Assembly: GCA_020722685.1 (NCBI GenBank)
Contig: DYKH01000026.1
Location: forward strand, 1-49,151
Length of the DNA: 49,151 nucleotides
From: Caldithrix sp.
Lineage (GTDB): Bacteria; KSB1; UBA2214; DYKH01
Direction of reading: 5' to 3'
The notes beneath the pieces were generated by a model. That model saw only the letters and a list, made by a program, of their open reading frames with translations, ran no database searches and was not told where the DNA came from. The translations under genes were made by a program, and so were the position numbers. This document shows positions 1 through 49,151 of this stretch, piece by piece (position 1 is the first letter of the stretch; each line of letters starts with the position of its first letter).

Positions 1-1
1 T

Positions 2-340
2 GAGGAAAGACTCCGTCAGGAAAGCGCAGATCGTGAGGAAAGACTCCGTCAGGAAGAACGTGAGGATCGCCGCCAAAGGTGGATGCTGAAACATGGTTTT
101 AGCGTGGACCAGCCTCAGACAAAAGCGCAAGACCCAGGCGAAGATCGAAAAGTTGAAAAAATGCCAGGCGATTACAAAGCCTATGTTTTTCAGTTGCTTG
201 ATGAGTTCAGTGGAGAGATTGAGCTATCGAAGATAACCGAGTTGGTTAATAAAAACAAACGCGCTAATCTCGCTCACGGCGACGCCAAAGGTACTTGGCT
301 GAAATGGAAACAGGCTTGGCTACGTGGCGAGCGCCACTAA
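2..340 (+). CDS. C-terminal part of membrane/coiled-coil protein that continues from the window end
   Basis: This frame is open from the first codon and is the downstream part of the gene that starts at 48549. The first 55 bases equal the last 55, so the two pieces join into one frame of 295 codons. It begins with the 11-residue repeat ERLRQESADRE, an acidic/basic alternation typical of a long charged helix or coiled coil. It then runs into a non-repetitive tail of about 90 residues (RWMLKHGFSVDQPQ onward) that ends in a Trp-rich basic stretch. An ATG at 83 could give a short separate product, but it has no convincing ribosome binding site. The function of the tail is unknown; the coiled coil suggests oligomerisation. 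Confidence 0.75.
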   Translation, partial: EERLRQESADREERLRQEEREDRRQRWMLKHGFSVDQPQTKAQDPGEDRKVEKMPGDYKAYVFQLLDEFSGEIELSKITELVNKNKRANLAHGDAKGTWLKWKQAWLRGERH

Positions 341-345
341 TGCGC

Positions 346-511
346 GTGTCCACATGATTATGTTGAATTGTAGGCTGAACGGCTACGCTTGGACACAGAC
401 GGCTACCGATGGAAACGCGGCGGAGTGTCTGATTCGTGTCCGTGCGTAGCCGTGCGTGTCTATTATCGTGTCCAGACACGGCAAAGCGTAGCCGCTACGT
501 GTCCAGACACG
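346..511. repeat. Cluster of GTGTCC/GGACAC motifs, including two palindromic copies
   Basis: The 190 bases between two plus-strand genes hold at least seven GTGTCC or GTGTCT motifs or their complement: 346, 391 (reverse), 425, 436, 456, 468 and 499. Two are the identical 14-mer CGTGTCCAGACACG at 467-480 and 498-511, an imperfect palindrome repeated 31 bases apart (about three helical turns). GTAGCCG/GGCTAC motifs are interleaved. No open frame of interest crosses it. The density suggests a multi-site protein binding region, such as an operator array or a replication or partition origin. The sequence does not say which. Confidence 0.6.
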
Positions 512-531
512 CAAGAAAAAAGGATGTAAAA

Positions 532-729
532 ATGGAAATGTTGCTGCACCAGACGTTTTGTTTTCTTATCATTCTGTTTTACGCAGGCGGTCTTTTTGTG
601 TGGCCGCCAATCGAATACGCAAAAGAAATGAAGCCAGTGATGGTCAAGCAATTGCCACGGCTGATCCCATTAAGTAGTAACGGGATATTGACGCAAATCA
701 AAATGAATTACGGCGATAACGATATTTAA
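532..729 (+). CDS. Small membrane or secreted protein (65 aa)
   Basis: The ATG at 532 is preceded by AAAAGGATG, a usable ribosome binding site. An upstream in-frame ATG at 436 would read through the GTGTCC repeat cluster and is less likely. Residues about 5-25 are hydrophobic (FCFLIILFYAGGLFVW), so the product is a single-pass membrane or exported peptide with a short outside domain. It follows the 48549-340 membrane gene on the same strand and converges on the late genes; the two stop codons lie 11 bases apart. I do not recognise the family. Confidence 0.45.
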   Translation: MEMLLHQTFCFLIILFYAGGLFVWPPIEYAKEMKPVMVKQLPRLIPLSSNGILTQIKMNYGDNDI

Positions 730-740
730 GTGTAAATATC
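721..740. terminator. Short perfect stem-loop between convergent genes
   Basis: GATATTTA, AGTG loop, TAAATATC forms an 8-bp perfect stem exactly where the plus-strand gene (stop 727-729) and the minus-strand late block (stop 740-742) meet. It is AT-rich and lacks a clear T-tract, so it would be a weak bidirectional terminator at best. Confidence 0.35.
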
Positions 741-1093
741 TATGGGGTGTAACTTTTTCCGATCTTGCTCACGCCTTTCAGAACATTCTTATATGTAAGT
801 TTTGCGACCCAACTGGCAATGAGAACAAACAGCGGGTACAAAGTAGTGCCAAGCGCGGCAAGGGAGGTGGCTACTGCTTCGACCTGCCCGATCTCCACTG
901 TGTAGCCGAATGCGCGGATCACAATTACAGTCACGGCGGTCAGGACAATCAAGCCCAATCGCCAGTTATCCGCAGAGTCGTCGGGGAATGCTTTGGGAAA
1001 CCACAACTTGCCCAACTGGATCAGGAACGACACAGCCATACCTACCGCGCCGGACGCAAGCAGGGCAACAATCAAACCGTTTAGTATATCCAT
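740..1093 (-). CDS. Small membrane protein, holin-like candidate (117 aa)
   Basis: The protein has three hydrophobic segments (about residues 5-28, 45-63 and 80-100) and a basic C-terminal tail (YKNVLKGVSKIGKSYTP). Size, topology and position at the distal end of the late operon near an endolysin fit a phage holin, but holins share little sequence and I see no diagnostic motif. The ATG at 1093 follows an AGGAG sequence (read on the minus strand). It is the last gene of the minus-strand late block. Confidence 0.5.
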   Translation of the reverse strand: MDILNGLIVALLASGAVGMAVSFLIQLGKLWFPKAFPDDSADNWRLGLIVLTAVTVIVIRAFGYTVEIGQVEAVATSLAALGTTLYPLFVLIASWVAKLTYKNVLKGVSKIGKSYTP

Positions 1094-1129
1094 TTTCGAA
1101 TCTCCTTATTGTACCTGGCACACGCCAGT

Positions 1130-2056
1130 TTATAAATAACTTACAACAGTATCCGAAACGACTTTAGGGTCAAACGCTTCGCCTATCATCCGAGTCCGCC
1201 AGTCCTTTATTTCGTCATCCGATCTTGCGGCGCGGCTGATTAATTCGATTGTATCATCCCCTGAGAGTATATCCAGCGGGTACATAAGCAAATCCTTGTA
1301 ATCGGCAAAATGCTCCGAGAATTTGAAGTCATCCTCATTTGCCCCGTTGCGAGGCGGGACATCCTCAGCCATCATAATAGTCGGCTTTCCCATCGCAACC
1401 GCCATGTATGCGATTGTCTGATGTCCAACGATCACGTCATTTTCAGCGACCTGCGCGGCGGATTGCCCCAGGCTCGTTTCGGCATTGACAAAGTTTATCC
1501 CGTCAACACGGCGAAGCCCATTGGACTCCAGCGCGTGAATGTGCCTGACGGTAATCTCAAACTCGTTTTTTATCCTGCAAAGTTTCTCGAATGTCCTTTG
1601 GTTTATTTGCATGTCTAGCTTTGACAGAAAGCCTCTTTTTGTCGGATGGATCGGGGCGAATAGGATTTTTCTGAGGTTGGCTATTGGTTGAAAGTCGCGC
1701 CTTTCGCAATACGACCATCCAGCATTTATGATATGGTTCTTGATACCGACTCGCCTCAGTATTTCGATGTGTCCCGCGCTGCTCACAAACACGGCGCAAA
1801 TATACGGACTCTTTGGTACAAGCGTATCCCATCCGACGTTGGGGAGTGCCGCATGGGGATAAATGAACAGCCGCGCTTTGGCGCTCTTAAACCTGCTGCG
1901 AAACGCATTGACTCGCCCGCCTATGTCGTAGTCCATGAATATTGCGGATGCGCTGTTGGGTCCTGAAAATCTAAACCCGTCTCCGATCAATGCTTTTATG
2001 TATGCGTCCGCCTTGCCCTGGTGATTGTACACATAAGCTGTTTTAGGAAGTGTCAC
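1130..2056 (-). CDS. Probable GT-B-like glycosyl/glycerophosphotransferase family protein (308 aa)
   Basis: The C-terminal half has the look of a GT-B nucleotide-sugar domain. ILFAPIHPTKRGF starts the second Rossmann unit, AENDVIVGHQTIAYMAVAMG resembles the donor-binding loop with its small-residue helix, and GKPTIMM follows as in CDP-glycerol glycerophosphotransferases. The N-terminal half (AYVYNHQGKADAYI) is less familiar. Such enzymes in phages may decorate the virion, modify the host surface or modify DNA bases; nothing here decides. It lies among lysis-region genes at the end of the late operon, which favours a late role. The family call is from overall pattern only. Confidence 0.45.
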   Translation of the reverse strand: MTLPKTAYVYNHQGKADAYIKALIGDGFRFSGPNSASAIFMDYDIGGRVNAFRSRFKSAKARLFIYPHAALPNVGWDTLVPKSPYICAVFVSSAGHIEILRRVGIKNHIINAGWSYCERRDFQPIANLRKILFAPIHPTKRGFLSKLDMQINQRTFEKLCRIKNEFEITVRHIHALESNGLRRVDGINFVNAETSLGQSAAQVAENDVIVGHQTIAYMAVAMGKPTIMMAEDVPPRNGANEDDFKFSEHFADYKDLLMYPLDILSGDDTIELISRAARSDDEIKDWRTRMIGEAFDPKVVSDTVVSYL

Positions 2057-2065
2057 AGTTTAGCC

Positions 2066-2377
2066 TTAATATGACTCGTCATCTTTGACGTACTCGGAAA
2101 TTGCAGGCGGCTCTATTTCCTTCTCGCGCATTTTCAGGATAAGTACTTGGATGTAGTTTTCATACATCATCCGGAGCTTACGTTCCTTAGCCAGTTCCTT
2201 CTTCAACTCCAAAATATCGCTGTCCTGCTCTCCCATGCGCTTTTGCAAAGCGTCCACAACTTTTTGAAGTTCAGCAAGCGCTGTGGACTTTGCGGAAGTT
2301 GAGGCGGTTATCAGCGTCACTATGACGGCGATAACTGAAACCAATCCTGCGATGATTGCTACGATGTCATTGCCCAT
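2066..2377 (-). CDS. Single-pass membrane protein with coiled coil, spanin/lysis-accessory candidate (103 aa)
   Basis: One N-terminal membrane segment (about residues 4-25, IVAIIAGLVSVIAVIVTLIT) is followed by a heptad-rich helix (AELQKVVDALQKRMGE to LAKERKLRMM) and a short acidic tail. N-terminal anchor plus periplasmic coiled coil is the usual design of an i-spanin or Rz-like protein, and it lies beside a holin-like gene. Other small membrane proteins share this design, so this is a suggestion. Its start overlaps the end of the upstream gene by 11 bases. Confidence 0.45.
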   Translation of the reverse strand: MGNDIVAIIAGLVSVIAVIVTLITASTSAKSTALAELQKVVDALQKRMGEQDSDILELKKELAKERKLRMMYENYIQVLILKMREKEIEPPAISEYVKDDESY

Positions 2378-2609
2378 GCTTTAGCTCCACATACAAATTA
2401 AAGATGTTCTCAACTACCAACATCAGAATAAGACTCCAGCGCATCAGGAACCTGGCGCTTTCTCCAGCAAATCCGCAAAGAATATAGACATAAACAAGAG
2501 CCAACACAACTCTTGTTAGGACTGTTTCCCATCTGCGCCCACGACCGAACAGCAACGCAGACAAAAGCGCCAGTCCTATAATCACCTCACGTTCAGCGAA
2601 TGCGTTCAT
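2367..2609 (-). CDS. Small polytopic membrane protein, second holin-like candidate (80 aa)
   Basis: I start it at the ATG at 2609, which overlaps the TGA of the upstream gene (ATGA, 2606-2609). A longer reading from 2690 would run back into that gene. It carries three hydrophobic segments (IIGLALLSALLFG, VVLALVYVYILCGFA, SLILMLVVENIFNLYV) and a short charged C-terminus (ELKHGQ). Size and position next to the endolysin fit a holin. With the 740-1093 protein it could form a holin/antiholin-type pair, which is inference only. Confidence 0.5.
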   Translation of the reverse strand: MNAFAEREVIIGLALLSALLFGRGRRWETVLTRVVLALVYVYILCGFAGESARFLMRWSLILMLVVENIFNLYVELKHGQ

Positions 2610-3247
2610 GGCTTCATCACATCCGATATACTCCAGCCGCTCGGACTCCATCCGACTGGAAAGATGCTGACAAGAGATTTGTGCATCCATAGTTCCGTGC
2701 GTTTCAGCAATGGGAAGAACACATCGATGCCAGAAGTGACACGGTATATCTTACCTGCGGAGTTTATCGCAGTTGGATACCAGTACAACCAAGGATGGGA
2801 ATAGAAGTCGCCGACAAATGACGTTGCCGTATAAAGCGGGGCAACAAGCCGAATGTGTGTTTCTGTTTCCACATCCCACTCTACGAGATTGCCTCCGCCA
2901 ATAATCGATTCTGCATGGACTGTCTCGCGCTCAATGTCAATGTCTCTGGGCTGATCACCAGCAAGATTAATCCACATTGCCTGTGATGTCTTTGCGTATC
3001 TCTCGCCATCCTTGTTGTTTATCTCTTCAATTTTGCGCCAGACGGGGGGGAAGATTTTGATACTTGCACCAACACCAGTTCCAGCAGGTTTATCCTGCAT
3101 GTGGACAGCATCAGGATACAACGCCATTTCTTCGGGATCGACTCTTGACGGGTCGTGCTTGACCCGTGCGAATCTGCGCGCAGACTCTTGCGCCTTCCGT
3201 TCAGCGTATTCAATAGTTGCATCTTGATAAACCAAAGACAGCGGCAT
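2606..3247 (-). CDS. Unknown late protein (213 aa)
   Basis: The product is soluble with no signal peptide and no family I recognise. The first third is charged and helical (YAERKAQESARRFARVKH); the rest looks beta-rich with many aromatic residues (DFYSHPWLYWYP, HKSLVSIFPVGWSPSGWS). It overlaps the endolysin gene by one base upstream and the next gene by four bases downstream, so it is translationally coupled within the late operon. A tail-tip or baseplate accessory role is possible from position. Confidence 0.6.
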   Translation of the reverse strand: MPLSLVYQDATIEYAERKAQESARRFARVKHDPSRVDPEEMALYPDAVHMQDKPAGTGVGASIKIFPPVWRKIEEINNKDGERYAKTSQAMWINLAGDQPRDIDIERETVHAESIIGGGNLVEWDVETETHIRLVAPLYTATSFVGDFYSHPWLYWYPTAINSAGKIYRVTSGIDVFFPLLKRTELWMHKSLVSIFPVGWSPSGWSISDVMKP

Positions 3248-4977
3248 TACACCCTCCTGTCGTAATACACGGCGGGCAGTATTTCTTTTCCCGCCACATC
3301 CAGCAAAACAAGTTTCACGGACGGCGGATAAGTAACGGGAAGGTCAACAGGCGGTTCAACGGTCAAGACTTCTTCAACGTAAGTTACGCCTTTGTACGTC
3401 ATCGGAATCCAGCCTCTCGGATGTTTGACGAAGGTAACGCCAAAGTCGGCAGGCTTCAAGATGTTCTTGCCTGTCGAAACTTCCTCACTCTGGAATGTCT
3501 CACCTTTGGCGACTGAGCCGACTGCCGTGTTATACATTGAGGCGGTAGGTCGAATCGATGTATTGGCTACAATTTTATAATTCATCTTATCTTCTCCTGT
3601 CGGTGGTTCTAAGTTTATTGGTTTTGCGAAAATCATAATGTGATTTATTACTGGCGCTTCTGCGCCATCCGAACCTACGAAAAGTGGCTCGTTTGAAATT
3701 GCAGAGTTTCGGACTGACGAAGAAGAGCCTCCATCATTATTGCCAGCGTTCACTACATCGAATTCTAGCATGACTTTTGCCATTTCAAGGAATGTCAATC
3801 CGTGATTGAACACGTCATTCCCTTCCACAGACAACAGCGCAAACTTTCCGTCAGATGTCATGCCCGATGCGGTTCTAGCGTCTTTGGTGGTTCTGTCTTT
3901 GATTGCCTCATTGAATTTCCCATCCCATAGAATAATGCGGTCAAAGCCGACTGCATTGTAAACACTCGCCATAACGTGCGCATCAGGTGAGACTGAAACA
4001 CTGCCCAAATTCGACACGTTGATATAAGGGCGATTGTCTTTGATGTACTGAGGCTGTTGCATGTACTTGCCATTCGACGCCCACATTTCATTGCTTCGAT
4101 GGGCGGAGTCTTGCGAATCTGGCCATCCGCCTCCATTCGACACAATCTGAGCGCCGTACTTGTCCATTGCATATTCGGGCGTTCTATATCCGCAGTCGGA
4201 TATTTCAATTCTTGCCAGCGAAGTGTCAATCACATGGACAAAGCATTTTGCATTGAACCGCTCAATTATGTGAAGTTTCACACCTGCATGTGTTTCAATC
4301 ACCTTGTCATTATTCGGCTGGACAACGATGGGAGAGCCTTGTATCTTGAAGCGTTCCTTGAATTCAAGGATTCCGCCATTGTAATAGTTCAAGTCCACAG
4401 CCCCCTCTGTGCCGTATTTATTTGCGTCGCCACTTTCAGAAAATTGCCAGAACATCCATTTGCTCCAAGGAGCAGGAATCGTTGGTCCTACTGAATTGTA
4501 CGCAGCTATCCAAAGCTGATACTGCAAGAAATAGCCATGCAAAGACGAAGCGATATTATCTTTCCAATGCCAATAGCCTGTATAAATGCCAAGTTCTTTA
4601 TTCGGCATGAGTCGTTTTAATTCCTCAAGAAATACTTTGAGCATTTCGCCGTTTGCATTCACAACGCCCGTAAGTGCTTCAAAGTCAGCGAACAGAGGTA
4701 GCTCGCCCGTATCAAGCCCGATTGCATTAGCGCACAACTGCGCTTGATACTTTGCGCTTTCACGCGGGTCAAAGAACCAGTAAGCACCTCTCGGCATTCC
4801 TGCGGTCTTTGCATCCTTCCACGACTGGACAAAAGACGAGTCGATAAAATTTCTTTGACCGACACGAACAATCGTGCCGCTCACACCCGCGGACTTCATC
4901 TTTGCAAAGTCAATGTGACGGGCTGTCTCGGAATCATCTTCATAAAAACTTACGTCAGAAATTAATGCGTTTGCCAT
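3247..4977 (-). CDS. Endolysin-like protein: GH25 lysozyme plus phosphodiester-glycosidase-like domain (576 aa)
   Basis: Residues about 5-200 match glycoside hydrolase family 25 (Chalaropsis-type lysozyme): ISDVSFYED at the start, GTIVRVGQRNFIDSSF, AGMPRGAYWFF, then the acidic LPLFADFEAL strand, consistent with a muramidase. Residues about 215-440 look like the NAGPA/DUF2233 phosphodiester glycosidase fold, with SNGGGWPDSQ, RTASGMTSDG and VVNAGNNDGGSSSS. A C-terminal beta-rich segment (NYKIVANTSIRPTASMY onward) resembles an SH3-like cell-wall-binding domain. AAGGAG lies 5 bases upstream of the ATG. The middle domain is unusual in an endolysin. Confidence 0.8.
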   Translation of the reverse strand: MANALISDVSFYEDDSETARHIDFAKMKSAGVSGTIVRVGQRNFIDSSFVQSWKDAKTAGMPRGAYWFFDPRESAKYQAQLCANAIGLDTGELPLFADFEALTGVVNANGEMLKVFLEELKRLMPNKELGIYTGYWHWKDNIASSLHGYFLQYQLWIAAYNSVGPTIPAPWSKWMFWQFSESGDANKYGTEGAVDLNYYNGGILEFKERFKIQGSPIVVQPNNDKVIETHAGVKLHIIERFNAKCFVHVIDTSLARIEISDCGYRTPEYAMDKYGAQIVSNGGGWPDSQDSAHRSNEMWASNGKYMQQPQYIKDNRPYINVSNLGSVSVSPDAHVMASVYNAVGFDRIILWDGKFNEAIKDRTTKDARTASGMTSDGKFALLSVEGNDVFNHGLTFLEMAKVMLEFDVVNAGNNDGGSSSSVRNSAISNEPLFVGSDGAEAPVINHIMIFAKPINLEPPTGEDKMNYKIVANTSIRPTASMYNTAVGSVAKGETFQSEEVSTGKNILKPADFGVTFVKHPRGWIPMTYKGVTYVEEVLTVEPPVDLPVTYPPSVKLVLLDVAGKEILPAVYYDRRV

Positions 4978-5005
4978 GCTTCTCCTTATCTAATTACTCC
5001 TTTAT

Positions 5006-5030
5006 TGTCTGCCACATCCAATAGCAGACA
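5006..5030. other. Hairpin in the spacer between fibre and endolysin genes
   Basis: TGTCTGC and GCAGACA are perfect 7-base inverted repeats separated by 11 bases, within the 85-base gap upstream of the endolysin gene. There is no T-tract, so it could be an mRNA processing or stability element rather than a terminator. Confidence 0.3.
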
Positions 5031-5062
5031 TAAGACAATCAAAAGCGTTTCATTTTCCTTTG

Positions 5063-6979
5063 TTACCATCCTATTGTAGCGGAGACGATCAAACAATATC
5101 CAGATGTCATCGGCGCACTGTTATTGTAAGTAAACACTCGCAGATAACTAGAGCCAACGGTGAATGAGGATTGCAACATACTGCCTATGACAAAATCCTC
5201 ACGACCCGAACCAACTCCCGAAGTTGTTGAGGGTACTGGTATACGTATTAGCGTTTCACCTGACCCGCCAGTTACATCAACTAGATAAGCAACAACCCCG
5301 ACAGTCATTGATCCTCCTGCGATAATATATTTTGCGGATACTATTATCACAGTCGTAAATGAGCCAGTAGATGGAATACAAGTTGCCATATAATTCCAGA
5401 CAGACGGGAAACCAAACGGAGTCTCGATATTGCTCCAACTTATTGCACTCGGATTACCTGCGATTATATAATCTGTGTTTGGTACAGTCGTAATGGTTGT
5501 AACGCCTGAGCCATAGACACAACTCAATACATGGGCGTATTTTGTTGTTGTGTCTGTGAATTTGAGTTTGTATCCTTTTTGGATTATCCCCGTCACGTCC
5601 TGAGCGACTGTGAATGAATTGTTACTGACACGGGTTGGGGTTGACCATGAAACAGCATTCCAACCATCCGCGCCGCTATGCGTGTGCGGAGTTCCGTTGA
5701 TGTTATAGGTCGCACCTGTCGGGACGTTGAATCCAGCCTCATCAAGTTTGCCAAATTCTGCCCGCGTTGTTGTGCCTTTTGGTGTTCCGAAAAATGCCAC
5801 CTCTACGCCGTGATTAGTTGTCGTCAGTGCTTCGCTTGTGCGGATTATCACCCTTCCTAAAACAGATGTCCAACCGCCAGCATCATCAGTTCCTATGCCT
5901 TCAATACCGCCAAGTGTCTTTCCAGTAGCCACTGCTGTCTTGATGGCTCTTGTGCCACCAGCCCGAAGCATTCTGACTATCGGAGCAACGGTATCCCCAT
6001 AGGCAAACATTCTCAAACGTGTGGGGAGTTCATCACCTTTACCCACAAGATCAAGACCTTCTGATGTACCACCAGTGCCTTCTGGCACTCCACCAAGAGT
6101 TAGGACTTTATTTACGGCATCCCATGATGTTCCATCCATTCCTCCAAAAACACCATCATTATTGAATTGTACTTGTGTGTCGCTTCCCCCAGGAGTTCCA
6201 CCACCTCCACCTGCGAACATATTGCGTCCAAAACGCAAATCCACAAAATCACTATTACGTGATGTCTGCCTTCGTCCCTCTTGCACTTTGGTTTGACCGT
6301 AATACACGCGGACAGCGCCGCTCTCAAATATCGTGCCAGTCGGCGGCATGGGAATATCAGACAATACCTGCGCGTCAATGTCTACCTCATCGCCTTTGGT
6401 CTGAACAACATTGCCGTCCTTGTCTATGGTGATCAGCACAAAAGCGACTTTGCCTTCAGTTGTTGGGATGTGCGCGGATATATCAACATCCTGGCGGTCA
6501 ATCAGAAATCTTTCCGTGTCAGTCTCTACAATGCCCCGATACAAATCAACCATCATCCCGCCTGCGGACGACACGCCGATTCGCAACGGCAAATACGCCC
6601 GCAATTCGAGCATAAGCGGGTCCTCGCCAGTCCAGTGATAGCGGGAGGCGGGCGCATATCCGCCACGACTGACAATCGCAGAGTGAGCAGACGACATAGC
6701 CCGCTCTGACAAAACTTCATAATAGCCAGTCTCTTTGCCGTTGATTATTTGTCTGCCAACCCAAATATCTTTACCGTTTTGAGGCGGAACTTTTGAACAA
6801 AGCGCCTTGTACGGCTTGCCTTGAATTGTCACCCAAACAAGGCTGTTGTCATTAGCAACGTTCAAGACGCCCATGCCGTTACCCATAGTTGCGGCAATGT
6901 CATGGCGCGCGACTTGCCTGGATTTCAGGACGGTCTTGAATTTACGAGCCTGTTTGTTCAACATCGAAGTGTGTTTCAT
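5063..6979 (-). CDS. Tail fibre / receptor-binding structural protein (638 aa)
   Basis: The N-terminal 200 residues (PYKALCSKVPPQNGKDIWVGRQ) resemble phage baseplate/fibre attachment regions. At about residue 255 there is a glycine-rich linker, GGGGGTPGGSDTQVQFNNDG, a signature of many phage fibre proteins. Behind it come beta-rich Thr/Ser/Gly repeats and a shell-like C-terminal domain (from about residue 480) typical of receptor-binding tips. No catalytic motif or chaperone autoprotease is visible. It follows the tail-tip protein by 6 bases. Confidence 0.65.
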   Translation of the reverse strand: MKHTSMLNKQARKFKTVLKSRQVARHDIAATMGNGMGVLNVANDNSLVWVTIQGKPYKALCSKVPPQNGKDIWVGRQIINGKETGYYEVLSERAMSSAHSAIVSRGGYAPASRYHWTGEDPLMLELRAYLPLRIGVSSAGGMMVDLYRGIVETDTERFLIDRQDVDISAHIPTTEGKVAFVLITIDKDGNVVQTKGDEVDIDAQVLSDIPMPPTGTIFESGAVRVYYGQTKVQEGRRQTSRNSDFVDLRFGRNMFAGGGGGTPGGSDTQVQFNNDGVFGGMDGTSWDAVNKVLTLGGVPEGTGGTSEGLDLVGKGDELPTRLRMFAYGDTVAPIVRMLRAGGTRAIKTAVATGKTLGGIEGIGTDDAGGWTSVLGRVIIRTSEALTTTNHGVEVAFFGTPKGTTTRAEFGKLDEAGFNVPTGATYNINGTPHTHSGADGWNAVSWSTPTRVSNNSFTVAQDVTGIIQKGYKLKFTDTTTKYAHVLSCVYGSGVTTITTVPNTDYIIAGNPSAISWSNIETPFGFPSVWNYMATCIPSTGSFTTVIIVSAKYIIAGGSMTVGVVAYLVDVTGGSGETLIRIPVPSTTSGVGSGREDFVIGSMLQSSFTVGSSYLRVFTYNNSAPMTSGYCLIVSATIGW

Positions 6980-6985
6980 CGGTTA

Positions 6986-9640
6986 TTATCCTGCTGGGCA
7001 AACATTGAGAATATATACGGAGCCAAGTTGGATTCTGCGACCATCGGCGCGGACATTGCGAACATTGTACTTGCTGGAGCCAGCGTTATCATAAAACTGA
7101 TAGTCAGCTACCCTTACATTATGCGAAACGCTAGTAGCTTTGTAAAAATTTCTTGAATAATTTTCTATCGGCATTTCTTCCCCTAAAGATGCAACCCCGG
7201 AAAACAGGCACCCATAAGCCCATCCAATACCACTCCACCATAAACCCCATCCCTCTACAGCATAATATTTATCAATAATTGTTGTAACCGCTATTCCAGT
7301 TTCGTCATTAGCCTGCACAACACCAGAAGAGACAATATCCATTGGGACATAATCTATGTCACTGCCTATTCCTTCATCCAACTCCAATTCAAACCCGTCC
7401 ACATCCATTGGTTCTGGAGGATAAAATTTGTAGTATTCGTTTGATGATATCACCCGCACGCCGTTTTTTATAGCATATAAGTGCCAATGAGTACCAGCAT
7501 CTCCGAGCATCTGTCCGACCCCTGGTATTGATCCTCCATTCAGCGATAAATAAGTTCCGTAACCTCCAACACTGACATGCAGTTTGCATGGGAAGTATAT
7601 TCTTGCTATTCTGTCCTCGTCATCCCCTCGCAACTCGGATTTATCCCATGACAATGCGTAAACGTTGCTAGTTGTATTGCCGCACGTTGGATTTGGCGGC
7701 AACACAGGCGGAGTCACAGGCGGAAACCAAGTGTCAGTCGGGGGAAATAACGGAGGATGTGAATCGTATGGAGGATAATACGGTTCGTCTGAGTCAGCCG
7801 GCACGGGCGGGATTACTGTCACGCCGTCTCTGACTTCCGTTGGCACAATCTCAAAAGTTATGACAGGCTTCAAAGCGTCAGTTTGCACAAAGCGGATTCC
7901 GACTGGCACAAGCCTCACGCCTGACATACTAAATCCAAGCGGGTTGTCATCAGCCTCAATGTCTATTGTTGCGAACTGTCGCGGACATACATCAAACATC
8001 AAGACTTGGCCAGCTAATTCAATGTCTAGCATATCGAAGCGGCTTGTCAATTGCGCGAACCTTGCACCAGTAATGCGGTTACATTCAGCTTGATTTTCAA
8101 ACAGGTATCCATCTTCATTTGCTGGCGAGCCGTATGTATTTCCGATATTGCCCGGAGCCTTCGAGATAAGACCAATCGCAGTCGAACCGTCCCACTCCGA
8201 AACGCCTGACATTTCAAGGGACGAAACGTCACTGCGCCCAAGCAGTGTCAAATCCAAGCCTTCGATGTAATCAGCCTTTGTGATGTCCATAACCACTGGC
8301 ACGCTGTTCTGGTCGGTGGGACTGAGCAGGATCGCGGGGATTTCCACGAACAGTTGCCCAAGCGCGTTTACATGCGCTTCTGCCAGAATGGTGGCGAAGG
8401 CAATATCGCCAATCTGTCCCCACAGGTTATCCGCCGCGCTCAATACTGATTTTATGCGGATGTCGTTGCCGGTGAAGAAGCAATCACAGATTGCAACCAT
8501 CGTACTGCATTGATAAAGCATGTGGGCAAGAGCCTTGTCAACGGTCAACTCTTTTATCTCAGTCCAGTTTGTTGGTTCGGCTGAAACATCATCAACGCCA
8601 AACGGAAATGCGCGGATTTTTGACAGCCAGAACTCAGCGCCCTTGACTTCAAATTCAACGTATCCTTCCGTGGCATTCTCGAAGATGGTCTCTCCGTCAA
8701 TCCAGCCGACTGCAAGCACGTTCATAAATCCAGCCATCTTGCCCGCATTGTAGGCAATGCCATTGTATGACTGGTCAGAATACAAAACGCACATTGCCCT
8801 GTCGTAAACATCGGTCATGCTGTTCGTCTTTACCTTAAATGACCAGCCGTTTTGATAGGACAAGTCAAGCAACTCAAATTGTGGTTTTGTCGGATTTACG
8901 ATAACCCATCGAAAAGAGGTCGTACACCTGCCTTCATTGTCTGTCACTTTGCAAGACCAAAGGTATTCTTTGTTTGCTGTCGTTGGATAGACCCATGACG
9001 CGGTTCCTGTGCCGCTTGTCATGTCGCTTGTTGAAGTTGCGCCCGGAGCCGAATACAGATAGCTTGCGATTGTCGCGCCGTCATCATAGGTCGCGGATAG
9101 GGCGGGGGAGGGGGGTGTAAACGTGATGTCTCCTGTTGCCTGTTGAATGACTGATACGATGGGTCCGATGCGCGGAATCGGACCCGTATTCAAATACGAC
9201 CCAAATAACCTATCATAATCCATGTAGACATTCGAGCCAACTATCCTGACATCCTTCTGCCAAATTGTCATTGACTTTACAACAGTCAGATAATCTCCGT
9301 CCTCGAAGTTGATCCCGCTCACTTCGTTTATGCTCAGATCGCCGTCATCGTCATCTGGTACAGGCTTCCTAAGTCTGCACACGCCTTTTTCATATTGCCC
9401 GCTTGCCACGCCGCTGACATAGACTGTCATCCCTGCGAGTGTGTCAGTGGCAGTCCCATCGCCTGTGTCGTAAGGCAAAACAGCGACACCATCCAAAGAT
9501 GCAAGGTCGCCGTCAAGTCGCATGGTAAATACAACTTCCGGGCGCTGTAAATACATTTCAGCTTTCAGGAATTGATTGGCAGACCTGACTCGCGCCAAGT
9601 CCGCGCTGCTTAATGCGGAAACAGGAATGTTATTTGTCAT
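6986..9640 (-). CDS. Large tail-tip/baseplate structural protein (884 aa)
   Basis: The start at 9640 overlaps the upstream TGA (ATGA); an upstream in-frame ATG at 9694 would overlap by 58 bases. The opening MTNNIPVSALSSADLARVRS leads into a long beta-rich protein with an Ig/PKD-like module around residues 150-250 (WSCKVTDNEGRCTTSFRWV). A proline-rich linker follows near residue 640 (DEPYYPPYDSHPPLFPPTD) with a distinct C-terminal domain. Size, position after tape measure and a small tail protein, and modular beta content fit a tail-tip or central baseplate protein. No hydrolase motif seen. Confidence 0.6.
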   Translation of the reverse strand: MTNNIPVSALSSADLARVRSANQFLKAEMYLQRPEVVFTMRLDGDLASLDGVAVLPYDTGDGTATDTLAGMTVYVSGVASGQYEKGVCRLRKPVPDDDDGDLSINEVSGINFEDGDYLTVVKSMTIWQKDVRIVGSNVYMDYDRLFGSYLNTGPIPRIGPIVSVIQQATGDITFTPPSPALSATYDDGATIASYLYSAPGATSTSDMTSGTGTASWVYPTTANKEYLWSCKVTDNEGRCTTSFRWVIVNPTKPQFELLDLSYQNGWSFKVKTNSMTDVYDRAMCVLYSDQSYNGIAYNAGKMAGFMNVLAVGWIDGETIFENATEGYVEFEVKGAEFWLSKIRAFPFGVDDVSAEPTNWTEIKELTVDKALAHMLYQCSTMVAICDCFFTGNDIRIKSVLSAADNLWGQIGDIAFATILAEAHVNALGQLFVEIPAILLSPTDQNSVPVVMDITKADYIEGLDLTLLGRSDVSSLEMSGVSEWDGSTAIGLISKAPGNIGNTYGSPANEDGYLFENQAECNRITGARFAQLTSRFDMLDIELAGQVLMFDVCPRQFATIDIEADDNPLGFSMSGVRLVPVGIRFVQTDALKPVITFEIVPTEVRDGVTVIPPVPADSDEPYYPPYDSHPPLFPPTDTWFPPVTPPVLPPNPTCGNTTSNVYALSWDKSELRGDDEDRIARIYFPCKLHVSVGGYGTYLSLNGGSIPGVGQMLGDAGTHWHLYAIKNGVRVISSNEYYKFYPPEPMDVDGFELELDEGIGSDIDYVPMDIVSSGVVQANDETGIAVTTIIDKYYAVEGWGLWWSGIGWAYGCLFSGVASLGEEMPIENYSRNFYKATSVSHNVRVADYQFYDNAGSSKYNVRNVRADGRRIQLGSVYILNVCPAG

Positions 9641-10023
9641 GTTAGCGCCGTCGCACTTTTTATCTTGAAGGTGAGCGTAAAGCCCATTGAGCAATCATTT
9701 TCAAATCGTTCTTCGGGCATCCAGTAAACAAGCGTCCTTGCCTTTACCCAAACATTGCTATCACTCAGTGTCAGGATGTAGACATCCTCGGCGTAAATGC
9801 CTGAGCAGTATGTTCTAAAAAACGTGCGCCATGTGGGTTCGAGATATGAGTAATACCAGGTACAGATCGGCAAGCCTTCAAGCCTTACGCCTTTATTTGC
9901 AAGCGTCAAGACCCTCTCTGCGGGGCGGTACAAGTTCAAAGGGGCTTTCACGCCCGATTGAAACAGGTATGTAAAATCCGCGTCCGTGGAGGTCAATGAC
10001 ATCGCGTATTTGTATCTCATCAT
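9637..10023 (-). CDS. Minor tail / distal tail protein (128 aa)
   Basis: A small mixed alpha/beta protein between the tape measure gene and the tail-tip gene, overlapping both by four bases (ATGA at each end). In siphophages this slot holds the distal tail or tape-measure-adjacent minor tail protein. The sequence (YWMPEERFENDCSMGFTLTF) has the FxxxxxTLTF edge-strand pattern seen in such proteins, but I cannot name a family. The role is inferred from position. Confidence 0.55.
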   Translation of the reverse strand: MMRYKYAMSLTSTDADFTYLFQSGVKAPLNLYRPAERVLTLANKGVRLEGLPICTWYYSYLEPTWRTFFRTYCSGIYAEDVYILTLSDSNVWVKARTLVYWMPEERFENDCSMGFTLTFKIKSATALT

Positions 10024-12593
10024 GCACCTTTCATCGCCATATCCAGAATTGCAATCGTATCCTTGAAAATCGCGTCACGGCTTGCCTGCGAAACATCGGC
10101 ATCGAAGTGGCGGTGATCGTTCCACGTCACGCCTTTGCCGACTCCACTTCCGCCTGCGGCGGTCATCAATAATGCCTGTTGTGAAAGTCTGCCGCCAATC
10201 AAAGACTCCAGCGACTTTGTTGTCTGCTTGTTTACGACAAATTCCTCACCATGCACACGGTACAATCCGTTTGCCATGTATCCACCGGATGCTTTTGATC
10301 CTGAAATACCTGTGGACTTCTGGCTCACCAAACTTCTTTGAGAGTTCATAAAGTTGGCAGTGTCGGTCAGCATGACTCCGTAATACTGCCTGCGTAGCAT
10401 GGCTTCCGCGTTCAATGCGCCGCCAAGTTCCTTGATCTGACTCATCGCCGCCATTGCGCGTTCACGACGCTCAATGTCAAAGTTTATCTTCAAGTCGGCA
10501 AGGGCTTGCTGCCTGTTGCGCTCGATTTCAAGTTTTTGCTCCGCGTACTTTTCAGCTGCAACTTTCTTTTCTTCCTCTGCCTTTGCGCGGGCTTCGGCTA
10601 TGTCGCTTGCCGCTTTCGCCCTGGCTTCGGCTTGCTGGCGGCTGTATTCTTCGGCTCTGATACGCCGTTGCTCGTTGTAATTGCGCTGCGCTTCTTCAAT
10701 CTGCTGCTCGGTCTCGCGCTGCGCCTCGCGTAGCTGTTCCTGTGCGCTGTTTTCAACTTCGGTCTTGCGTTCTTCGTAAGCCTCATTTTCCTTGTAAATG
10801 GCGCGGGCGTCACGCTCATCTATCAAGTCCGAAAGGGTGCGGGCGTGATCCTTTTCGATTTCTTGAAGCTGCTTGTTTTTATCTTCTTCGATCTTGCGTG
10901 CATTCTCCGCGCCATCGGCTGTAATCTCTGCGCGTTGGTTCTGGTATTCACGCTCGGCTTCGAGATTTTCACGTTGGAAGTCCGCCGCAAGTTTCGATAA
11001 GGTATCCCGCAGGCTTGCGCGGATTTTACCAATGCTTTCTTCCAGCTTTTCGGGGATTTCGCCAATTGCCTTTTTGTAATCCCGTCCGGCATCATCAAAT
11101 GACTTCTGCGCGTCACGGTTTATGTTTGACACATCATCCGCATACTCACGCAAGGCTTTTGCTTCATCTTCCGCCAGGCCGTTCAAGACCTTCATGGCTT
11201 CGGCTTCGGACTCCATGCTGGAGCCAAGATCGTCGAGTCCGCCTGTCGCTGCTTTAGCTCCATCCACAACCGACTGCCAGGCTGAATCACCTTCTTTGAT
11301 CGCGCCGAATATGCGTCCGATATTGTAGGTGAATACAAGCGTTTTTCTTTTCGCTTCCGCTTCATCCATTCCGCCAGCGACGGCGAGTTTTTCCATGCCT
11401 TGCCCGGCAAGATTAGCTCCGCCCGCTGCCACCGATCCGAAGCGCGGCAAGCCCAATTTCGGGGCGAGTTTTGCTATCAGGTCATAGATAATGGCTCCCA
11501 AAACCGCGCCAGCGGCTATGACCGCCAAGACAGTCGCAACCGTGGATGCTATGGATGTAGCGCCTACAAGACTGCCAGTCATGCCGACCTTTGATAATGT
11601 TCCCCCGATGCCAGTAAGTTGCTTAAGTGTGTTCGCGGCATTCATCAGGTTTGCCGCAAAGATAATTCCTTTCGATACCGCCATGCCAAGAGCGCCGACC
11701 ACGGCAAGAGCGCCGCCGACATTCAACGCGGCTTTTACTAAGTCTGGATTTTCTTCGACAAACTTCGATGTCTTTTCAGCAAGTTCAGCGGCTTTCTCCA
11801 ATAGGGGGAGGAATGCCGTCATCGCAGTGTCCCCGATGCGCTGATAGGATCGCTGGATTATATCCTGCGCTCTCAGCCAGCGTTTTGTCGTCTCGTCAAC
11901 TTCGCCGCCCGCTTCTTTGATCCGCTGTGCTTCCTTGTTCGCGGACAGATAGATTGCGCCGACAATCGCGGAGCCAGCAAGGAACATCCCCTGCGAGATT
12001 TGCCCGATTGAGGCTCCCAACCGTCTCAGGTCTTGTATTTTGGCTTCGGTCTTTGCGAGTTCTCTGTTGTATGCTTCGAGTTTCTTTTGAGCGTCAAGGG
12101 TTGTGCGTGCGGCGTTTTGCTGTTCCTGTGACAGCTTTTTGAATTCACGCGGCGTAACCCCTGCCGCCTTCGCCAGTTCATTCAGTTCCTTTGTTTCTTT
12201 TTTGATTACATCCGCAGTGTCGAGTCGTTCGCCGCGTAGGGATGCGAGTTGCTTTTCTTCCTCGGCAAGCTTGTCGGTGTAATGCTTAACGCCCGCCTCT
12301 GCGGTCTTTACGTATTTTTCAAGATAGGTCTTTGACGGGTTAGCTTCAAGTTTCTTTTTTGCCTTTTCAAGATTGGACGAATATGCCTCCAGTCCGTTCT
12401 TTGCCGCGTCAGTCTTCTTTTGCTGTTCTTTGATTGCGGCGGATAATTCCTTTTCCTTCGCCGTCAATTCAGAGATACTTTTGCCAGTCTTTTCCACCGT
12501 ATCAGCGACTTCACTTAAACCCTTTTTGGTCTCGTTTTTCGAGACCTTATCAAGAATCAGTTTTAGTAAAAGTCCGATGTTTTGGTCGCTCAT
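10020..12593 (-). CDS. Tail tape measure protein (857 aa)
   Basis: Long and strongly helical: the N-terminal half (residues 15-210) is Lys/Glu/Ala heptads. Residues about 285-385 are hydrophobic and small-residue rich (ALAVVGALGMAVSKG, VATVLAVIAAGAVLGAII), the membrane-interacting segment expected of a tape measure. Residues 490-740 are an almost continuous charged coiled coil (REYQNQRAEITADG, EARAKAASDIAEARAKAE). It follows the frameshifted chaperone pair and precedes tail-tip genes. Its 857 residues predict a tail of roughly 130 nm at about 0.15 nm per residue. Confidence 0.85.
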   Translation of the reverse strand: MSDQNIGLLLKLILDKVSKNETKKGLSEVADTVEKTGKSISELTAKEKELSAAIKEQQKKTDAAKNGLEAYSSNLEKAKKKLEANPSKTYLEKYVKTAEAGVKHYTDKLAEEEKQLASLRGERLDTADVIKKETKELNELAKAAGVTPREFKKLSQEQQNAARTTLDAQKKLEAYNRELAKTEAKIQDLRRLGASIGQISQGMFLAGSAIVGAIYLSANKEAQRIKEAGGEVDETTKRWLRAQDIIQRSYQRIGDTAMTAFLPLLEKAAELAEKTSKFVEENPDLVKAALNVGGALAVVGALGMAVSKGIIFAANLMNAANTLKQLTGIGGTLSKVGMTGSLVGATSIASTVATVLAVIAAGAVLGAIIYDLIAKLAPKLGLPRFGSVAAGGANLAGQGMEKLAVAGGMDEAEAKRKTLVFTYNIGRIFGAIKEGDSAWQSVVDGAKAATGGLDDLGSSMESEAEAMKVLNGLAEDEAKALREYADDVSNINRDAQKSFDDAGRDYKKAIGEIPEKLEESIGKIRASLRDTLSKLAADFQRENLEAEREYQNQRAEITADGAENARKIEEDKNKQLQEIEKDHARTLSDLIDERDARAIYKENEAYEERKTEVENSAQEQLREAQRETEQQIEEAQRNYNEQRRIRAEEYSRQQAEARAKAASDIAEARAKAEEEKKVAAEKYAEQKLEIERNRQQALADLKINFDIERRERAMAAMSQIKELGGALNAEAMLRRQYYGVMLTDTANFMNSQRSLVSQKSTGISGSKASGGYMANGLYRVHGEEFVVNKQTTKSLESLIGGRLSQQALLMTAAGGSGVGKGVTWNDHRHFDADVSQASRDAIFKDTIAILDMAMKGA

Positions 12594-12598
12594 GGGTT

Positions 12599-13272
12599 TT
12601 ATTTATCCTGTGATCGCCATTGTGAAAATAATTGCTGTACCATTTTCTCGAAGATGGAATCAATCTCCAAGATGTCATTCATAAGTTGATCAGGCTGGTC
12701 TAAAAACCCGCCCTGGTACGGGAGGTGCTTTCCATTCAGGGCGCGGTACTCTGCCCAATGAGGAAACGCCTTGTCAAAATCAGCCTTCGAGATATTGAAA
12801 ATCTCAGGCAGTGAGTGTGACGGGTTCTTTTCAGGGAGCAGTCCTATCAGGACTTTTTGGATTTCAAAGGCTTCGGCTTTTTTTTTGAAAGTTCCTGCTC
12901 GGATAGGTATTTGTCGAGTCGTTCTTCCTGCACGTCCAGCAAGCCGAATAACCTCGGACTCATTTTGCGGGCTTCCTTCGTCCATGCTTCAATATCTTCA
13001 TTCTTCATCCAAAGGAAGTCGTCGGGAGTCTGTGGAATATCGCCGTCAGAGCATGACACAAGCGGGATGTACAAAGTGAAAAGTACATTCTTTGTATCTT
13101 TATCAATGCCTGCATCCTGCTCGATCTGCACAGTCAACTCGCCAAACTTGCGGGAGTCGTGACCCGTTGTTTCGTGTACGATGATATTTCTCCCCGAAAA
13201 ACTTAAATCCCTGTACAGAATGCTATGGGATTTAAGTTTTTCGAGGATAGCCTTTTTATCAGATGGATTCAT
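12599..13272 (-). CDS. Tail assembly chaperone pair made by programmed -1 frameshift (141 aa short form; about 224 aa fused form)
   Basis: The zero-frame protein runs from ATG 13272 to 12847 and ends in a Lys-rich tail (KKKPKPLKSKKS). A second frame in the -1 phase runs to 12599. At 12886-12878 (minus strand) nine consecutive A residues allow slippage. Zero frame reads TCA AAA AAA AAG; the shifted frame continues AAA GCC GAA GCC (KAEAFEIQKVLIG). Arrangement, size and position immediately before the tape measure gene are those of the gpG/gpGT chaperones of lambda-like phages. The downstream frame has no good independent start. Confidence 0.8.
12878..12886 (-). promoter_or_regulatory. Slippery A9 run for -1 ribosomal frameshifting
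   Basis: Nine T residues on the plus strand, so A9 in the mRNA, spanning the last shared codons of the two chaperone frames. The heptamer A AAA AAA is a standard -1 shift site. No obvious downstream pseudoknot was identified. Confidence 0.75.
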
Positions 13273-13281
13273 GGCTTTGGC

Positions 13282-14139
13282 TTATCTGTGCTGATAGACG
13301 ATCTGAATTTCGACTCCAACTCCGGGCGCGGCGTTAAATGTGACTCCGTCTGTTGCCACGGTGTAATTGGCGGCAGGCACTTCGGTCAGGGCTTCGTCGG
13401 TCTGCGAGCCTGAGAACACGGCGATATTGGTTGTGCTGATTGCCCGGCGCGATGCGGGGAAAAGGAATTTAACCTGTGCGGCGGCGGCGATAAACGCAGC
13501 GATGCGGTTCGGGTAATCCGAGAAACCAGACCATACGCCAGCCTCAAACGCGCCGGTGTCCGAAACGCCTGAGAGCGGATCGTAGATGTCGGCAAACGGG
13601 GCAAGGGCTTCGCCGTGCAGGTGGTATTCAATCGCATTCGGGGCAAGGTCGAAAACCAGGTCAATCGGATTCTCACCAGCGCCAGCGATGCGCGGGACTG
13701 CTTTCGTGGAAGGTATGATGTGGAAATGAACGCCCTGTTTCTTTATGCGTCCTGACACCGCAGACTGCCACAAGATCAAGCCAACATTCGGCTCTTTGCC
13801 GCTGTTATCGGTAAGATGCGGGAGCATCACCAGCCCGGCAGTCTCTTTGATAGTCAAGCCAGTCAGCGCGGCGATCATGTCCAAGTCCTCAGACCCTACA
13901 CTCAGTTCGCCCGTGGCAGGTTCCTGTGATGGGAAGATTTGAGTCGCCAACAGGCGGTCATTACCGATGTGGGGGATGCGGCGCGGGGCGGGCAGTGTCA
14001 GGGTGTAGACCTTTGTTGCATGGACTTCCAAGCCAGCGTACACGAGTCCGCCTGCGGCAGCCTTCGGGCGTCCCATTGCGTTTAGTTCATACACAACGGC
14101 TTTTTGTAAGCCGCTATACATATAGACATTTTCAGTCAT
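13282..14139 (-). CDS. Major tail (tube) protein (285 aa)
   Basis: The gene sits between tail-completion genes and the chaperone pair, the usual slot of the tail tube protein. The sequence is beta-rich and glycine/alanine rich. It opens MTENVYMYSGLQKAVVYELN and has a middle region (GELSVGSEDLDMIAALTGL) like the strand-turn-helix of tube proteins. A C-terminal segment (NYTVATDGVTFNAAPGVGVE) resembles a small Ig-like appended domain. The spacer to the next gene is 9 bases. Confidence 0.7.
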   Translation of the reverse strand: MTENVYMYSGLQKAVVYELNAMGRPKAAAGGLVYAGLEVHATKVYTLTLPAPRRIPHIGNDRLLATQIFPSQEPATGELSVGSEDLDMIAALTGLTIKETAGLVMLPHLTDNSGKEPNVGLILWQSAVSGRIKKQGVHFHIIPSTKAVPRIAGAGENPIDLVFDLAPNAIEYHLHGEALAPFADIYDPLSGVSDTGAFEAGVWSGFSDYPNRIAAFIAAAAQVKFLFPASRRAISTTNIAVFSGSQTDEALTEVPAANYTVATDGVTFNAAPGVGVEIQIVYQHR

Positions 14140-14140
14140 A

Positions 14141-14626
14141 TCATGACTCCTTGTTTATAGTTTGCGTCACGATAAGAGTCGTGACCTGCGCGATGTGTGA
14201 AACAACGTCTGAATTCGGATCGCGGTTAAGAGGGATGTAACGCGGGCGGTCTGCGGTGTTGAATGAAGTAACCTTGATTCCAGCCGTCCGATTAAGCAGG
14301 CGTCCTTCGTAGGACAAGACAAACAGGTTGAAAACCTTCGAGCGAAACGCCTTGAAGTCTGCCCATGCCTGCCCTTCGTTGGTTCGCCAACGGACAAGCA
14401 GGTCTATCAGGATTTCCCACTGCACGGTAACTACGTCTGTGCCGTCGAATACCTGGGGAAATGCGCCGGGGTAGGTAATAGCAAAGCAGTCAAAGCCTTT
14501 ATCAAGATAAATGTCATTCGACTTCGTAACCTGCTTATTCGAGTCCTTCCAGTCAAAAGAGGACTCGCCTTTCAGCAGGGCAATCGCGGCGGATTCGCAA
14601 ACGTCAAAGTAATCGTCTGTAATCAT
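14141..14626 (-). CDS. Tail terminator / tail completion protein (161 aa)
   Basis: Called mainly from gene order: a small protein between an HK97-gp10-like protein and the tail tube, with a one-base spacer to the latter and a four-base overlap with the former. Visible features include an N-terminal helix, a beta segment (VVTVQWEILIDLLVRW) and the helix WADFKAFRSKVFNLF, consistent with the alpha/beta fold of tail terminators. No motif decides it. Confidence 0.55.
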   Translation of the reverse strand: MITDDYFDVCESAAIALLKGESSFDWKDSNKQVTKSNDIYLDKGFDCFAITYPGAFPQVFDGTDVVTVQWEILIDLLVRWRTNEGQAWADFKAFRSKVFNLFVLSYEGRLLNRTAGIKVTSFNTADRPRYIPLNRDPNSDVVSHIAQVTTLIVTQTINKES

Positions 14627-15087
14627 CTTGTCTCGAAGCCTTGCTCTTGGATGGATGCAATCACGCGGGCGCGGAGCGTTTCAGGAAGTTTCTTAAGCAC
14701 GGACTCAACGGTGACATGAAAGAGTTTCCAGCGTCCCTTGTGGATGCGGGACTGTTGCTGTCCGCTGATGTACATGATGTGGGAAAGAGGGTTGGATGTT
14801 TCAGCGCCGTCCTGGGTGCGGATCGCCTTCCATGCGCCGACTGCCTGCCCGGTGCGTTTGGTTGGAATGCCGCGCCCGAATCCGTCTGTCGCAAAAAAGG
14901 CGCGTCTTTGTTTCTCGGAGTCCCATTGGATCGGATAGGTTACGGGTCTGCCTTCCTCTTTCATTTCGTCGCGGATATTTTGAGCCGTAACGTAGAGGGT
15001 CATCATGGCGGTTTTTTCAATCCTACCCATAACTCCGATAAGCGCGGTTTGTACCGCCTTTTTGCCACTAAGGATGATATTGAACAT
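14623..15087 (-). CDS. HK97 gp10-like head-tail joining protein (154 aa)
   Basis: The sequence matches the HK97 gp10 family in style. An N-terminal helix (KKAVQTALIGVMGRIEK) is followed by PVTYPIQWDSEKQRRAFFAT and a conserved HIMYISGQQQSRIHKGRWK stretch, then a C-terminal helix. The ATG at 15087 overlaps the upstream stop as TGATG; a GTG at 15090 is a possible alternative. Such proteins help join the tail to the connector. Confidence 0.65.
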   Translation of the reverse strand: MFNIILSGKKAVQTALIGVMGRIEKTAMMTLYVTAQNIRDEMKEEGRPVTYPIQWDSEKQRRAFFATDGFGRGIPTKRTGQAVGAWKAIRTQDGAETSNPLSHIMYISGQQQSRIHKGRWKLFHVTVESVLKKLPETLRARVIASIQEQGFETR

Positions 15088-15533
15088 CACAATACCTCAA
15101 AGGTCGCGTCATTCCGCGCCGGATAATCGCGCTTGGATAATCCCAATTTCACGAAGCCGATGGATCGCCGCGCCACCCAATCACTGATTTCCTTGTCAAT
15201 GGTCAGATACGGGGAAAGCCCGGACTCAATCACCTGCTTGGCGTAGAAGCGCCCGGAGCCGTGCGAGTAATCCGCAAGGTCTTTGACAATCCCTTCAACC
15301 AGCATTGAAATGTCGCTGATGATGGACTGCGGGGCGGTGACGGGAGTCTCGAAGCCTTCATCCGCAAGGCGGTTATCAACGGTATCCGAAACACGCTTCA
15401 GCCAGTCAGTTACCTGGGCGAGAGTCGGGTCTGTTGGCTTGACGTAAATATCATAGAGATCAACGTCAAGAAATTCGCCGTTGTCAGTCCATTGAGCGGA
15501 TAGCGCAGCAACGCCAGTTGGATCACCGTACAT
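15087..15533 (-). CDS. Head-tail connector / adaptor protein (148 aa)
   Basis: A small helical protein directly after the capsid gene. The central helix (ISDISMLVEGIVKDLADYSH) and the DWVARRSIGFVKLGLSKRDY C-terminus are compatible with gp6/gp16-like connector proteins. The role is inferred from gene order (capsid, connector, gp10-like, tail terminator, tube). A 64-base spacer containing a hairpin separates it from the capsid gene. Confidence 0.5.
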   Translation of the reverse strand: MYGDPTGVAALSAQWTDNGEFLDVDLYDIYVKPTDPTLAQVTDWLKRVSDTVDNRLADEGFETPVTAPQSIISDISMLVEGIVKDLADYSHGSGRFYAKQVIESGLSPYLTIDKEISDWVARRSIGFVKLGLSKRDYPARNDATFEVL

Positions 15534-15549
15534 TCGGGGGGTATCCTTT

Positions 15550-15578
15550 GGCGGGCAAGTTGTTTACGCCTGCCCGCC
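15550..15578 (-). terminator. Stem-loop after the capsid gene
   Basis: GGCGGGCA and TGCCCGCC form an 8-bp GC-rich stem with a 13-base loop, directly downstream of the capsid stop. There is no T-tract. Such structures often partially terminate or stabilise the capsid message so that capsid protein is made in excess. Confidence 0.45.
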
Positions 15579-15597
15579 AGTAAGAAGGAGAGAAACT

Positions 15598-16674
15598 TTA
15601 GCAGCCTGTGACGTGGCAAACGCCGCACACGCTGTTCGCATCATGCTTGACGCGGATGGTCAGGGCGGTGAAGACGCGGAAGTCGATCATGAATCCGCCG
15701 AGTCCTTCCCACTGAACCGGGATTGTGTCTTGCGCGATGGCAATATCCGCAACGTCGGTTGACGCCTGGAATACAACCATCTCGCCGTCGGTCAGTTTGT
15801 GCGCCTGGTTGATAAACGACACTTCGGGCAGTTGCCCCAGCGCGGTTGTGCGCTCGGACACAGCGGTGCCGCTCACGAGTGAGTTGGTTTGCGCGTACTG
15901 GTTGGTCGCCACATAAACGCCGTAGGGACCGTAATATCCGAGTTCACGCAGGAAGGCAATCGCGCCGTTGAGGGTCTTGTAGAAGTTGCCGCCGGTGCCG
16001 AAGTCGCCGCCGCCGCAGTCTGCAGAGGTTTTTTGCAACCGCTGGGGCTTGGTGGTAAGCCCGTGGATGGGACCGTTATTGCCCAGTTGAGTCGCGTGAC
16101 CGTTGAAGATGATGTCATCGATCTTATCCTGAACCATGCGGGTGGCAACACGCGCCTGGGTGGTGTCCAGCGATTCGCCGCCGCCGCGCCGTGAGGCTTC
16201 GATGTGGCGCATGGGCAACTGGAAGTCTTTGTAGATCAGCGGGACGGGGATCATCTGCGGGGTGAACGGGGTGCGATCCTGTTCGCCGCGGACAATGCCT
16301 TCCATCGAGACGTTCGCTTCGGTCATGTCGCCCAACTGCTCGTAGGTGGACACGATCACGCCCAGCCCATCGAGAGGCATGGTCAAGCCGAGCCGCAGGA
16401 AGTCATTAAGCGCCACATTCGGGGCGCGTACCACGTCGAGGACGGCGCGGTCAATCTGCTCCCATTCGTACTTGCGAAGCAGGGCGTTCTGGACGGGTAC
16501 CTGCCGCATGACGGGCTGGCGGTGGATTTGCCCGTTTTTCAAGACAACATCCTTCCATTCGCCAGTGCGGACGGATGTAACGGGAGCGCCGCGCTTATTC
16601 AGGTACGGGCGCAGGGCGTTGAGTTCGAGTTTTCCGCCGGCGGCGGTCATCGCTTGGGTGAAAATCTGGTTCAT
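15598..16674 (-). CDS. Major capsid protein, HK97 fold (encapsulin-like subgroup) (358 aa)
   Basis: It lies between the decoration protein and the connector genes. The sequence resembles the encapsulin/linocin-like branch of HK97 capsid proteins: MTEANVSMEGIVRGEQDRT leads to an E-loop-like region, VPVPLIYKDFQLPMRHIEAS follows, and ATRMVQDKIDDIIFNG is the typical spine helix. The A-domain is in the C-terminal 130 residues. AAGGAGG-type purines precede the ATG. The Cys-rich end (SVCGVCHVTGC) is unusual and could allow disulfides or metal binding. Confidence 0.75.
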   Translation of the reverse strand: MNQIFTQAMTAAGGKLELNALRPYLNKRGAPVTSVRTGEWKDVVLKNGQIHRQPVMRQVPVQNALLRKYEWEQIDRAVLDVVRAPNVALNDFLRLGLTMPLDGLGVIVSTYEQLGDMTEANVSMEGIVRGEQDRTPFTPQMIPVPLIYKDFQLPMRHIEASRRGGGESLDTTQARVATRMVQDKIDDIIFNGHATQLGNNGPIHGLTTKPQRLQKTSADCGGGDFGTGGNFYKTLNGAIAFLRELGYYGPYGVYVATNQYAQTNSLVSGTAVSERTTALGQLPEVSFINQAHKLTDGEMVVFQASTDVADIAIAQDTIPVQWEGLGGFMIDFRVFTALTIRVKHDANSVCGVCHVTGC

Positions 16675-17138
16675 TACAGCACCTCCACTTTGATACGGAC
16701 AGCTGCGCCGCCGGTACCGGGGTTGTTGTCGATTGCTTCAAGCGTGCGGGCGACGGGGTTGGTTGTGCCGACTTTTAAGGTTCCGTCGCCGTTGGATTCA
16801 AGCAGGGCGTCCTTGCCGGCGGTATCGTTGCCGGCTGCAAGCAGGGCGTAAATCTCAGCACCGGGGTAGGCGATGAAATAGCGCACGACTTCGCCGTCTT
16901 CGGCGTACTCAGTGTCGATGTCACGACCTTCAAACAAGGCGTCTTCAACCGCAAACATCTTCGGCGCGGCAAGACCTGTCGAGGTGGCGTGAGGCTGGAC
17001 GGTTCCCGTTGCAGTGCGCTGAATGAGCATACCAGGGGTGATCGCGCCGTCGCCGTAAATGTCCAGGGCTTCGAGAGCGGCTTCCTTGTAGATGCCGTCG
17101 CCCTTCAAAACAACTTTCTTGGGGGTGGGTGTGGTCAT
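16674..17138 (-). CDS. Capsid decoration / head-stabilising protein (154 aa)
   Basis: A small beta-rich protein between the protease/scaffold gene and the capsid gene. GAITPGMLIQRTATGTVQPH and the acidic AVEDALFEGRDIDTEYAEDG are reminiscent of DUF2190-type and lambda gpD-like head proteins. It overlaps the capsid start by one base and is three bases downstream of the protease gene. The role is inferred from position and composition. Confidence 0.55.
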   Translation of the reverse strand: MTTPTPKKVVLKGDGIYKEAALEALDIYGDGAITPGMLIQRTATGTVQPHATSTGLAAPKMFAVEDALFEGRDIDTEYAEDGEVVRYFIAYPGAEIYALLAAGNDTAGKDALLESNGDGTLKVGTTNPVARTLEAIDNNPGTGGAAVRIKVEVL

Positions 17139-17141
17139 CGT

Positions 17142-17660
17142 TTACTCCTGATACAGGGACGGGACGCCCAAAATGTCTTCGGCGGTGGCATTCGCCACAT
17201 CCGTAAACTGCCCAGCGCCCATCGCGGCGTAACTGGTGGGGCGGTAGGACGCCTCAAGTTTTTGCAGCGCGGTCAGCGACATGGCGTTCAATTCTTCCTC
17301 ACTGAACGGGTTTTGGGTGGCATTGGCAATCAGCCGCGCAATGACATCTTTCTTGTCTGCTTCGGCTTTGGCAGCGGCATTCTGCGCCATAACGGTTGCC
17401 GCTTGAACATTACCTTCGACTTTGTTCAAAGTCTCGGTAATAGCCTGAATGGCGGCGGGAATCTTGCCCAGGTTGGCAAACAATTCCTTGAACTTATCGA
17501 GTCCGCCCGCTTCGTTGACGATTGACTCAAGCCCGGTCAATGTCGCCGAAAGGGGGGCAGCTCTCGGAGTCGCGGTGACGTTCTTGCCGTCGTCGGAAAA
17601 CTTGACGGCGTAGCCCGCTTCATTCAGGATTTTGGTAACTAACTCTTTATTCGTATCCAT
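17142..17660 (-). CDS. Nested scaffolding protein, internal in-frame start (172 aa)
   Basis: Within the protease fusion an ATG at 17660 (MDTNKELVTKILNEAGY) is preceded at optimal spacing by AGGAGC. This would yield the C-terminal part alone: a helical protein with a long charged helix (KVEGNVQAATVMAQNAAAKA) and a short C-terminal capsid-binding-like tail. Nested scaffold genes inside the protease gene are well known (lambda C/Nu3). The second product is a prediction from the ribosome binding site. Confidence 0.6.
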   Translation of the reverse strand: MDTNKELVTKILNEAGYAVKFSDDGKNVTATPRAAPLSATLTGLESIVNEAGGLDKFKELFANLGKIPAAIQAITETLNKVEGNVQAATVMAQNAAAKAEADKKDVIARLIANATQNPFSEEELNAMSLTALQKLEASYRPTSYAAMGAGQFTDVANATAEDILGVPSLYQE

Positions 17661-19034
17661 GGTGTGCTCCTGTTTGGGATTTGAAAATAGGTTTACAAGC
17701 CAGTGGGAATCCTGACTTGGGGCTTGCTTTTTGTGCATATACGGCTGTTCGACGACGTTTCCCGATCCATAGAACGGGACATCGAGGAAAACATCATCGC
17801 CGTTGACCAAACTAATACCGTTGATTGTCAGGTCGAACGGCTCGAACGTGCCGGCTGGTAGGTCTTCATCCTTGCCGATATAAGCCAGCGTAATGTGAGG
17901 AATGAAGCCGTGCTCGGACGGGGTTTTTACGTCCTTCCAATTCAGTTGATTTTTCAGGTCGCTGTATAGCGTCGGCATTTCAGGGCTATCGAATGTAAGT
18001 GCGAATGCGTCCTGTTCCCCGCCTGAAATAAACCGCGCCAAACCTTCAACCTTCCCGCTGATGGGGCTTCGGTAGTCGGTCATTTCCATCATGGACTTAA
18101 TCACGGGTACGATATTTACGTTCTTTGTGTCGCCCAGGAAAGCCAGCGTCAAATGAAGCGTGTTGAAAACATCGTCCGCAATAAACGGGAATTGCCGCTT
18201 GATTTCGGCTTTGGCTGTCTCAGGTAACATAAATGCGATCATGCTGGATGAAGAAAAATCAGAATCCTGATTTTTTGCATTGTCTACAATCGCGTAATTC
18301 TTTTGCACCCATTTCTCGTCTTTGTCCTGCTTCCAGCCAGCTTTCTTGCAGGCTCCCCATGCCTTTTTCGCCGCTGTTTCTTCGTCATCACCGCCGCTCT
18401 TGGCTTCCTCGTACACTTTTTCCCATAGCTTTTTCCCTTCGGCGGGAAGGGCGCTAGTCATGTTTTGCATCAAGTTCGCCTCCATTGAATTCCGATTGAC
18501 TCCGCATCCATCGCGCAAAGAGCAAGCGCCGATCTCGTCGGGCAAGATTGCAATATGGTCGGGGTGTATTTCGCGCTGTGTTCCAGTGTACGCGAGTCCA
18601 AGATACTGACCTGGCGTGGTGTCGATGTTTGCATAATAGCCAGTTGACGTTTCGATCATCCTGCCCGCAAGCAGGTCGTCGTGGAGCATCCGCCCCTCGT
18701 CAAATGAAAGCAAGTGCGCTTTGTTGAACCAGTATTCGCCAACAAGGCGCTTCCCTTGCAGGTCCAGCGACGCGCCGAAAAATCTTCCGATGACTGGCAC
18801 GTCGGGGTTTGGCACGCGGGCTGATCCGTTGTTTTGCTTCGGGTGCCGCAGTACCAGCGGGACTCCATCCCAATCTTTGACGAACGCCCCAAACTCGTCC
18901 AATGGGGCAAGCATTCCATTTAGTACACCTTCCACGATGGGGACGCCGCTCGAAACGATCCAGTCTCTCCCATCCTTCGTCTCAAGGCGGCATGTTCCAA
19001 AAGGTGACTTGTTTTTGAATGTTTGTAATTCCAT
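17142..19034 (-). CDS. Prohead protease fused to ChaB-like and 2H-phosphoesterase domains and a scaffold (630 aa)
   Basis: Residues 1-180 look like a DUF2213-type prohead maturation protease (VPLVLRHP, MIETSTGYYA, EIHPDHIAILPDEIGACS). Residues about 192-245 are a ChaB-like domain (ALPAEGKKLWEKVYEE, AAKKAWGACKKAGWK). Residues about 262-425 form a 2H phosphoesterase / LigT domain with both HxT motifs: H294-L-T296 in HLTLAFLGD and H380-I-T382 in HITLAYIG. The last 170 residues are a helical scaffold with its own internal start. The 2H family includes 2'-5' RNA ligase-like enzymes and the anti-CBASS protein Acb1, which cuts cyclic nucleotides. First gene of the late block; GGAG precedes the ATG. 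Confidence 0.75.
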   Translation of the reverse strand: MELQTFKNKSPFGTCRLETKDGRDWIVSSGVPIVEGVLNGMLAPLDEFGAFVKDWDGVPLVLRHPKQNNGSARVPNPDVPVIGRFFGASLDLQGKRLVGEYWFNKAHLLSFDEGRMLHDDLLAGRMIETSTGYYANIDTTPGQYLGLAYTGTQREIHPDHIAILPDEIGACSLRDGCGVNRNSMEANLMQNMTSALPAEGKKLWEKVYEEAKSGGDDEETAAKKAWGACKKAGWKQDKDEKWVQKNYAIVDNAKNQDSDFSSSSMIAFMLPETAKAEIKRQFPFIADDVFNTLHLTLAFLGDTKNVNIVPVIKSMMEMTDYRSPISGKVEGLARFISGGEQDAFALTFDSPEMPTLYSDLKNQLNWKDVKTPSEHGFIPHITLAYIGKDEDLPAGTFEPFDLTINGISLVNGDDVFLDVPFYGSGNVVEQPYMHKKQAPSQDSHWLVNLFSNPKQEHTMDTNKELVTKILNEAGYAVKFSDDGKNVTATPRAAPLSATLTGLESIVNEAGGLDKFKELFANLGKIPAAIQAITETLNKVEGNVQAATVMAQNAAAKAEADKKDVIARLIANATQNPFSEEELNAMSLTALQKLEASYRPTSYAAMGAGQFTDVANATAEDILGVPSLYQE

Positions 19035-19049
19035 AATTCTCCAACAAAA

Positions 19050-19093
19050 AAAGCGCGGAAGAGCAAAGGGTTATCTTTGCTCTTCCGCGCTTT
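19050..19093 (-). terminator. Strong intrinsic terminator in the leader of the late operon
   Basis: A perfect 19-bp stem (AAAGCGCGGAAGAGCAAAG and its complement) has a 6-base loop. Read on the minus strand it is followed by a run of seven T residues (19052-19046). It lies between the minus-strand promoter at 19142-19170 and the first late gene, 9 bases before its GGAG site. Transcription toward the late genes must pass it, so it is a candidate attenuator or antitermination target. Confidence 0.8.
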
Positions 19094-19141
19094 GGGCGCT
19101 TCAGGCTTTTCCAATTATCAGGCGACTGACTGCCTGTTGTA

Positions 19142-19170
19142 AATATAGCACAGTCGATGATTAATTGCAA
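19142..19170 (-). promoter_or_regulatory. Sigma70-like promoter for the late genes downstream of 19.0 kb
   Basis: On the minus strand TTGCAA, a 17-base spacer and TATATT. It is divergent from the regulator promoter 12 bases away. It would give a leader of about 100 bases that contains the terminator at 19050-19093. Confidence 0.65.
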
Positions 19171-19181
19171 GATTTTGGTTA

Positions 19182-19210
19182 TTGCAATTTAGTGTACACC
19201 ATGATATACT
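19182..19210 (+). promoter_or_regulatory. Promoter with embedded palindrome GTGTACAC, for the 19217 regulator
   Basis: TTGCAA (19182-19187), 17-base spacer, TATACT (19205-19210). The perfect palindrome GTGTACAC (19192-19199) sits in the spacer, and a related AGTGTACA follows the gene at 19455-19462. The expected start of transcription falls at or next to the ATG at 19217, so the mRNA may be leaderless. The palindrome is an obvious candidate operator. Confidence 0.65.
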
Positions 19211-19216
19211 TGAGGC

Positions 19217-19456
19217 ATGAAAAAAATACACGCCATTCAACCAAGAAAAAGAATTGAAATCGGCGCTCCATTCGAGGACGCCGTAAACAGATACCTTATC
19301 CCCAAAACAAACAAGGAAAATCTGTCTCCAAACTGGAGTGTCACGGATTGGGTAAGGTACAGTCTGGCACAGCAGATAGCTAAGCGTAATAACGGGAAAA
19401 TTCCTAAAGAATGTCTGGACATGCTCCCGAAGTTCATTCCAGATATGGAATTATAG
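19217..19456 (+). CDS. Small putative transcriptional regulator at the divergent switch (79 aa)
   Basis: A basic 79-residue protein (MKKIHAIQPRKRIEIGAPFE) with a predicted short strand, then helices (NWSVTDWVRYSLAQQIAKRN). This could be a ribbon-helix-helix or related DNA-binding fold, but I cannot assign it firmly. Its position is suggestive. It is alone between two divergent promoters, flanked by two copies of AGTGTACA, and possibly leaderless like lambda cI made from PRM. There is no separate ribosome binding site at proper spacing. Confidence 0.55.
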   Translation: MKKIHAIQPRKRIEIGAPFEDAVNRYLIPKTNKENLSPNWSVTDWVRYSLAQQIAKRNNGKIPKECLDMLPKFIPDMEL

Positions 19457-19533
19457 TGTACATTCTGGTTAAACCATAGTTGGCTGTTTGCTCCGCGTTC
19501 AAAAACTCATTGAAAATTGGTGCTTGTTTACCC

Positions 19534-19562
19534 TTGACTTCCGCCGTACAAAGTGATAGACT
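19534..19562 (+). promoter_or_regulatory. Promoter at the head of the cassette island
   Basis: TTGACT (19534-19539), 17-base spacer, TAGACT (19557-19562). A GTTAGCA box follows at 19570-19576, matching the right-hand box of the attC-like sites. It could be the entry point of the cassette array, though no matching left arm is visible. This promoter would serve the first genes of the array, since cassettes rarely carry promoters. Confidence 0.55.
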
Positions 19563-19611
19563 ATAAACACGTTAGCAATACGGCTGGCGAATAAAAAACA
19601 GGAGAAACAAA

Positions 19612-19836
19612 ATGAACAAGTACTTTTATGCAGCACGGAGCGACAAGGGTTTGAGCATGACATACGACTCACCTTGCTGGATGGTACACGCTTTTACGAG
19701 CAAGCAAGAGCGCGACCAGTATGTCGCAGAAAACAGCGACGGCACAGAAACTGTAACCGCCAGCACCGCCCACAAGATTGCGCCCGAACTCAAAACCAAG
19801 TCGCCGTCAGAAGCATGGCGAGTGGTCGCCCACTAA
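19612..19836 (+). CDS. Small unknown protein, first gene of the cassette island (74 aa)
   Basis: CAGGAG lies upstream of the ATG at good spacing. The sequence (MNKYFYAARSDKGLSMTYDS) has an N-terminal strand pattern and ends in a Thr/Ala-rich helix. No family recognised. Its TAA shares one base with the start of the next gene, so both are probably expressed together from the promoter at 19534. Confidence 0.6.
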   Translation: MNKYFYAARSDKGLSMTYDSPCWMVHAFTSKQERDQYVAENSDGTETVTASTAHKIAPELKTKSPSEAWRVVAH

Positions 19837-20045
19837 TGACAAATCAAAAAAAGGGGAGCCGAAAGGCTCCCCGACCATCACGAAAGAATGTTGTTATCAC
19901 TCCGCATAAGGGCGGGCGCACCGCGAGATTCGAAGCGCGTCTCACCCCAGCGGAAAAAGAAGCCATCTTGAAAGTGATCCGTGAAAGTGGCTTGTCATCT
20001 GCTGATTGGCTCGTGCGGGTCAGTGGCACAGCCAACAAAGCGTGA
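19836..20045 (+). CDS. MobC-like/ribbon-helix-helix small DNA-binding protein (69 aa)
   Basis: A basic N-terminus (KGSRKAPRPSRKN) leads into RTARFEARLTPAEKEAILKV and SGLSSADWLVRVSG. This strand-helix-helix pattern is typical of MobC/plasmid-mobilisation and other ribbon-helix-helix proteins. A paralogue is at 38838-39038. In both, the last codons lie inside the left arm of an attC-like site. The beginning of the gene contains a GGGGAGCC hairpin that is also present at 37662. Confidence 0.55.
   Translation: MTNQKKGSRKAPRPSRKNVVITPHKGGRTARFEARLTPAEKEAILKVIRESGLSSADWLVRVSGTANKA
19853..19872. other. Hairpin GGGGAGCC-GAAA-GGCTCCCC
   Basis: A perfect 8-bp stem with a GAAA tetraloop inside the start of the small DNA-binding gene, preceded by seven A residues. 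Read on the minus strand it is a canonical terminator (stem plus T7). The same hairpin occurs at 37662-37681 in an equivalent position. Confidence 0.6.
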
Positions 20046-20138
20046 ACCAGACGGCGGAACTGTCGCCGAAAATTAGTAGGTTGCGCGTTCTGGTGGTCGT
20101 GGGTCAATCCCGCCGCTGGTTACGCAAACCGTTAGAAG
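20031..20138 (+). repeat. attC-like site A
   Basis: Left box AGCCAAC region, arm GCGTGAACCAGACGGCGG at 20040-20057, variable loop, right arm CCGCCGCTGGTTACGC at 20110-20125, then AAACC and GTTAGAA. The left arm pairs with the right except for two extra bases (G and A). Those are the extrahelical-base arrangement of integron attC sites, with unpaired AAA/AAACC as central spacer. Confidence 0.85.
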
Positions 20139-20146
20139 GCTAAAAC

Positions 20147-20908
20147 ATGTTCACTTTGCACAACGGAGATTGTCTCCCTTACATAAAAGCCATGCCAGCA
20201 AAAAGCGTCTCCGCGGTGATAAGCGACCCTCCTTACGGTATCGCAAACATTGTCGGTAATGGTCGATATGGGCGCACAGTCCGAAAAATAGAAAATGATT
20301 TCAATTTAGATATTTTGGTCGAAGCGTTTCAAGAAATGTTGCGCGTTGCCCCGCTCGTTATGCTTTTCCATAGCCCGCGAAACTTGTCCGATTTTTACAA
20401 ACAAATTGACGGCGCAAATTTCGCAGGGCATATTATTTGGAATAAAAAAGCCCCTGGCACTGGTTTTGGAAGCATAAGATACCAGCATGAGCATATTTCA
20501 GTATTTGGCGATTTGCCAAAAGAAAAGGAGTCTATATTCAGTGTAATCAACGAATACAGAGAAGCAAAGTTGCACCCACACGAAAAGCCTGTTTTGCTTA
20601 TGCAAAAACTTGTCAATTGGGTTGATGGTGAAAAAAAAATAATACTCGACCCATTTATGGGAAGCGGCTCAACTGGCGTCGCCTGCGTGAAATTGAATGT
20701 TGATTTTATAGGCTGTGAATTATCGCCAGAGTATTTTGCAATAGCAGAGAAGCGTCTAAAAGAAGCGTCTTTACAACAGCATCTCTTTACGCCTTCTAAC
20801 AACCGCTTGCACCTTGACGTGGGGGATTCTCCCGCGCAGCAAGCATTATTCACCCCCGAAGCGGATTCCGCCGAAGGGAAGTTACCTGCACCCGCCCCAC
20901 GCAGGTAA
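20147..20908 (+). CDS. DNA methyltransferase, beta-class N4/N6 type (253 aa)
   Basis: Catalytic motif IV DPPY is at residues 27-30 (ISDPPYGIANIVG). The SAM-binding motif I comes late, at 168-177 (DPFMGSGSTG), followed by FIGCELSPEYFAIAEKRL. The order IV before I defines the beta class of amino-methyltransferases. Residues from about 217 to the end (NNRLHLDVGDSPAQQALFT onward) are encoded by attC-like site B, so the real protein carries a recombination-site-encoded tail. The target sequence is unknown, no restriction partner is adjacent, and protection of phage DNA from host restriction is the likely role. Confidence 0.88.
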   Translation: MFTLHNGDCLPYIKAMPAKSVSAVISDPPYGIANIVGNGRYGRTVRKIENDFNLDILVEAFQEMLRVAPLVMLFHSPRNLSDFYKQIDGANFAGHIIWNKKAPGTGFGSIRYQHEHISVFGDLPKEKESIFSVINEYREAKLHPHEKPVLLMQKLVNWVDGEKKIILDPFMGSGSTGVACVKLNVDFIGCELSPEYFAIAEKRLKEASLQQHLFTPSNNRLHLDVGDSPAQQALFTPEADSAEGKLPAPAPRR

Positions 20909-20923
20909 AGCGAACCGTTGGGC
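20794..20923 (+). repeat. attC-like site B
   Basis: Left box TTCTAAC, arm CGCTTGCACCTTGACGTGGG; right arm CCCCACGCAGGTAAAGCG, then AACC and GTTGGGC (exact GTTRRRY). The left arm is longer than the right by three bases. The stop codon of the upstream methyltransferase lies in the right arm. Confidence 0.82.
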
Positions 20924-20930
20924 TTCTGAA

Positions 20931-21626
20931 ATGAGTGTATCTTACAAACTGCACAAAGGCGATTGTCTTGCGTTCATGCGCGAGATGAAAGACAAAAGCG
21001 TTGATTGCGTCATAACCGACCCGCCGTATGGTATCAATTTCATAAACGGTGGTGGTCGCAATCCTGCAAACGGCTGGCGCACATTTTACGATAGCGAAGG
21101 CGATTGGGATAAACGGAAACCAACAAAGGAATACTTCGATGAAATGTTCCGAGTTGCTAACAAAGTAATTATTTGGGGCGGTAATTATTTTGCAAACCTT
21201 CTCCCACCTTCGCAACAGTGGCTTGTGTGGGATAAAGGTCAAAGAAATTTTAGCCTTGCAGATGGCGAATTGGCTTGGTCAAGCATTGATAAAGCAGTAA
21301 GGATTTACACTTATTCGAGAGCCGCCATGCTAAAAGAACGAGTTGAGCATCCAACACAAAAGCCCGTTGCGCTTATGAAATGGTGTTTACAAATTGCAGA
21401 AGCGCAATCAGTCTTTGACCCATTCATGGGAAGCGGTACGATGGGTGTGGCGTGTGTTGAAATGCAAGTGCCTTTTATGGGCTGTGAAGTAAACGCAAAG
21501 TATTATTCCATAGCCGAGAAGCGTATTCAATCGGCGGCATTACAGCCGTCATTCTTTCACGAAGCCCAACAAACGCTTGCACCTGACGCGGGCAAGGCTG
21601 CGGCTCAAAAAGGTTTATTTGAATAA
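20931..21626 (+). CDS. DNA methyltransferase, beta-class N4/N6 type (231 aa)
   Basis: The start at 20931 is 14 bases after the cassette boundary. Upstream in-frame codons belong to the previous attC site and are not expected in the protein. Motif IV DPPY is at 30-33 (VITDPPYGINFING). Motif I (FDPFMGSGTMGVAC) is near residue 165, followed by FMGCEVNAKYYSIAEKRI. WDKGQRNFSLADGELAW resembles the middle region of phage m6A enzymes. The last about 20 residues (QQTLAPDAGKAAAQKGLFE) lie inside attC-like site C. No strong ribosome binding site, as often with cassette genes. Confidence 0.87.
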   Translation: MSVSYKLHKGDCLAFMREMKDKSVDCVITDPPYGINFINGGGRNPANGWRTFYDSEGDWDKRKPTKEYFDEMFRVANKVIIWGGNYFANLLPPSQQWLVWDKGQRNFSLADGELAWSSIDKAVRIYTYSRAAMLKERVEHPTQKPVALMKWCLQIAEAQSVFDPFMGSGTMGVACVEMQVPFMGCEVNAKYYSIAEKRIQSAALQPSFFHEAQQTLAPDAGKAAAQKGLFE

Positions 21627-21675
21627 AATTGTGGTTCGTGTTATCTGCCCGCGCAGGTAAAGCGAGCCGTTAGAA
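21564..21675 (+). repeat. attC-like site C
   Basis: Left box GCCCAAC (exact RYYYAAC), arm CGCTTGCACCTGACGCGGGC; right arm GCCCGCGCAGGTAAAGCG, then AGCC and GTTAGAA. Extra bases lie in the left arm only. A gene stop lies in the loop. Confidence 0.83.
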
Positions 21676-21685
21676 GGCTAAAAAT

Positions 21686-22396
21686 ATGTTCTCTTATTAC
21701 GGCAGTAAAAGCAAACTCGTAGACCTATACCCTGCTCCGAAGCATGGCAAGGTAATTGAGCCTTTCGCGGGAAGCGCACGTTATGCGCTGAAATATTTTG
21801 ACCGTGATGTTTTGATTGTAGATGCTTACGATGTGGTTATAAAAATCTGGCAATACTTGCAGCTCGCAAGCGAGAAAGATATTTTAGGATTGCCAGATTT
21901 GACATACAAACAATCAACGGCTGATTACAACCTGTCCGAAGGTGAGCGTCTATTACTTGGCTTCTTGGTTGCGCGTGGTTCTCGCCGCCCTGCTAAAGTT
22001 GTGCAAAAGTTTTCGAGCGTGGCGCAAGATAAAATTCGTATCGCCAAAGACCTGTATAAAATTCGTCACTGGAAAATTCAGCAAGGCGATTACAGAAACA
22101 TCGAGAATATCGAAGCCACATGGTTTATTGATCCGCCATATCAGAACGTAGGCAAAGCAGGTTACAACGTCAATGAGCGCGGTAACGCGATAGACTTTCC
22201 TGCTCTTGGTGAGTGGTGTAAATCGCGTAATGGTCAGGCGATTGTTTGCGAAGTCACCACCGCCGACTGGTTGCCATTTGAGCCGCTCAAAAAACAACAC
22301 GGTCAGAAGTTATCCAGCACAGAAGCGATTTGGTGTAATGATAATTGGTCTTATCAACAGCAGCTCTTTACGCCACCTAACACCGCGTGCACTTGA
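21686..22396 (+). CDS. D12-class (Dam-like, alpha) DNA adenine methyltransferase (236 aa)
   Basis: An N-terminal FSYYGSKSKLVDLYP leads to motif I VIEPFAGSARYAL (residues 23-35). DPPY is late, at 149-152 (FIDPPYQNVGKAGYNV). Order I then IV with this N-terminus is the D12/Dam family, making N6-methyladenine. WCNDNWSY near the end and the last seven residues run into attC-like site D. The divergent N-terminal GSKSK (instead of GGK) is as in phage members. It is the only alpha-class enzyme among the five methyltransferases here. Confidence 0.85.
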   Translation: MFSYYGSKSKLVDLYPAPKHGKVIEPFAGSARYALKYFDRDVLIVDAYDVVIKIWQYLQLASEKDILGLPDLTYKQSTADYNLSEGERLLLGFLVARGSRRPAKVVQKFSSVAQDKIRIAKDLYKIRHWKIQQGDYRNIENIEATWFIDPPYQNVGKAGYNVNERGNAIDFPALGEWCKSRNGQAIVCEVTTADWLPFEPLKKQHGQKLSSTEAIWCNDNWSYQQQLFTPPNTACT

Positions 22397-22502
22397 CGGC
22401 GGGGATTCTGCGGCATTTCAAGCATTATCTACGCCCGAAGTTTTATCCACCTTGCCGAGCGAGTCTACACCCGCCCGCCGCAAGTAAAGCAAACCGTTAG
22501 AC
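22375..22502 (+). repeat. attC-like site D (both boxes match consensus)
   Basis: Left box ACCTAAC and right box GTTAGAC match RYYYAAC and GTTRRRY exactly. Arms GCGTGCACTTGACGGCGGG and CCCGCCGCAAGTAAAGC pair with extra bases on the left. The loop shows the recurring GGGGATTCTGCGG segment. Confidence 0.86.
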
Positions 22503-22523
22503 CCCTTCTTGGAGAATTGTCAC

Positions 22524-22865
22524 ATGAACAAAGAGGAAATTTGTAAAATGCAAGCAGGCGAAGAAATGGACGCGCTTGTTCTTTCAGAAATTTTCGGAAT
22601 TATGCCTTTCAAATCCGAAAACTGCAAACCGTATAAATTAGACATGTTTCAAAACCCGGAACCTATTTCGTATTACAGCGGAGATATTTTTTCAGCGTGG
22701 GCTATTGTTGATAAGTTGCGTAAGGATGATGTGATAAATATATGGTGTAACTACAATTGGTATATTGTAACAATCGAAAAACCAAAAGGTGATATTGAGG
22801 GAAAGGCTGAAAGTCTTCCACACGCGATATGTCGAGCCGCTTTACTGGCAGTCGTTCCCGCTTAA
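22524..22865 (+). CDS. Phage ABA-sandwich family protein (113 aa)
   Basis: GGAG lies 9 bases before the ATG at 22524. The C-terminus is characteristic of the phage ABA sandwich (BC1872-like) family: YSGDIFSAWAIVDKLRK, then aromatic strands (NIWCNYNWYIV), then AESLPHAICRAALLAV. The N-terminal MQAGEEMDALVLSEIFG helix also fits. The function of the family is unknown; members are small proteins of phages and prophages. Its cassette lacks a complete attC: only a right box GTTAGAC at 22869-22875 follows. Confidence 0.75.
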   Translation: MNKEEICKMQAGEEMDALVLSEIFGIMPFKSENCKPYKLDMFQNPEPISYYSGDIFSAWAIVDKLRKDDVINIWCNYNWYIVTIEKPKGDIEGKAESLPHAICRAALLAVVPA

Positions 22866-22868
22866 TAT

Positions 22869-22875
22869 GTTAGAC
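22869..22875 (+). repeat. Orphan attC right box GTTAGAC
   Basis: An exact GTTRRRY box three bases after the stop of the ABA-sandwich gene, with the same GTTAGACCC continuation as sites D and F. No left box or palindromic arm precedes it. It may be a scar of an eroded site. Confidence 0.4.
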
Positions 22876-22885
22876 CCATTTCTTC

Positions 22886-22975
22886 GGGGCAGTATGGTAC
22901 TCGTGAGGGTTGCCCATTGCTAATACTAGTCATAAACAGGGTAGCTGTAAGGCGGTTCGAGTCCGCTATGCTCCA
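22886..22975 (+). tRNA. tRNA-like sequence or tRNA 3'-end fragment
   Basis: The last 30 bases look like a genuine tRNA 3' half: a T-arm GGCGG-TTCGAGT-CCGCT, an acceptor strand ATGCTCC and a terminal A (CA follows). Upstream GGGGCAG pairs with the acceptor strand at six of seven positions (one wobble), giving a 90-base unit. I could not fold a convincing D-arm or anticodon arm. It may be a degenerate or class II tRNA, or only a tRNA 3' end captured as an integrase attachment site. Confidence 0.35.
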
Positions 22976-22977
22976 CA

Positions 22978-23053
22978 GAGAAGCCCGCTAACAAACGCCG
23001 CAACCCATGAAGGCTAATTACCTGAATGGTGGTAAAGACGGTTCGGGCTTCTC
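22978..23053 (+). other. Large hairpin with attC-like left box, non-coding spacer
   Basis: GAGAAGCCCG (22978-22987) and CGGGCTTCTC (23044-23053) are a perfect 10-base inverted repeat enclosing 56 bases. Just inside lies CTAACAAACGCCG, similar to the left box and arm of the attC-like sites, but without a GTTAG partner. With the tRNA-like sequence it fills most of the 275-base gap between genes. Confidence 0.4.
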
Positions 23054-23074
23054 AAAATTGGTATCTTCTAACCC

Positions 23075-23103
23075 TTAACAACCAAAGCACTTAGGTATAT
23101 ACT
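23075..23103 (+). promoter_or_regulatory. Promoter inside the cassette array
   Basis: TTAACA (23075-23080), 17-base spacer, TATACT (23098-23103), 38 bases before the 23141 start codon. It means this cassette carries its own promoter, which is uncommon and typical of toxin-antitoxin or regulatory cassettes. Confidence 0.6.
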
Positions 23104-23140
23104 AACTGCATCGTCAAACAGAAGCAACAGGAGAAACCAA

Positions 23141-23311
23141 ATGAACACAACTTACCAACCCAATCACACCGCAATCGAAGCCTACGCAATCATGCAGCAA
23201 ATGGCAATCACCGCAAAAATGACAGTCCAGCAGTTAGCCGAAGCCAACGATTGCAAAAGCGGTTACGAACTTCAAAAGAAAATCTTGGCTGATCTGAATG
23301 AACAAAAATAA
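23141..23311 (+). CDS. Small helical protein (56 aa)
   Basis: CAGGAG stands 7 bases before the ATG. The sequence MNTTYQPNHTAIEAYAIMQQ continues as one or two helices (MTVQQLAEANDCKSGYELQK) that could be a minimal helix-turn-helix. Its stop overlaps the start of the next gene by 14 bases, and a promoter lies just upstream, so the two form a small transcription unit. A regulator or antitoxin role is possible but unproven. Confidence 0.55.
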   Translation: MNTTYQPNHTAIEAYAIMQQMAITAKMTVQQLAEANDCKSGYELQKKILADLNEQK

Positions 23312-23657
23312 CGCAACAACAGGGGCGGGGAAACCCGCCCAATTTACAAAAGACCCAATTGTGGAAGAAGCCATATTATATTCCGTAAGCGTTTACGGCT
23401 TGTCTATCCCGAACGATGATATTACATATCATTTTTTGGAAACATTGTGTAAGCGGTATTCTAAAGAACTTAGTCGCAAAGGTGGCTCGTCCACCAGCAA
23501 GGCAAAAAAGAGGTCGTCCGCTAATAACGGAAAACTTGGTGGGCGTCCGAAAGGTTCTAAAAATAAATTATGCTCCTTCTGCGACGGTACAGGTAATGAT
23601 TTATTTCTTAGTTGGGGATTCTGCGGACTTACAGGCAGTATCTACACCTCAGCCTAA
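23298..23657 (+). CDS. Small basic protein with AT-hook-like motif (119 aa)
   Basis: The N-terminal half (PIVEEAILYSVSVYGLSIPN, YHFLETLCKRYSKEL) is helical. The middle carries a Lys/Ser linker and the motif GKLGGRPKGSKNK, which looks like an AT-hook or DNA-contacting arm. The C-terminal 25 residues (WGFCGLTGSIYTSA) are translated from the conserved loop of attC-like site E and are probably not functional. It is expressed with the preceding 56-residue protein. Confidence 0.5.
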   Translation: MNKNNATTGAGKPAQFTKDPIVEEAILYSVSVYGLSIPNDDITYHFLETLCKRYSKELSRKGGSSTSKAKKRSSANNGKLGGRPKGSKNKLCSFCDGTGNDLFLSWGFCGLTGSIYTSA

Positions 23658-23716
23658 TCCTACTCCCAAACATAAGCGCAAGCCCACCCAGCGCAGGTAA
23701 CGCAAGTTCGTTAGCA
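23613..23716 (+). repeat. attC-like site E, right half only
   Basis: The loop (GGGGATTCTGCGGACTTACA, also nearly identical in site K) and the right arm GCGCAGGTAACGC with GTTAGCA are intact. The expected left box and arm before 23613 are replaced by coding sequence of the preceding gene. It would be unable to fold as an attC. Confidence 0.65.
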
Positions 23717-23726
23717 GGCTGAAATA

Positions 23727-24497
23727 ATGTCACTTTATCACGGCGATTGTCTCCCAATCATGCGATCCATGCAGTCAGATAGTATTGATTGCATAGTCAC
23801 AGACCCCCCCTATGGCATAAATGCCGATGGCGGTGTTGGTGGTTTTGGCGCATCTGCAACGGACAAGCATTATCAAGTTGGATGGGATGGCAAAGCACCA
23901 AGTCAAGAATATTTCACAGAGATGTTACGCATTGCCAAAAAGGTTTTTATCTTTGGCGGTAACTTCTTCACCGATAAATTGCCAGTTGGCAAGCATTGGA
24001 TTGTTTGGGATAAGACAGGCGAAATCAAATTCAAAAATCCATTTGGTGACGCCGAGTTAGTTTGGACAAACATAGACCGTAATTCAATCAAAAAATATGT
24101 GCTTATCCAGCAAGGTTTTGTTTCAAGAGAGCGTGAGCGTTTTCACCCAACGCAAAAGCCAACACAGTTATTGCGTTTAATTTTGACAGACTACACCGCC
24201 GAAGGTGAAACGATTTTAGATCCATTCATGGGGTCGGGTAGTACAGGTGTGGCGTGCGTCGAAGTTGGGCGAGAGTTTATCGGTATTGAGCGTGAGCATA
24301 ATTATTTTGTGATTGCACAACAACGGGTCGAGAAGGCAAAGTTACAACCACGCCTGCTAACACCGCGTGCACTGGACGCGGGGGAGTCGCCCACTTCGTT
24401 ATTTTCCGCAGAGGTTATTTGCCCTGCGAAAGTTACGCGGAAATCCCCCCGCCGCTCACGCAAACCGTTAGACCCCTTCACCCGCGTTCACGGGTAA
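23727..24497 (+). CDS. DNA methyltransferase, beta-class N4/N6 type (256 aa)
   Basis: Motif IV DPPY is at 26-29 (CIVTDPPYGINADGG). Motif I is at 165-174 (DPFMGSGSTG) with FIGIEREHNYFVIAQQRV behind it. The enzyme core ends near residue 208. Residues 210-256 (ALDAGESPTSLFSAEVICPA onward) are translated from attC-like site F and its flank, the longest site-encoded tail in this array. It starts 11 bases after the preceding right box. It is related to, but clearly distinct from, the 20147 and 20931 enzymes, so these are not recent duplicates. Confidence 0.87.
   Translation: MSLYHGDCLPIMRSMQSDSIDCIVTDPPYGINADGGVGGFGASATDKHYQVGWDGKAPSQEYFTEMLRIAKKVFIFGGNFFTDKLPVGKHWIVWDKTGEIKFKNPFGDAELVWTNIDRNSIKKYVLIQQGFVSRERERFHPTQKPTQLLRLILTDYTAEGETILDPFMGSGSTGVACVEVGREFIGIEREHNYFVIAQQRVEKAKLQPRLLTPRALDAGESPTSLFSAEVICPAKVTRKSPRRSRKPLDPFTRVHG
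24355..24473 (+). repeat. attC-like site F
   Basis: Left box TGCTAAC, arm GCGTGCACTGGACGCGGGGG; right arm CCCCCCGCCGCTCACGC, then AAACC and GTTAGAC. The loop has a second stem, TTTCCGC with GCGGAAA. Confidence 0.82.
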
Positions 24498-24516
24498 GGG
24501 TAAAAGGAGAAATATC

Positions 24517-24884
24517 ATGTACAAGTATTCTTGCAAAAATGGTCATCTGAAATATTTATCGTCTTGCGTGATTGTTCCTCTGTCATGCGAAATGTGTGGT
24601 TCAGAATTGGCATCTCTGAATCCATCGGCTTTACTCCATATTGGTATCGCCTTCCTTCGACTGGCGAAATTCAGCCAGAGCCAGAAACTCCGAAAAACTT
24701 TGTCGCGGTTCCGTACCGCGATGAAGGTTATCACGGCGGAGAGTATTGGGCAATACTGCCTGCCGATTGGACAATGGAAAGTGCCATTGCTCTGTTCAAG
24801 AGCGAAGGTCATCTAAATTCTTTGGCGCAAATTAATTTTCAGGATGTGCCAGACGAATACATGTATCACGTGGGCGGGGTCTAA
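24517..24884 (+). pseudogene. Small cassette gene, apparently frameshifted
   Basis: A strong AAAGGAG site precedes the ATG at 24517. That frame begins like a zinc ribbon (YSCKNGH, then SCEMCGSE) but then loses protein-like character. The -1 frame from about 24590 looks natural to the end (GFTPYWYRLPSTGEIQPE, EGYHGGEYWAILPADW) and stops at 24884, right at attC-like site G. The simplest reading is one gene with a single frameshift, from mutation or sequencing error, near 24600. Confidence 0.5.
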
Positions 24885-25008
24885 CAAAGCGTGCAGCCGA
24901 CGTGTGGGATTCTGCGGCATTTTCGAGCATTTTTCTGGCTTCGAGTTTTCCCTGCTCCCAAGCAGAATCCACGCCCGCCCACACGCAGGTAACGCAAGAC
25001 CGTTAGCC
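24879..25008 (+). repeat. attC-like site G
   Basis: Left box GTCTAAC (exact RYYYAAC), arm GCGTGCAGCCGACGTGTGGG; right arm CCCACACGCAGGTAACGC, then AAGACC and GTTAGCC. The loop has a further 9-bp stem, GGATTCTGC with GCAGAATCC. Confidence 0.86.
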
Positions 25009-25035
25009 TGCTTCCTTGCATGGCATTGGAGTCTT

Positions 25036-26004
25036 ATGACGGCACCAAACACAAAAAACTTCTGCGGTGGCAATTTTCAAGATTGGCTTGAAGTCAATTT
25101 GATTGAAAAGTGCAATGCCTGCTGTTCTTGGTGTATTGAAAGAAGCGGGTATCATCCATCTTTCCACGCTTCGACAGAAGCAATAGCGTCCGCCGCTATA
25201 AAAACTGGCAAAACAAACATCATTCTTTTGGGCGGCGAACCTCTGCTTTATTCAGACATAGCCAGTTTGGTAAAAATCTTGTCATCAAACAATCGCAAAG
25301 TTTGGATAACCACAAATGGATTCTTGCTTTCAGATAAGTTTGTTTTGAATAAACTTATTGGCGTGCATGGTGTCAATATTTCAATTCACCATTTTGATTT
25401 GCAAAAAAATAAAGAAATTACTGGCGTCTTGTTATCTGAAAACAAATTGAAATCTGCAATTTCGGCACTTCATCAGTCAGGGGCGCATGTTCGCCTAAAT
25501 TGCAACTCAATAAGCGGGTATATTGACATAAAAGAAACCATATTCCAGTATGTCTCTTGGGCAAAAAGCATCCACGCTGATAAAGTGCGTTTCGCAGAAC
25601 TAAAGCAAGACGACAATGGATTTATTGACTTAGCCAAAGTTCTAAATTATCAATATGGGTTGAACGACGATCCATTTGTTTATGGTTGTAATTCAGATTG
25701 TGTAATTGATGGTATTCCAGTCAACTTCCGCCAAATGTGCGGATTACAAACCAGCAGGCGAATTGCTCCAGAAAATCCAGAACAATATGCAAAAGAAGTT
25801 TTGTATTACGATGGAATAATTTATGCTGGCTGGCAAACAATTCAGGAGAAAAAAGAAATGAACGGAAAAGATGTTCTAAAGAAAATCACAAACAATAAAC
25901 TCACCGATGAAGAAATTGAAGCCTTGCTCAAACTAATTGAAAAAATGGTTGAGCGTGAAGTTTCCCGCCAAACTCCGTCATCCAGTGGCGGGTGTCAATA
26001 TTAA
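25036..26004 (+). CDS. Radical SAM enzyme of unknown substrate (322 aa)
   Basis: The start at 25036 lies 28 bases after the cassette boundary; upstream in-frame codons belong to attC site G. The Fe-S cluster motif is C26-x3-C30-x2-C33 (EKCNACCSWC), followed by the SAM-binding GGEP at 66-69 (NIILLGGEPLLYSDI) and WITTNGFLL. The C-terminal region has further Cys residues (VYGCNSDCVI, RQMCGL) that may bind a second cluster, and ends in a charged helical tail (KLTDEEIEALLKLIEKMVER). The reaction is unknown; nucleotide, tRNA or peptide modification are all possible. Confidence 0.82.
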   Translation: MTAPNTKNFCGGNFQDWLEVNLIEKCNACCSWCIERSGYHPSFHASTEAIASAAIKTGKTNIILLGGEPLLYSDIASLVKILSSNNRKVWITTNGFLLSDKFVLNKLIGVHGVNISIHHFDLQKNKEITGVLLSENKLKSAISALHQSGAHVRLNCNSISGYIDIKETIFQYVSWAKSIHADKVRFAELKQDDNGFIDLAKVLNYQYGLNDDPFVYGCNSDCVIDGIPVNFRQMCGLQTSRRIAPENPEQYAKEVLYYDGIIYAGWQTIQEKKEMNGKDVLKKITNNKLTDEEIEALLKLIEKMVEREVSRQTPSSSGGCQY

Positions 26005-26014
26005 CATAAACGCA

Positions 26015-26112
26015 GGCTAACAATGCTTGCGCCTCACGTATGGTGGGCTTCGGCGTGGCGGACGGTTTTCCCTACACCCGCCACCATACGCAGGTAAGGC
26101 TTGCCGTTAGAT
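26015..26112 (+). repeat. attC-like site H
   Basis: Left box GGCTAAC, arm GCTTGCGCCTCACGTATGG; right arm CCATACGCAGGTAAGGC, then TTGCC and GTTAGAT (exact GTTRRRY). Inner stem GGTGGG with CCCGCC. It is the most compact complete site (98 bases). Confidence 0.82.
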
Positions 26113-26139
26113 GCTTCCTTTGAGAAGCAAGGAGTCGAA

Positions 26140-26445
26140 ATGCCAAAGTTGTTTTTATGGCGAGATACAGGGGTTGTCAAGAAATGGGGGACACAATTCG
26201 CCATTGCCGAAGATATAAAAGATGCGGTAATGGCAGTTATGAGGGCGAGAGCGCAAGAGCCACGAAACGATTATGGCTCTTATCGTACATATTTAGCAAT
26301 ACAACATGATGGCTTATTGTGTGGTGAGTTGTTTATGATTGAGCCAGAAATATTTGAATTAGATAGTCCAATCGGTTTTGCTGTTTGGCGAAGCGAAGGA
26401 ACAGTAAGCCCTGGTCAAGTAAAAGATGGCACAGAACGCATCTAA
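26140..26445 (+). CDS. Unknown cassette protein (101 aa)
   Basis: CAAGGAG precedes the ATG at 26140 by 6 bases. A compact alpha/beta protein: MPKLFLWRDTGVVKKWGTQF, helix KDAVMAVMRARAQE, strands (YLAIQHDGLLCGELFMIEP), then SPIGFAVWRSEGTVSPG. It contains no known catalytic motif. Its stop is at the left box of truncated site I, so it is the last cassette of the array. Confidence 0.65.
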   Translation: MPKLFLWRDTGVVKKWGTQFAIAEDIKDAVMAVMRARAQEPRNDYGSYRTYLAIQHDGLLCGELFMIEPEIFELDSPIGFAVWRSEGTVSPGQVKDGTERI

Positions 26446-26480
26446 CAAAGTACGCACCTGACAAGTGGGATTCTGCCAGA
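26440..26480 (+). repeat. attC-like site I, left half only
   Basis: The left box ATCTAAC (exact RYYYAAC) and the arm into GTGGGATTCTGCCAG are present, then homology to the other sites stops. No right arm or GTTAG box occurs before the next gene. This marks the right edge of the cassette array. Confidence 0.7.
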
Positions 26481-26537
26481 AAATACCATGCGCCAAATGC
26501 GCTGAGTTGACAAAATCAAACTACTAAGGAGTCATAA

Positions 26538-27290
26538 ATGGGCGAAGGATCAGCAATCGCGTGGACACAAAACACTTGGAATCCGTGGCAAGGCTGCCAT
26601 AAGAAATCCCCAGGCTGCAAGCATTGTTATATGTTCCGTGACAAAAAACGCTATGGCAAAGACCCGAACATCGTAGTGCACTCATCATTCAAAACCTTCA
26701 ATAACCCGAAGTCATGGAAAACGCCGTCACTTGTCTTTGTCTGCTCCTGGTCAGACTTTTGGATCGAAGAAGCCGACGAATGGCGCAAGGATGCATTTGC
26801 AATCATGCGGAACACTCCGCACATTTACCAAATCCCCACGAAGCGCCCAGAGCGAATCGCCTCCCACCTCCCCCGCGATTGGGGCGAAGGATACCCAAAC
26901 GTCATGCTTATGGTCAGCGTCGAAAGTCAGGCGTTTCTCAATCGCGCCGAAATGCTGGCTGAAATCCCATGTCAGGGGCGGGGAATATCCTACGAACCCG
27001 CGTTAGGTCCCGTTGATTTTTCAAGCGTTCTGTCTCGGTATGACTGGCTTATCTCAGGCGGTGAAAGCGGATACGGGAAGCCAGGGGATGAATTCTATCC
27101 GCGTCCGGCTGAATTGGACTGGTTTAGGTCGGCGCGCGATCAATGCCAGAGGTTTGATGTGCCATACTTCCATAAGCAGAACGGAGGCACGAAGCGGATC
27201 AATGGCAAGGCGGGCGGGAATTTGCTGGACTGGATGACGTATGAGAATTATCCTGCCTCATTCGCAAGGGTGATGACATGCAAAGACTGA
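26538..27290 (+). CDS. DUF5131 / phage Gp37-Gp68 family protein (250 aa)
   Basis: It opens with the family signature GSAIAWTQNTWNPWQGC and the cysteine set C-x6-C-x2-C (GCHKKSPGCKHCYM), a probable radical-SAM-like or metal cluster site. SLVFVCSWSDFW, IYQIPTKRPERI and DWLISGGESGYG are also typical of the family. Homologues are frequent in phages; the biochemical role is not established. AAGGAG lies upstream of the ATG. It is the first gene beyond the attC-bounded cassettes but stays on the same strand. Confidence 0.82.
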   Translation: MGEGSAIAWTQNTWNPWQGCHKKSPGCKHCYMFRDKKRYGKDPNIVVHSSFKTFNNPKSWKTPSLVFVCSWSDFWIEEADEWRKDAFAIMRNTPHIYQIPTKRPERIASHLPRDWGEGYPNVMLMVSVESQAFLNRAEMLAEIPCQGRGISYEPALGPVDFSSVLSRYDWLISGGESGYGKPGDEFYPRPAELDWFRSARDQCQRFDVPYFHKQNGGTKRINGKAGGNLLDWMTYENYPASFARVMTCKD

Positions 27291-27397
27291 TGATCCCGCA
27301 AAACCGCCTCTCGCTTCATCTGTTCTGGTTCCTGATTGACAATGCGGGCACGTCAATTCACTACGACGAATTCACCAAAACAAGGAGAATGACATGA
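27278..27397 (+). CDS. Small overlapping protein (39 aa)
   Basis: A short frame (MQRLMIPQNRLSLHLFWFLI) starts inside the end of the DUF5131 gene, and its TGA overlaps the next ATG (ATGA). The tight overlaps on both sides suggest a real coupled gene. There is no recognised motif. Confidence 0.4.
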   Translation: MQRLMIPQNRLSLHLFWFLIDNAGTSIHYDEFTKTRRMT

Positions 27398-27726
27398 AAA
27401 TATACAACAGATGCACAAGTAAAGAAATTCTTGACACTGGCGATGCCGACCTGCGCGTTTCTGACCTGAGCTACGCCAACCTGCGCGATGCCGACCTGCG
27501 CTACGCCAACCTGAGCGGTGCCATTGGAGACATATCAGTATTCTCTGGCGGAAAGGACCAAGGGATTGCAACCTGCACGCATATTTTTATCGGGTGTCAA
27601 GCGCGCACTCACACGGAATGGCGCAAACACTACGCGAGAATTGGAGAGAACAATCAATACACCGCCGAGGAGATTGAGAGGTATCGGGCGTGGATTTTCT
27701 CGCTTGACTGGTTAATTAAGGAATAA
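27394..27726 (+). CDS. Short pentapeptide-repeat protein (110 aa)
   Basis: Residues about 17-44 contain consecutive A(D/N)LxX pentapeptides (ADLRV, SDLSY, ANLRD, ADLRY, ANLSG), which form a right-handed beta helix. The C-terminal part (GCQARTHTEWRKHYARIGE) is a different, helical domain that recurs in small phage proteins. Five repeats are few for the DNA-mimic class, so gyrase mimicry should not be assumed. AAGGAG precedes the ATG. Confidence 0.65.
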   Translation: MKIYNRCTSKEILDTGDADLRVSDLSYANLRDADLRYANLSGAIGDISVFSGGKDQGIATCTHIFIGCQARTHTEWRKHYARIGENNQYTAEEIERYRAWIFSLDWLIKE

Positions 27727-27732
27727 TAAACT

Positions 27733-28215
27733 ATGAAAATAGGACGCATGAATCAACGCATCGGCAAACACGGACAGGAAACAGCCGCATCCTACCTGTC
27801 AGGTTTCGGACTCGAAATGGTTGAGCCTATCGGGACTCCTGTCACCCTGGTATCAGTTGGAGGTCGCAAGGATGTGTTTCGCGTCATCTTCGGGGAAAAG
27901 GTCAGCGGCGATCACCGCGCACTACTCCCTGACGGGACGAGCGTGCTGATTGAAACAAAGACCGTCATTGACGGCAACTTGACTTACTCCCACCTGCGGG
28001 AACATCAACCCGAACGGCTTTCCCGTCATGCTTCAATCGGGCGGGCGGTGTCCCTGCTTGTTTGGGTACACCATAGCGGGATTTATGTCATGTGTTGGGG
28101 CGAGAACGGGATTGAAGGATTTGCCCCGCGCAAGAGTATCGCGCCGAAGCGGGCGCAGGAATTGCACGATGAGTGCATGGCGCTATTGTTTGCGAGAATG
28201 AAGATGGCAGAATGA
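27733..28215 (+). CDS. RecU-like/PD-(D/E)XK nuclease (160 aa)
   Basis: The core motif is GDHRALLPDGTSVLIETKTV (residues about 57-76), with the acidic residue, D and E-x-K spacing of PD-(D/E)XK enzymes. YSHLREHQPERLSRHASIG follows, closely resembling the glutamine-containing helix of RecU-like resolvases. It lies directly before a DNA methyltransferase with a four-base overlap. It could be a recombination nuclease or a restriction-like partner; the RecU resemblance favours the first. Confidence 0.6.
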   Translation: MKIGRMNQRIGKHGQETAASYLSGFGLEMVEPIGTPVTLVSVGGRKDVFRVIFGEKVSGDHRALLPDGTSVLIETKTVIDGNLTYSHLREHQPERLSRHASIGRAVSLLVWVHHSGIYVMCWGENGIEGFAPRKSIAPKRAQELHDECMALLFARMKMAE

Positions 28216-29636
28216 CCGACGTAACATTTTTAGAAGGTGATGTACTCAAAACCCTAAAAGACCTTGCTGATTGTTCTGTTCAGTGCGTGGTAACTTCGCC
28301 TCCCTATTACGGCTTGCGCGATTATGGCACGGCAGAATGGAAAGGCGACGACCCGAACTGCAACCACGTTGACGATGACAAGGTAGCAGAGCGCAAGCGC
28401 CAAAAGAAGTCCATGATTGCAGTCGGTGAAAGTCTTGACGGTAGCACCCGCACGCGGGAGCATGATGAATCAATTGGTAAAGACTGGCAATATCGTGACG
28501 CTTGTAAAAAATGCGGAGCTCTGCGAATTGATAGCCAAATAGGTTTAGAGCCTACGCCCGAAGCATTCGTTGAAAAACTTGTAGATGTGTTTCGTGAATG
28601 TCGCCGCGTTCTAAAAAACGATGGTACTCTCTGGCTGAATTTGGGTGATAGTTATTGGGGCGGCAAAGGTCAAAGCGGAACACGCGGCGAAGATAATCAA
28701 GAGATACGCTATGAAAAAGGCGCGAGTATAAATCGCGGGTATCAAACGCTTGGCGGCGCAGGCTTGACTCGCCCGACTGACAGCAAGCATCCAGTTATCA
28801 AACCTAAAGACCTAATCGGTATTCCCTGGATGGTCGCCTTTGCTTTACGCGCTGATGGTTGGTATTTGCGCCAAGATATTATTTGGGCGAAGCCGAACCC
28901 CATGCCTGAAAGCGTGACAGACCGTTGCACAAAAAGCCATGAATACCTGTTTGTGCTATCCAAGAGCGCACAATATTACTATGACTTTGAAGCGATTTTA
29001 GAGCCAGCGAACTTCGATGGGCGCAAGGCAACCAAGATGAAGGGAAGTTGGAAATATCAAAATGGCTTTGCGCCGACTGACGATAACCCGAACACGCTGC
29101 ACATCAAAGGGCATGAAAGATGGTCAAGGCAAATGCCTGGCATAGGTCCAAAACACGGAGCGGAGCGCAATCGTGGCGAAGAATACAAGCCCATTCGTGG
29201 GTACAAAACAAAGGCGCAACTTCCCGACATGCAGCATCACGGCGATGCCATTCAGTCTGGATACGGTCTGTCTGGCAACGGATTCAAGGGTCATTCTGGT
29301 AACTACGATTCTGACGGCAACCTGCTTGGTCACGAAATAGACGGCGTGCCTGCGAGGAACAAGCGTGATGTTTGGTTTGTGCCGACTAAGCCGTACAAAG
29401 AGGCGCACTTTGCCACATTCCCGCCCGACCTGATCGAACCTTGTATCTTGGCTGGTAGCAAAGAAGGCGATACCGTCCTTGATCCATTTGGAGGGTCAGG
29501 AACGACTGCGGCAGTCGCAATTAAGCGCCATCGAAAAGCAATTCTGTGCGAACTAAACCCCAAGTATATAAAAATTGCAAAAAAGAGATTGTCAACTGTT
29601 CAATATGTCATGCCTGAAACAATCGAGGAACGATGA
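28212..29636 (+). CDS. DNA methyltransferase, beta-class with TSPPY motif (474 aa)
   Basis: The ATG at 28212 overlaps the preceding TGA (ATGA). Motif IV TSPPYYGLRDYG (residues 28-39) and the late motif I VLDPFGGSGTTAAVA, followed by AILCELNPKYIKIAKKRL, mark a beta-class amino-methyltransferase. A Ser in SPPY is common in N4-cytosine enzymes. It is twice the size of the cassette enzymes because of a long insert with a cysteine pair (CKKCG) and a large target-recognition region (residues about 270-390). It lies outside the attC-bounded cassettes. Confidence 0.87.
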   Translation: MTDVTFLEGDVLKTLKDLADCSVQCVVTSPPYYGLRDYGTAEWKGDDPNCNHVDDDKVAERKRQKKSMIAVGESLDGSTRTREHDESIGKDWQYRDACKKCGALRIDSQIGLEPTPEAFVEKLVDVFRECRRVLKNDGTLWLNLGDSYWGGKGQSGTRGEDNQEIRYEKGASINRGYQTLGGAGLTRPTDSKHPVIKPKDLIGIPWMVAFALRADGWYLRQDIIWAKPNPMPESVTDRCTKSHEYLFVLSKSAQYYYDFEAILEPANFDGRKATKMKGSWKYQNGFAPTDDNPNTLHIKGHERWSRQMPGIGPKHGAERNRGEEYKPIRGYKTKAQLPDMQHHGDAIQSGYGLSGNGFKGHSGNYDSDGNLLGHEIDGVPARNKRDVWFVPTKPYKEAHFATFPPDLIEPCILAGSKEGDTVLDPFGGSGTTAAVAIKRHRKAILCELNPKYIKIAKKRLSTVQYVMPETIEER

Positions 29637-29824
29637 CCCACTCCCCCACTATCCAAGAAGCCGTTGACGCCTGGCTTGCGGCTGTCAAACGCTCCAAGTC
29701 CGAGCGGACACACATCACTTACGCTTCATCGGCGCGGACGTTTCTTGCGTCCGTTTCGGATGTCATCACGCCGACTGCGCCGGCGTCTCGCCTATCTGAT
29801 TCCCACGACGTTTTTGCTGACTGA
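29633..29824 (+). pseudogene. Truncated tyrosine-type integrase fragment (N-terminal domain only, 63 aa)
   Basis: MTHSPTIQEAVDAWLAAVKR and HITYASSARTFLASV match the N-terminal SAM-like core-binding domain of phage tyrosine integrases. Nothing of the catalytic domain (R, H-x-x-R, Y) follows: the frame stops at 29824 where a minus-strand gene reads across. It overlaps the methyltransferase by ATGA. This is the right border of the plus-strand island and probably a deletion scar. Confidence 0.65.
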
Positions 29825-30105
29825 AATGCGTCGATGTAGTATTCAGCGACCTTACTGCCTTTCTCTTCTTGTTGTCGCCAGAAAGAGACGCATTGGTCTA
29901 AATAGTCCTGCATCATCGTTATTCTTTGATAGGCTCCAGCAAGTTTATCGTTCTTCTCGCCCGCGTCGACCCTGCTCATGGCTTTCTTGAGGAATTCAGC
30001 CATGACCTCGCCAACCAGAATAAGGGTAATCCCTCGCTTTTCCTCATTGTCCATGATGTTGAAAACGTGATTTACCTTATCGTATTTATATGAATACTTG
30101 TTCAT
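29719..30105 (-). CDS. Unknown late-region protein whose 3' end runs into the integrase remnant (128 aa)
   Basis: Residues 1 to about 95 look natural (NHVFNIMDNEEKRGITLILV, then YQRITMMQDYLDQCVSFWRQ). The last about 33 residues (SDRRDAGAVGVMTSETDAR) are antisense to the integrase fragment, so the original end of this gene was probably lost when the island formed. Its start overlaps the stop of the neighbouring gene by one base. No family recognised; it is in the terminase-portal half of the late block. Confidence 0.6.
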   Translation of the reverse strand: MNKYSYKYDKVNHVFNIMDNEEKRGITLILVGEVMAEFLKKAMSRVDAGEKNDKLAGAYQRITMMQDYLDQCVSFWRQQEEKGSKVAEYYIDAFQSAKTSWESDRRDAGAVGVMTSETDARNVRADEA

Positions 30106-30347
30106 TATTCAAATCCTTGACGCACAATGTCGCCGTGGTCATCGTGGGCGGGCTGTACCGGCATGACGCGAAATACATTGCGCTGGGATGTTCGCCCAAA
30201 ATCGATCAGGTCTTGCACTTTCAATTTGTAAACCAGCCCGCGCCGATGTACTTCAATCTCGTGGCCTTCGGGTAGGTACAAAAAAAGAAAGTGCCCGCCT
30301 TCGGACTTGACCTCTATGCTCTTGGTTGCGCTTTTTATGTCTGTCAT
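30105..30347 (-). CDS. Small unknown late protein (80 aa)
   Basis: The ATG at 30347 overlaps the TGA of the upstream head gene (ATGA); an in-frame ATG at 30392 lies inside that gene. The sequence (IEVKSEGGHFLFLYLPEGHE) is beta-rich, with a central IEVHRRGLVYKLKVQDLIDF and a DHGDIVRQGFE end. A possible head or capsid accessory protein by position. Confidence 0.6.
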   Translation of the reverse strand: MTDIKSATKSIEVKSEGGHFLFLYLPEGHEIEVHRRGLVYKLKVQDLIDFGRTSQRNVFRVMPVQPAHDDHGDIVRQGFE

Positions 30348-31168
30348 ATCCTTTTCCTTGTGACTAGCTGACAAAGGCAATTCCCGGCGCAAGTGGCGAG
30401 TCCAATTTTTACAACCTTATCAATCCTCACCCATCCAAGCGCGGCGAGTTCAATACAGCCTGGACGATTGGCGGAGTCGTGGCAATGGTTTTCATTCTCA
30501 CCTAAAATGCGCTTTGCTTCATCGTGACCTTTACACATGCCGGCTTCGAGTTTGGCATTCTGATACGCGCCGTTGGCAGATCGGGCGAGATTGCCAACGG
30601 CAGTCCGAATCCTGCCGTCAAAGGGGATGGCTCCCTTTTCAATCGCGCCTTTCAGTTGGTCAAGCCTATCGAATAGCAGGATCAGCCAAAGGTAGAATGC
30701 GGCGCGGGCTTTGTCATCTTCAAAGAGCATCCCGCCCAGGGTGACAACCCACACAGAGCGGTACAAGGCTTTCATCATTGATCGGAGTCGTTGATACCAG
30801 ATCACAAACAGGATAGCGCCCGCCATCATCTGTTGGGTATCCTGCCTCATCCTGTTTTGCGCCTCCCTCGATGTCTTGAAAATCGCGGCTCTTATCTCCC
30901 GTTCGGATACCGCCTTGCCTGTTGCGGCGCGTCGGTACTTTCCTGTACGGGCGTCAAAGGTAAAGTCCTTTTCGCCTTTCCGCAGGGGTCGGGGCGCGGA
31001 GTCAGGTTTGCGGGCGTCGAGCAGTCCAGGCAAGCCCGACGACAGATTCCACAATTCGCGGGCGAGTTCGTCATCCGCTACGGAATGAGTCGTCAGAAAT
31101 TGACGGGTCTCAGGCTCGGATGCCGTCGGGAAACGCTGTAAGATAGATTTGTGGATTATGTTTTCCAT
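30344..31168 (-). CDS. Head morphogenesis / minor capsid protein (274 aa)
   Basis: It follows the portal gene as minor capsid proteins usually do. The C-terminal NENHCHDSANRPGCIELAAL together with LATCAGNCLCQL resembles the His/Cys end of Mu F-like and SPP1 gp7-like head proteins, where metal-binding cysteines close the domain. The middle is helical (REIRAAIFKTSREAQNRMRQ) with a hydrophobic stretch (MMAGAILFVIWYQRLR) that could contact membrane or the capsid interior. Confidence 0.65.
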   Translation of the reverse strand: MENIIHKSILQRFPTASEPETRQFLTTHSVADDELARELWNLSSGLPGLLDARKPDSAPRPLRKGEKDFTFDARTGKYRRAATGKAVSEREIRAAIFKTSREAQNRMRQDTQQMMAGAILFVIWYQRLRSMMKALYRSVWVVTLGGMLFEDDKARAAFYLWLILLFDRLDQLKGAIEKGAIPFDGRIRTAVGNLARSANGAYQNAKLEAGMCKGHDEAKRILGENENHCHDSANRPGCIELAALGWVRIDKVVKIGLATCAGNCLCQLVTRKRI

Positions 31169-31170
31169 TG

Positions 31171-31758
31171 CTAAGATTCCGTAAAAGTCTTATTGAATTC
31201 ACGCCAAAGTTTACGCGCAGATACTTTCTTTTTGGATACGCCAGAAAAAACAGAAAAACGACCATCAAGGCGTATGGGATTCACAAAAAAACGGCAATTG
31301 CTGTTGCCGTGAATATGGACGAACGCATGAGGAATAATATAGAATTTCCAGACGCGCTTCCCGCTTGACACTGCTCTTTGCCAAATAAAAATAGGCACAT
31401 CGGTCAATGGCGGAGTCTGCGAAACTAAAGACAGCAGATCGTCGTCACAAGCCGCAATGTCAAAGAAAAAAGGCTTATTCGTTCTTTCTACGTCTGTCTC
31501 TAATACCCTAGAGCCGTCAGGCGGGAAAACAACCTTCACCGAGTCTGTTGATTCGCTATGTATTGAGACAGCATCAACATTGGTGAATGAATAGTATTCT
31601 CTGCCGGCTTTTATTTCAAACACCCTGCTTTCTTTTTGTTTTTGCTTTTTGCTTTTCAGATAAACCAGGTAAGTAAAAAAACCTACGGCAAGCATAACGG
31701 AGCAAACAACAGCCCCTACAACAATATTAACAAAAAAATCAGGCAAAAACTTGAGCAT
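31171..31758 (-). CDS. Membrane-anchored protein of unknown function (195 aa)
   Basis: An N-terminal transmembrane segment (residues about 8-33, FVNIVVGAVVCSVMLAVGFF) is followed by a basic linker (KSKKQKQKESR) and a soluble beta-rich domain (VKVVFPPDGSRVLETDVERT). Placement of an anchored protein between portal and head genes is unusual. It could be an exclusion or immunity protein inserted into the late operon. Codon and composition bias look somewhat more AT-rich than the neighbours. Confidence 0.55.
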   Translation of the reverse strand: MLKFLPDFFVNIVVGAVVCSVMLAVGFFTYLVYLKSKKQKQKESRVFEIKAGREYYSFTNVDAVSIHSESTDSVKVVFPPDGSRVLETDVERTNKPFFFDIAACDDDLLSLVSQTPPLTDVPIFIWQRAVSSGKRVWKFYIIPHAFVHIHGNSNCRFFVNPIRLDGRFSVFSGVSKKKVSARKLWREFNKTFTES

Positions 31759-31776
31759 TGTCTTGTTCCTTCCGCG

Positions 31777-33315
31777 TCAACCTATCGGTTCTTCGTCCTT
31801 ATCCGTCAACCCCTGTGCGAGTTCGCCCTCAGAGCCCTCGTCAATCACGTCCTCGCCTTCTTCCTTCTCAATCGGCTCCTCCGCTTCGGGCATGACATAG
31901 CCGTCAAGAGTCTCGGCAACCATGTCCTCGATCCTGACCGCCTGCTCGATGTTACCACCAGTCAATTTTTCGAGGAATTCAACCTTTGCGGTGCCAAGTT
32001 CAATCTTCTCCAACGGGGTCATCTGGTGAAGTGAGTTCCATTCAACCTGAAACTTTCCAGACGAAGGCGGGGGAATAATCCCGTACAGGTAAAAATGTTT
32101 CACCGCGTCTCTCACCCACGGCGCACAGACCTTCTTCTGCCGCGCCGCTGTTGCGTTATTCATGTTCAGGATGTCTTGCGACGAAGCCAGCTCGCCGCGC
32201 TCCGATCCCGTCAGGATGCGTTGCGGGATACGGTTTTGACCGGCGATGTCCTCAATGATGAGGTCATGCTGCGCCCTGCCGTCCACGATGGACGACTCCA
32301 GCTTTTGAACGTCCATGTTATTCAGTTGGATGACCTGCCGCATTTGGTGTTCAAGCGCATCCATTTTGTCTTGCAACTTCTCGTATTCAGGCGTTCCCGG
32401 CGCTGGGGTATTGAATCCCTCACGCGCCATCAGCACAAGCGTTCTGCGGATGTGCTGCCAAAAAGCCTCAGACGATGAAGCGGAAACCTTTTCCAAGTCC
32501 ATCAGGGAATTGTAGGACTTTTGCAGTCCAGGTATCCCGTACACGCTGGACCTTTCCCGTCCCTGCTTAAAATGGATTACCCGCGTCCAATGGACGGGGA
32601 TTGACGCGCCGCCATCCTCGAAGGTACAGCGGTACAGGTTCGGGAGTCCGTAGCGCGGGTCGGTTACTTTGTTGACGGGATCGGAGAGCGTGACTTGCCC
32701 CTCATCCAGCACCCTGATAAGGGACGCGGTTTTCGTGCCACCCAAGTCCAGCGGCTTTGAGTAATCGTCATCCCCTTGTACGCAGATGACCATGATGGCA
32801 AATCGCCCAATCCCCAGCGCAACGTCCAGTTCGTGAAACTTGCTTTGCAGGTCGAGGCGCTCAACCAGTTCGAGCCACGCCTTGAGGAATGGCGTGTCAT
32901 CCTGCCAGTCGTCGGCGGTCTTGCCGTCATGCAGGACAAGGAATTCCCGCCAGCACTCATCCGCTTTGATGTCCACCACGGCGGCGGCGATTCCGTTGCG
33001 CTCGTACATATTCAGGTAGTCATCGAAAAATAGTTCTTTCTTCCAGCCGACCACCTCATACAGATCACGCTTACCGTTGAAGGACTGCCCTAACATGGAC
33101 TGCATGGATTGTCTCGAAATGATTGACGCCATGTTAAGCACATTCACCAGTTCGCCCTTTGTTTGGCGCTTGACGACCTTCGAGTCAACGTCAAGACCTG
33201 CCGAATAAAGCAGGTTTGAAACGGTATTGATCGCCTGTTGCTTTGTGATATTTCTTGTTGTCAGGGGCTTCGGTGCGGGGGTTATTCTGGAAGCGGCGGG
33301 TATCTTTGTTTTCAT
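31777..33315 (-). CDS. Portal protein, DUF1073-like (512 aa)
   Basis: The gene order terminase, portal, head protein and the sequence both support this. YEVVGWKKELFFDDYLNMYE, then LDLQSKFHELDVALGIGRFA, SDPVNKVTDPRYGLPNLYRC, IPVHWTRVIHFKQGRERSSV and YGIPGLQKSYNSLMDLEKVS are like the DUF1073 portal family. An acidic, disordered C-terminus (EEPIEKEEGEDVIDEGSEGE) is typical of portals that face packaged DNA or scaffold. It overlaps a small upstream gene by four bases. Confidence 0.82.
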   Translation of the reverse strand: MKTKIPAASRITPAPKPLTTRNITKQQAINTVSNLLYSAGLDVDSKVVKRQTKGELVNVLNMASIISRQSMQSMLGQSFNGKRDLYEVVGWKKELFFDDYLNMYERNGIAAAVVDIKADECWREFLVLHDGKTADDWQDDTPFLKAWLELVERLDLQSKFHELDVALGIGRFAIMVICVQGDDDYSKPLDLGGTKTASLIRVLDEGQVTLSDPVNKVTDPRYGLPNLYRCTFEDGGASIPVHWTRVIHFKQGRERSSVYGIPGLQKSYNSLMDLEKVSASSSEAFWQHIRRTLVLMAREGFNTPAPGTPEYEKLQDKMDALEHQMRQVIQLNNMDVQKLESSIVDGRAQHDLIIEDIAGQNRIPQRILTGSERGELASSQDILNMNNATAARQKKVCAPWVRDAVKHFYLYGIIPPPSSGKFQVEWNSLHQMTPLEKIELGTAKVEFLEKLTGGNIEQAVRIEDMVAETLDGYVMPEAEEPIEKEEGEDVIDEGSEGELAQGLTDKDEEPIG

Positions 33316-33503
33316 AGGGACTCCGTGCTTGTTAGTTTTACTGATATTTGAAAAACATACTTGCCTCTTTTGTCCAGTTCCACCAGGTTCGGAGATAACT
33401 CAATGAGCGGCTTGAAAAACGTAATTTTGCCGCATTCGATTTTGTAATCCAGCAAGTGGACAAGAATTCCATTTACGCGCACTTCAAGCTGTTTTTCTTC
33501 CAT
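33312..33503 (-). CDS. Small unknown protein between terminase and portal (63 aa)
   Basis: A small beta-rich protein (VRVNGILVHLLDYKIECGKI), possibly a single sheet domain. GAAATGGA precedes the ATG at 33503. Its stop overlaps the portal start (ATGA). No family recognised. Confidence 0.6.
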   Translation of the reverse strand: MEEKQLEVRVNGILVHLLDYKIECGKITFFKPLIELSPNLVELDKRGKYVFQISVKLTSTESL

Positions 33504-33524
33504 TTCGATTTATTATACAATAAA

Positions 33525-35132
33525 TTACCACGCCAGGGGCGCATCCGGCGCGAATGACAAAATCAAAGACTCCGCCTTGTCAGGACTGCGCCCAAGCGAT
33601 TCCTTCATGGAGTCCTTGCTGGTTATGATTACCTTGCCATTATAAACCCAATATGACGGCGCAAGCAGTTCTTCTATCAACTCGTCGTCGGGCGGCAGCA
33701 TCGCGCCGGGGTCGTCTTTCAGCCATATCATTGTGCTGTACCATATCTGGTCGCGCAACTGGCGAAATACGCCTAGTTCGGTTTCGTAGGTTGGCGACGA
33801 AGCAACCATGACCTTTTCTGCATATTGAACGCCGAGCCTCTGCATTCGCGGCGCAACGCCCGCGCCGACACCCGTTCCGTCAACCTTTATTTTGATGGAA
33901 TGAAGTGGCTGCCCCAGCGACTTTGCAATCTCTACGGTTTTGATTGCGGTTTGGTCGGGGTCGATCCCGCCCCACGTTCGCAGACGCGCAACCCATCCGC
34001 CCCAGCGTTGGCACATCGAATTTTTATCCCGCCCCCCGTCGGCTACGTCCAGCCCAATGATAGGACGGACGCCAGCGGGAGGCACTTCGCCAAACCGCGC
34101 CACATAGGTATGCCAGCGCGAGACAGCGGCGTCCACCCATGCGCGGCTGATAAGTTGCGTTTCAGATTGAGGCGGATAAATGCCGAGGACTTTGTAAAAG
34201 AATTCAGGATATTCCCGCTTCACCCTGCGCCAGCCGGCGGGAAGCGGTTGAGTCATATTCCCGCCCTTGTCCAGCACGGTAGCGCCGACAAGAAAATCAG
34301 GCAGTTCAAAGCATTCGATATCGGGGCGTTCGCTGGGCAGGAGCGGGTCGGTCATTTTGTTGATACGCTCAACGGTCTTTGCCCTCGACACCGCGCCTGG
34401 GATCACATCGACTCCCTGAATTACGTTCGGATGGTCAAAGGCTGAAAGGTAAATGACATTCCCTTCCTTGCGCTTCACCATTTGCGCCACAGTCCCCGCT
34501 TCATACCTCGGATTGAACATGATAAGCAAGCGTCCCATTCCGCCCGACAGACAAGAGTCAATCCCTTTGTAGACCTCGCTTGGCACGGCGTCACCTTCAT
34601 CCACGATAAAGAGCAGGTGCGGCGCGTGCTTGCCGCTGAATTTACTTTCCCGCTCCGCCGGCGATCCCGTACTGGGCACGGCGACTCCAGTGATAAAAGA
34701 CAGGGAATGCCGCCTGATATTCATGTCATTGTAGACTCTGTCCGACGCGAATACATCAGGCTTTCCGCGCACCACTGCGCCGATCTCGCCCCATAGGATG
34801 TTTTGAAGGTTGGTAATGGGAGGCGCGGCAGTAGTGTAGACTTGGGCGTCCTCAAATGTTTTATAGAACCACACGGCGATGCGTGCAGCCGCATGAGACT
34901 TGCCCGTCCCATTCGCGGATACTGCAATTGTGACCTGATTGTCCCTGACTGATTCGATAACCTTCTTGATCGGGTCCGTGATGACAAGGACGCCGAGTTT
35001 GTGCTGGATGAATGCAACGGGGTCAACCGCGTACTCTGACTCGGAAGCCTTCCCGTCCACGCTCCGCTGTTTGAGTTTCTTGAGTTTCAGGGCTTCCGCT
35101 ACGATTTGCGCCCGCGTTTTGGTCGGCTTCAT
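33525..35132 (-). CDS. terL: Terminase large subunit (535 aa)
   Basis: The ATPase domain has Walker A SANGTGKS at residues 72-79 and Walker B LLFIVDEGD at 172-180. The coupling region is LLIMFNPRYEAG near 201-212. The C-terminal nuclease domain starts with the acidic strand IIGLDVADGGRDKNS (Asp361, Asp364), and further acidic positions follow (KVDGTGVGAG near 435). This is the DNA packaging motor. It overlaps the small terminase gene by four bases. Confidence 0.9.
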   Translation of the reverse strand: MKPTKTRAQIVAEALKLKKLKQRSVDGKASESEYAVDPVAFIQHKLGVLVITDPIKKVIESVRDNQVTIAVSANGTGKSHAAARIAVWFYKTFEDAQVYTTAAPPITNLQNILWGEIGAVVRGKPDVFASDRVYNDMNIRRHSLSFITGVAVPSTGSPAERESKFSGKHAPHLLFIVDEGDAVPSEVYKGIDSCLSGGMGRLLIMFNPRYEAGTVAQMVKRKEGNVIYLSAFDHPNVIQGVDVIPGAVSRAKTVERINKMTDPLLPSERPDIECFELPDFLVGATVLDKGGNMTQPLPAGWRRVKREYPEFFYKVLGIYPPQSETQLISRAWVDAAVSRWHTYVARFGEVPPAGVRPIIGLDVADGGRDKNSMCQRWGGWVARLRTWGGIDPDQTAIKTVEIAKSLGQPLHSIKIKVDGTGVGAGVAPRMQRLGVQYAEKVMVASSPTYETELGVFRQLRDQIWYSTMIWLKDDPGAMLPPDDELIEELLAPSYWVYNGKVIITSKDSMKESLGRSPDKAESLILSFAPDAPLAW

Positions 35133-35689
35133 TTTTCCGTTTCATTTTCGCCTTTGGGCGCGGCTTGCTGTTCTTTTTGGTATTGTTTCCAGTCACGAAC
35201 TACAAGCACAGACGACTCGCCTGCGATGATGCGGTCAAGGAATTCGATGTCCATGTCTGCGGGGATTTCTACTTCCTCGTTTGTGTCGATTTCCTGATAG
35301 TCCATGTGGAAACGCACCCGCTGCATCTTGTACGCCCACTGCGGGTCGCCCTTCGCGGCTCTGTCCAAGACCTGCTGATAATTGATTCCCGCTTCCGCTT
35401 TGGCTTCGTCTACTGACTTCAAAAAAGTTAAATAGGGTTCATACTTCGGATTCTGCTTCTCGCCCGACTCACGCCTGGCTCTTTCCCGCCTTGCCTCCCT
35501 CATCCAGTGCATTGCAACTTCGGGGCTGATGCCGGCATACAGGGACGCCAGTTCATAGCCCGCGCCGATTGCTATGGCGTCGGTGAATTTTGTCGTGGTT
35601 TCCTTGGTTAGTTTGGTGGGGCGTCCGTGGGCGAGTTTGCCTTTGGGCTTTGGCTTCTGGTTGGGTTTCTTTTCTTTTGGGGTTGTCAT
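35129..35689 (-). CDS. terS: Terminase small subunit (186 aa)
   Basis: A basic N-terminus (KEKKPNQKPKPKGKLAHGRP) is followed by a helix-turn-helix-like segment (TKLTKETTTKFTDAIAIGAG, LASLYAGISPEVAMHWMREA) typical of terminase small subunits that recognise pac or cos DNA. A middle coiled region is followed by an acidic end (IDTNEEVEIPADMDIEFLDR). It is located immediately upstream of terL with an overlapping stop/start. Confidence 0.8.
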   Translation of the reverse strand: MTTPKEKKPNQKPKPKGKLAHGRPTKLTKETTTKFTDAIAIGAGYELASLYAGISPEVAMHWMREARRERARRESGEKQNPKYEPYLTFLKSVDEAKAEAGINYQQVLDRAAKGDPQWAYKMQRVRFHMDYQEIDTNEEVEIPADMDIEFLDRIIAGESSVLVVRDWKQYQKEQQAAPKGENETEK

Positions 35690-35775
35690 ACGTTTTCACT
35701 TCCTTACGTTTGGAAAACAGGCAAGCATGGGCAATCCAACGCCTGCCAGTTTCTTCTTACTTGCCGCTCTTCGCG

Positions 35776-35874
35776 CTACTTCTTCTCGTGGCTGCGGTTT
35801 CGGTTTACGGCATTCTTCGCCTTTGCGGATTGACGCTTGGAACGGCGAATCACTTTCTTTCTACGCGGATTCAT
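35776..35874 (-). CDS. Very small basic protein (32 aa)
   Basis: MNPRRKKVIRRSKRQSAKAK is the start of a 32-residue protein with about half Arg/Lys. The ATG overlaps the TGA of the upstream gene (ATGA) and is preceded by AGGAGGTGAT, the best Shine-Dalgarno sequence in the window. This argues that it is expressed despite its size. Possible DNA- or RNA-binding peptide, or packaged basic protein. Confidence 0.6.
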   Translation of the reverse strand: MNPRRKKVIRRSKRQSAKAKNAVNRNRSHEKK

Positions 35875-36335
35875 ACAATCACCTCCTTTCTATATTTCTT
35901 CGGATTACCGCGCATTTTGATCGGCTCCAATTCAATCTCATTGACCTTGACGCCTATTCTGCGCGAAAATTCCAAACCATTGATAAACCTCTCGCCCAAA
36001 TCCTCGAATTTCCCGTTACGCAAGAATTCATCCTTTTGGTCGTGGCTCTGAAAAACAACGCAAATATAAAAGTCCGGGTCGCCGCTTACCCTGAAATGAT
36101 CTTCATAGGCTTTGCGGTTACGGGCGATTTCCTGCGCCACAGCAGAGACTTCCTGGTCTGCGGATTCCTGTATGTCATTTTGGTTGGTCTCAACGCCATC
36201 AAGCGGGTTGTCTGTGAAGTCAAGGAATGTATCAAAGTCCGGGTCTGTCGGCTTGTGCCGGCGCAACTTCGCACCACGCCCACCAATGACCACCGCTCCA
36301 GATCTTTTAAGTTTTACTTTTTCTCTTTCCATCAT
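35871..36335 (-). CDS. Unknown protein upstream of terminase (154 aa)
   Basis: A charged N-terminus (EREKVKLKRSGAVVIGGRGA) leads to an acidic linker and a small folded part (DFYICVVFQSHDQKDEFLRN, LGERFINGLEFSRRIGVKVN). The FxxxxDKDEFL pattern is reminiscent of small DNA-transaction proteins, including those that pair with PP-loop or ParB-like proteins, but I cannot assign it. It overlaps the PP-loop gene by four bases, so the two are coupled. Confidence 0.6.
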   Translation of the reverse strand: MMEREKVKLKRSGAVVIGGRGAKLRRHKPTDPDFDTFLDFTDNPLDGVETNQNDIQESADQEVSAVAQEIARNRKAYEDHFRVSGDPDFYICVVFQSHDQKDEFLRNGKFEDLGERFINGLEFSRRIGVKVNEIELEPIKMRGNPKKYRKEVIV

Positions 36336-37138
36336 TTCACCTGCTCATATCTGAATAATTCCGCCTCAAGCAGCGGGAACCATTCCAAAACTTTTTTGTA
36401 ATCCTGCGGGGATTTATCGCGCAAAAGTACGATGTCTCTGTAAAAGAACCCATCCCCTGTACTGCCGTAAATCTGGTATGACCTTGAAAGTTTGCAGTTA
36501 TACCGTTCTATAATGCCGAGCGTTTGCGCCAAGTTCCAATCCCAGATTGCAAAATAATAATGGCGCTTTTTCAGTCCGAGAGTCCCCTTCAATTCGATGA
36601 ATGACCAACGCCCCAGGCTGTCCGCCGCACGGTATCCAATGGCTGAAAAGTAATTGGCTGGCAGGCGGTTATCTTCCGCCAAGATGTTTTCTACGTCATT
36701 CCAATCGAAGTGCCATAAATCCATCGCGCTGACGCGCACGGCGGCATCGGGAGCCATGTACTCGCCATTGATAAGCATTTGGTAAAAGAACGGATGCGGC
36801 AGCCTGTATATCTTGGTCTTGAAAAACTTTTCGTAATACTCAAGCATTTCATCATCGAAACTCATGTTGGGAACGGTGTACAAAAAATATGGGATTATCT
36901 CAACCTTGCGCTCCCGCAGGTATAGCCACATCGCCAGACTGTCCTTACCGCTTATTCCTAAAAGAACCTTATTGCCCGATATGCCGCGCACCACATCCAC
37001 CAGATCGGTAGACGAGATGAGTCGCCCATCGGGATAAAACGACGGATTGCCGGCAATGCCGTTGCGTTTGCTTTTATGATGGCGGGCTTGGATTGCTGGC
37101 GTTGTGGCTGGCGTCTTTGGGGAACTGAGTCGCGTCAT
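36332..37138 (-). CDS. PP-loop ATP pyrophosphatase / PAPS-reductase-like protein (268 aa)
   Basis: The PP-loop is at residues 61-70, GISGKDSLAM, after the strand NKVLL. It is followed by helices and EIIPYFLYTVPNM as in phosphoadenosine-phosphosulfate reductase-like proteins. No C-terminal ECGLH-type cysteine is seen, so true sulfonucleotide reduction is unlikely; phage members are thought to modify nucleotides or DNA. A TATAAT (minus strand, 37150-37145) ends six bases before the ATG at 37138, so the message may be leaderless. An upstream in-frame ATG at 37321 would read across the divergent promoter. Confidence 0.7.
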   Translation of the reverse strand: MTRLSSPKTPATTPAIQARHHKSKRNGIAGNPSFYPDGRLISSTDLVDVVRGISGNKVLLGISGKDSLAMWLYLRERKVEIIPYFLYTVPNMSFDDEMLEYYEKFFKTKIYRLPHPFFYQMLINGEYMAPDAAVRVSAMDLWHFDWNDVENILAEDNRLPANYFSAIGYRAADSLGRWSFIELKGTLGLKKRHYYFAIWDWNLAQTLGIIERYNCKLSRSYQIYGSTGDGFFYRDIVLLRDKSPQDYKKVLEWFPLLEAELFRYEQVK

Positions 37139-37207
37139 ACCTGCATTATAGTACAGTTTGGCGGGCTGGGGCAGGAAACGGCGGGAATCAGCGGCATAAA
37201 GAAGATA

Positions 37208-37262
37208 GTACTTTTGGGGGATGCGTAAGGGTTGACAGTTATATAACCGTGTGATAAGATAG
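37208..37262 (+). repeat. 55-bp direct repeat, copy 1, containing a strong promoter
   Basis: Identical to 38113-38167. It contains TTGACA (37232-37237), a 17-base spacer and TAAGAT (37255-37260). The perfect palindrome GTTATATAAC occupies 37238-37247 in the spacer, a likely operator. This copy drives the 37314 gene and faces away from the minus-strand late block. Confidence 0.85.
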
Positions 37263-37313
37263 GGGTATAAGTTGATAGGCGCTATCAACAACAAAATCAA
37301 AAAGGAGTTTGAA

Positions 37314-37652
37314 ATGAACAAAACAACTGGTTACGAGTATTACGAAGACAATGGCGGCGGACTGCACTTGTTTGTGCTTGAGAATGGCAAGGTCGTTGAC
37401 GGCATCACCAATCTTGAGTTTGCAGGCAAAGGCGAATGGAACGATGTCAAAGACGACCTGAACGAAAACGCGGTATCCGCTGTCCGCACCTGGGAAGGTC
37501 ACATGAAAGATAATGACATTGACGCGGCAGAGATGTACGCCGAAGTGCAAGCAAGCCAATACGGTTACGACTTGGTTTGCGATAACGGAAAATTGAACGT
37601 TGATCGCATGGGCGCGGCGGCTCATATCTACTTCGGGGTAGAGAGTGATTAG
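37314..37652 (+). CDS. Small unknown early protein (112 aa)
   Basis: AAAGGAG precedes the ATG at 37314. The product begins MNKTTGYEYYEDNGGGLHLF and has a beta hairpin followed by helical and acidic segments (WNDVKDDLNENAVSAVRTWE). Antirestriction- or single-strand-binding-like small early proteins look similar, but I see no defining motif. It is the first gene after a strong promoter with an operator, so it is probably expressed early. Confidence 0.65.
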   Translation: MNKTTGYEYYEDNGGGLHLFVLENGKVVDGITNLEFAGKGEWNDVKDDLNENAVSAVRTWEGHMKDNDIDAAEMYAEVQASQYGYDLVCDNGKLNVDRMGAAAHIYFGVESD

Positions 37653-38133
37653 CAAAAATAAGGGGAGCCGAAAGGCTCCCCGCACCCATCAGGCACACTG
37701 GCACGACAACACCATCAAAGCACTGTCCATTAAGCAACCATGGGCGGGCTTGATAATCGCAGGCGTCAAAACCGTGGAGAATCGCTCCTGGATGACCTAC
37801 CACTCCGGGCGGCTGGCTATTGTGTCAAGCACAAAACCCGACGCGCAAGCGATGAGAGACATGGAGTCGCAGCTTGGCAAACTGCCAGCGGCGTGCTATA
37901 CAAACGGCTCCATCCTGGGGACCGTGGACATGACCGGGGCAATCTGGGAGGCGGATGACGGCGAGACCGAGTCAGACGTACCAGACCGAGTCACAGACTC
38001 AGTCTTGGAATGGTGGGATACCGACTCAATCGGCTGGATATTGGAGCGACCAAAGCGACTCAGCTCACCCATCCCGCATAAAGGCAGACTCGGACTCTAC
38101 TCGATTCCTCTGGTACTTTTGGGGGATGCGTAA
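37645..38133 (+). CDS. ASCH-domain protein (162 aa)
   Basis: The ASCH fold is indicated by IKALSIKQPWAGLIIAGVKT and VENRSWMTYHSGRLAIVSST, with GTVDMTGAIWEADDG and a final HKGRLGLYSIPLVLLGDA. ASCH proteins bind RNA or modified nucleosides; some deaminate or hydrolyse modified cytidine. A GTG at 37645 is the likely start, overlapping the previous stop. Its first codons encode KGSRKAPR through the GGGGAGCC hairpin. Its last codons lie in the second copy of the 55-bp promoter repeat. Confidence 0.75.
   Translation: MISKNKGSRKAPRTHQAHWHDNTIKALSIKQPWAGLIIAGVKTVENRSWMTYHSGRLAIVSSTKPDAQAMRDMESQLGKLPAACYTNGSILGTVDMTGAIWEADDGETESDVPDRVTDSVLEWWDTDSIGWILERPKRLSSPIPHKGRLGLYSIPLVLLGDA
37662..37681. other. 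Second copy of the hairpin GGGGAGCC-GAAA-GGCTCCCC
   Basis: Same 20-base hairpin as at 19853-19872, again just after the start of a gene, and translated to the same KGSRKAPR. Confidence 0.6.
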
Positions 38134-38167
38134 GGGTTGACAGTTATATAACCGTGTGATAAGATAG
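38113..38167 (+). repeat. 55-bp direct repeat, copy 2, containing the same promoter
   Basis: Identical to 37208-37262 over 55 bases. TTGACA is at 38137-38142, TAAGAT at 38160-38165, and palindrome GTTATATAAC at 38143-38152. It provides the stop codon region of the ASCH gene and the promoter of the next gene. The repeat pair brackets an 850-bp module. Confidence 0.85.
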
Positions 38168-38194
38168 AAGATAGTGACTATTAGGATAATCCTT

Positions 38195-38845
38195 ATGAGT
38201 AACATTATTGTAGATACAATCAAGATGGTGGCGCGAATAGCGCCACCTAAAACAATCAAGTTGTCAATGCCAGATACAGAGGGCGTTGGGTCTATGTTGT
38301 GGATCACCTATGACATGATGTATGAGACCAAGCCAACAGGTTTGGCACTGGCAGACACAACAGTTTATAGCCGCCCTGCCGATACCTATCATTACATCAG
38401 CGAGTATCACACGCCAGAGTTTTGGCAGGATATTATCAGCGTCGCGGGTTGGATATTAGGCGCAGGCTATATGTACCGCTGGCAATTCGCTCCAGGTCGA
38501 GAGCATAATCATCTTTGGGGATTGGACAGATACGATCTTGGCGATGGTGATGTAACGGCTACGGGAGACTCCAACTATGGTCTCGCAGAATTATGTAGAC
38601 AGTATGGTACATGGCAATGGGAGATTAATTCGGCATGGCGGCGCGAAGAAAAATTGATAAAGTGGCGCACGGAAGACCCGCGACGCGGTGAGGATGGATG
38701 TCGTACAACTCCATTTCCTTGGTGGTCAAGCAATCACCCACTCTTAAGAGCAACCGTCGAAGGCACTGGATATGAATCGCATTATTACTATGTGCAACCC
38801 CGAAAATATAATCCCCGTGAAGATGTGATGGTGAAAAATGGATAA
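38195..38845 (+). CDS. Unknown aromatic-rich protein (216 aa)
   Basis: AGGAT precedes the ATG at 38195; a GTG at 38174 would add seven residues. The protein is rich in Trp and Tyr (WQDIISVAGWILGAGYMYRW, YGTWQWEINSAWRREEK, TPFPWWSSNHPL), suggesting a compact globular fold. I do not recognise it. It lies directly after promoter copy 2 and overlaps the small MobC-like gene by eight bases. Confidence 0.65.
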   Translation: MSNIIVDTIKMVARIAPPKTIKLSMPDTEGVGSMLWITYDMMYETKPTGLALADTTVYSRPADTYHYISEYHTPEFWQDIISVAGWILGAGYMYRWQFAPGREHNHLWGLDRYDLGDGDVTATGDSNYGLAELCRQYGTWQWEINSAWRREEKLIKWRTEDPRRGEDGCRTTPFPWWSSNHPLLRATVEGTGYESHYYYVQPRKYNPREDVMVKNG

Positions 38846-39038
38846 GCCCAAGAAAAACAAAAGGCCATCACGCAAAGGTATTGCAATTAAGAAACACAAA
38901 GGCGGGCGCGTGAAACGATTTGAATGCCGCCTGACCGAAGCAGAAGAAATGATTGTCAATGCGTTGGTTGAAGCAAGCGGGTTATCCAAGTCCGATTGGT
39001 TGATGGCAATGGCACAGCCAACAAATGCCTGCACCTGA
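38838..39038 (+). CDS. MobC-like/ribbon-helix-helix small DNA-binding protein, paralogue (66 aa)
   Basis: A basic arm KKNKRPSRKGIAIKKHKGGR leads to RFECRLTEAEEMIVNALVEA and SGLSKSDWLMAMAQ. It closely parallels the protein at 19836 (FEARLTPAEKEAILKV, SGLSSADWLVRV). As there, its last codons (PTNACT) lie in the left arm of an attC-like site. The pairing of this gene family with attC-like sites at two separate loci suggests a common mobile origin. Confidence 0.6.
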   Translation: MDKPKKNKRPSRKGIAIKKHKGGRVKRFECRLTEAEEMIVNALVEASGLSKSDWLMAMAQPTNACT

Positions 39039-39144
39039 CGCTGGGGATTCTGCGGACTTACAAGCAGTTTCTACGCCTCAGCATTTATCTGGTCTCAAAG
39101 CGGATTCAATCCCGCACACCACCGCTAACGCAATACCGTTAGTT
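39016..39144 (+). repeat. attC-like site K, solitary
   Basis: Left box AGCCAAC, GCCTGCACCTGACGC arm, then a loop nearly identical to that of half site E (GGGGATTCTGCGGACTTACA), further stem, right arm CCGCTAACGC and GTTAGTT. The arms pair less well than in the array. It lies 12.5 kb from the array on the same strand. Confidence 0.7.
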
Positions 39145-39233
39145 GCTTGCCCCGCGTTCTTGGCGGGTCTCAAAATTTAGTCACACCGAAAGGTTGTTGA
39201 GTTTAGTAAACCACTATCTCATTTGGTGCAAAA

Positions 39234-39614
39234 ATGAAAAGCATCAATAAATTACATGATGAGGCAATGGATTTTGCCGACCAAGCATTTATAGCCCGTC
39301 GTAAAGGTGACATTGAAAACGCTCTTTCCTTTACGCGAAAGGCATATGAATTAGAATCTCGGGCGGCAGAGTTGTTGCGGGATGATTTAAGCACTGAACC
39401 TAGTCGATCAGTGCTTTATCGAAGCGCGGCATCGTTAGCTATGGAATGTGGGGAAACAAGAGAGGCGGAACGATTAATTTCCATTGCCCTTTGGGGTGAT
39501 CCACCATATGAAATAGCCGAAGAATTGCGCAATTTAAAGGAGGCTTATGAAAAAACAGAAAGAAATTCTCGCGTTCGTCCCTGTCCCCGGAGGCGGAGTC
39601 ACTTTCCCCTTTGA
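39234..39614 (+). CDS. TPR-like helical repeat protein (126 aa)
   Basis: Helical hairpins with TPR-like spacing: AFIARRKGDIENALSFTRKA, YELESRAAELL, then RSVLYRSAASLAMECGETRE and AERLISIALWGDPPYEIAEE. This resembles a widespread small TPR-like family. The last 22 residues read into the start of the next gene and may be dispensable. It begins 90 bases after attC-like site K; the ribosome binding site is weak. Confidence 0.6.
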   Translation: MKSINKLHDEAMDFADQAFIARRKGDIENALSFTRKAYELESRAAELLRDDLSTEPSRSVLYRSAASLAMECGETREAERLISIALWGDPPYEIAEELRNLKEAYEKTERNSRVRPCPRRRSHFPL

Positions 39615-39771
39615 GAAACCGAACAGCAAAGAGGAAACCCGAATCAACCTCATCGTCCGCGTGGATCGCGCCGTTATCGCGCAAGACCGCGCCGCCCTCG
39701 CCAGACTGCAACGGGAATGCAAAGACATCCCCCTGCTGAAAGACAAAATTAAGAAAGCGATGGAAGGATAA
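39547..39771 (+). CDS. Small unknown protein (74 aa)
   Basis: AAAGGAGG precedes the ATG at good spacing, so this start is well supported although it overlaps the TPR-like gene by 68 bases in another frame. The sequence (ILAFVPVPGGGVTFPFEKPN, then RVDRAVIAQDRAALARLQRE) has a strand-turn N-terminus and a helical end. It is the first of five tightly packed small genes ending at a terminator (40597). Confidence 0.6.
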   Translation: MKKQKEILAFVPVPGGGVTFPFEKPNSKEETRINLIVRVDRAVIAQDRAALARLQRECKDIPLLKDKIKKAMEG

Positions 39772-39774
39772 CCC

Positions 39775-40077
39775 ATGTCGAAATTCGATCCCCCCTCAGA
39801 CCCCTACGGCGGCGAACGCCTGTGCCGCGTCTGTGATCGCCCGCTGGAGTACAACCCGCTCACCCGCCAACAGGAATGCACCCGCGACCACGACGCGCCT
39901 GAAATGGCGGAATGCTCAGAGTGCTGTCAGGAATTCCCGGTTGACACCCTGCGCCCCGACCCGCAATTCCCGCAGTTCAAAATCTGCCCGACCTGCATGG
40001 CTCATGCGAATCTCGCCATCGAATGCCAAGCCCCCAAACGGTTTATTCTCGGACAAACCGAAGCAGAGGCGGCATGA
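39775..40077 (+). CDS. Small protein with two zinc-binding cysteine pairs per knuckle (100 aa)
   Basis: Cys motifs CRVC (residues 17-20) and CSECC and CPTC suggest a zinc ribbon or double knuckle (LCRVCDRPLEYNP; MAECSECCQEFPVDTLRP; KICPTCMAH). The N- and C-terminal arms are disordered. Such proteins in phage early regions are usually of unknown function or adaptors of host RNA polymerase or nucleases. Confidence 0.6.
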   Translation: MSKFDPPSDPYGGERLCRVCDRPLEYNPLTRQQECTRDHDAPEMAECSECCQEFPVDTLRPDPQFPQFKICPTCMAHANLAIECQAPKRFILGQTEAEAA

Positions 40078-40172
40078 CAAACGCCCTGCTTGCCCTCATC
40101 GTCATCTTGCTGAAACTCAGGCAGCGCGTCCAGGTTTTCACCGTCGATGAATTCGAGAAATCGCCGGAGTAG
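40074..40172 (+). CDS. Small membrane-like peptide (32 aa)
   Basis: MTNALLALIVILLKLRQRVQ starts with a hydrophobic helix. The ATG overlaps the upstream TGA (ATGA), and the next gene begins three bases after its TAG. Tight spacing supports translation; the function is unknown. Confidence 0.45.
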   Translation: MTNALLALIVILLKLRQRVQVFTVDEFEKSPE

Positions 40173-40175
40173 ACC

Positions 40176-40592
40176 ATGATCACAAAGAAGAAAATTGTCG
40201 TACAGTCAAAAGAAGAACTAAGAAAACAATTTCTTGACGCAGTTGCCACAGATTTCAAAGTCCCCGTGCGCTTCCTTACTGGCGAAGTTAGGATAGAGGC
40301 GGAAATAAGCGCAAAGCTAAAAGAGATCAACCGCCGCAAGACCAACCGCCGCACAGCGATTCTTAACCTGGTTGCAGGCCGCATGGGCTACGATTCATGG
40401 TCCAACTTCGGCAAGCAATTCCTCGAAAACATCTACCCCATCGAAGGGAAAGCCACCGAAGCGCAGGTCAATGCCATCGTCAAAGTCATCCTGCTCCGCT
40501 CCGCCAAAGCCGTGCTACACGGAAACGGCGAATTCGACGCGGAGTTGCAGGCAGTCCTTGAAGCCCACCCCAGGCTGAGGGACAACTGGTAG
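40176..40592 (+). CDS. Unknown helical protein (138 aa)
   Basis: A helical, basic protein (SKEELRKQFLDAVATDFKVP, then AEISAKLKEINRRKTNRRTA) with GRMGYDSWSNFGKQFLENIY and a C-terminal helix pair. No motif found. It ends just before a strong terminator, so it is the last gene of the 37.3-40.6 kb early unit. Confidence 0.55.
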   Translation: MITKKKIVVQSKEELRKQFLDAVATDFKVPVRFLTGEVRIEAEISAKLKEINRRKTNRRTAILNLVAGRMGYDSWSNFGKQFLENIYPIEGKATEAQVNAIVKVILLRSAKAVLHGNGEFDAELQAVLEAHPRLRDNW

Positions 40593-40596
40593 AACG

Positions 40597-40625
40597 AAAA
40601 TGCCCCGCGTGCAACGGGGCATTTT
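40597..40625. terminator. Bidirectional intrinsic terminator
   Basis: AAAATGCCCCG, 7-base loop, CGGGGCATTTT: an 11-bp stem with an A4/T4 flank on both sides. It ends the early unit ahead of the recT promoter. Confidence 0.85.
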
Positions 40626-40714
40626 CTCGAACCAACAACAAACAAAAGGGATTGGGTGGGCGTTCGCAGTGAAGGGGTCACTGCGTTCACAAATATTCTA
40701 CCAAAAACGCCGCC

Positions 40715-40772
40715 AAAGTCAATAGGCAAAATGAAATTGCTTATTGACTTTGTAAAACAGATGTTATACAAT
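40715..40772 (+). promoter_or_regulatory. Promoter overlapped by a 15-bp inverted repeat, upstream of the recT unit
   Basis: TTGACT (40744-40749), 17-base spacer, TACAAT (40767-40772). The inverted repeat AAAGTCAATAGGCAA (40715-40729) with its partner at 40737-40751 (one G-T mismatch) covers the -35 box, so a dimeric repressor or an RNA hairpin could act here. Confidence 0.7.
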
Positions 40773-40810
40773 AATCACATAATCCTACTCGTGCAAAAGA
40801 AAGGAAAAAT

Positions 40811-41419
40811 ATGATCATCCCTCCTCAAGTAACAGTAAACAGCCGACGCGCCCTGCGTCACGGCTCCATGACCAACGGCGTCCACGCTGACAAGTGGTTC
40901 GTCGTTGAAGGCTACCGCTTAGAATACGCCGAGCGAGTCAGGACTTGCCAGTTCTGCTATCGGCACATCGAAGCGGGGGAAGTCTACGGCGTGAATGTCG
41001 AATCGCTCCACTACCCCCTGCTTTGCGCTGACTGCCTCACCCCGATCCCACCGGGGGCGCAAATCTGGCGCGTCTCACTGCAAATGCGCCGCAAATCAAA
41101 AAAACACCCCGACAAGTTGAAACATGAATTTGAAGTCTGCAAGCCGGACCAGATGGCGGATTACATGCGCCGCCTGACCGAAGAATACCCCGGCTCGACC
41201 TGTGAGGCGGTAGGCGAGATTAATTCGACGTTCGCCTACATCGACACGCTGGCTGGCAACCAACGCGCAACCGTCACGCAGATGATTGACGCGGCAGGGC
41301 TTCCGCTCGAAGGAACCACCCCCAGTCCGTGCATTCACGGCGGAGAAGTGTACGACCTTCCCTTCTACGAAGTCATGCCGGTCATTGACTTTGACAAAAT
41401 CGAAAAAATTGAGTTTTAG
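40811..41419 (+). CDS. Unknown protein with cysteine pairs, upstream of recT (202 aa)
   Basis: A CxxC-type site occurs in the N-terminal third (RTCQFCYRHIEAGEVYGVNV with LLCADC), a probable zinc knuckle. The rest is mixed alpha/beta (DQMADYMRRLTEEYPGSTCE, then FAYIDTLAGNQRATVTQMID). AAAGGAAAAAT precedes the ATG. First gene after a good promoter and nine bases before recT, so probably involved with recombination; the family is not recognised. Confidence 0.6.
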   Translation: MIIPPQVTVNSRRALRHGSMTNGVHADKWFVVEGYRLEYAERVRTCQFCYRHIEAGEVYGVNVESLHYPLLCADCLTPIPPGAQIWRVSLQMRRKSKKHPDKLKHEFEVCKPDQMADYMRRLTEEYPGSTCEAVGEINSTFAYIDTLAGNQRATVTQMIDAAGLPLEGTTPSPCIHGGEVYDLPFYEVMPVIDFDKIEKIEF

Positions 41420-41428
41420 GAGAATCCC

Positions 41429-42487
41429 ATGTCAGCACAAACCCAAATCATAAAAGTCCCCGAAAAGGTGGCTGCCGTGTTTTCAGACGTGGCTGTCAGA
41501 AAGGACTTTGAGGAAATCTTGCACAGCGGGGCAGGGTCATTTATCAAGTCCGCGATGATCTGCATAGCGTCATCCGCAGACCTGATGAAATGCACGCCCC
41601 AAAGCCTCGCTAGTGGCGCGTTGCGTTCCGCTACACTCGGATTGTCCCTTGACCCCGCCCTGCGGCAAGCCTGGCTGGTTCCCCGTCCGCTCAACGGCGA
41701 AATGACTGCATGTTTCCAGCCCCACTACAACGGACTGTATAACTTGGCTGTCCGAACGGGCATGTATCGAACAATCAATGTCTCACCCATCTATGACGAC
41801 GAGCAGGTGGTACAAGACCCGCGCACAGGACTCCACTACATCACGTCCGAAGGCAGTAATTGGGTGTTCAAGCCCGCCCGCGATGTTCAAGGATTGAAAG
41901 ACGGCTACCGCGACGTGACAAAGGGACAACCAAAAAACAAGATCATCGGCTATTTTGGATACTACTGCACCCGCGACGGGTCGGAAAAAACCGTCTGGAT
42001 GACCCTGCCTGAAATTCAGGCGCACGCAATCAAGTGGTCTCCTGGCTCGTACAACTCTTCAAAGGGCGCGTGGCAAGACCCGCGCAAGCGCCCAACTATG
42101 GAAATGAAAACCGTGTTCATTGCCCTGTCAAAGTCAATGGACTTGACGGGTACAACCAATGAAAAACTCCGCGCCGCCCTCGACGAAGACCGCATGGGAG
42201 GTAATGACACCATCGACGTTACAGCGGAGGACGTACCAGAAGAATCGGGTATAGGCGAAGAATCGGAATCGGAGCCAATCCCCTACGAAAGCGCCGTTCC
42301 GTCCGCCCCTATGGACCACGCCAGACCCAACCAGGCGATCACCGACGCGGAATGGGAAACATTCGGGAAACTTGTACAACGCGCGGCAAACGCTGGGCTT
42401 GTCGTCTTGGACTACAAGCGCGACAAGATGACCGCCGAAACGCTGAATGGCGCGACTCAATATCTCAAAAGCAAGTTGGCAAAATAA
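41429..42487 (+). CDS. recT: RecT-family single-strand annealing protein (352 aa)
   Basis: The N-terminal two thirds match RecT: ALRSATLGLSLDPALRQAWL, then MTACFQPHYNGLYNLAVRTG, GYFGYYCTRDGSEKTVWMTL and KWSPGSYNSSKGAWQDP before MEMKTVFIALSKS. The last about 100 residues (acidic linker EESESEPIPYESAVP, then a helical end) are accessory. It promotes annealing and strand exchange in phage recombination. No RecE-type exonuclease is adjacent. TTAGGAG is upstream of the ATG. Confidence 0.88.
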   Translation: MSAQTQIIKVPEKVAAVFSDVAVRKDFEEILHSGAGSFIKSAMICIASSADLMKCTPQSLASGALRSATLGLSLDPALRQAWLVPRPLNGEMTACFQPHYNGLYNLAVRTGMYRTINVSPIYDDEQVVQDPRTGLHYITSEGSNWVFKPARDVQGLKDGYRDVTKGQPKNKIIGYFGYYCTRDGSEKTVWMTLPEIQAHAIKWSPGSYNSSKGAWQDPRKRPTMEMKTVFIALSKSMDLTGTTNEKLRAALDEDRMGGNDTIDVTAEDVPEESGIGEESESEPIPYESAVPSAPMDHARPNQAITDAEWETFGKLVQRAANAGLVVLDYKRDKMTAETLNGATQYLKSKLAK

Positions 42488-42602
42488 CCCACCCGCAGGG
42501 CGAGTGCGACGCCCTGCCAGCGCAAGCAGGAAATTGAAATTGAATTCAGCGGCAAAGCCGATGACGCGGACGCAAACATCAAGAAACTGGAGGCTGATAT
42601 AG
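42488..42602 (+). other. Short non-coding stretch after recT, possible gene remnant
   Basis: One frame is open without a start codon and reads protein-like (KQEIEIEFSGKADDADANIK), so it could be the end of a lost gene. No other signal except GGAGG at 42591, which serves the next gene. Confidence 0.3.
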
Positions 42603-42782
42603 ATGAACGCGCAACAGCGCCTAAATGTTCTTCTCGAAGAAGTCGAGCGTCTTGCTTCCGTAGAAGCCGCCCAACAAAGCGTGCAGCGGATTGGCGGGGA
42701 GTCTGCGCCGTCCCAAGCGGAATCCACGCCCGAATTGAATCCACTCGCGGAAGTTGATCAACTCCCGCCCGCCAACCGCTAA
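42603..42782 (+). CDS. Small protein largely encoded by an attC-like site (59 aa)
   Basis: GGAGG lies 8 bases before the ATG. The first 23 residues (MNAQQRLNVLLEEVERLASV) are a normal charged helix. From residue 24 on the frame is the attC-like site L itself (SVQRIGGESAPSQAESTPE), and the stop is in its right arm. Thus nearly two thirds of the protein is recombination-site sequence. Confidence 0.5.
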   Translation: MNAQQRLNVLLEEVERLASVEAAQQSVQRIGGESAPSQAESTPELNPLAEVDQLPPANR

Positions 42783-42798
42783 CGCAAGTCCGTTAGCC
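42669..42798 (+). repeat. attC-like site L, solitary and well conserved
   Basis: Left box GCCCAAC (exact RYYYAAC), arm GCGTGCAGCGGATTGGCGGG; right arm CCCGCCAACCGCTAACGC, then AAGTCC and GTTAGCC. Pairing leaves one A in the left arm extrahelical plus a short bulge after GCGT. Inner stem GGAGTCTGC-type with GCGGAATCC. Confidence 0.82.
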
Positions 42799-43048
42799 AT
42801 TCAATTTTTGGCATTATCCGCTCCAAGCGGTTTGCAAATCTTATGGAGTAACCCACCTTACGGGAGATGCCTTCGATTTTGTAGGATTTTTTAGGAGCGG
42901 CTTCCTGGACAGTTGCCGCTCCGCCCTGTATTATTATTTTAGTTGGCGTGACCCAGTTTAGGACTTCCGCTTGACAATCATGGCGGGATGAATATAATGA
43001 TATAGACGGCACACGAAAAGCCGTCCGCTGGTTGGCAGTCAGCGTCAA
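42779..43048 (-). CDS. Doubtful minus-strand gene in the spacer before the replication operon (89 aa)
   Basis: An open frame on the minus strand (VLNWVTPTKIIIQGGAATVQ, then GISRKVGYSIRFANRLERIM) is protein-like but has only TTG (43048) or GTG starts and no clear ribosome binding site. It ends in attC-like site L. It may be a remnant. Otherwise this part of the spacer shows nothing else coding. Confidence 0.3.
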   Translation of the reverse strand: MTLTANQRTAFRVPSISLYSSRHDCQAEVLNWVTPTKIIIQGGAATVQEAAPKKSYKIEGISRKVGYSIRFANRLERIMPKIEWLTDLR

Positions 43049-43061
43049 AAGATAACGGCAG

Positions 43062-43175
43062 AAATCCCCTATTCTGATAGGTTTCTGTCGAAGGCAAAGG
43101 CAACCCGTATCGTTATCACGGACTGCCCCCCGCCTGAGCCAGAGACAGAACCCTATCAGAGCAGAGGATTTTTTT
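43062..43175 (+). terminator. Large multi-tier hairpin with T-tract upstream of the replication operon
   Basis: Three nested stems: AAATCCCCT (43062-43070) with AGAGGATTT (43163-43171), then 16-mers 43074-43089 with 43144-43159 (one mismatch). Inside is a symmetric hairpin, GGCA-AC-CCGT (43099-43108) with ACGG-AC-TGCC (43118-43127). Seven T residues (43169-43175) close it, 16 bases before the ATG at 43192. It can be an intrinsic terminator/attenuator, a structured regulatory RNA, or both. Confidence 0.7.
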
Positions 43176-43191
43176 ATTCTAAGGACGAATT

Positions 43192-43389
43192 ATGACGCAC
43201 AAATTTGCAAAGCTGGCGGACACAGCCGAGGAATGCCTGTAAAGTTTGAGGTTTGAAAGTCATGCGTTTCTTATGCGTGTTTTGCGTGAAAAGTACGGAA
43301 CCATCACATACCGCATGGGGGCAGCCCGCCGCCTATACCGTGAATATCTGGACGGGTTATGTTACGAAAAAATAGCAAAGGAGTCGTGA
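43192..43389 (+). pseudogene. Small gene with in-frame TAA at codon 17 (about 65 codons)
   Basis: AAGGA precedes the ATG at 43192. The frame reads MTHKFAKLADTAEECL, TAA at 43240-43242, then SLRFESHAFLMRVLREKYGT to TGA at 43387-43389. Both parts look like one natural protein. Reinitiation at the ATG at 43273 (MRVLREKYGTITYRMGAARR) would give a 38-residue product. It is the first gene of the replication operon. Confidence 0.5.
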
Positions 43390-43518
43390 ATGGATAAACA
43401 GATAATAACTTTGGTCAAGTCGTTTGTTTGGTGTTGGTTTTGCGGCGTCAGGAATGATTTTGAAATGCGTGAGGATCACAAATGGCATTGCAAACAATGC
43501 GGGAGCGAGTGGAAATGA
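43390..43518 (+). CDS. Small zinc-ribbon protein (42 aa)
   Basis: Two Cys pairs, CWFC and CKQC, about 22 residues apart (VWCWFCGVRNDFEM and KWHCKQCGSEWK) form a minimal zinc ribbon. It starts directly at the base after the previous stop, with AAAGGAG upstream, and its TGA overlaps the next ATG. The function is unknown. Confidence 0.6.
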   Translation: MDKQIITLVKSFVWCWFCGVRNDFEMREDHKWHCKQCGSEWK

Positions 43519-43835
43519 GCAAGTATAAAAATAAACGCATGATGGTCAGGCGGGAAGCGGGAAATGGACGTTTTCGCCAGGCAACGGGAGCCAACTTCGG
43601 AATCGGCGGGGCCTGCCCTGTGTGTCGCCACCTTCTTCTCAGGCACTATGACGGCGATCCGAATGCCGAATTTATTGATCCGCGCCTATTCCGCTATCGC
43701 TGTTTTACCTGCGAACCTGAAACGGAAAAGGAAATCGAGGCGAGGAAGGCGAAGGAAGAAGCGCAAAGACAGCCAAGCATTATGGATGTCATCATGGGAA
43801 TTGTCGAAGAGAGGAAACAGAATGGCACAATATAA
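43515..43835 (+). CDS. Small zinc-finger-like protein (106 aa)
   Basis: The ATG at 43515 overlaps the upstream TGA (ATGA). CPVC (GGACPVCRHLLLRH) and CFTC (YRCFTCEPETEKEI) are a metal-binding pair; a charged helix follows (IEARKAKEEAQRQPSIMDVI). No family recognised. It is part of the tightly packed replication operon. Confidence 0.6.
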   Translation: MSKYKNKRMMVRREAGNGRFRQATGANFGIGGACPVCRHLLLRHYDGDPNAEFIDPRLFRYRCFTCEPETEKEIEARKAKEEAQRQPSIMDVIMGIVEERKQNGTI

Positions 43836-44151
43836 AAACACCCCCGCCATTGACCGGCAAAGCAGCGACCTTTCGGATAGGATCGCGGAGTTTTCCTACG
43901 AACTGGAGTCGATAGGAAGAACTGACGATCCCATCCCCGCCCCTGTGTATTATCGAAGCATCGCCGTTGTTGTGGAGCTAAACCAGCAGTATATTGACCT
44001 GCTTGATGAGGTGAAAGAGGAATTAGAACTCACCCAGGGCGAAGCGGACGAATCCAGCTTCGGCAAGTTTAGCCGACGGTTTGACGCCATGTATTCGAGA
44101 TTGACGCCTGAGCAGGCGGAATATTTCACAAGAAAAGGAGTGAAAGTATGA
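43822..44151 (+). CDS. Unknown helical protein of the replication operon (109 aa)
   Basis: GAGGAAACAG precedes the ATG at 43822, which overlaps the previous gene by 14 bases. The product is helical and acidic (SDLSDRIAEFSYELESIGR, then ELNQQYIDLLDEVKEELELT). Its stop overlaps the initiator gene start by four bases. No family recognised. Confidence 0.6.
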   Translation: MAQYKNTPAIDRQSSDLSDRIAEFSYELESIGRTDDPIPAPVYYRSIAVVVELNQQYIDLLDEVKEELELTQGEADESSFGKFSRRFDAMYSRLTPEQAEYFTRKGVKV

Positions 44152-45062
44152 GTGTCACACTAATGGCGCGAGTATTCTGGACTAATATGAGAGTTATGAA
44201 ATACAACAACAAGCAAGGAAAAGAAATTGGAGTTGATAATAAATCCTCAAAACTTACCTTACTTGCCATAGCTGATAACGCGGATGATTTTGGAGAAAAT
44301 AGCTGGCAATCCTTTGACACATTGGCAAAAAAAACAGGGTTGGATCGTCGTTCTGTAATCCGCGTAATTCATGCGCTCATCAAAAACGATTACTGCAAAT
44401 TGAGTGGCATAACCCGTTACGGAACTAACGATTACGCCATAAATTTGAGTAAGTTGGGTTTTCCGCCAGAGAAAAGAGCAAAGACCGGACGCCCGAAAAG
44501 TGGTGACTCTGGGGCTGAAAGTGGTGACTCTGGGGCTGAAAGTGGTGACTCCGAGTCACCCGAATCATCCATTAATCACCCTAAACCACATATTGCAAAA
44601 GAAAAAATTCAAAAAATTACAGATGAAGCCAATAAAGAAGTTGACGCTATTCTTGAACAAGAGCGTCTTGCGAATCAACACAAATCAAAATCCTGGCGAC
44701 TCCGTGAAAATTTCCAATTCAACGAGCACGCCCTTGCCCTTGCCGATAAATGCGCTTCCCGCTTCGGGGAGCCGTCAAAGAAAGACATCACCCTTTGGGT
44801 TATGGAGATCGGCGCATGGGTTGACGCCGGGGCGCGCGCCGAGGATTGGCAGCGGGCGGAGGAAATCGTAAGCGGATACAGCCAGCCCGTCATATCCATC
44901 ACAGGGATGACAAAGGCGGTAAAGTTTGCGGCACAAGAGCGCAAGAACGGAACCACGCCCCAAAAGGAACAAGAACCGTATCATCCTGAGTACGAGAAGT
45001 TCAAATTTGATCCTGAGCAAGAAGCAAAATACGTCCCTGCCCCACTGAGGAAAAAATCATGA
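44148..45062 (+). CDS. Replication initiator / helicase loader with winged-helix N-terminus (304 aa)
   Basis: The N-terminal 100 residues are a typical phage replication-protein winged helix: KLTLLAIADNADDFGENSWQ, TLAKKTGLDRRSVIRVIHAL, then KLSGITRYGTNDYAINL. A repetitive linker (GDSGAESGDSGAESGD) is encoded by a 21-base tandem repeat from 44499. The C-terminal part (FNEHALALADKCASRFGEPS, then WQRAEEIVSGYSQPVISIT) resembles DnaD/O-protein regions that bind helicase. The helicase gene follows with a four-base overlap, which supports the role. Confidence 0.72.
   Translation: MSVTLMARVFWTNMRVMKYNNKQGKEIGVDNKSSKLTLLAIADNADDFGENSWQSFDTLAKKTGLDRRSVIRVIHALIKNDYCKLSGITRYGTNDYAINLSKLGFPPEKRAKTGRPKSGDSGAESGDSGAESGDSESPESSINHPKPHIAKEKIQKITDEANKEVDAILEQERLANQHKSKSWRLRENFQFNEHALALADKCASRFGEPSKKDITLWVMEIGAWVDAGARAEDWQRAEEIVSGYSQPVISITGMTKAVKFAAQERKNGTTPQKEQEPYHPEYEKFKFDPEQEAKYVPAPLRKKS
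44499..44553 (+). repeat. 21-bp in-frame tandem repeat
   Basis: AGTGGTGACTCTGGGGCTGAA occurs twice and a 13-base partial third time, encoding the SGDSGAE linker of the replication initiator. Copy number is likely variable between relatives. Confidence 0.8.
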
Positions 45063-46474
45063 CAAACACCTACACAATCCCGCCCGAACCTGACTCTTAT
45101 CCCGCCGACATTTCTGCACCTCAGTCTCAATTTGTCGCGCTTGGTAACTTCGGAGACTTTGAAGTTGAATTTGAGTTGATCGGCTCCATGATGCGGAGGG
45201 GCAGTATCTTCGATGACATTTCAGCCGAAATCAACGTGGAATTTTTTCACAACTCATCCTGCTGGGATATTTTTTCAGCCATGCAGAAAGTCAGGGAGCA
45301 TGGCTTGATACTGGACTCCGTGACCGTGGCGGATCAACTCGAAAGGGACGGGACTCTGGCGAGTATCAAGTATGATTGCTTCACAAGCCGCGCCGCTATT
45401 GGGGCGATCCGTGAAAAAGGGAATCCCAAAAGCGTTTCCTCCTACGTTGAAATTGTCAAAGACTATTGGGCGAAGCGCCAGATAGATTACCTATCACAGA
45501 CGCTTGTAACTCAGGCAAGAAACGGACGCCGCGCCTCTGACATCCTGGCGGATGCCCGCATAAAATTTGACGAACTAGATATTTTCGGCGGACAGGTATC
45601 AAGCCGAACATACAACAGCAAGCAGCTTGCGTCAGAACTTTATGACCACGTTGAAAAAGCCTCGAAGGGCGAGATAAAAGGGTGCAAGACTGGATTTGTT
45701 GATCTTGATAAAGTCGTAACCATGATGGGCGGGGATTTGGTTGTTTTTGGCGGCAGACCCGGACAGGGTAAGTCCTCCCTATTGGACTCAATCGCCATGC
45801 AGACCATCAAACTCTACGGGAAAAAGGTTGCCTTATTCTCCCTTGAAATGAGTAAAACTCAAGTTATGGCGCGTTTGGCTTCGCATATTTGCAGTGTCCC
45901 ATCCAACAGGCTACTCAATGGGGACTTACAGGATTTTGAGTGGCCGCTATTCACGAGCGCGATTGAGTACATCGAGAAGTCGCCAATCTTTATCAACGAC
46001 CAATCAGGGTTGAGCATCCCGCAGATGAGGAAAGAGACTCGCCGCATAGCGCGTGAGTTGGGCGGGCTTGATCTAATTATCCTGGACTATGTACAGCTTA
46101 TGAAGGCTTCAAGAAGGCACAAAAACCGTAATGAGGAAATCGGGGAAATCACAAAGGGGTTGAAGGAAATCGGCAAAGACTTTGACGTGCCAGTCCTAGC
46201 GGCTGCGCAAATGTCGAGAGCGGTTGAACAGCGATCCGAAAAGCGTCCGATCCTTTCAGACCTTCGGGAGTCAGGCGATCTTGAAAATGACTCGGATATT
46301 GTCATATTCATCTATCGCCCCAATCAATACGAAAAGGACACCGAGAAGCAGTCGGCAACCGAATTGATAATTGCTAAGCACCGCAATGGACCCGTAGGAA
46401 GCATTGACCTTGTTTTCCGTGGCGAACTGGCAAAATTCGAGAGCGCAGCCGTCAGGACATTCAAGCCGAAATGA
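45059..46474 (+). CDS. dnaB: DnaB-type replicative DNA helicase (471 aa)
   Basis: An N-terminal helical domain (residues 35-135, VEFELIGSMMRRGSIFDDIS) and linker lead to the RecA-like core: Walker A GGRPGQGKS (231-239), LFSLEMSKTQVMARL, Walker B DLIILDYVQLM (about 338-348), and VLAAAQMSRAVEQRSEKRPI with SDLRESGDLENDSDIVIFIY. These are the DnaB/SF4 motifs H1 to H4. It unwinds DNA at the phage fork. It sits four bases into the end of the initiator gene. Confidence 0.9.
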   Translation: MTNTYTIPPEPDSYPADISAPQSQFVALGNFGDFEVEFELIGSMMRRGSIFDDISAEINVEFFHNSSCWDIFSAMQKVREHGLILDSVTVADQLERDGTLASIKYDCFTSRAAIGAIREKGNPKSVSSYVEIVKDYWAKRQIDYLSQTLVTQARNGRRASDILADARIKFDELDIFGGQVSSRTYNSKQLASELYDHVEKASKGEIKGCKTGFVDLDKVVTMMGGDLVVFGGRPGQGKSSLLDSIAMQTIKLYGKKVALFSLEMSKTQVMARLASHICSVPSNRLLNGDLQDFEWPLFTSAIEYIEKSPIFINDQSGLSIPQMRKETRRIARELGGLDLIILDYVQLMKASRRHKNRNEEIGEITKGLKEIGKDFDVPVLAAAQMSRAVEQRSEKRPILSDLRESGDLENDSDIVIFIYRPNQYEKDTEKQSATELIIAKHRNGPVGSIDLVFRGELAKFESAAVRTFKPK

Positions 46475-46779
46475 AGGAACTAAAAGAATTGATTAAAAAA
46501 CCATCCAGAGAACGAACTAAACTCGAATGGTGCATAGCGATAGTGTCCGAATTAGCGCAAGACGCCTACAACGACCTGATTCGTTTTCAGGCGATTGAGA
46601 AGGCATCCGCTAAAATGGCTGCGGCGCTAAGGGCTTGGGGAACAACTTTTCCTTTGTCATGGGACGTCATGGACTCAGATGCATTGGATAGTTATGAAGC
46701 GGCGATCAATGACCTCCCCTTCTCAATCCCATCGGCAGTTGACCCGCCCGAAGATGAGATAAGACAATGCAACCAGTAA
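46471..46779 (+). CDS. Small unknown protein downstream of the helicase (102 aa)
   Basis: A helical protein (KELIKKPSRERTKLEWCIAI, then RFQAIEKASAKMAAALRAWG) whose start overlaps the helicase stop (ATGA) and whose end overlaps the next gene by 13 bases. No motif found. Confidence 0.6.
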   Translation: MKELKELIKKPSRERTKLEWCIAIVSELAQDAYNDLIRFQAIEKASAKMAAALRAWGTTFPLSWDVMDSDALDSYEAAINDLPFSIPSAVDPPEDEIRQCNQ

Positions 46780-46958
46780 CCCAACTCAAAGACCTGGGCG
46801 TCACTGTCATGCACTTTTGCGGCAAGACGCTTGACGAAGCCCTGCAATCAGCCACTACCTTCGCGCAGGCACGCGGAGCCACGGCGCAAAGATATTTCCT
46901 GCAAAAGCCTTTCGGCGGAACCAAGCTGGTGAATATCATCGCGGATTACTCGAAGTGA
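46767..46958 (+). CDS. Small unknown protein (63 aa)
   Basis: An alpha/beta miniprotein (VTVMHFCGKTLDEALQSATT, then ATAQRYFLQKPFGGTKLVNI). Overlap with the upstream gene and short spacing to the next indicate operon membership. No family recognised. Confidence 0.5.
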   Translation: MQPVTQLKDLGVTVMHFCGKTLDEALQSATTFAQARGATAQRYFLQKPFGGTKLVNIIADYSK

Positions 46959-46964
46959 GAAGCC

Positions 46965-47258
46965 ATGAATAAATTTATGCAAGCCAACCGTAACCGCCGA
47001 CTGCTCATTGACGGCATCAGCCTCTTGAATGAAATCCAGTCCGACTCCATCGCCACCTGCTTTCTGGATGCGGAATACCGACAGGTCATGGACAAAATGA
47101 AATATGGCAACGAGGGTAGCCGTCAAAAGGGGCGCTCTGCCCTCACCCAAATGCCGCAGGAATGGAAGGCGATTACATTCTGGACCCGTGCGCTGGATCG
47201 TTCAACACAATGGCAAGCAGCCTTGTGGCTGGAAGGTACTTTTTCGGCGGGGATATAA
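46965..47258 (+). CDS. Small unknown protein, end of the replication operon (97 aa)
   Basis: A helical protein (FMQANRNRRLLIDGISLLNE, then YRQVMDKMKYGNEGSRQKGR) ending in a Trp-rich stretch (WTRALDRSTQWQAALWLEG). It is the last gene before a new promoter at 47294. No family recognised. Confidence 0.5.
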   Translation: MNKFMQANRNRRLLIDGISLLNEIQSDSIATCFLDAEYRQVMDKMKYGNEGSRQKGRSALTQMPQEWKAITFWTRALDRSTQWQAALWLEGTFSAGI

Positions 47259-47293
47259 ACCCTAAATATGGGACACAAGAAGTGTTGTAGCCG

Positions 47294-47328
47294 TTGACAG
47301 GTTTTACAATTCGGCGGTAAAATACCGC
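47294..47328 (+). promoter_or_regulatory. Promoter with palindrome over the -10 box
   Basis: TTGACA (47294-47299), 18-base spacer, TAAAAT (47318-47323). The palindrome GCGGTA-AAA-TACCGC (47314-47328) overlaps the -10 element, a likely repressor site. A CACTCACA-type short tandem follows. It serves the 47370 gene and the two membrane protein genes. Confidence 0.7.
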
Positions 47329-47369
47329 ACACACTCACACTCACACGCAGAAAATAGGAGAAGCGTATT

Positions 47370-47567
47370 ATGAAAAATGGAAAATTGTCAATTCGGGAAG
47401 CCGAGACGGTAGCGAAGTTTCTTTCAAGCAAAGGGCAGGGCAAATTATCCGCATCCGCCTGTCGCTGGAAAACTCCGGAGGAAATAGCGCTGGACTTTCT
47501 TGGTCAAAACGCCAACGACAAGCAAGTGAGCGCATTGGCTGCTGAAATTCGTCAAAGGGTTGAATAA
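47370..47567 (+). CDS. Small unknown protein (65 aa)
   Basis: TAGGAG precedes the ATG. A basic, helical product (KLSIREAETVAKFLSSKGQG, then PEEIALDFLGQNANDKQVSA), possibly a small DNA-binding or regulatory protein. It is the first gene of the unit that continues with two membrane proteins. Confidence 0.55.
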   Translation: MKNGKLSIREAETVAKFLSSKGQGKLSASACRWKTPEEIALDFLGQNANDKQVSALAAEIRQRVE

Positions 47568-47580
47568 AAGAGGATTACCG

Positions 47581-48534
47581 ATGAGCACAAAAACAGGTCT
47601 CAGGATCATCATGTTTACGGCGTCTGTCGCCGGAATCGTCGTTTCCTACTCCCTGCTCAAAGAGGATGTGCTGTCAAGCGCCAACACCTTGTTTAATTTC
47701 TTCCCGTCTCAGTTTGGCGTAACGCCTGCACAAACCTACGAAGGCGCGATCCGCTTGGGTATTTTCCTTTCGCTGCTTCAAATTGTTACCCTCTCGATTG
47801 CGCTGTCAAAAGAATTTTTAGCCGGCTGGCGCGTCGTGGCTGGTTTTTTGTTTGCCTTTTCATTCCCCTTTGATAGCTGGACAGATATTGTTTTTCGCTC
47901 CGGCTACCTGACTGGAGATTTTTGGGTTGCCACTGTGACAACCTTTTCTTTTTACACAGTCGGCTCCGAACTTCTGCAAAGCATGTCCTGGCTCGTGGCA
48001 GTTGCCACATGGCGCGGAGCAATCAGTGATTACCTTTGGATTAGCGCCCGCTTCAAAGCTGGAATCAAGTCTATTGGAAAAGAGCGAAGCAACTTTGACC
48101 GCGCCGCAACCAACCAGGAAAACAAAGCACTTGAAAATAGTCAATCAGCCAATCCGCCAACAAAGCAAAACATCCCGACTCAGATACCGAGGGCAAGTGT
48201 CGCTCAGAACGCGAATCGCCCACAGCGGCAGGCATCACAATCGAAAGAAGCGGCAAAAGCGCAAGCCGAAAAGTTGATTGATGAGGCGCTATTTGCCGCA
48301 GGCGAGAACACGATCACGGCAGCGGAATGCAACCGCAAACTTGATAAAGCCGCTGAAATACTGCGAAACGCTGGATACACAAGCGAGGCGGTACAGACAA
48401 TCGAACTTAAGTTTACGAATGACGAAATGCAAAGCCTATCCGCGACACAACAGCAACCGCCTGAGCCTGATTATTTCCCCATTCCTAGCAGTGGCGAATT
48501 GAAGCGCAGTAACGGGCGTTCATACGACGCATAG
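47581..48534 (+). CDS. Polytopic membrane protein with long charged C-terminal domain (317 aa)
   Basis: GAGGATTACC precedes the ATG at 47581. About four membrane segments (MFTASVAGIVVSYSLL, LGIFLSLLQIVTLSIAL, VVAGFLFAFSFPF and the 115-145 region) are followed by a cytoplasmic domain. That domain has a Gln/Ala-rich low-complexity part and a helical end (EKLIDEALFAAGENTITAAE). The next gene encodes a protein of the same general design. No phage family recognised; roles could be host membrane remodelling, exclusion or anchoring of replication. Confidence 0.6.
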   Translation: MSTKTGLRIIMFTASVAGIVVSYSLLKEDVLSSANTLFNFFPSQFGVTPAQTYEGAIRLGIFLSLLQIVTLSIALSKEFLAGWRVVAGFLFAFSFPFDSWTDIVFRSGYLTGDFWVATVTTFSFYTVGSELLQSMSWLVAVATWRGAISDYLWISARFKAGIKSIGKERSNFDRAATNQENKALENSQSANPPTKQNIPTQIPRASVAQNANRPQRQASQSKEAAKAQAEKLIDEALFAAGENTITAAECNRKLDKAAEILRNAGYTSEAVQTIELKFTNDEMQSLSATQQQPPEPDYFPIPSSGELKRSNGRSYDA

Positions 48535-48548
48535 AAAGGATAAAAGTC

Positions 48549-49151
48549 GTGGATATAAAAACAACCCTTGACTACATTACAGAGACAATAAGAGCCGCTA
48601 ACCCGTCTGCGTATAGTCTGGTTGAAGCCACCCTGCCGTACACGACGCCAATGCCAATCGCGGTCATCACAGCCGCAAGCGCAACGACATACTTCAAACT
48701 TGAAGGACTTGGCACATTCCTTTTTGTTTACAGCCTTGAAGGTATCGGGCTTGTGGCTACAACAAAGTTGATGGAATCCATAGTCGCGGTGATCCGCAGC
48801 CGGAACCCAAAGACAGTCATAACGACGATTGTCCTTATTCTTGCCGTCATTTCCTACGTCACAATTTTGGTCAGTATCAATGTGACCATCCATAATGAAT
48901 TCAAAGCCACACCATCTTTCGGAATTGCCCTGACTCTCATCTGCTTCCTGCCGTTGATAGCTGGAATCCTGAATGGGTTATCCCAGGTCAAAGAGGCTGA
49001 TAGGCGTTCACAGCAAAAGATTGACGAAGAAGCTGAAAGACTCCGTCAGGAAAGCGCAGATCGTGAGGAAAGACTCCGTCAGGAAAGCGCAGATCGTGAG
49101 GAAAGACTCCGTCAGGAAAGCGCAGATCGTGAGGAAAGACTCCGTCAGGAA
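48549..49151 (+). CDS. Membrane protein with tandem 11-residue coiled-coil repeat (5' part; continues at window start)
   Basis: A GTG at 48549 is preceded by AAAGGATAAA. Three membrane segments (residues about 54-72, 90-112 and 124-144) lead into three full copies of ERLRQESADRE (33-bp units at 49035, 49068 and 49101) and a partial fourth at the window edge. The frame ends exactly on a codon at 49151 and continues in the first bases of the window after removal of the 55-base overlap, for 295 residues in all. The 11-residue period is characteristic of long straight or slightly right-handed helical bundles. It is the partner of the preceding membrane gene. Confidence 0.7.
   Translation, partial: MDIKTTLDYITETIRAANPSAYSLVEATLPYTTPMPIAVITAASATTYFKLEGLGTFLFVYSLEGIGLVATTKLMESIVAVIRSRNPKTVITTIVLILAVISYVTILVSINVTIHNEFKATPSFGIALTLICFLPLIAGILNGLSQVKEADRRSQQKIDEEAERLRQESADREERLRQESADREERLRQESADREERLRQE
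49035..49151 (+). repeat. 33-bp tandem repeat reaching the contig end
   Basis: Three full units and an 18-base partial unit, all identical, and the same unit opens the window (5-37, with a partial at 38-55). The assembly joined or broke here, so the true copy number is unknown. Confidence 0.9.

Follow-up and report, generated by a model that had tools for sequence, protein, structure and literature searches.

What are the palindromes that follow gene after gene at 20029-26483 of a tailed-phage genome, and how would the genes between them be exchanged? An earlier note on this DNA had proposed seven complete attC-like sites and two half sites in a single orientation, forming a cluster without the integron integrase IntI inside a phage genome. 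We analyzed the window, i.e., the whole stretch of 49,151 nucleotides, and this description was borne out. PHROG matches identified genes for large and small terminase, portal, head proteins, tape measure, endolysin, and DnaB-like and RecT-like proteins. Whereas a complete integron has its integrase in the same replicon, no integron integrase was found in the window by tblastn with an OLB14 integrase (best E value, 0.38). Inspection by eye showed no attI to the left of site A.

The term CALIN denotes two or more clustered attC sites whose neighbors lie within a few kilobases of each other, with no integrase nearby. The window has seven complete attC sites within 6.1 kb. We conclude that 20029-26483 is very probably such an integrase-less integron cassette array, carried by a tailed phage; its attC sites match those of chromosomal integrons of Chloroflexota, and its cassettes probably entered and were rearranged through an integron integrase provided in trans, from the host or from another phage.

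attC sites of the window

Two covariance models were used. R1 was trained on six window sites (A, B, C, D, F, and H), and R2 was built solely from attC sites of host chromosomes, 22 sites in 10 genomes of OLB14-group Chloroflexota, and includes no window site. R2 finds all nine complete window sites (47 to 115 bits; E values of 4.1e-12 to 4.8e-33) as well as half site E, and no further match was found in the window at an E value of ≤1. The sites, all on the plus strand, are A at 20029-20138 (62.4 bits; 83.1 bits with R1, for which it is a training site), B at 20793-20924 (89.0 bits), C at 21563-21676 (69.1 bits), D at 22374-22503 (114.6 bits; E value, 4.8e-33), F at 24354-24474 (52.7 bits), G at 24878-25009 (98.2 bits), and H at 26014-26113 (47.4 bits). 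Site G, held out of the R1 training set, was found by R1 with 56.5 bits. Half site E (about 23611-23718) is a right half with its left arm missing; R2 gives 27.0 bits for 23611-23692 and R1 a weak match (12.5 bits; E value, 0.34), and the right arm with GTTAG at 23710 was recognized by reading the sequence. Half site I (about 26438-26483), a left half at the end of the array, was picked up by neither model and is placed by repeat family D1 (26442-26483) and by reading the sequence. All nine proposed sites are thus present, and two more complete sites, in neither training set, lie elsewhere on the plus strand: one at 39015-39145 (R1, 47.2 bits; R2, 61.2 bits) and one at 42668-42799, downstream of the RecT-like gene (R1, 59.6 bits; R2, 87.5 bits). 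A simpler anchored pairing scan did not separate the sites from 60 shuffles, which scored up to 16.5 with a mean of 2.3 hits of at least 12 per shuffle, and the covariance models were used instead.

The design postulated earlier, AAC and GTT boxes with extra unpaired bases on one arm, was observed. The outer boxes AAC and GTT occur in all nine complete sites, and each of the six aligned sites has two unpaired columns confined to one arm. Of 120 cells in the six-site alignment, 91.7% pair; shuffles gave 80.8%, and none of 500 reached the observed value. In the outer helix, 96.7% of cells are paired. The alignment also covaries: both sides have changed in 13 cells, a number that none of 500 shuffles attained, and these cells fall in 7 pairs, a number attained by 15 of the 500. 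Only B, D, F, and H have the full GTTRRRY; the sequence is GTTAGAA in A and C, GTTAGCC in G and the 42.7-kb site, and GTTAGTT in the 39.0-kb site. Under attC pairing, the inner stem has 11 of its 15 pairs in two sites, F and the one at 39.0 kb, 12 in site H, and 14 or 15 in the other six (15 in the 42.7-kb site); both isolated sites form 5 of 5 outer pairs.

Folding of the bottom strand, which the earlier note had suggested as a check, agreed in part: in minimum-energy RNA folds the outer stem closes in seven of the nine complete sites but stays open in G and in the 39.0-kb site. We had considered the 39.0-kb site to be a hybrid on account of its open outer stem. This was withdrawn because site G, which is nearly identical to host sites, folds in the same way and because pairing in the 39.0-kb site is no worse than in F. 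Covariation and folding support the view that the bottom strand of these sites can form the usual imperfect attC hairpin, in which one arm has unpaired bases.

That the palindromes are attC sites is supported by their sequence, by their structure, and by their relation to integrase-bearing chromosomal integrons. They do follow genes and fold strongly, as would a phage family of terminator or regulatory hairpins that merely resembles attC. However, a model made from chromosomal integron sites only finds the nine complete sites, and the box letters, the one-sided unpaired bases, and a break of sequence identity at G|TT all agree with attC, so we assign such a hairpin family a negligible probability.

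Chromosomal integrons of the OLB14 group and the predicted phage host

A loop pattern gave the lead to OLB14, in genome contigs, and nothing in the viral contig set. R1 matches 43 of the 61 OLB14-group genomes (best, 99.8 bits), and a single genome has as many as 44 matches. An integron integrase scoring over the TIGR02249 cutoff is present in 33 of the 61 versus none of 14 control genomes, and none was found in the window, which shares the attC family of these integrons. In genome G028 an array (134 to 149 kb) and an integrase (154 kb) are on the same contig. Site G, the closest of the array sites to chromosomal ones, is up to 95 to 96% identical in nucleotides to OLB14-group chromosomal attC sites, and no match to it was found in 50,697 phage and 72,556 plasmid records at an E value of ≤1e-5. 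The outcome that the earlier note had named as refuting the attC reading, a phage-specific family with no homologues in integrons, was therefore not observed. In R2, about 81 of 108 host-array sites by our own count score at least 100 bits, so that most of them outscore the window sites; the arrays had been chosen for strong hits, and the R2 training sites are included.

The host of the phage is predicted to be a member of the Chloroflexota. Relatives of the window's tail genes (29 to 59% amino acid identity), with the order kept, are found on one contig of OLB14-group genome G004. DNA matches to window positions 1-19500 are present in 7 of 300 OLB14-group genomes, mostly short, the longest being 66% identical over about 570 nucleotides, in G004. 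The window's large terminase has two weak matches in the 300 genomes. It also matches 286 phage records, every one at less than 60% identity, and no confirmed relative was found in the viral contig set. Of three CRISPR-spacer candidates (30 to 32 nucleotides, 93 to 94% identity), two lie at loci that have no repeat array. Anaerolineae was dropped as the class of the OLB14-group hosts; NCBI taxonomy places OLB14 in Chloroflexota, class Tepidiformia.

A phage without an integrase of its own might enter and leave the host integron as one giant cassette, by means of the host integron integrase and its own attC sites. A Vibrio prophage with excision points in attC sites has been published (PMC9892861), and the PHROG matches of 30 window proteins, a subset of the window's ORFs, include no integrase. 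Against such lysogeny, the few terminase and DNA matches just given include no close prophage in the 300 OLB14-group genomes, and the window phage may simply be virulent. We regard this explanation as very unlikely and favor instead an array served in trans.

Cassette genes and their probable exchange among viruses

The cassettes consist of an ORF or an ORF pair followed by one attC site in the same orientation, and the listed ORFs, like the sites, are all on the plus strand. Cassettes 1 and 2 encode DNA methyltransferases (20147..20908 and 20931..21626; Pfam N6_N4_Mtase, 87.3 and 70.5 bits), cassette 3 a D12-class (Dam-like) DNA adenine methyltransferase (21686..22396; MethyltransfD12, 30.2 bits with a cutoff of 22), and cassette 4 a phage ABA-sandwich protein (22524..22865; Phage_ABA_S, 40.1 bits). 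Next are an ORF running into half site E (23298..23657; no Pfam or PHROG match at an E value of ≤0.001), a further DNA methyltransferase whose ORF reads through site F (23727..24497; N6_N4_Mtase, 95.2 bits), and a 117-amino-acid ORF (24531..24884) without Pfam match, for which a large protein search returned five proteins at an E value of ≤0.001, one of them the window's own. A radical SAM protein (25036..26004; Radical_SAM, 56.0 bits) and a last ORF (26140..26445; no Pfam or PHROG match at an E value of ≤0.001) complete the array. To its left lies a small NikA-like ORF (19674..20045, plus strand; 25.1 bits, just under the Pfam cutoff of 27), whose stop codon is inside site A. A paralogue (38838..39038, plus strand; 47% identical over 59 amino acids) ends inside the 39.0-kb site. 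A tRNA-like stretch near 22880-22980 was not supported by ARAGORN or Rfam; the window has no Rfam match at gathering thresholds, and at an E value of ≤1 there is one chance match in 19500-27000.

DNA methyltransferases make up four of the nine cassette ORFs tested and four of the six with a Pfam family. By family membership, they would mask the phage DNA from restriction enzymes of the host. Among ORFs of phage arrays, 7 of 61 were counted as methylases, or 8 of 62 on adding the window's 20147-20908, which an overlap filter had removed; for host arrays the count was 2 of 176. We do not call this an enrichment because the models were made from phage methylases and the host arrays were chosen. 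The cassette 2 methylase has one match at an E value of ≤1e-20 in the 300 OLB14-group genomes (45% amino acid identity), and the radical SAM protein has matches in 269 of the 300 at an E value of ≤0.001, with at most 38% identity among the matches listed; we therefore make no claim of host origin for either.

The same attC family is found on ten viral contigs (eight distinct viruses), in several phage lineages. A search of related phages had been called for, and it also yielded a common cassette. Cassette 2, for which alone sharp ends were tested, is 76.7% identical in nucleotides between the window (20918-21669) and phage G306 (29335-30076) over the whole cassette, while both flanks are at shuffle level and the neighbors differ. 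The identity ends at the predicted recombination points (G|TT). Phage G302 and a chromosomal array of genome G017 likewise share a whole cassette at 64.7% identity, with flanks at shuffle level. Phage G311 and a chromosomal array of genome G003 are 79.8% identical over the first 400 nucleotides, with the upstream sequence at shuffle level; identity is also down to shuffle level in the final 98 nucleotides ahead of the contig end, so this match does not span the cassette. As the attC family suggests and the identity drop between the two phages supports, an integron integrase would cut G|TT of the right box and swap whole cassettes.

These shared cassettes bear on whether the array might be a passive relic, i.e., a piece of a host integron that a single illegitimate recombination brought into the phage and that is now decaying, with immobile cassettes. 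Such decay would fit the two half sites, the incomplete inner stem of three complete sites (F, H, and the 39.0-kb site), the lack of a detected integrase in the window, and the higher scores of most host-array sites examined; the half sites and incomplete stems indicate that part of the array may be dead. It does not fit the cassette common to G306, which ends at recombination points between differing neighbors, nor the two attC sites far from the array, nor the presence of the family in several phage lineages. A relic is thus unlikely, and recombination of the window array is what we infer.

One virus provides an integrase of its own. G304 (the viral contig of loci L053, L067, and L068; a 37-kb genome with 127-bp end repeats) has an integron integrase followed by six attC sites of the same family as the window's, and one of its cassettes encodes a methyltransferase (MT-A70). 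The integrase, which is in cassette direction, scores 395.5 bits against a cutoff of 265, and in a tree with 21 OLB14-group integrases it falls within their clade (support, 97/92). The window array could, by analogy, be what remains of an integron owned by an ancestral phage, with its integrase beside the array and later lost. We find this rather unlikely, since the window has no integrase trace, a significant integrase hit came from G304 alone among the ten viral contigs (G307 was searched over 80,000 of 80,305 bases), and the terminase and portal of G304 match other families than those of the window. Under the preferred reading of supply in trans, the source of the integrase could be an OLB14-group chromosome or else a phage like G304; both genes exist, and either might act on the window phage.

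The array likely lets the phage trade genes, such as those for DNA methylases, with hosts and other viruses. If so, integron cassette trade extends to phages of Chloroflexota, with cassettes passing between viruses and chromosomal integrons. A broader view, which we offer tentatively and hold at somewhat less than even, is that these phages run an integron economy of their own: several unrelated lineages would draw on a cassette pool shared with host integrons and rich in methylases against restriction, some with an integrase, making the integron a gene-swapping organ of phages and not of bacteria alone. Whether phages use host integrons or their own integrase for quick change of counter-restriction genes becomes a testable question, for which G304, whose small genome combines an integrase gene with six attC sites, is a compact system.

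Relation to published phage integrons

The earlier note's statement that attC arrays of this size are rarely or never described in phages needs correction: phage clusters without an integrase are known, with 17 CALINs reported in 10,705 phage genomes (PMC9892861). The window array thus joins a known kind; its connection to Chloroflexota, the occurrence of its attC family in several lineages of phages, and the sharing of cassettes are new. In the published set, five of six phage attC sites tested recombined with attI1 (PMC9892861), whereas recombination of the window sites is predicted from sequence. R1 and R2 each found just one attC site of the Shewanella prophage (23.9 and 26.9 bits, respectively); neither model matched Tetrasphaera phage TJE1 or the Vibrio phage (at an E value of ≤1 for the latter). 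The two models therefore test for the attC family of the window and not for attC in general.

Vibrio phage MK672802 and Shewanella prophage MZ568829 carry attC arrays, as the window does, but as complete integrons in temperate phages, with integrases close to those of their hosts (PMC9892861); none was found in the window. The CALINs of Tetrasphaera phage TJE1, Polaribacter phage P12002L, and Pseudoalteromonas phage PH101 resemble the window in having attC sites and cassettes without an integrase, although their hosts, unlike the predicted host of the window phage, are not Chloroflexota (PMC9892861). TJE1 has three attC sites (PMC9892861), compared with the seven complete and two half sites of the window array and two more elsewhere. 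Those of TJE1 and PH101 are in one orientation, as in the window, and P12002L, again like the window, has DNA methyltransferase cassettes (PMC9892861).

attC sites of a phage genome and their structure

The window is a phage genome, with PHROG matches to small and large terminases (the latter phrog_2), portal (phrog_146), head proteins, tape measure, endolysin, replication initiator, and RecT-like and DnaB-like proteins. Its first 55 bases are identical to its last 55, yet these lie within a 33-bp tandem repeat that spans both ends (1-55 and 49035-49151), and circularity is therefore likely, short of proof. The attC array claimed in the earlier note was borne out: seven complete sites (A to D, F, G, and H) and two half sites (E and I) of attC design lie at 20029-26483 in a single orientation, each preceded by a single gene or gene pair as claimed. 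According to the sequence, they are spaced ~0.5 to 1.2 kb from cut point to cut point. The reported lack of an integron integrase was upheld as well: the best tblastn match in the window had an E value of 0.38, and the PHROG scan, which covered 30 proteins and thus a part of the ORFs, yielded no integrase.

We aligned sites A, B, C, D, F, and H with the attC pairing imposed. Paired cells amounted to 91.7%, versus 80.8% in shuffles, and 13 cells were changed on both sides; none of 500 shuffles was as high in either measure. Seven pairs had a change on both sides, which 15 of the 500 shuffles equalled. When the partner was slid by one to three columns, pairing fell to 31 to 46%, a control that favours the attC pairing because the structure was drawn from the same six sequences. 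A covariance model (R1) was built from the six aligned sites; a search of nine sources with it returned 13 matches at an E value of ≤1. Besides the six training sites, these were the held-out site G, half site E (12.5 bits; E value, 0.34), two sites outside the array (39015-39145 and 42668-42799), sites in two genome contigs (L001 and L002), and, from a Shewanella prophage, one attC site (23.9 bits; E value, 1e-4). No match at an E value of ≤1 was found in Tetrasphaera phage TJE1 or the Vibrio phage. Counted on the R1-match alignment, which is fitted to the model, outer pairs number 4 or 5 (of 5) and inner pairs 11 to 15 (of 15) in each of the nine complete window sites. In minimum-energy RNA folds the outer stem is closed in seven of the nine and open in site G and the 39.0-kb site.

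A strong palindrome at 22976-23045 has AAC in its left arm but is not a normal attC; it is perhaps a worn site. Two paralogous NikA-like open reading frames (ORFs; 19674-20045 and 38838-39038) both stop within an attC site, as if ORF and site had been copied as one. Upstream of two plus-strand genes, a stretch of almost 60 bases occurs twice in direct orientation (~37206-37262 and 38110-38166) and looks promoter-like by eye.

Chromosomal relatives and predicted host

A loop pattern derived from the window hit two stretches in the genome_contigs collection, one in a Chloroflexota MAG (OLB14) and one in a MAG filed as Pseudomonadota. The OLB14 integron integrase scored 451.5 bits (cut-off, 265). 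Among 61 genomes comprising OLB14 and relatives, R1 matched 43, with a maximum of 44 matches per genome, and an integrase above the cut-off was present in 33 of the 61, versus 0 of 14 control genomes. A second model (R2) was trained on 22 chromosomal attC sites from 10 OLB14-group genomes, gathered with R1 but including no phage letters. At an E value of ≤1, its matches in the window were the nine complete sites, half site E, and no others. A DNA search with 19500-26500 matched 143 of 300 genomes; among the matches listed, all fell on site G, with identities up to 95 to 96%. In two genome contigs (L035, ~700-715; L133, ~1480-1495), the cassette start G|TTAG is preceded by non-attC-like sequence, a possible attI or secondary insertion site.

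The attC family, together with a 6.7-kb contig of an OLB14-group genome (G004) whose tail genes are 29 to 59% identical to those of the window in conserved order, leads us to predict OLB14-group Chloroflexota as the host group. The G004 contig could itself be a binned virus. The window terminase had two weak matches in the 300 genomes, and no CRISPR link to a host was found in two loci checked.

Chloroflexota are among the integron-bearing phyla listed in PMC8618304 and PMC9668308, and sul4 modules linked to an integrase have been reported, with Chloroflexota MAGs among the sul4 contexts named there (PMC12772301). The earlier note held that arrays of this size are rarely or never described in phages; this needs correcting, as PMC9892861 already presents phage CALINs (attC clusters without an integron integrase) whose cassettes include methylases, as well as phage attC sites that are functional. 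Among the titles and abstract beginnings listed in searches of an open-access library, which has few subscription papers and no bioRxiv preprints, none concerned integrons in Chloroflexota phages.

Other viruses and an integrase-bearing phage

A two-inner-box pattern found 10 contigs in the viral_contigs collection, each with R1 matches at an E value of ≤0.001 (G302, 4; G303, 10; G304, 6; G305, 5; G306, 13; G307, 10; G308, 10; G309, 1; G310, 6; G311, 4). The strictness of the pattern makes this count a minimum. Since G303, G307, and G308 are nearly identical to one another, the 10 contigs represent eight distinct viruses. PHROG scanning covered 10 proteins from six of the eight, with G305 (6.3 kb) and G307 outside the scan. 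Seven proteins matched large terminase or portal families, one matched only families of unknown function, and two had no match; a terminase or portal match was obtained for all six viruses, that of G302 being weak (35.1 bits) and on a fragment. The large terminases belong to phrog_9 (G304 and G309), phrog_2 (G310), phrog_38 (G311), and phrog_5909 (G302) and the portals to phrog_12 (G304) and phrog_533 (G306). These families differ among the viruses, and thus several phage lineages bear the attC family of the window. Two proteins of the window, one RecT-like and one from the head region, have counterparts in G307. The arrays of G303/G307/G308 and G306 lie close to relatives of genes neighbouring the two outlying window sites (39775-40077 and the RecT-like gene at 41429-42487).

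G304 (37,160 bp) has 127-bp end repeats and an integron integrase gene in the cassette direction (33317-34378 of the virus record; L068:13317-14378; 395.5 bits; cut-off, 265). The first of its six attC sites starts ~190 bases past this gene; no attI was seen. The protein shares 56% identity with its OLB14 counterpart across 315 amino acids and falls within a clade of the 21 compared OLB14-group integrases (support, 97/92), with Vibrio and Shewanella outside, but it sits on a long branch, and where exactly it belongs inside the clade is unsure. R131, K156, R265, H288, and Y297 (G304 numbering), which we take to be the catalytic positions, are among the residues common to all compared integrases. 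A review describes CALINs as elements that complete integrons mobilise in trans (PMC11389934).

Cassette movement and content

Window cassette 2 (752 nt) is 76.7% identical, cut point to cut point, to G306 29335-30076 (742 nt), and the flanks on both sides are at shuffle level (43 to 50%). In the array of G017 (an OLB14-group genome), one cassette resembles a cassette of G302, with 64.7% identity across the cassette, and the flanks are again at shuffle level. Over 400 nt, the start of a G311 cassette is 79.8% identical to a contig of G003, also of the OLB14 group; identity begins at G|TTAG, and the upstream sequence is at shuffle level, as are the final 98 nt up to where the G311 contig ends. 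These comparisons support cassette exchange for several cassettes of the virus set and, for the window's own cassettes, support it in one tested case, between phages. For the cassette 2 methylase, the 300 genomes gave a single relative at an E value of ≤1e-20 (G038, OLB14 group; 45% amino acid identity), and this copy is followed by an attC site (75.9 bits). Over the whole cassette, identity to the G038 cassette is 60.4% for window cassette 1 and 58.9% for cassette 2, with shuffles at ~47 to 48%.

DNA methyltransferases account for four of the nine tested window cassette ORFs (three N6_N4 and one D12 in Pfam); the others are one radical SAM protein, one phage ABA-sandwich protein, and three with no Pfam match at an E value of ≤0.001. 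Among 10 cassette proteins tested from G304, G306, and G307, methylase cassettes were found in each phage (MT-A70, N6_N4, and Dam, respectively). A fifth, larger DNA methyltransferase lies beyond the window array at 28173-29636, with relatives in G310 and G311.
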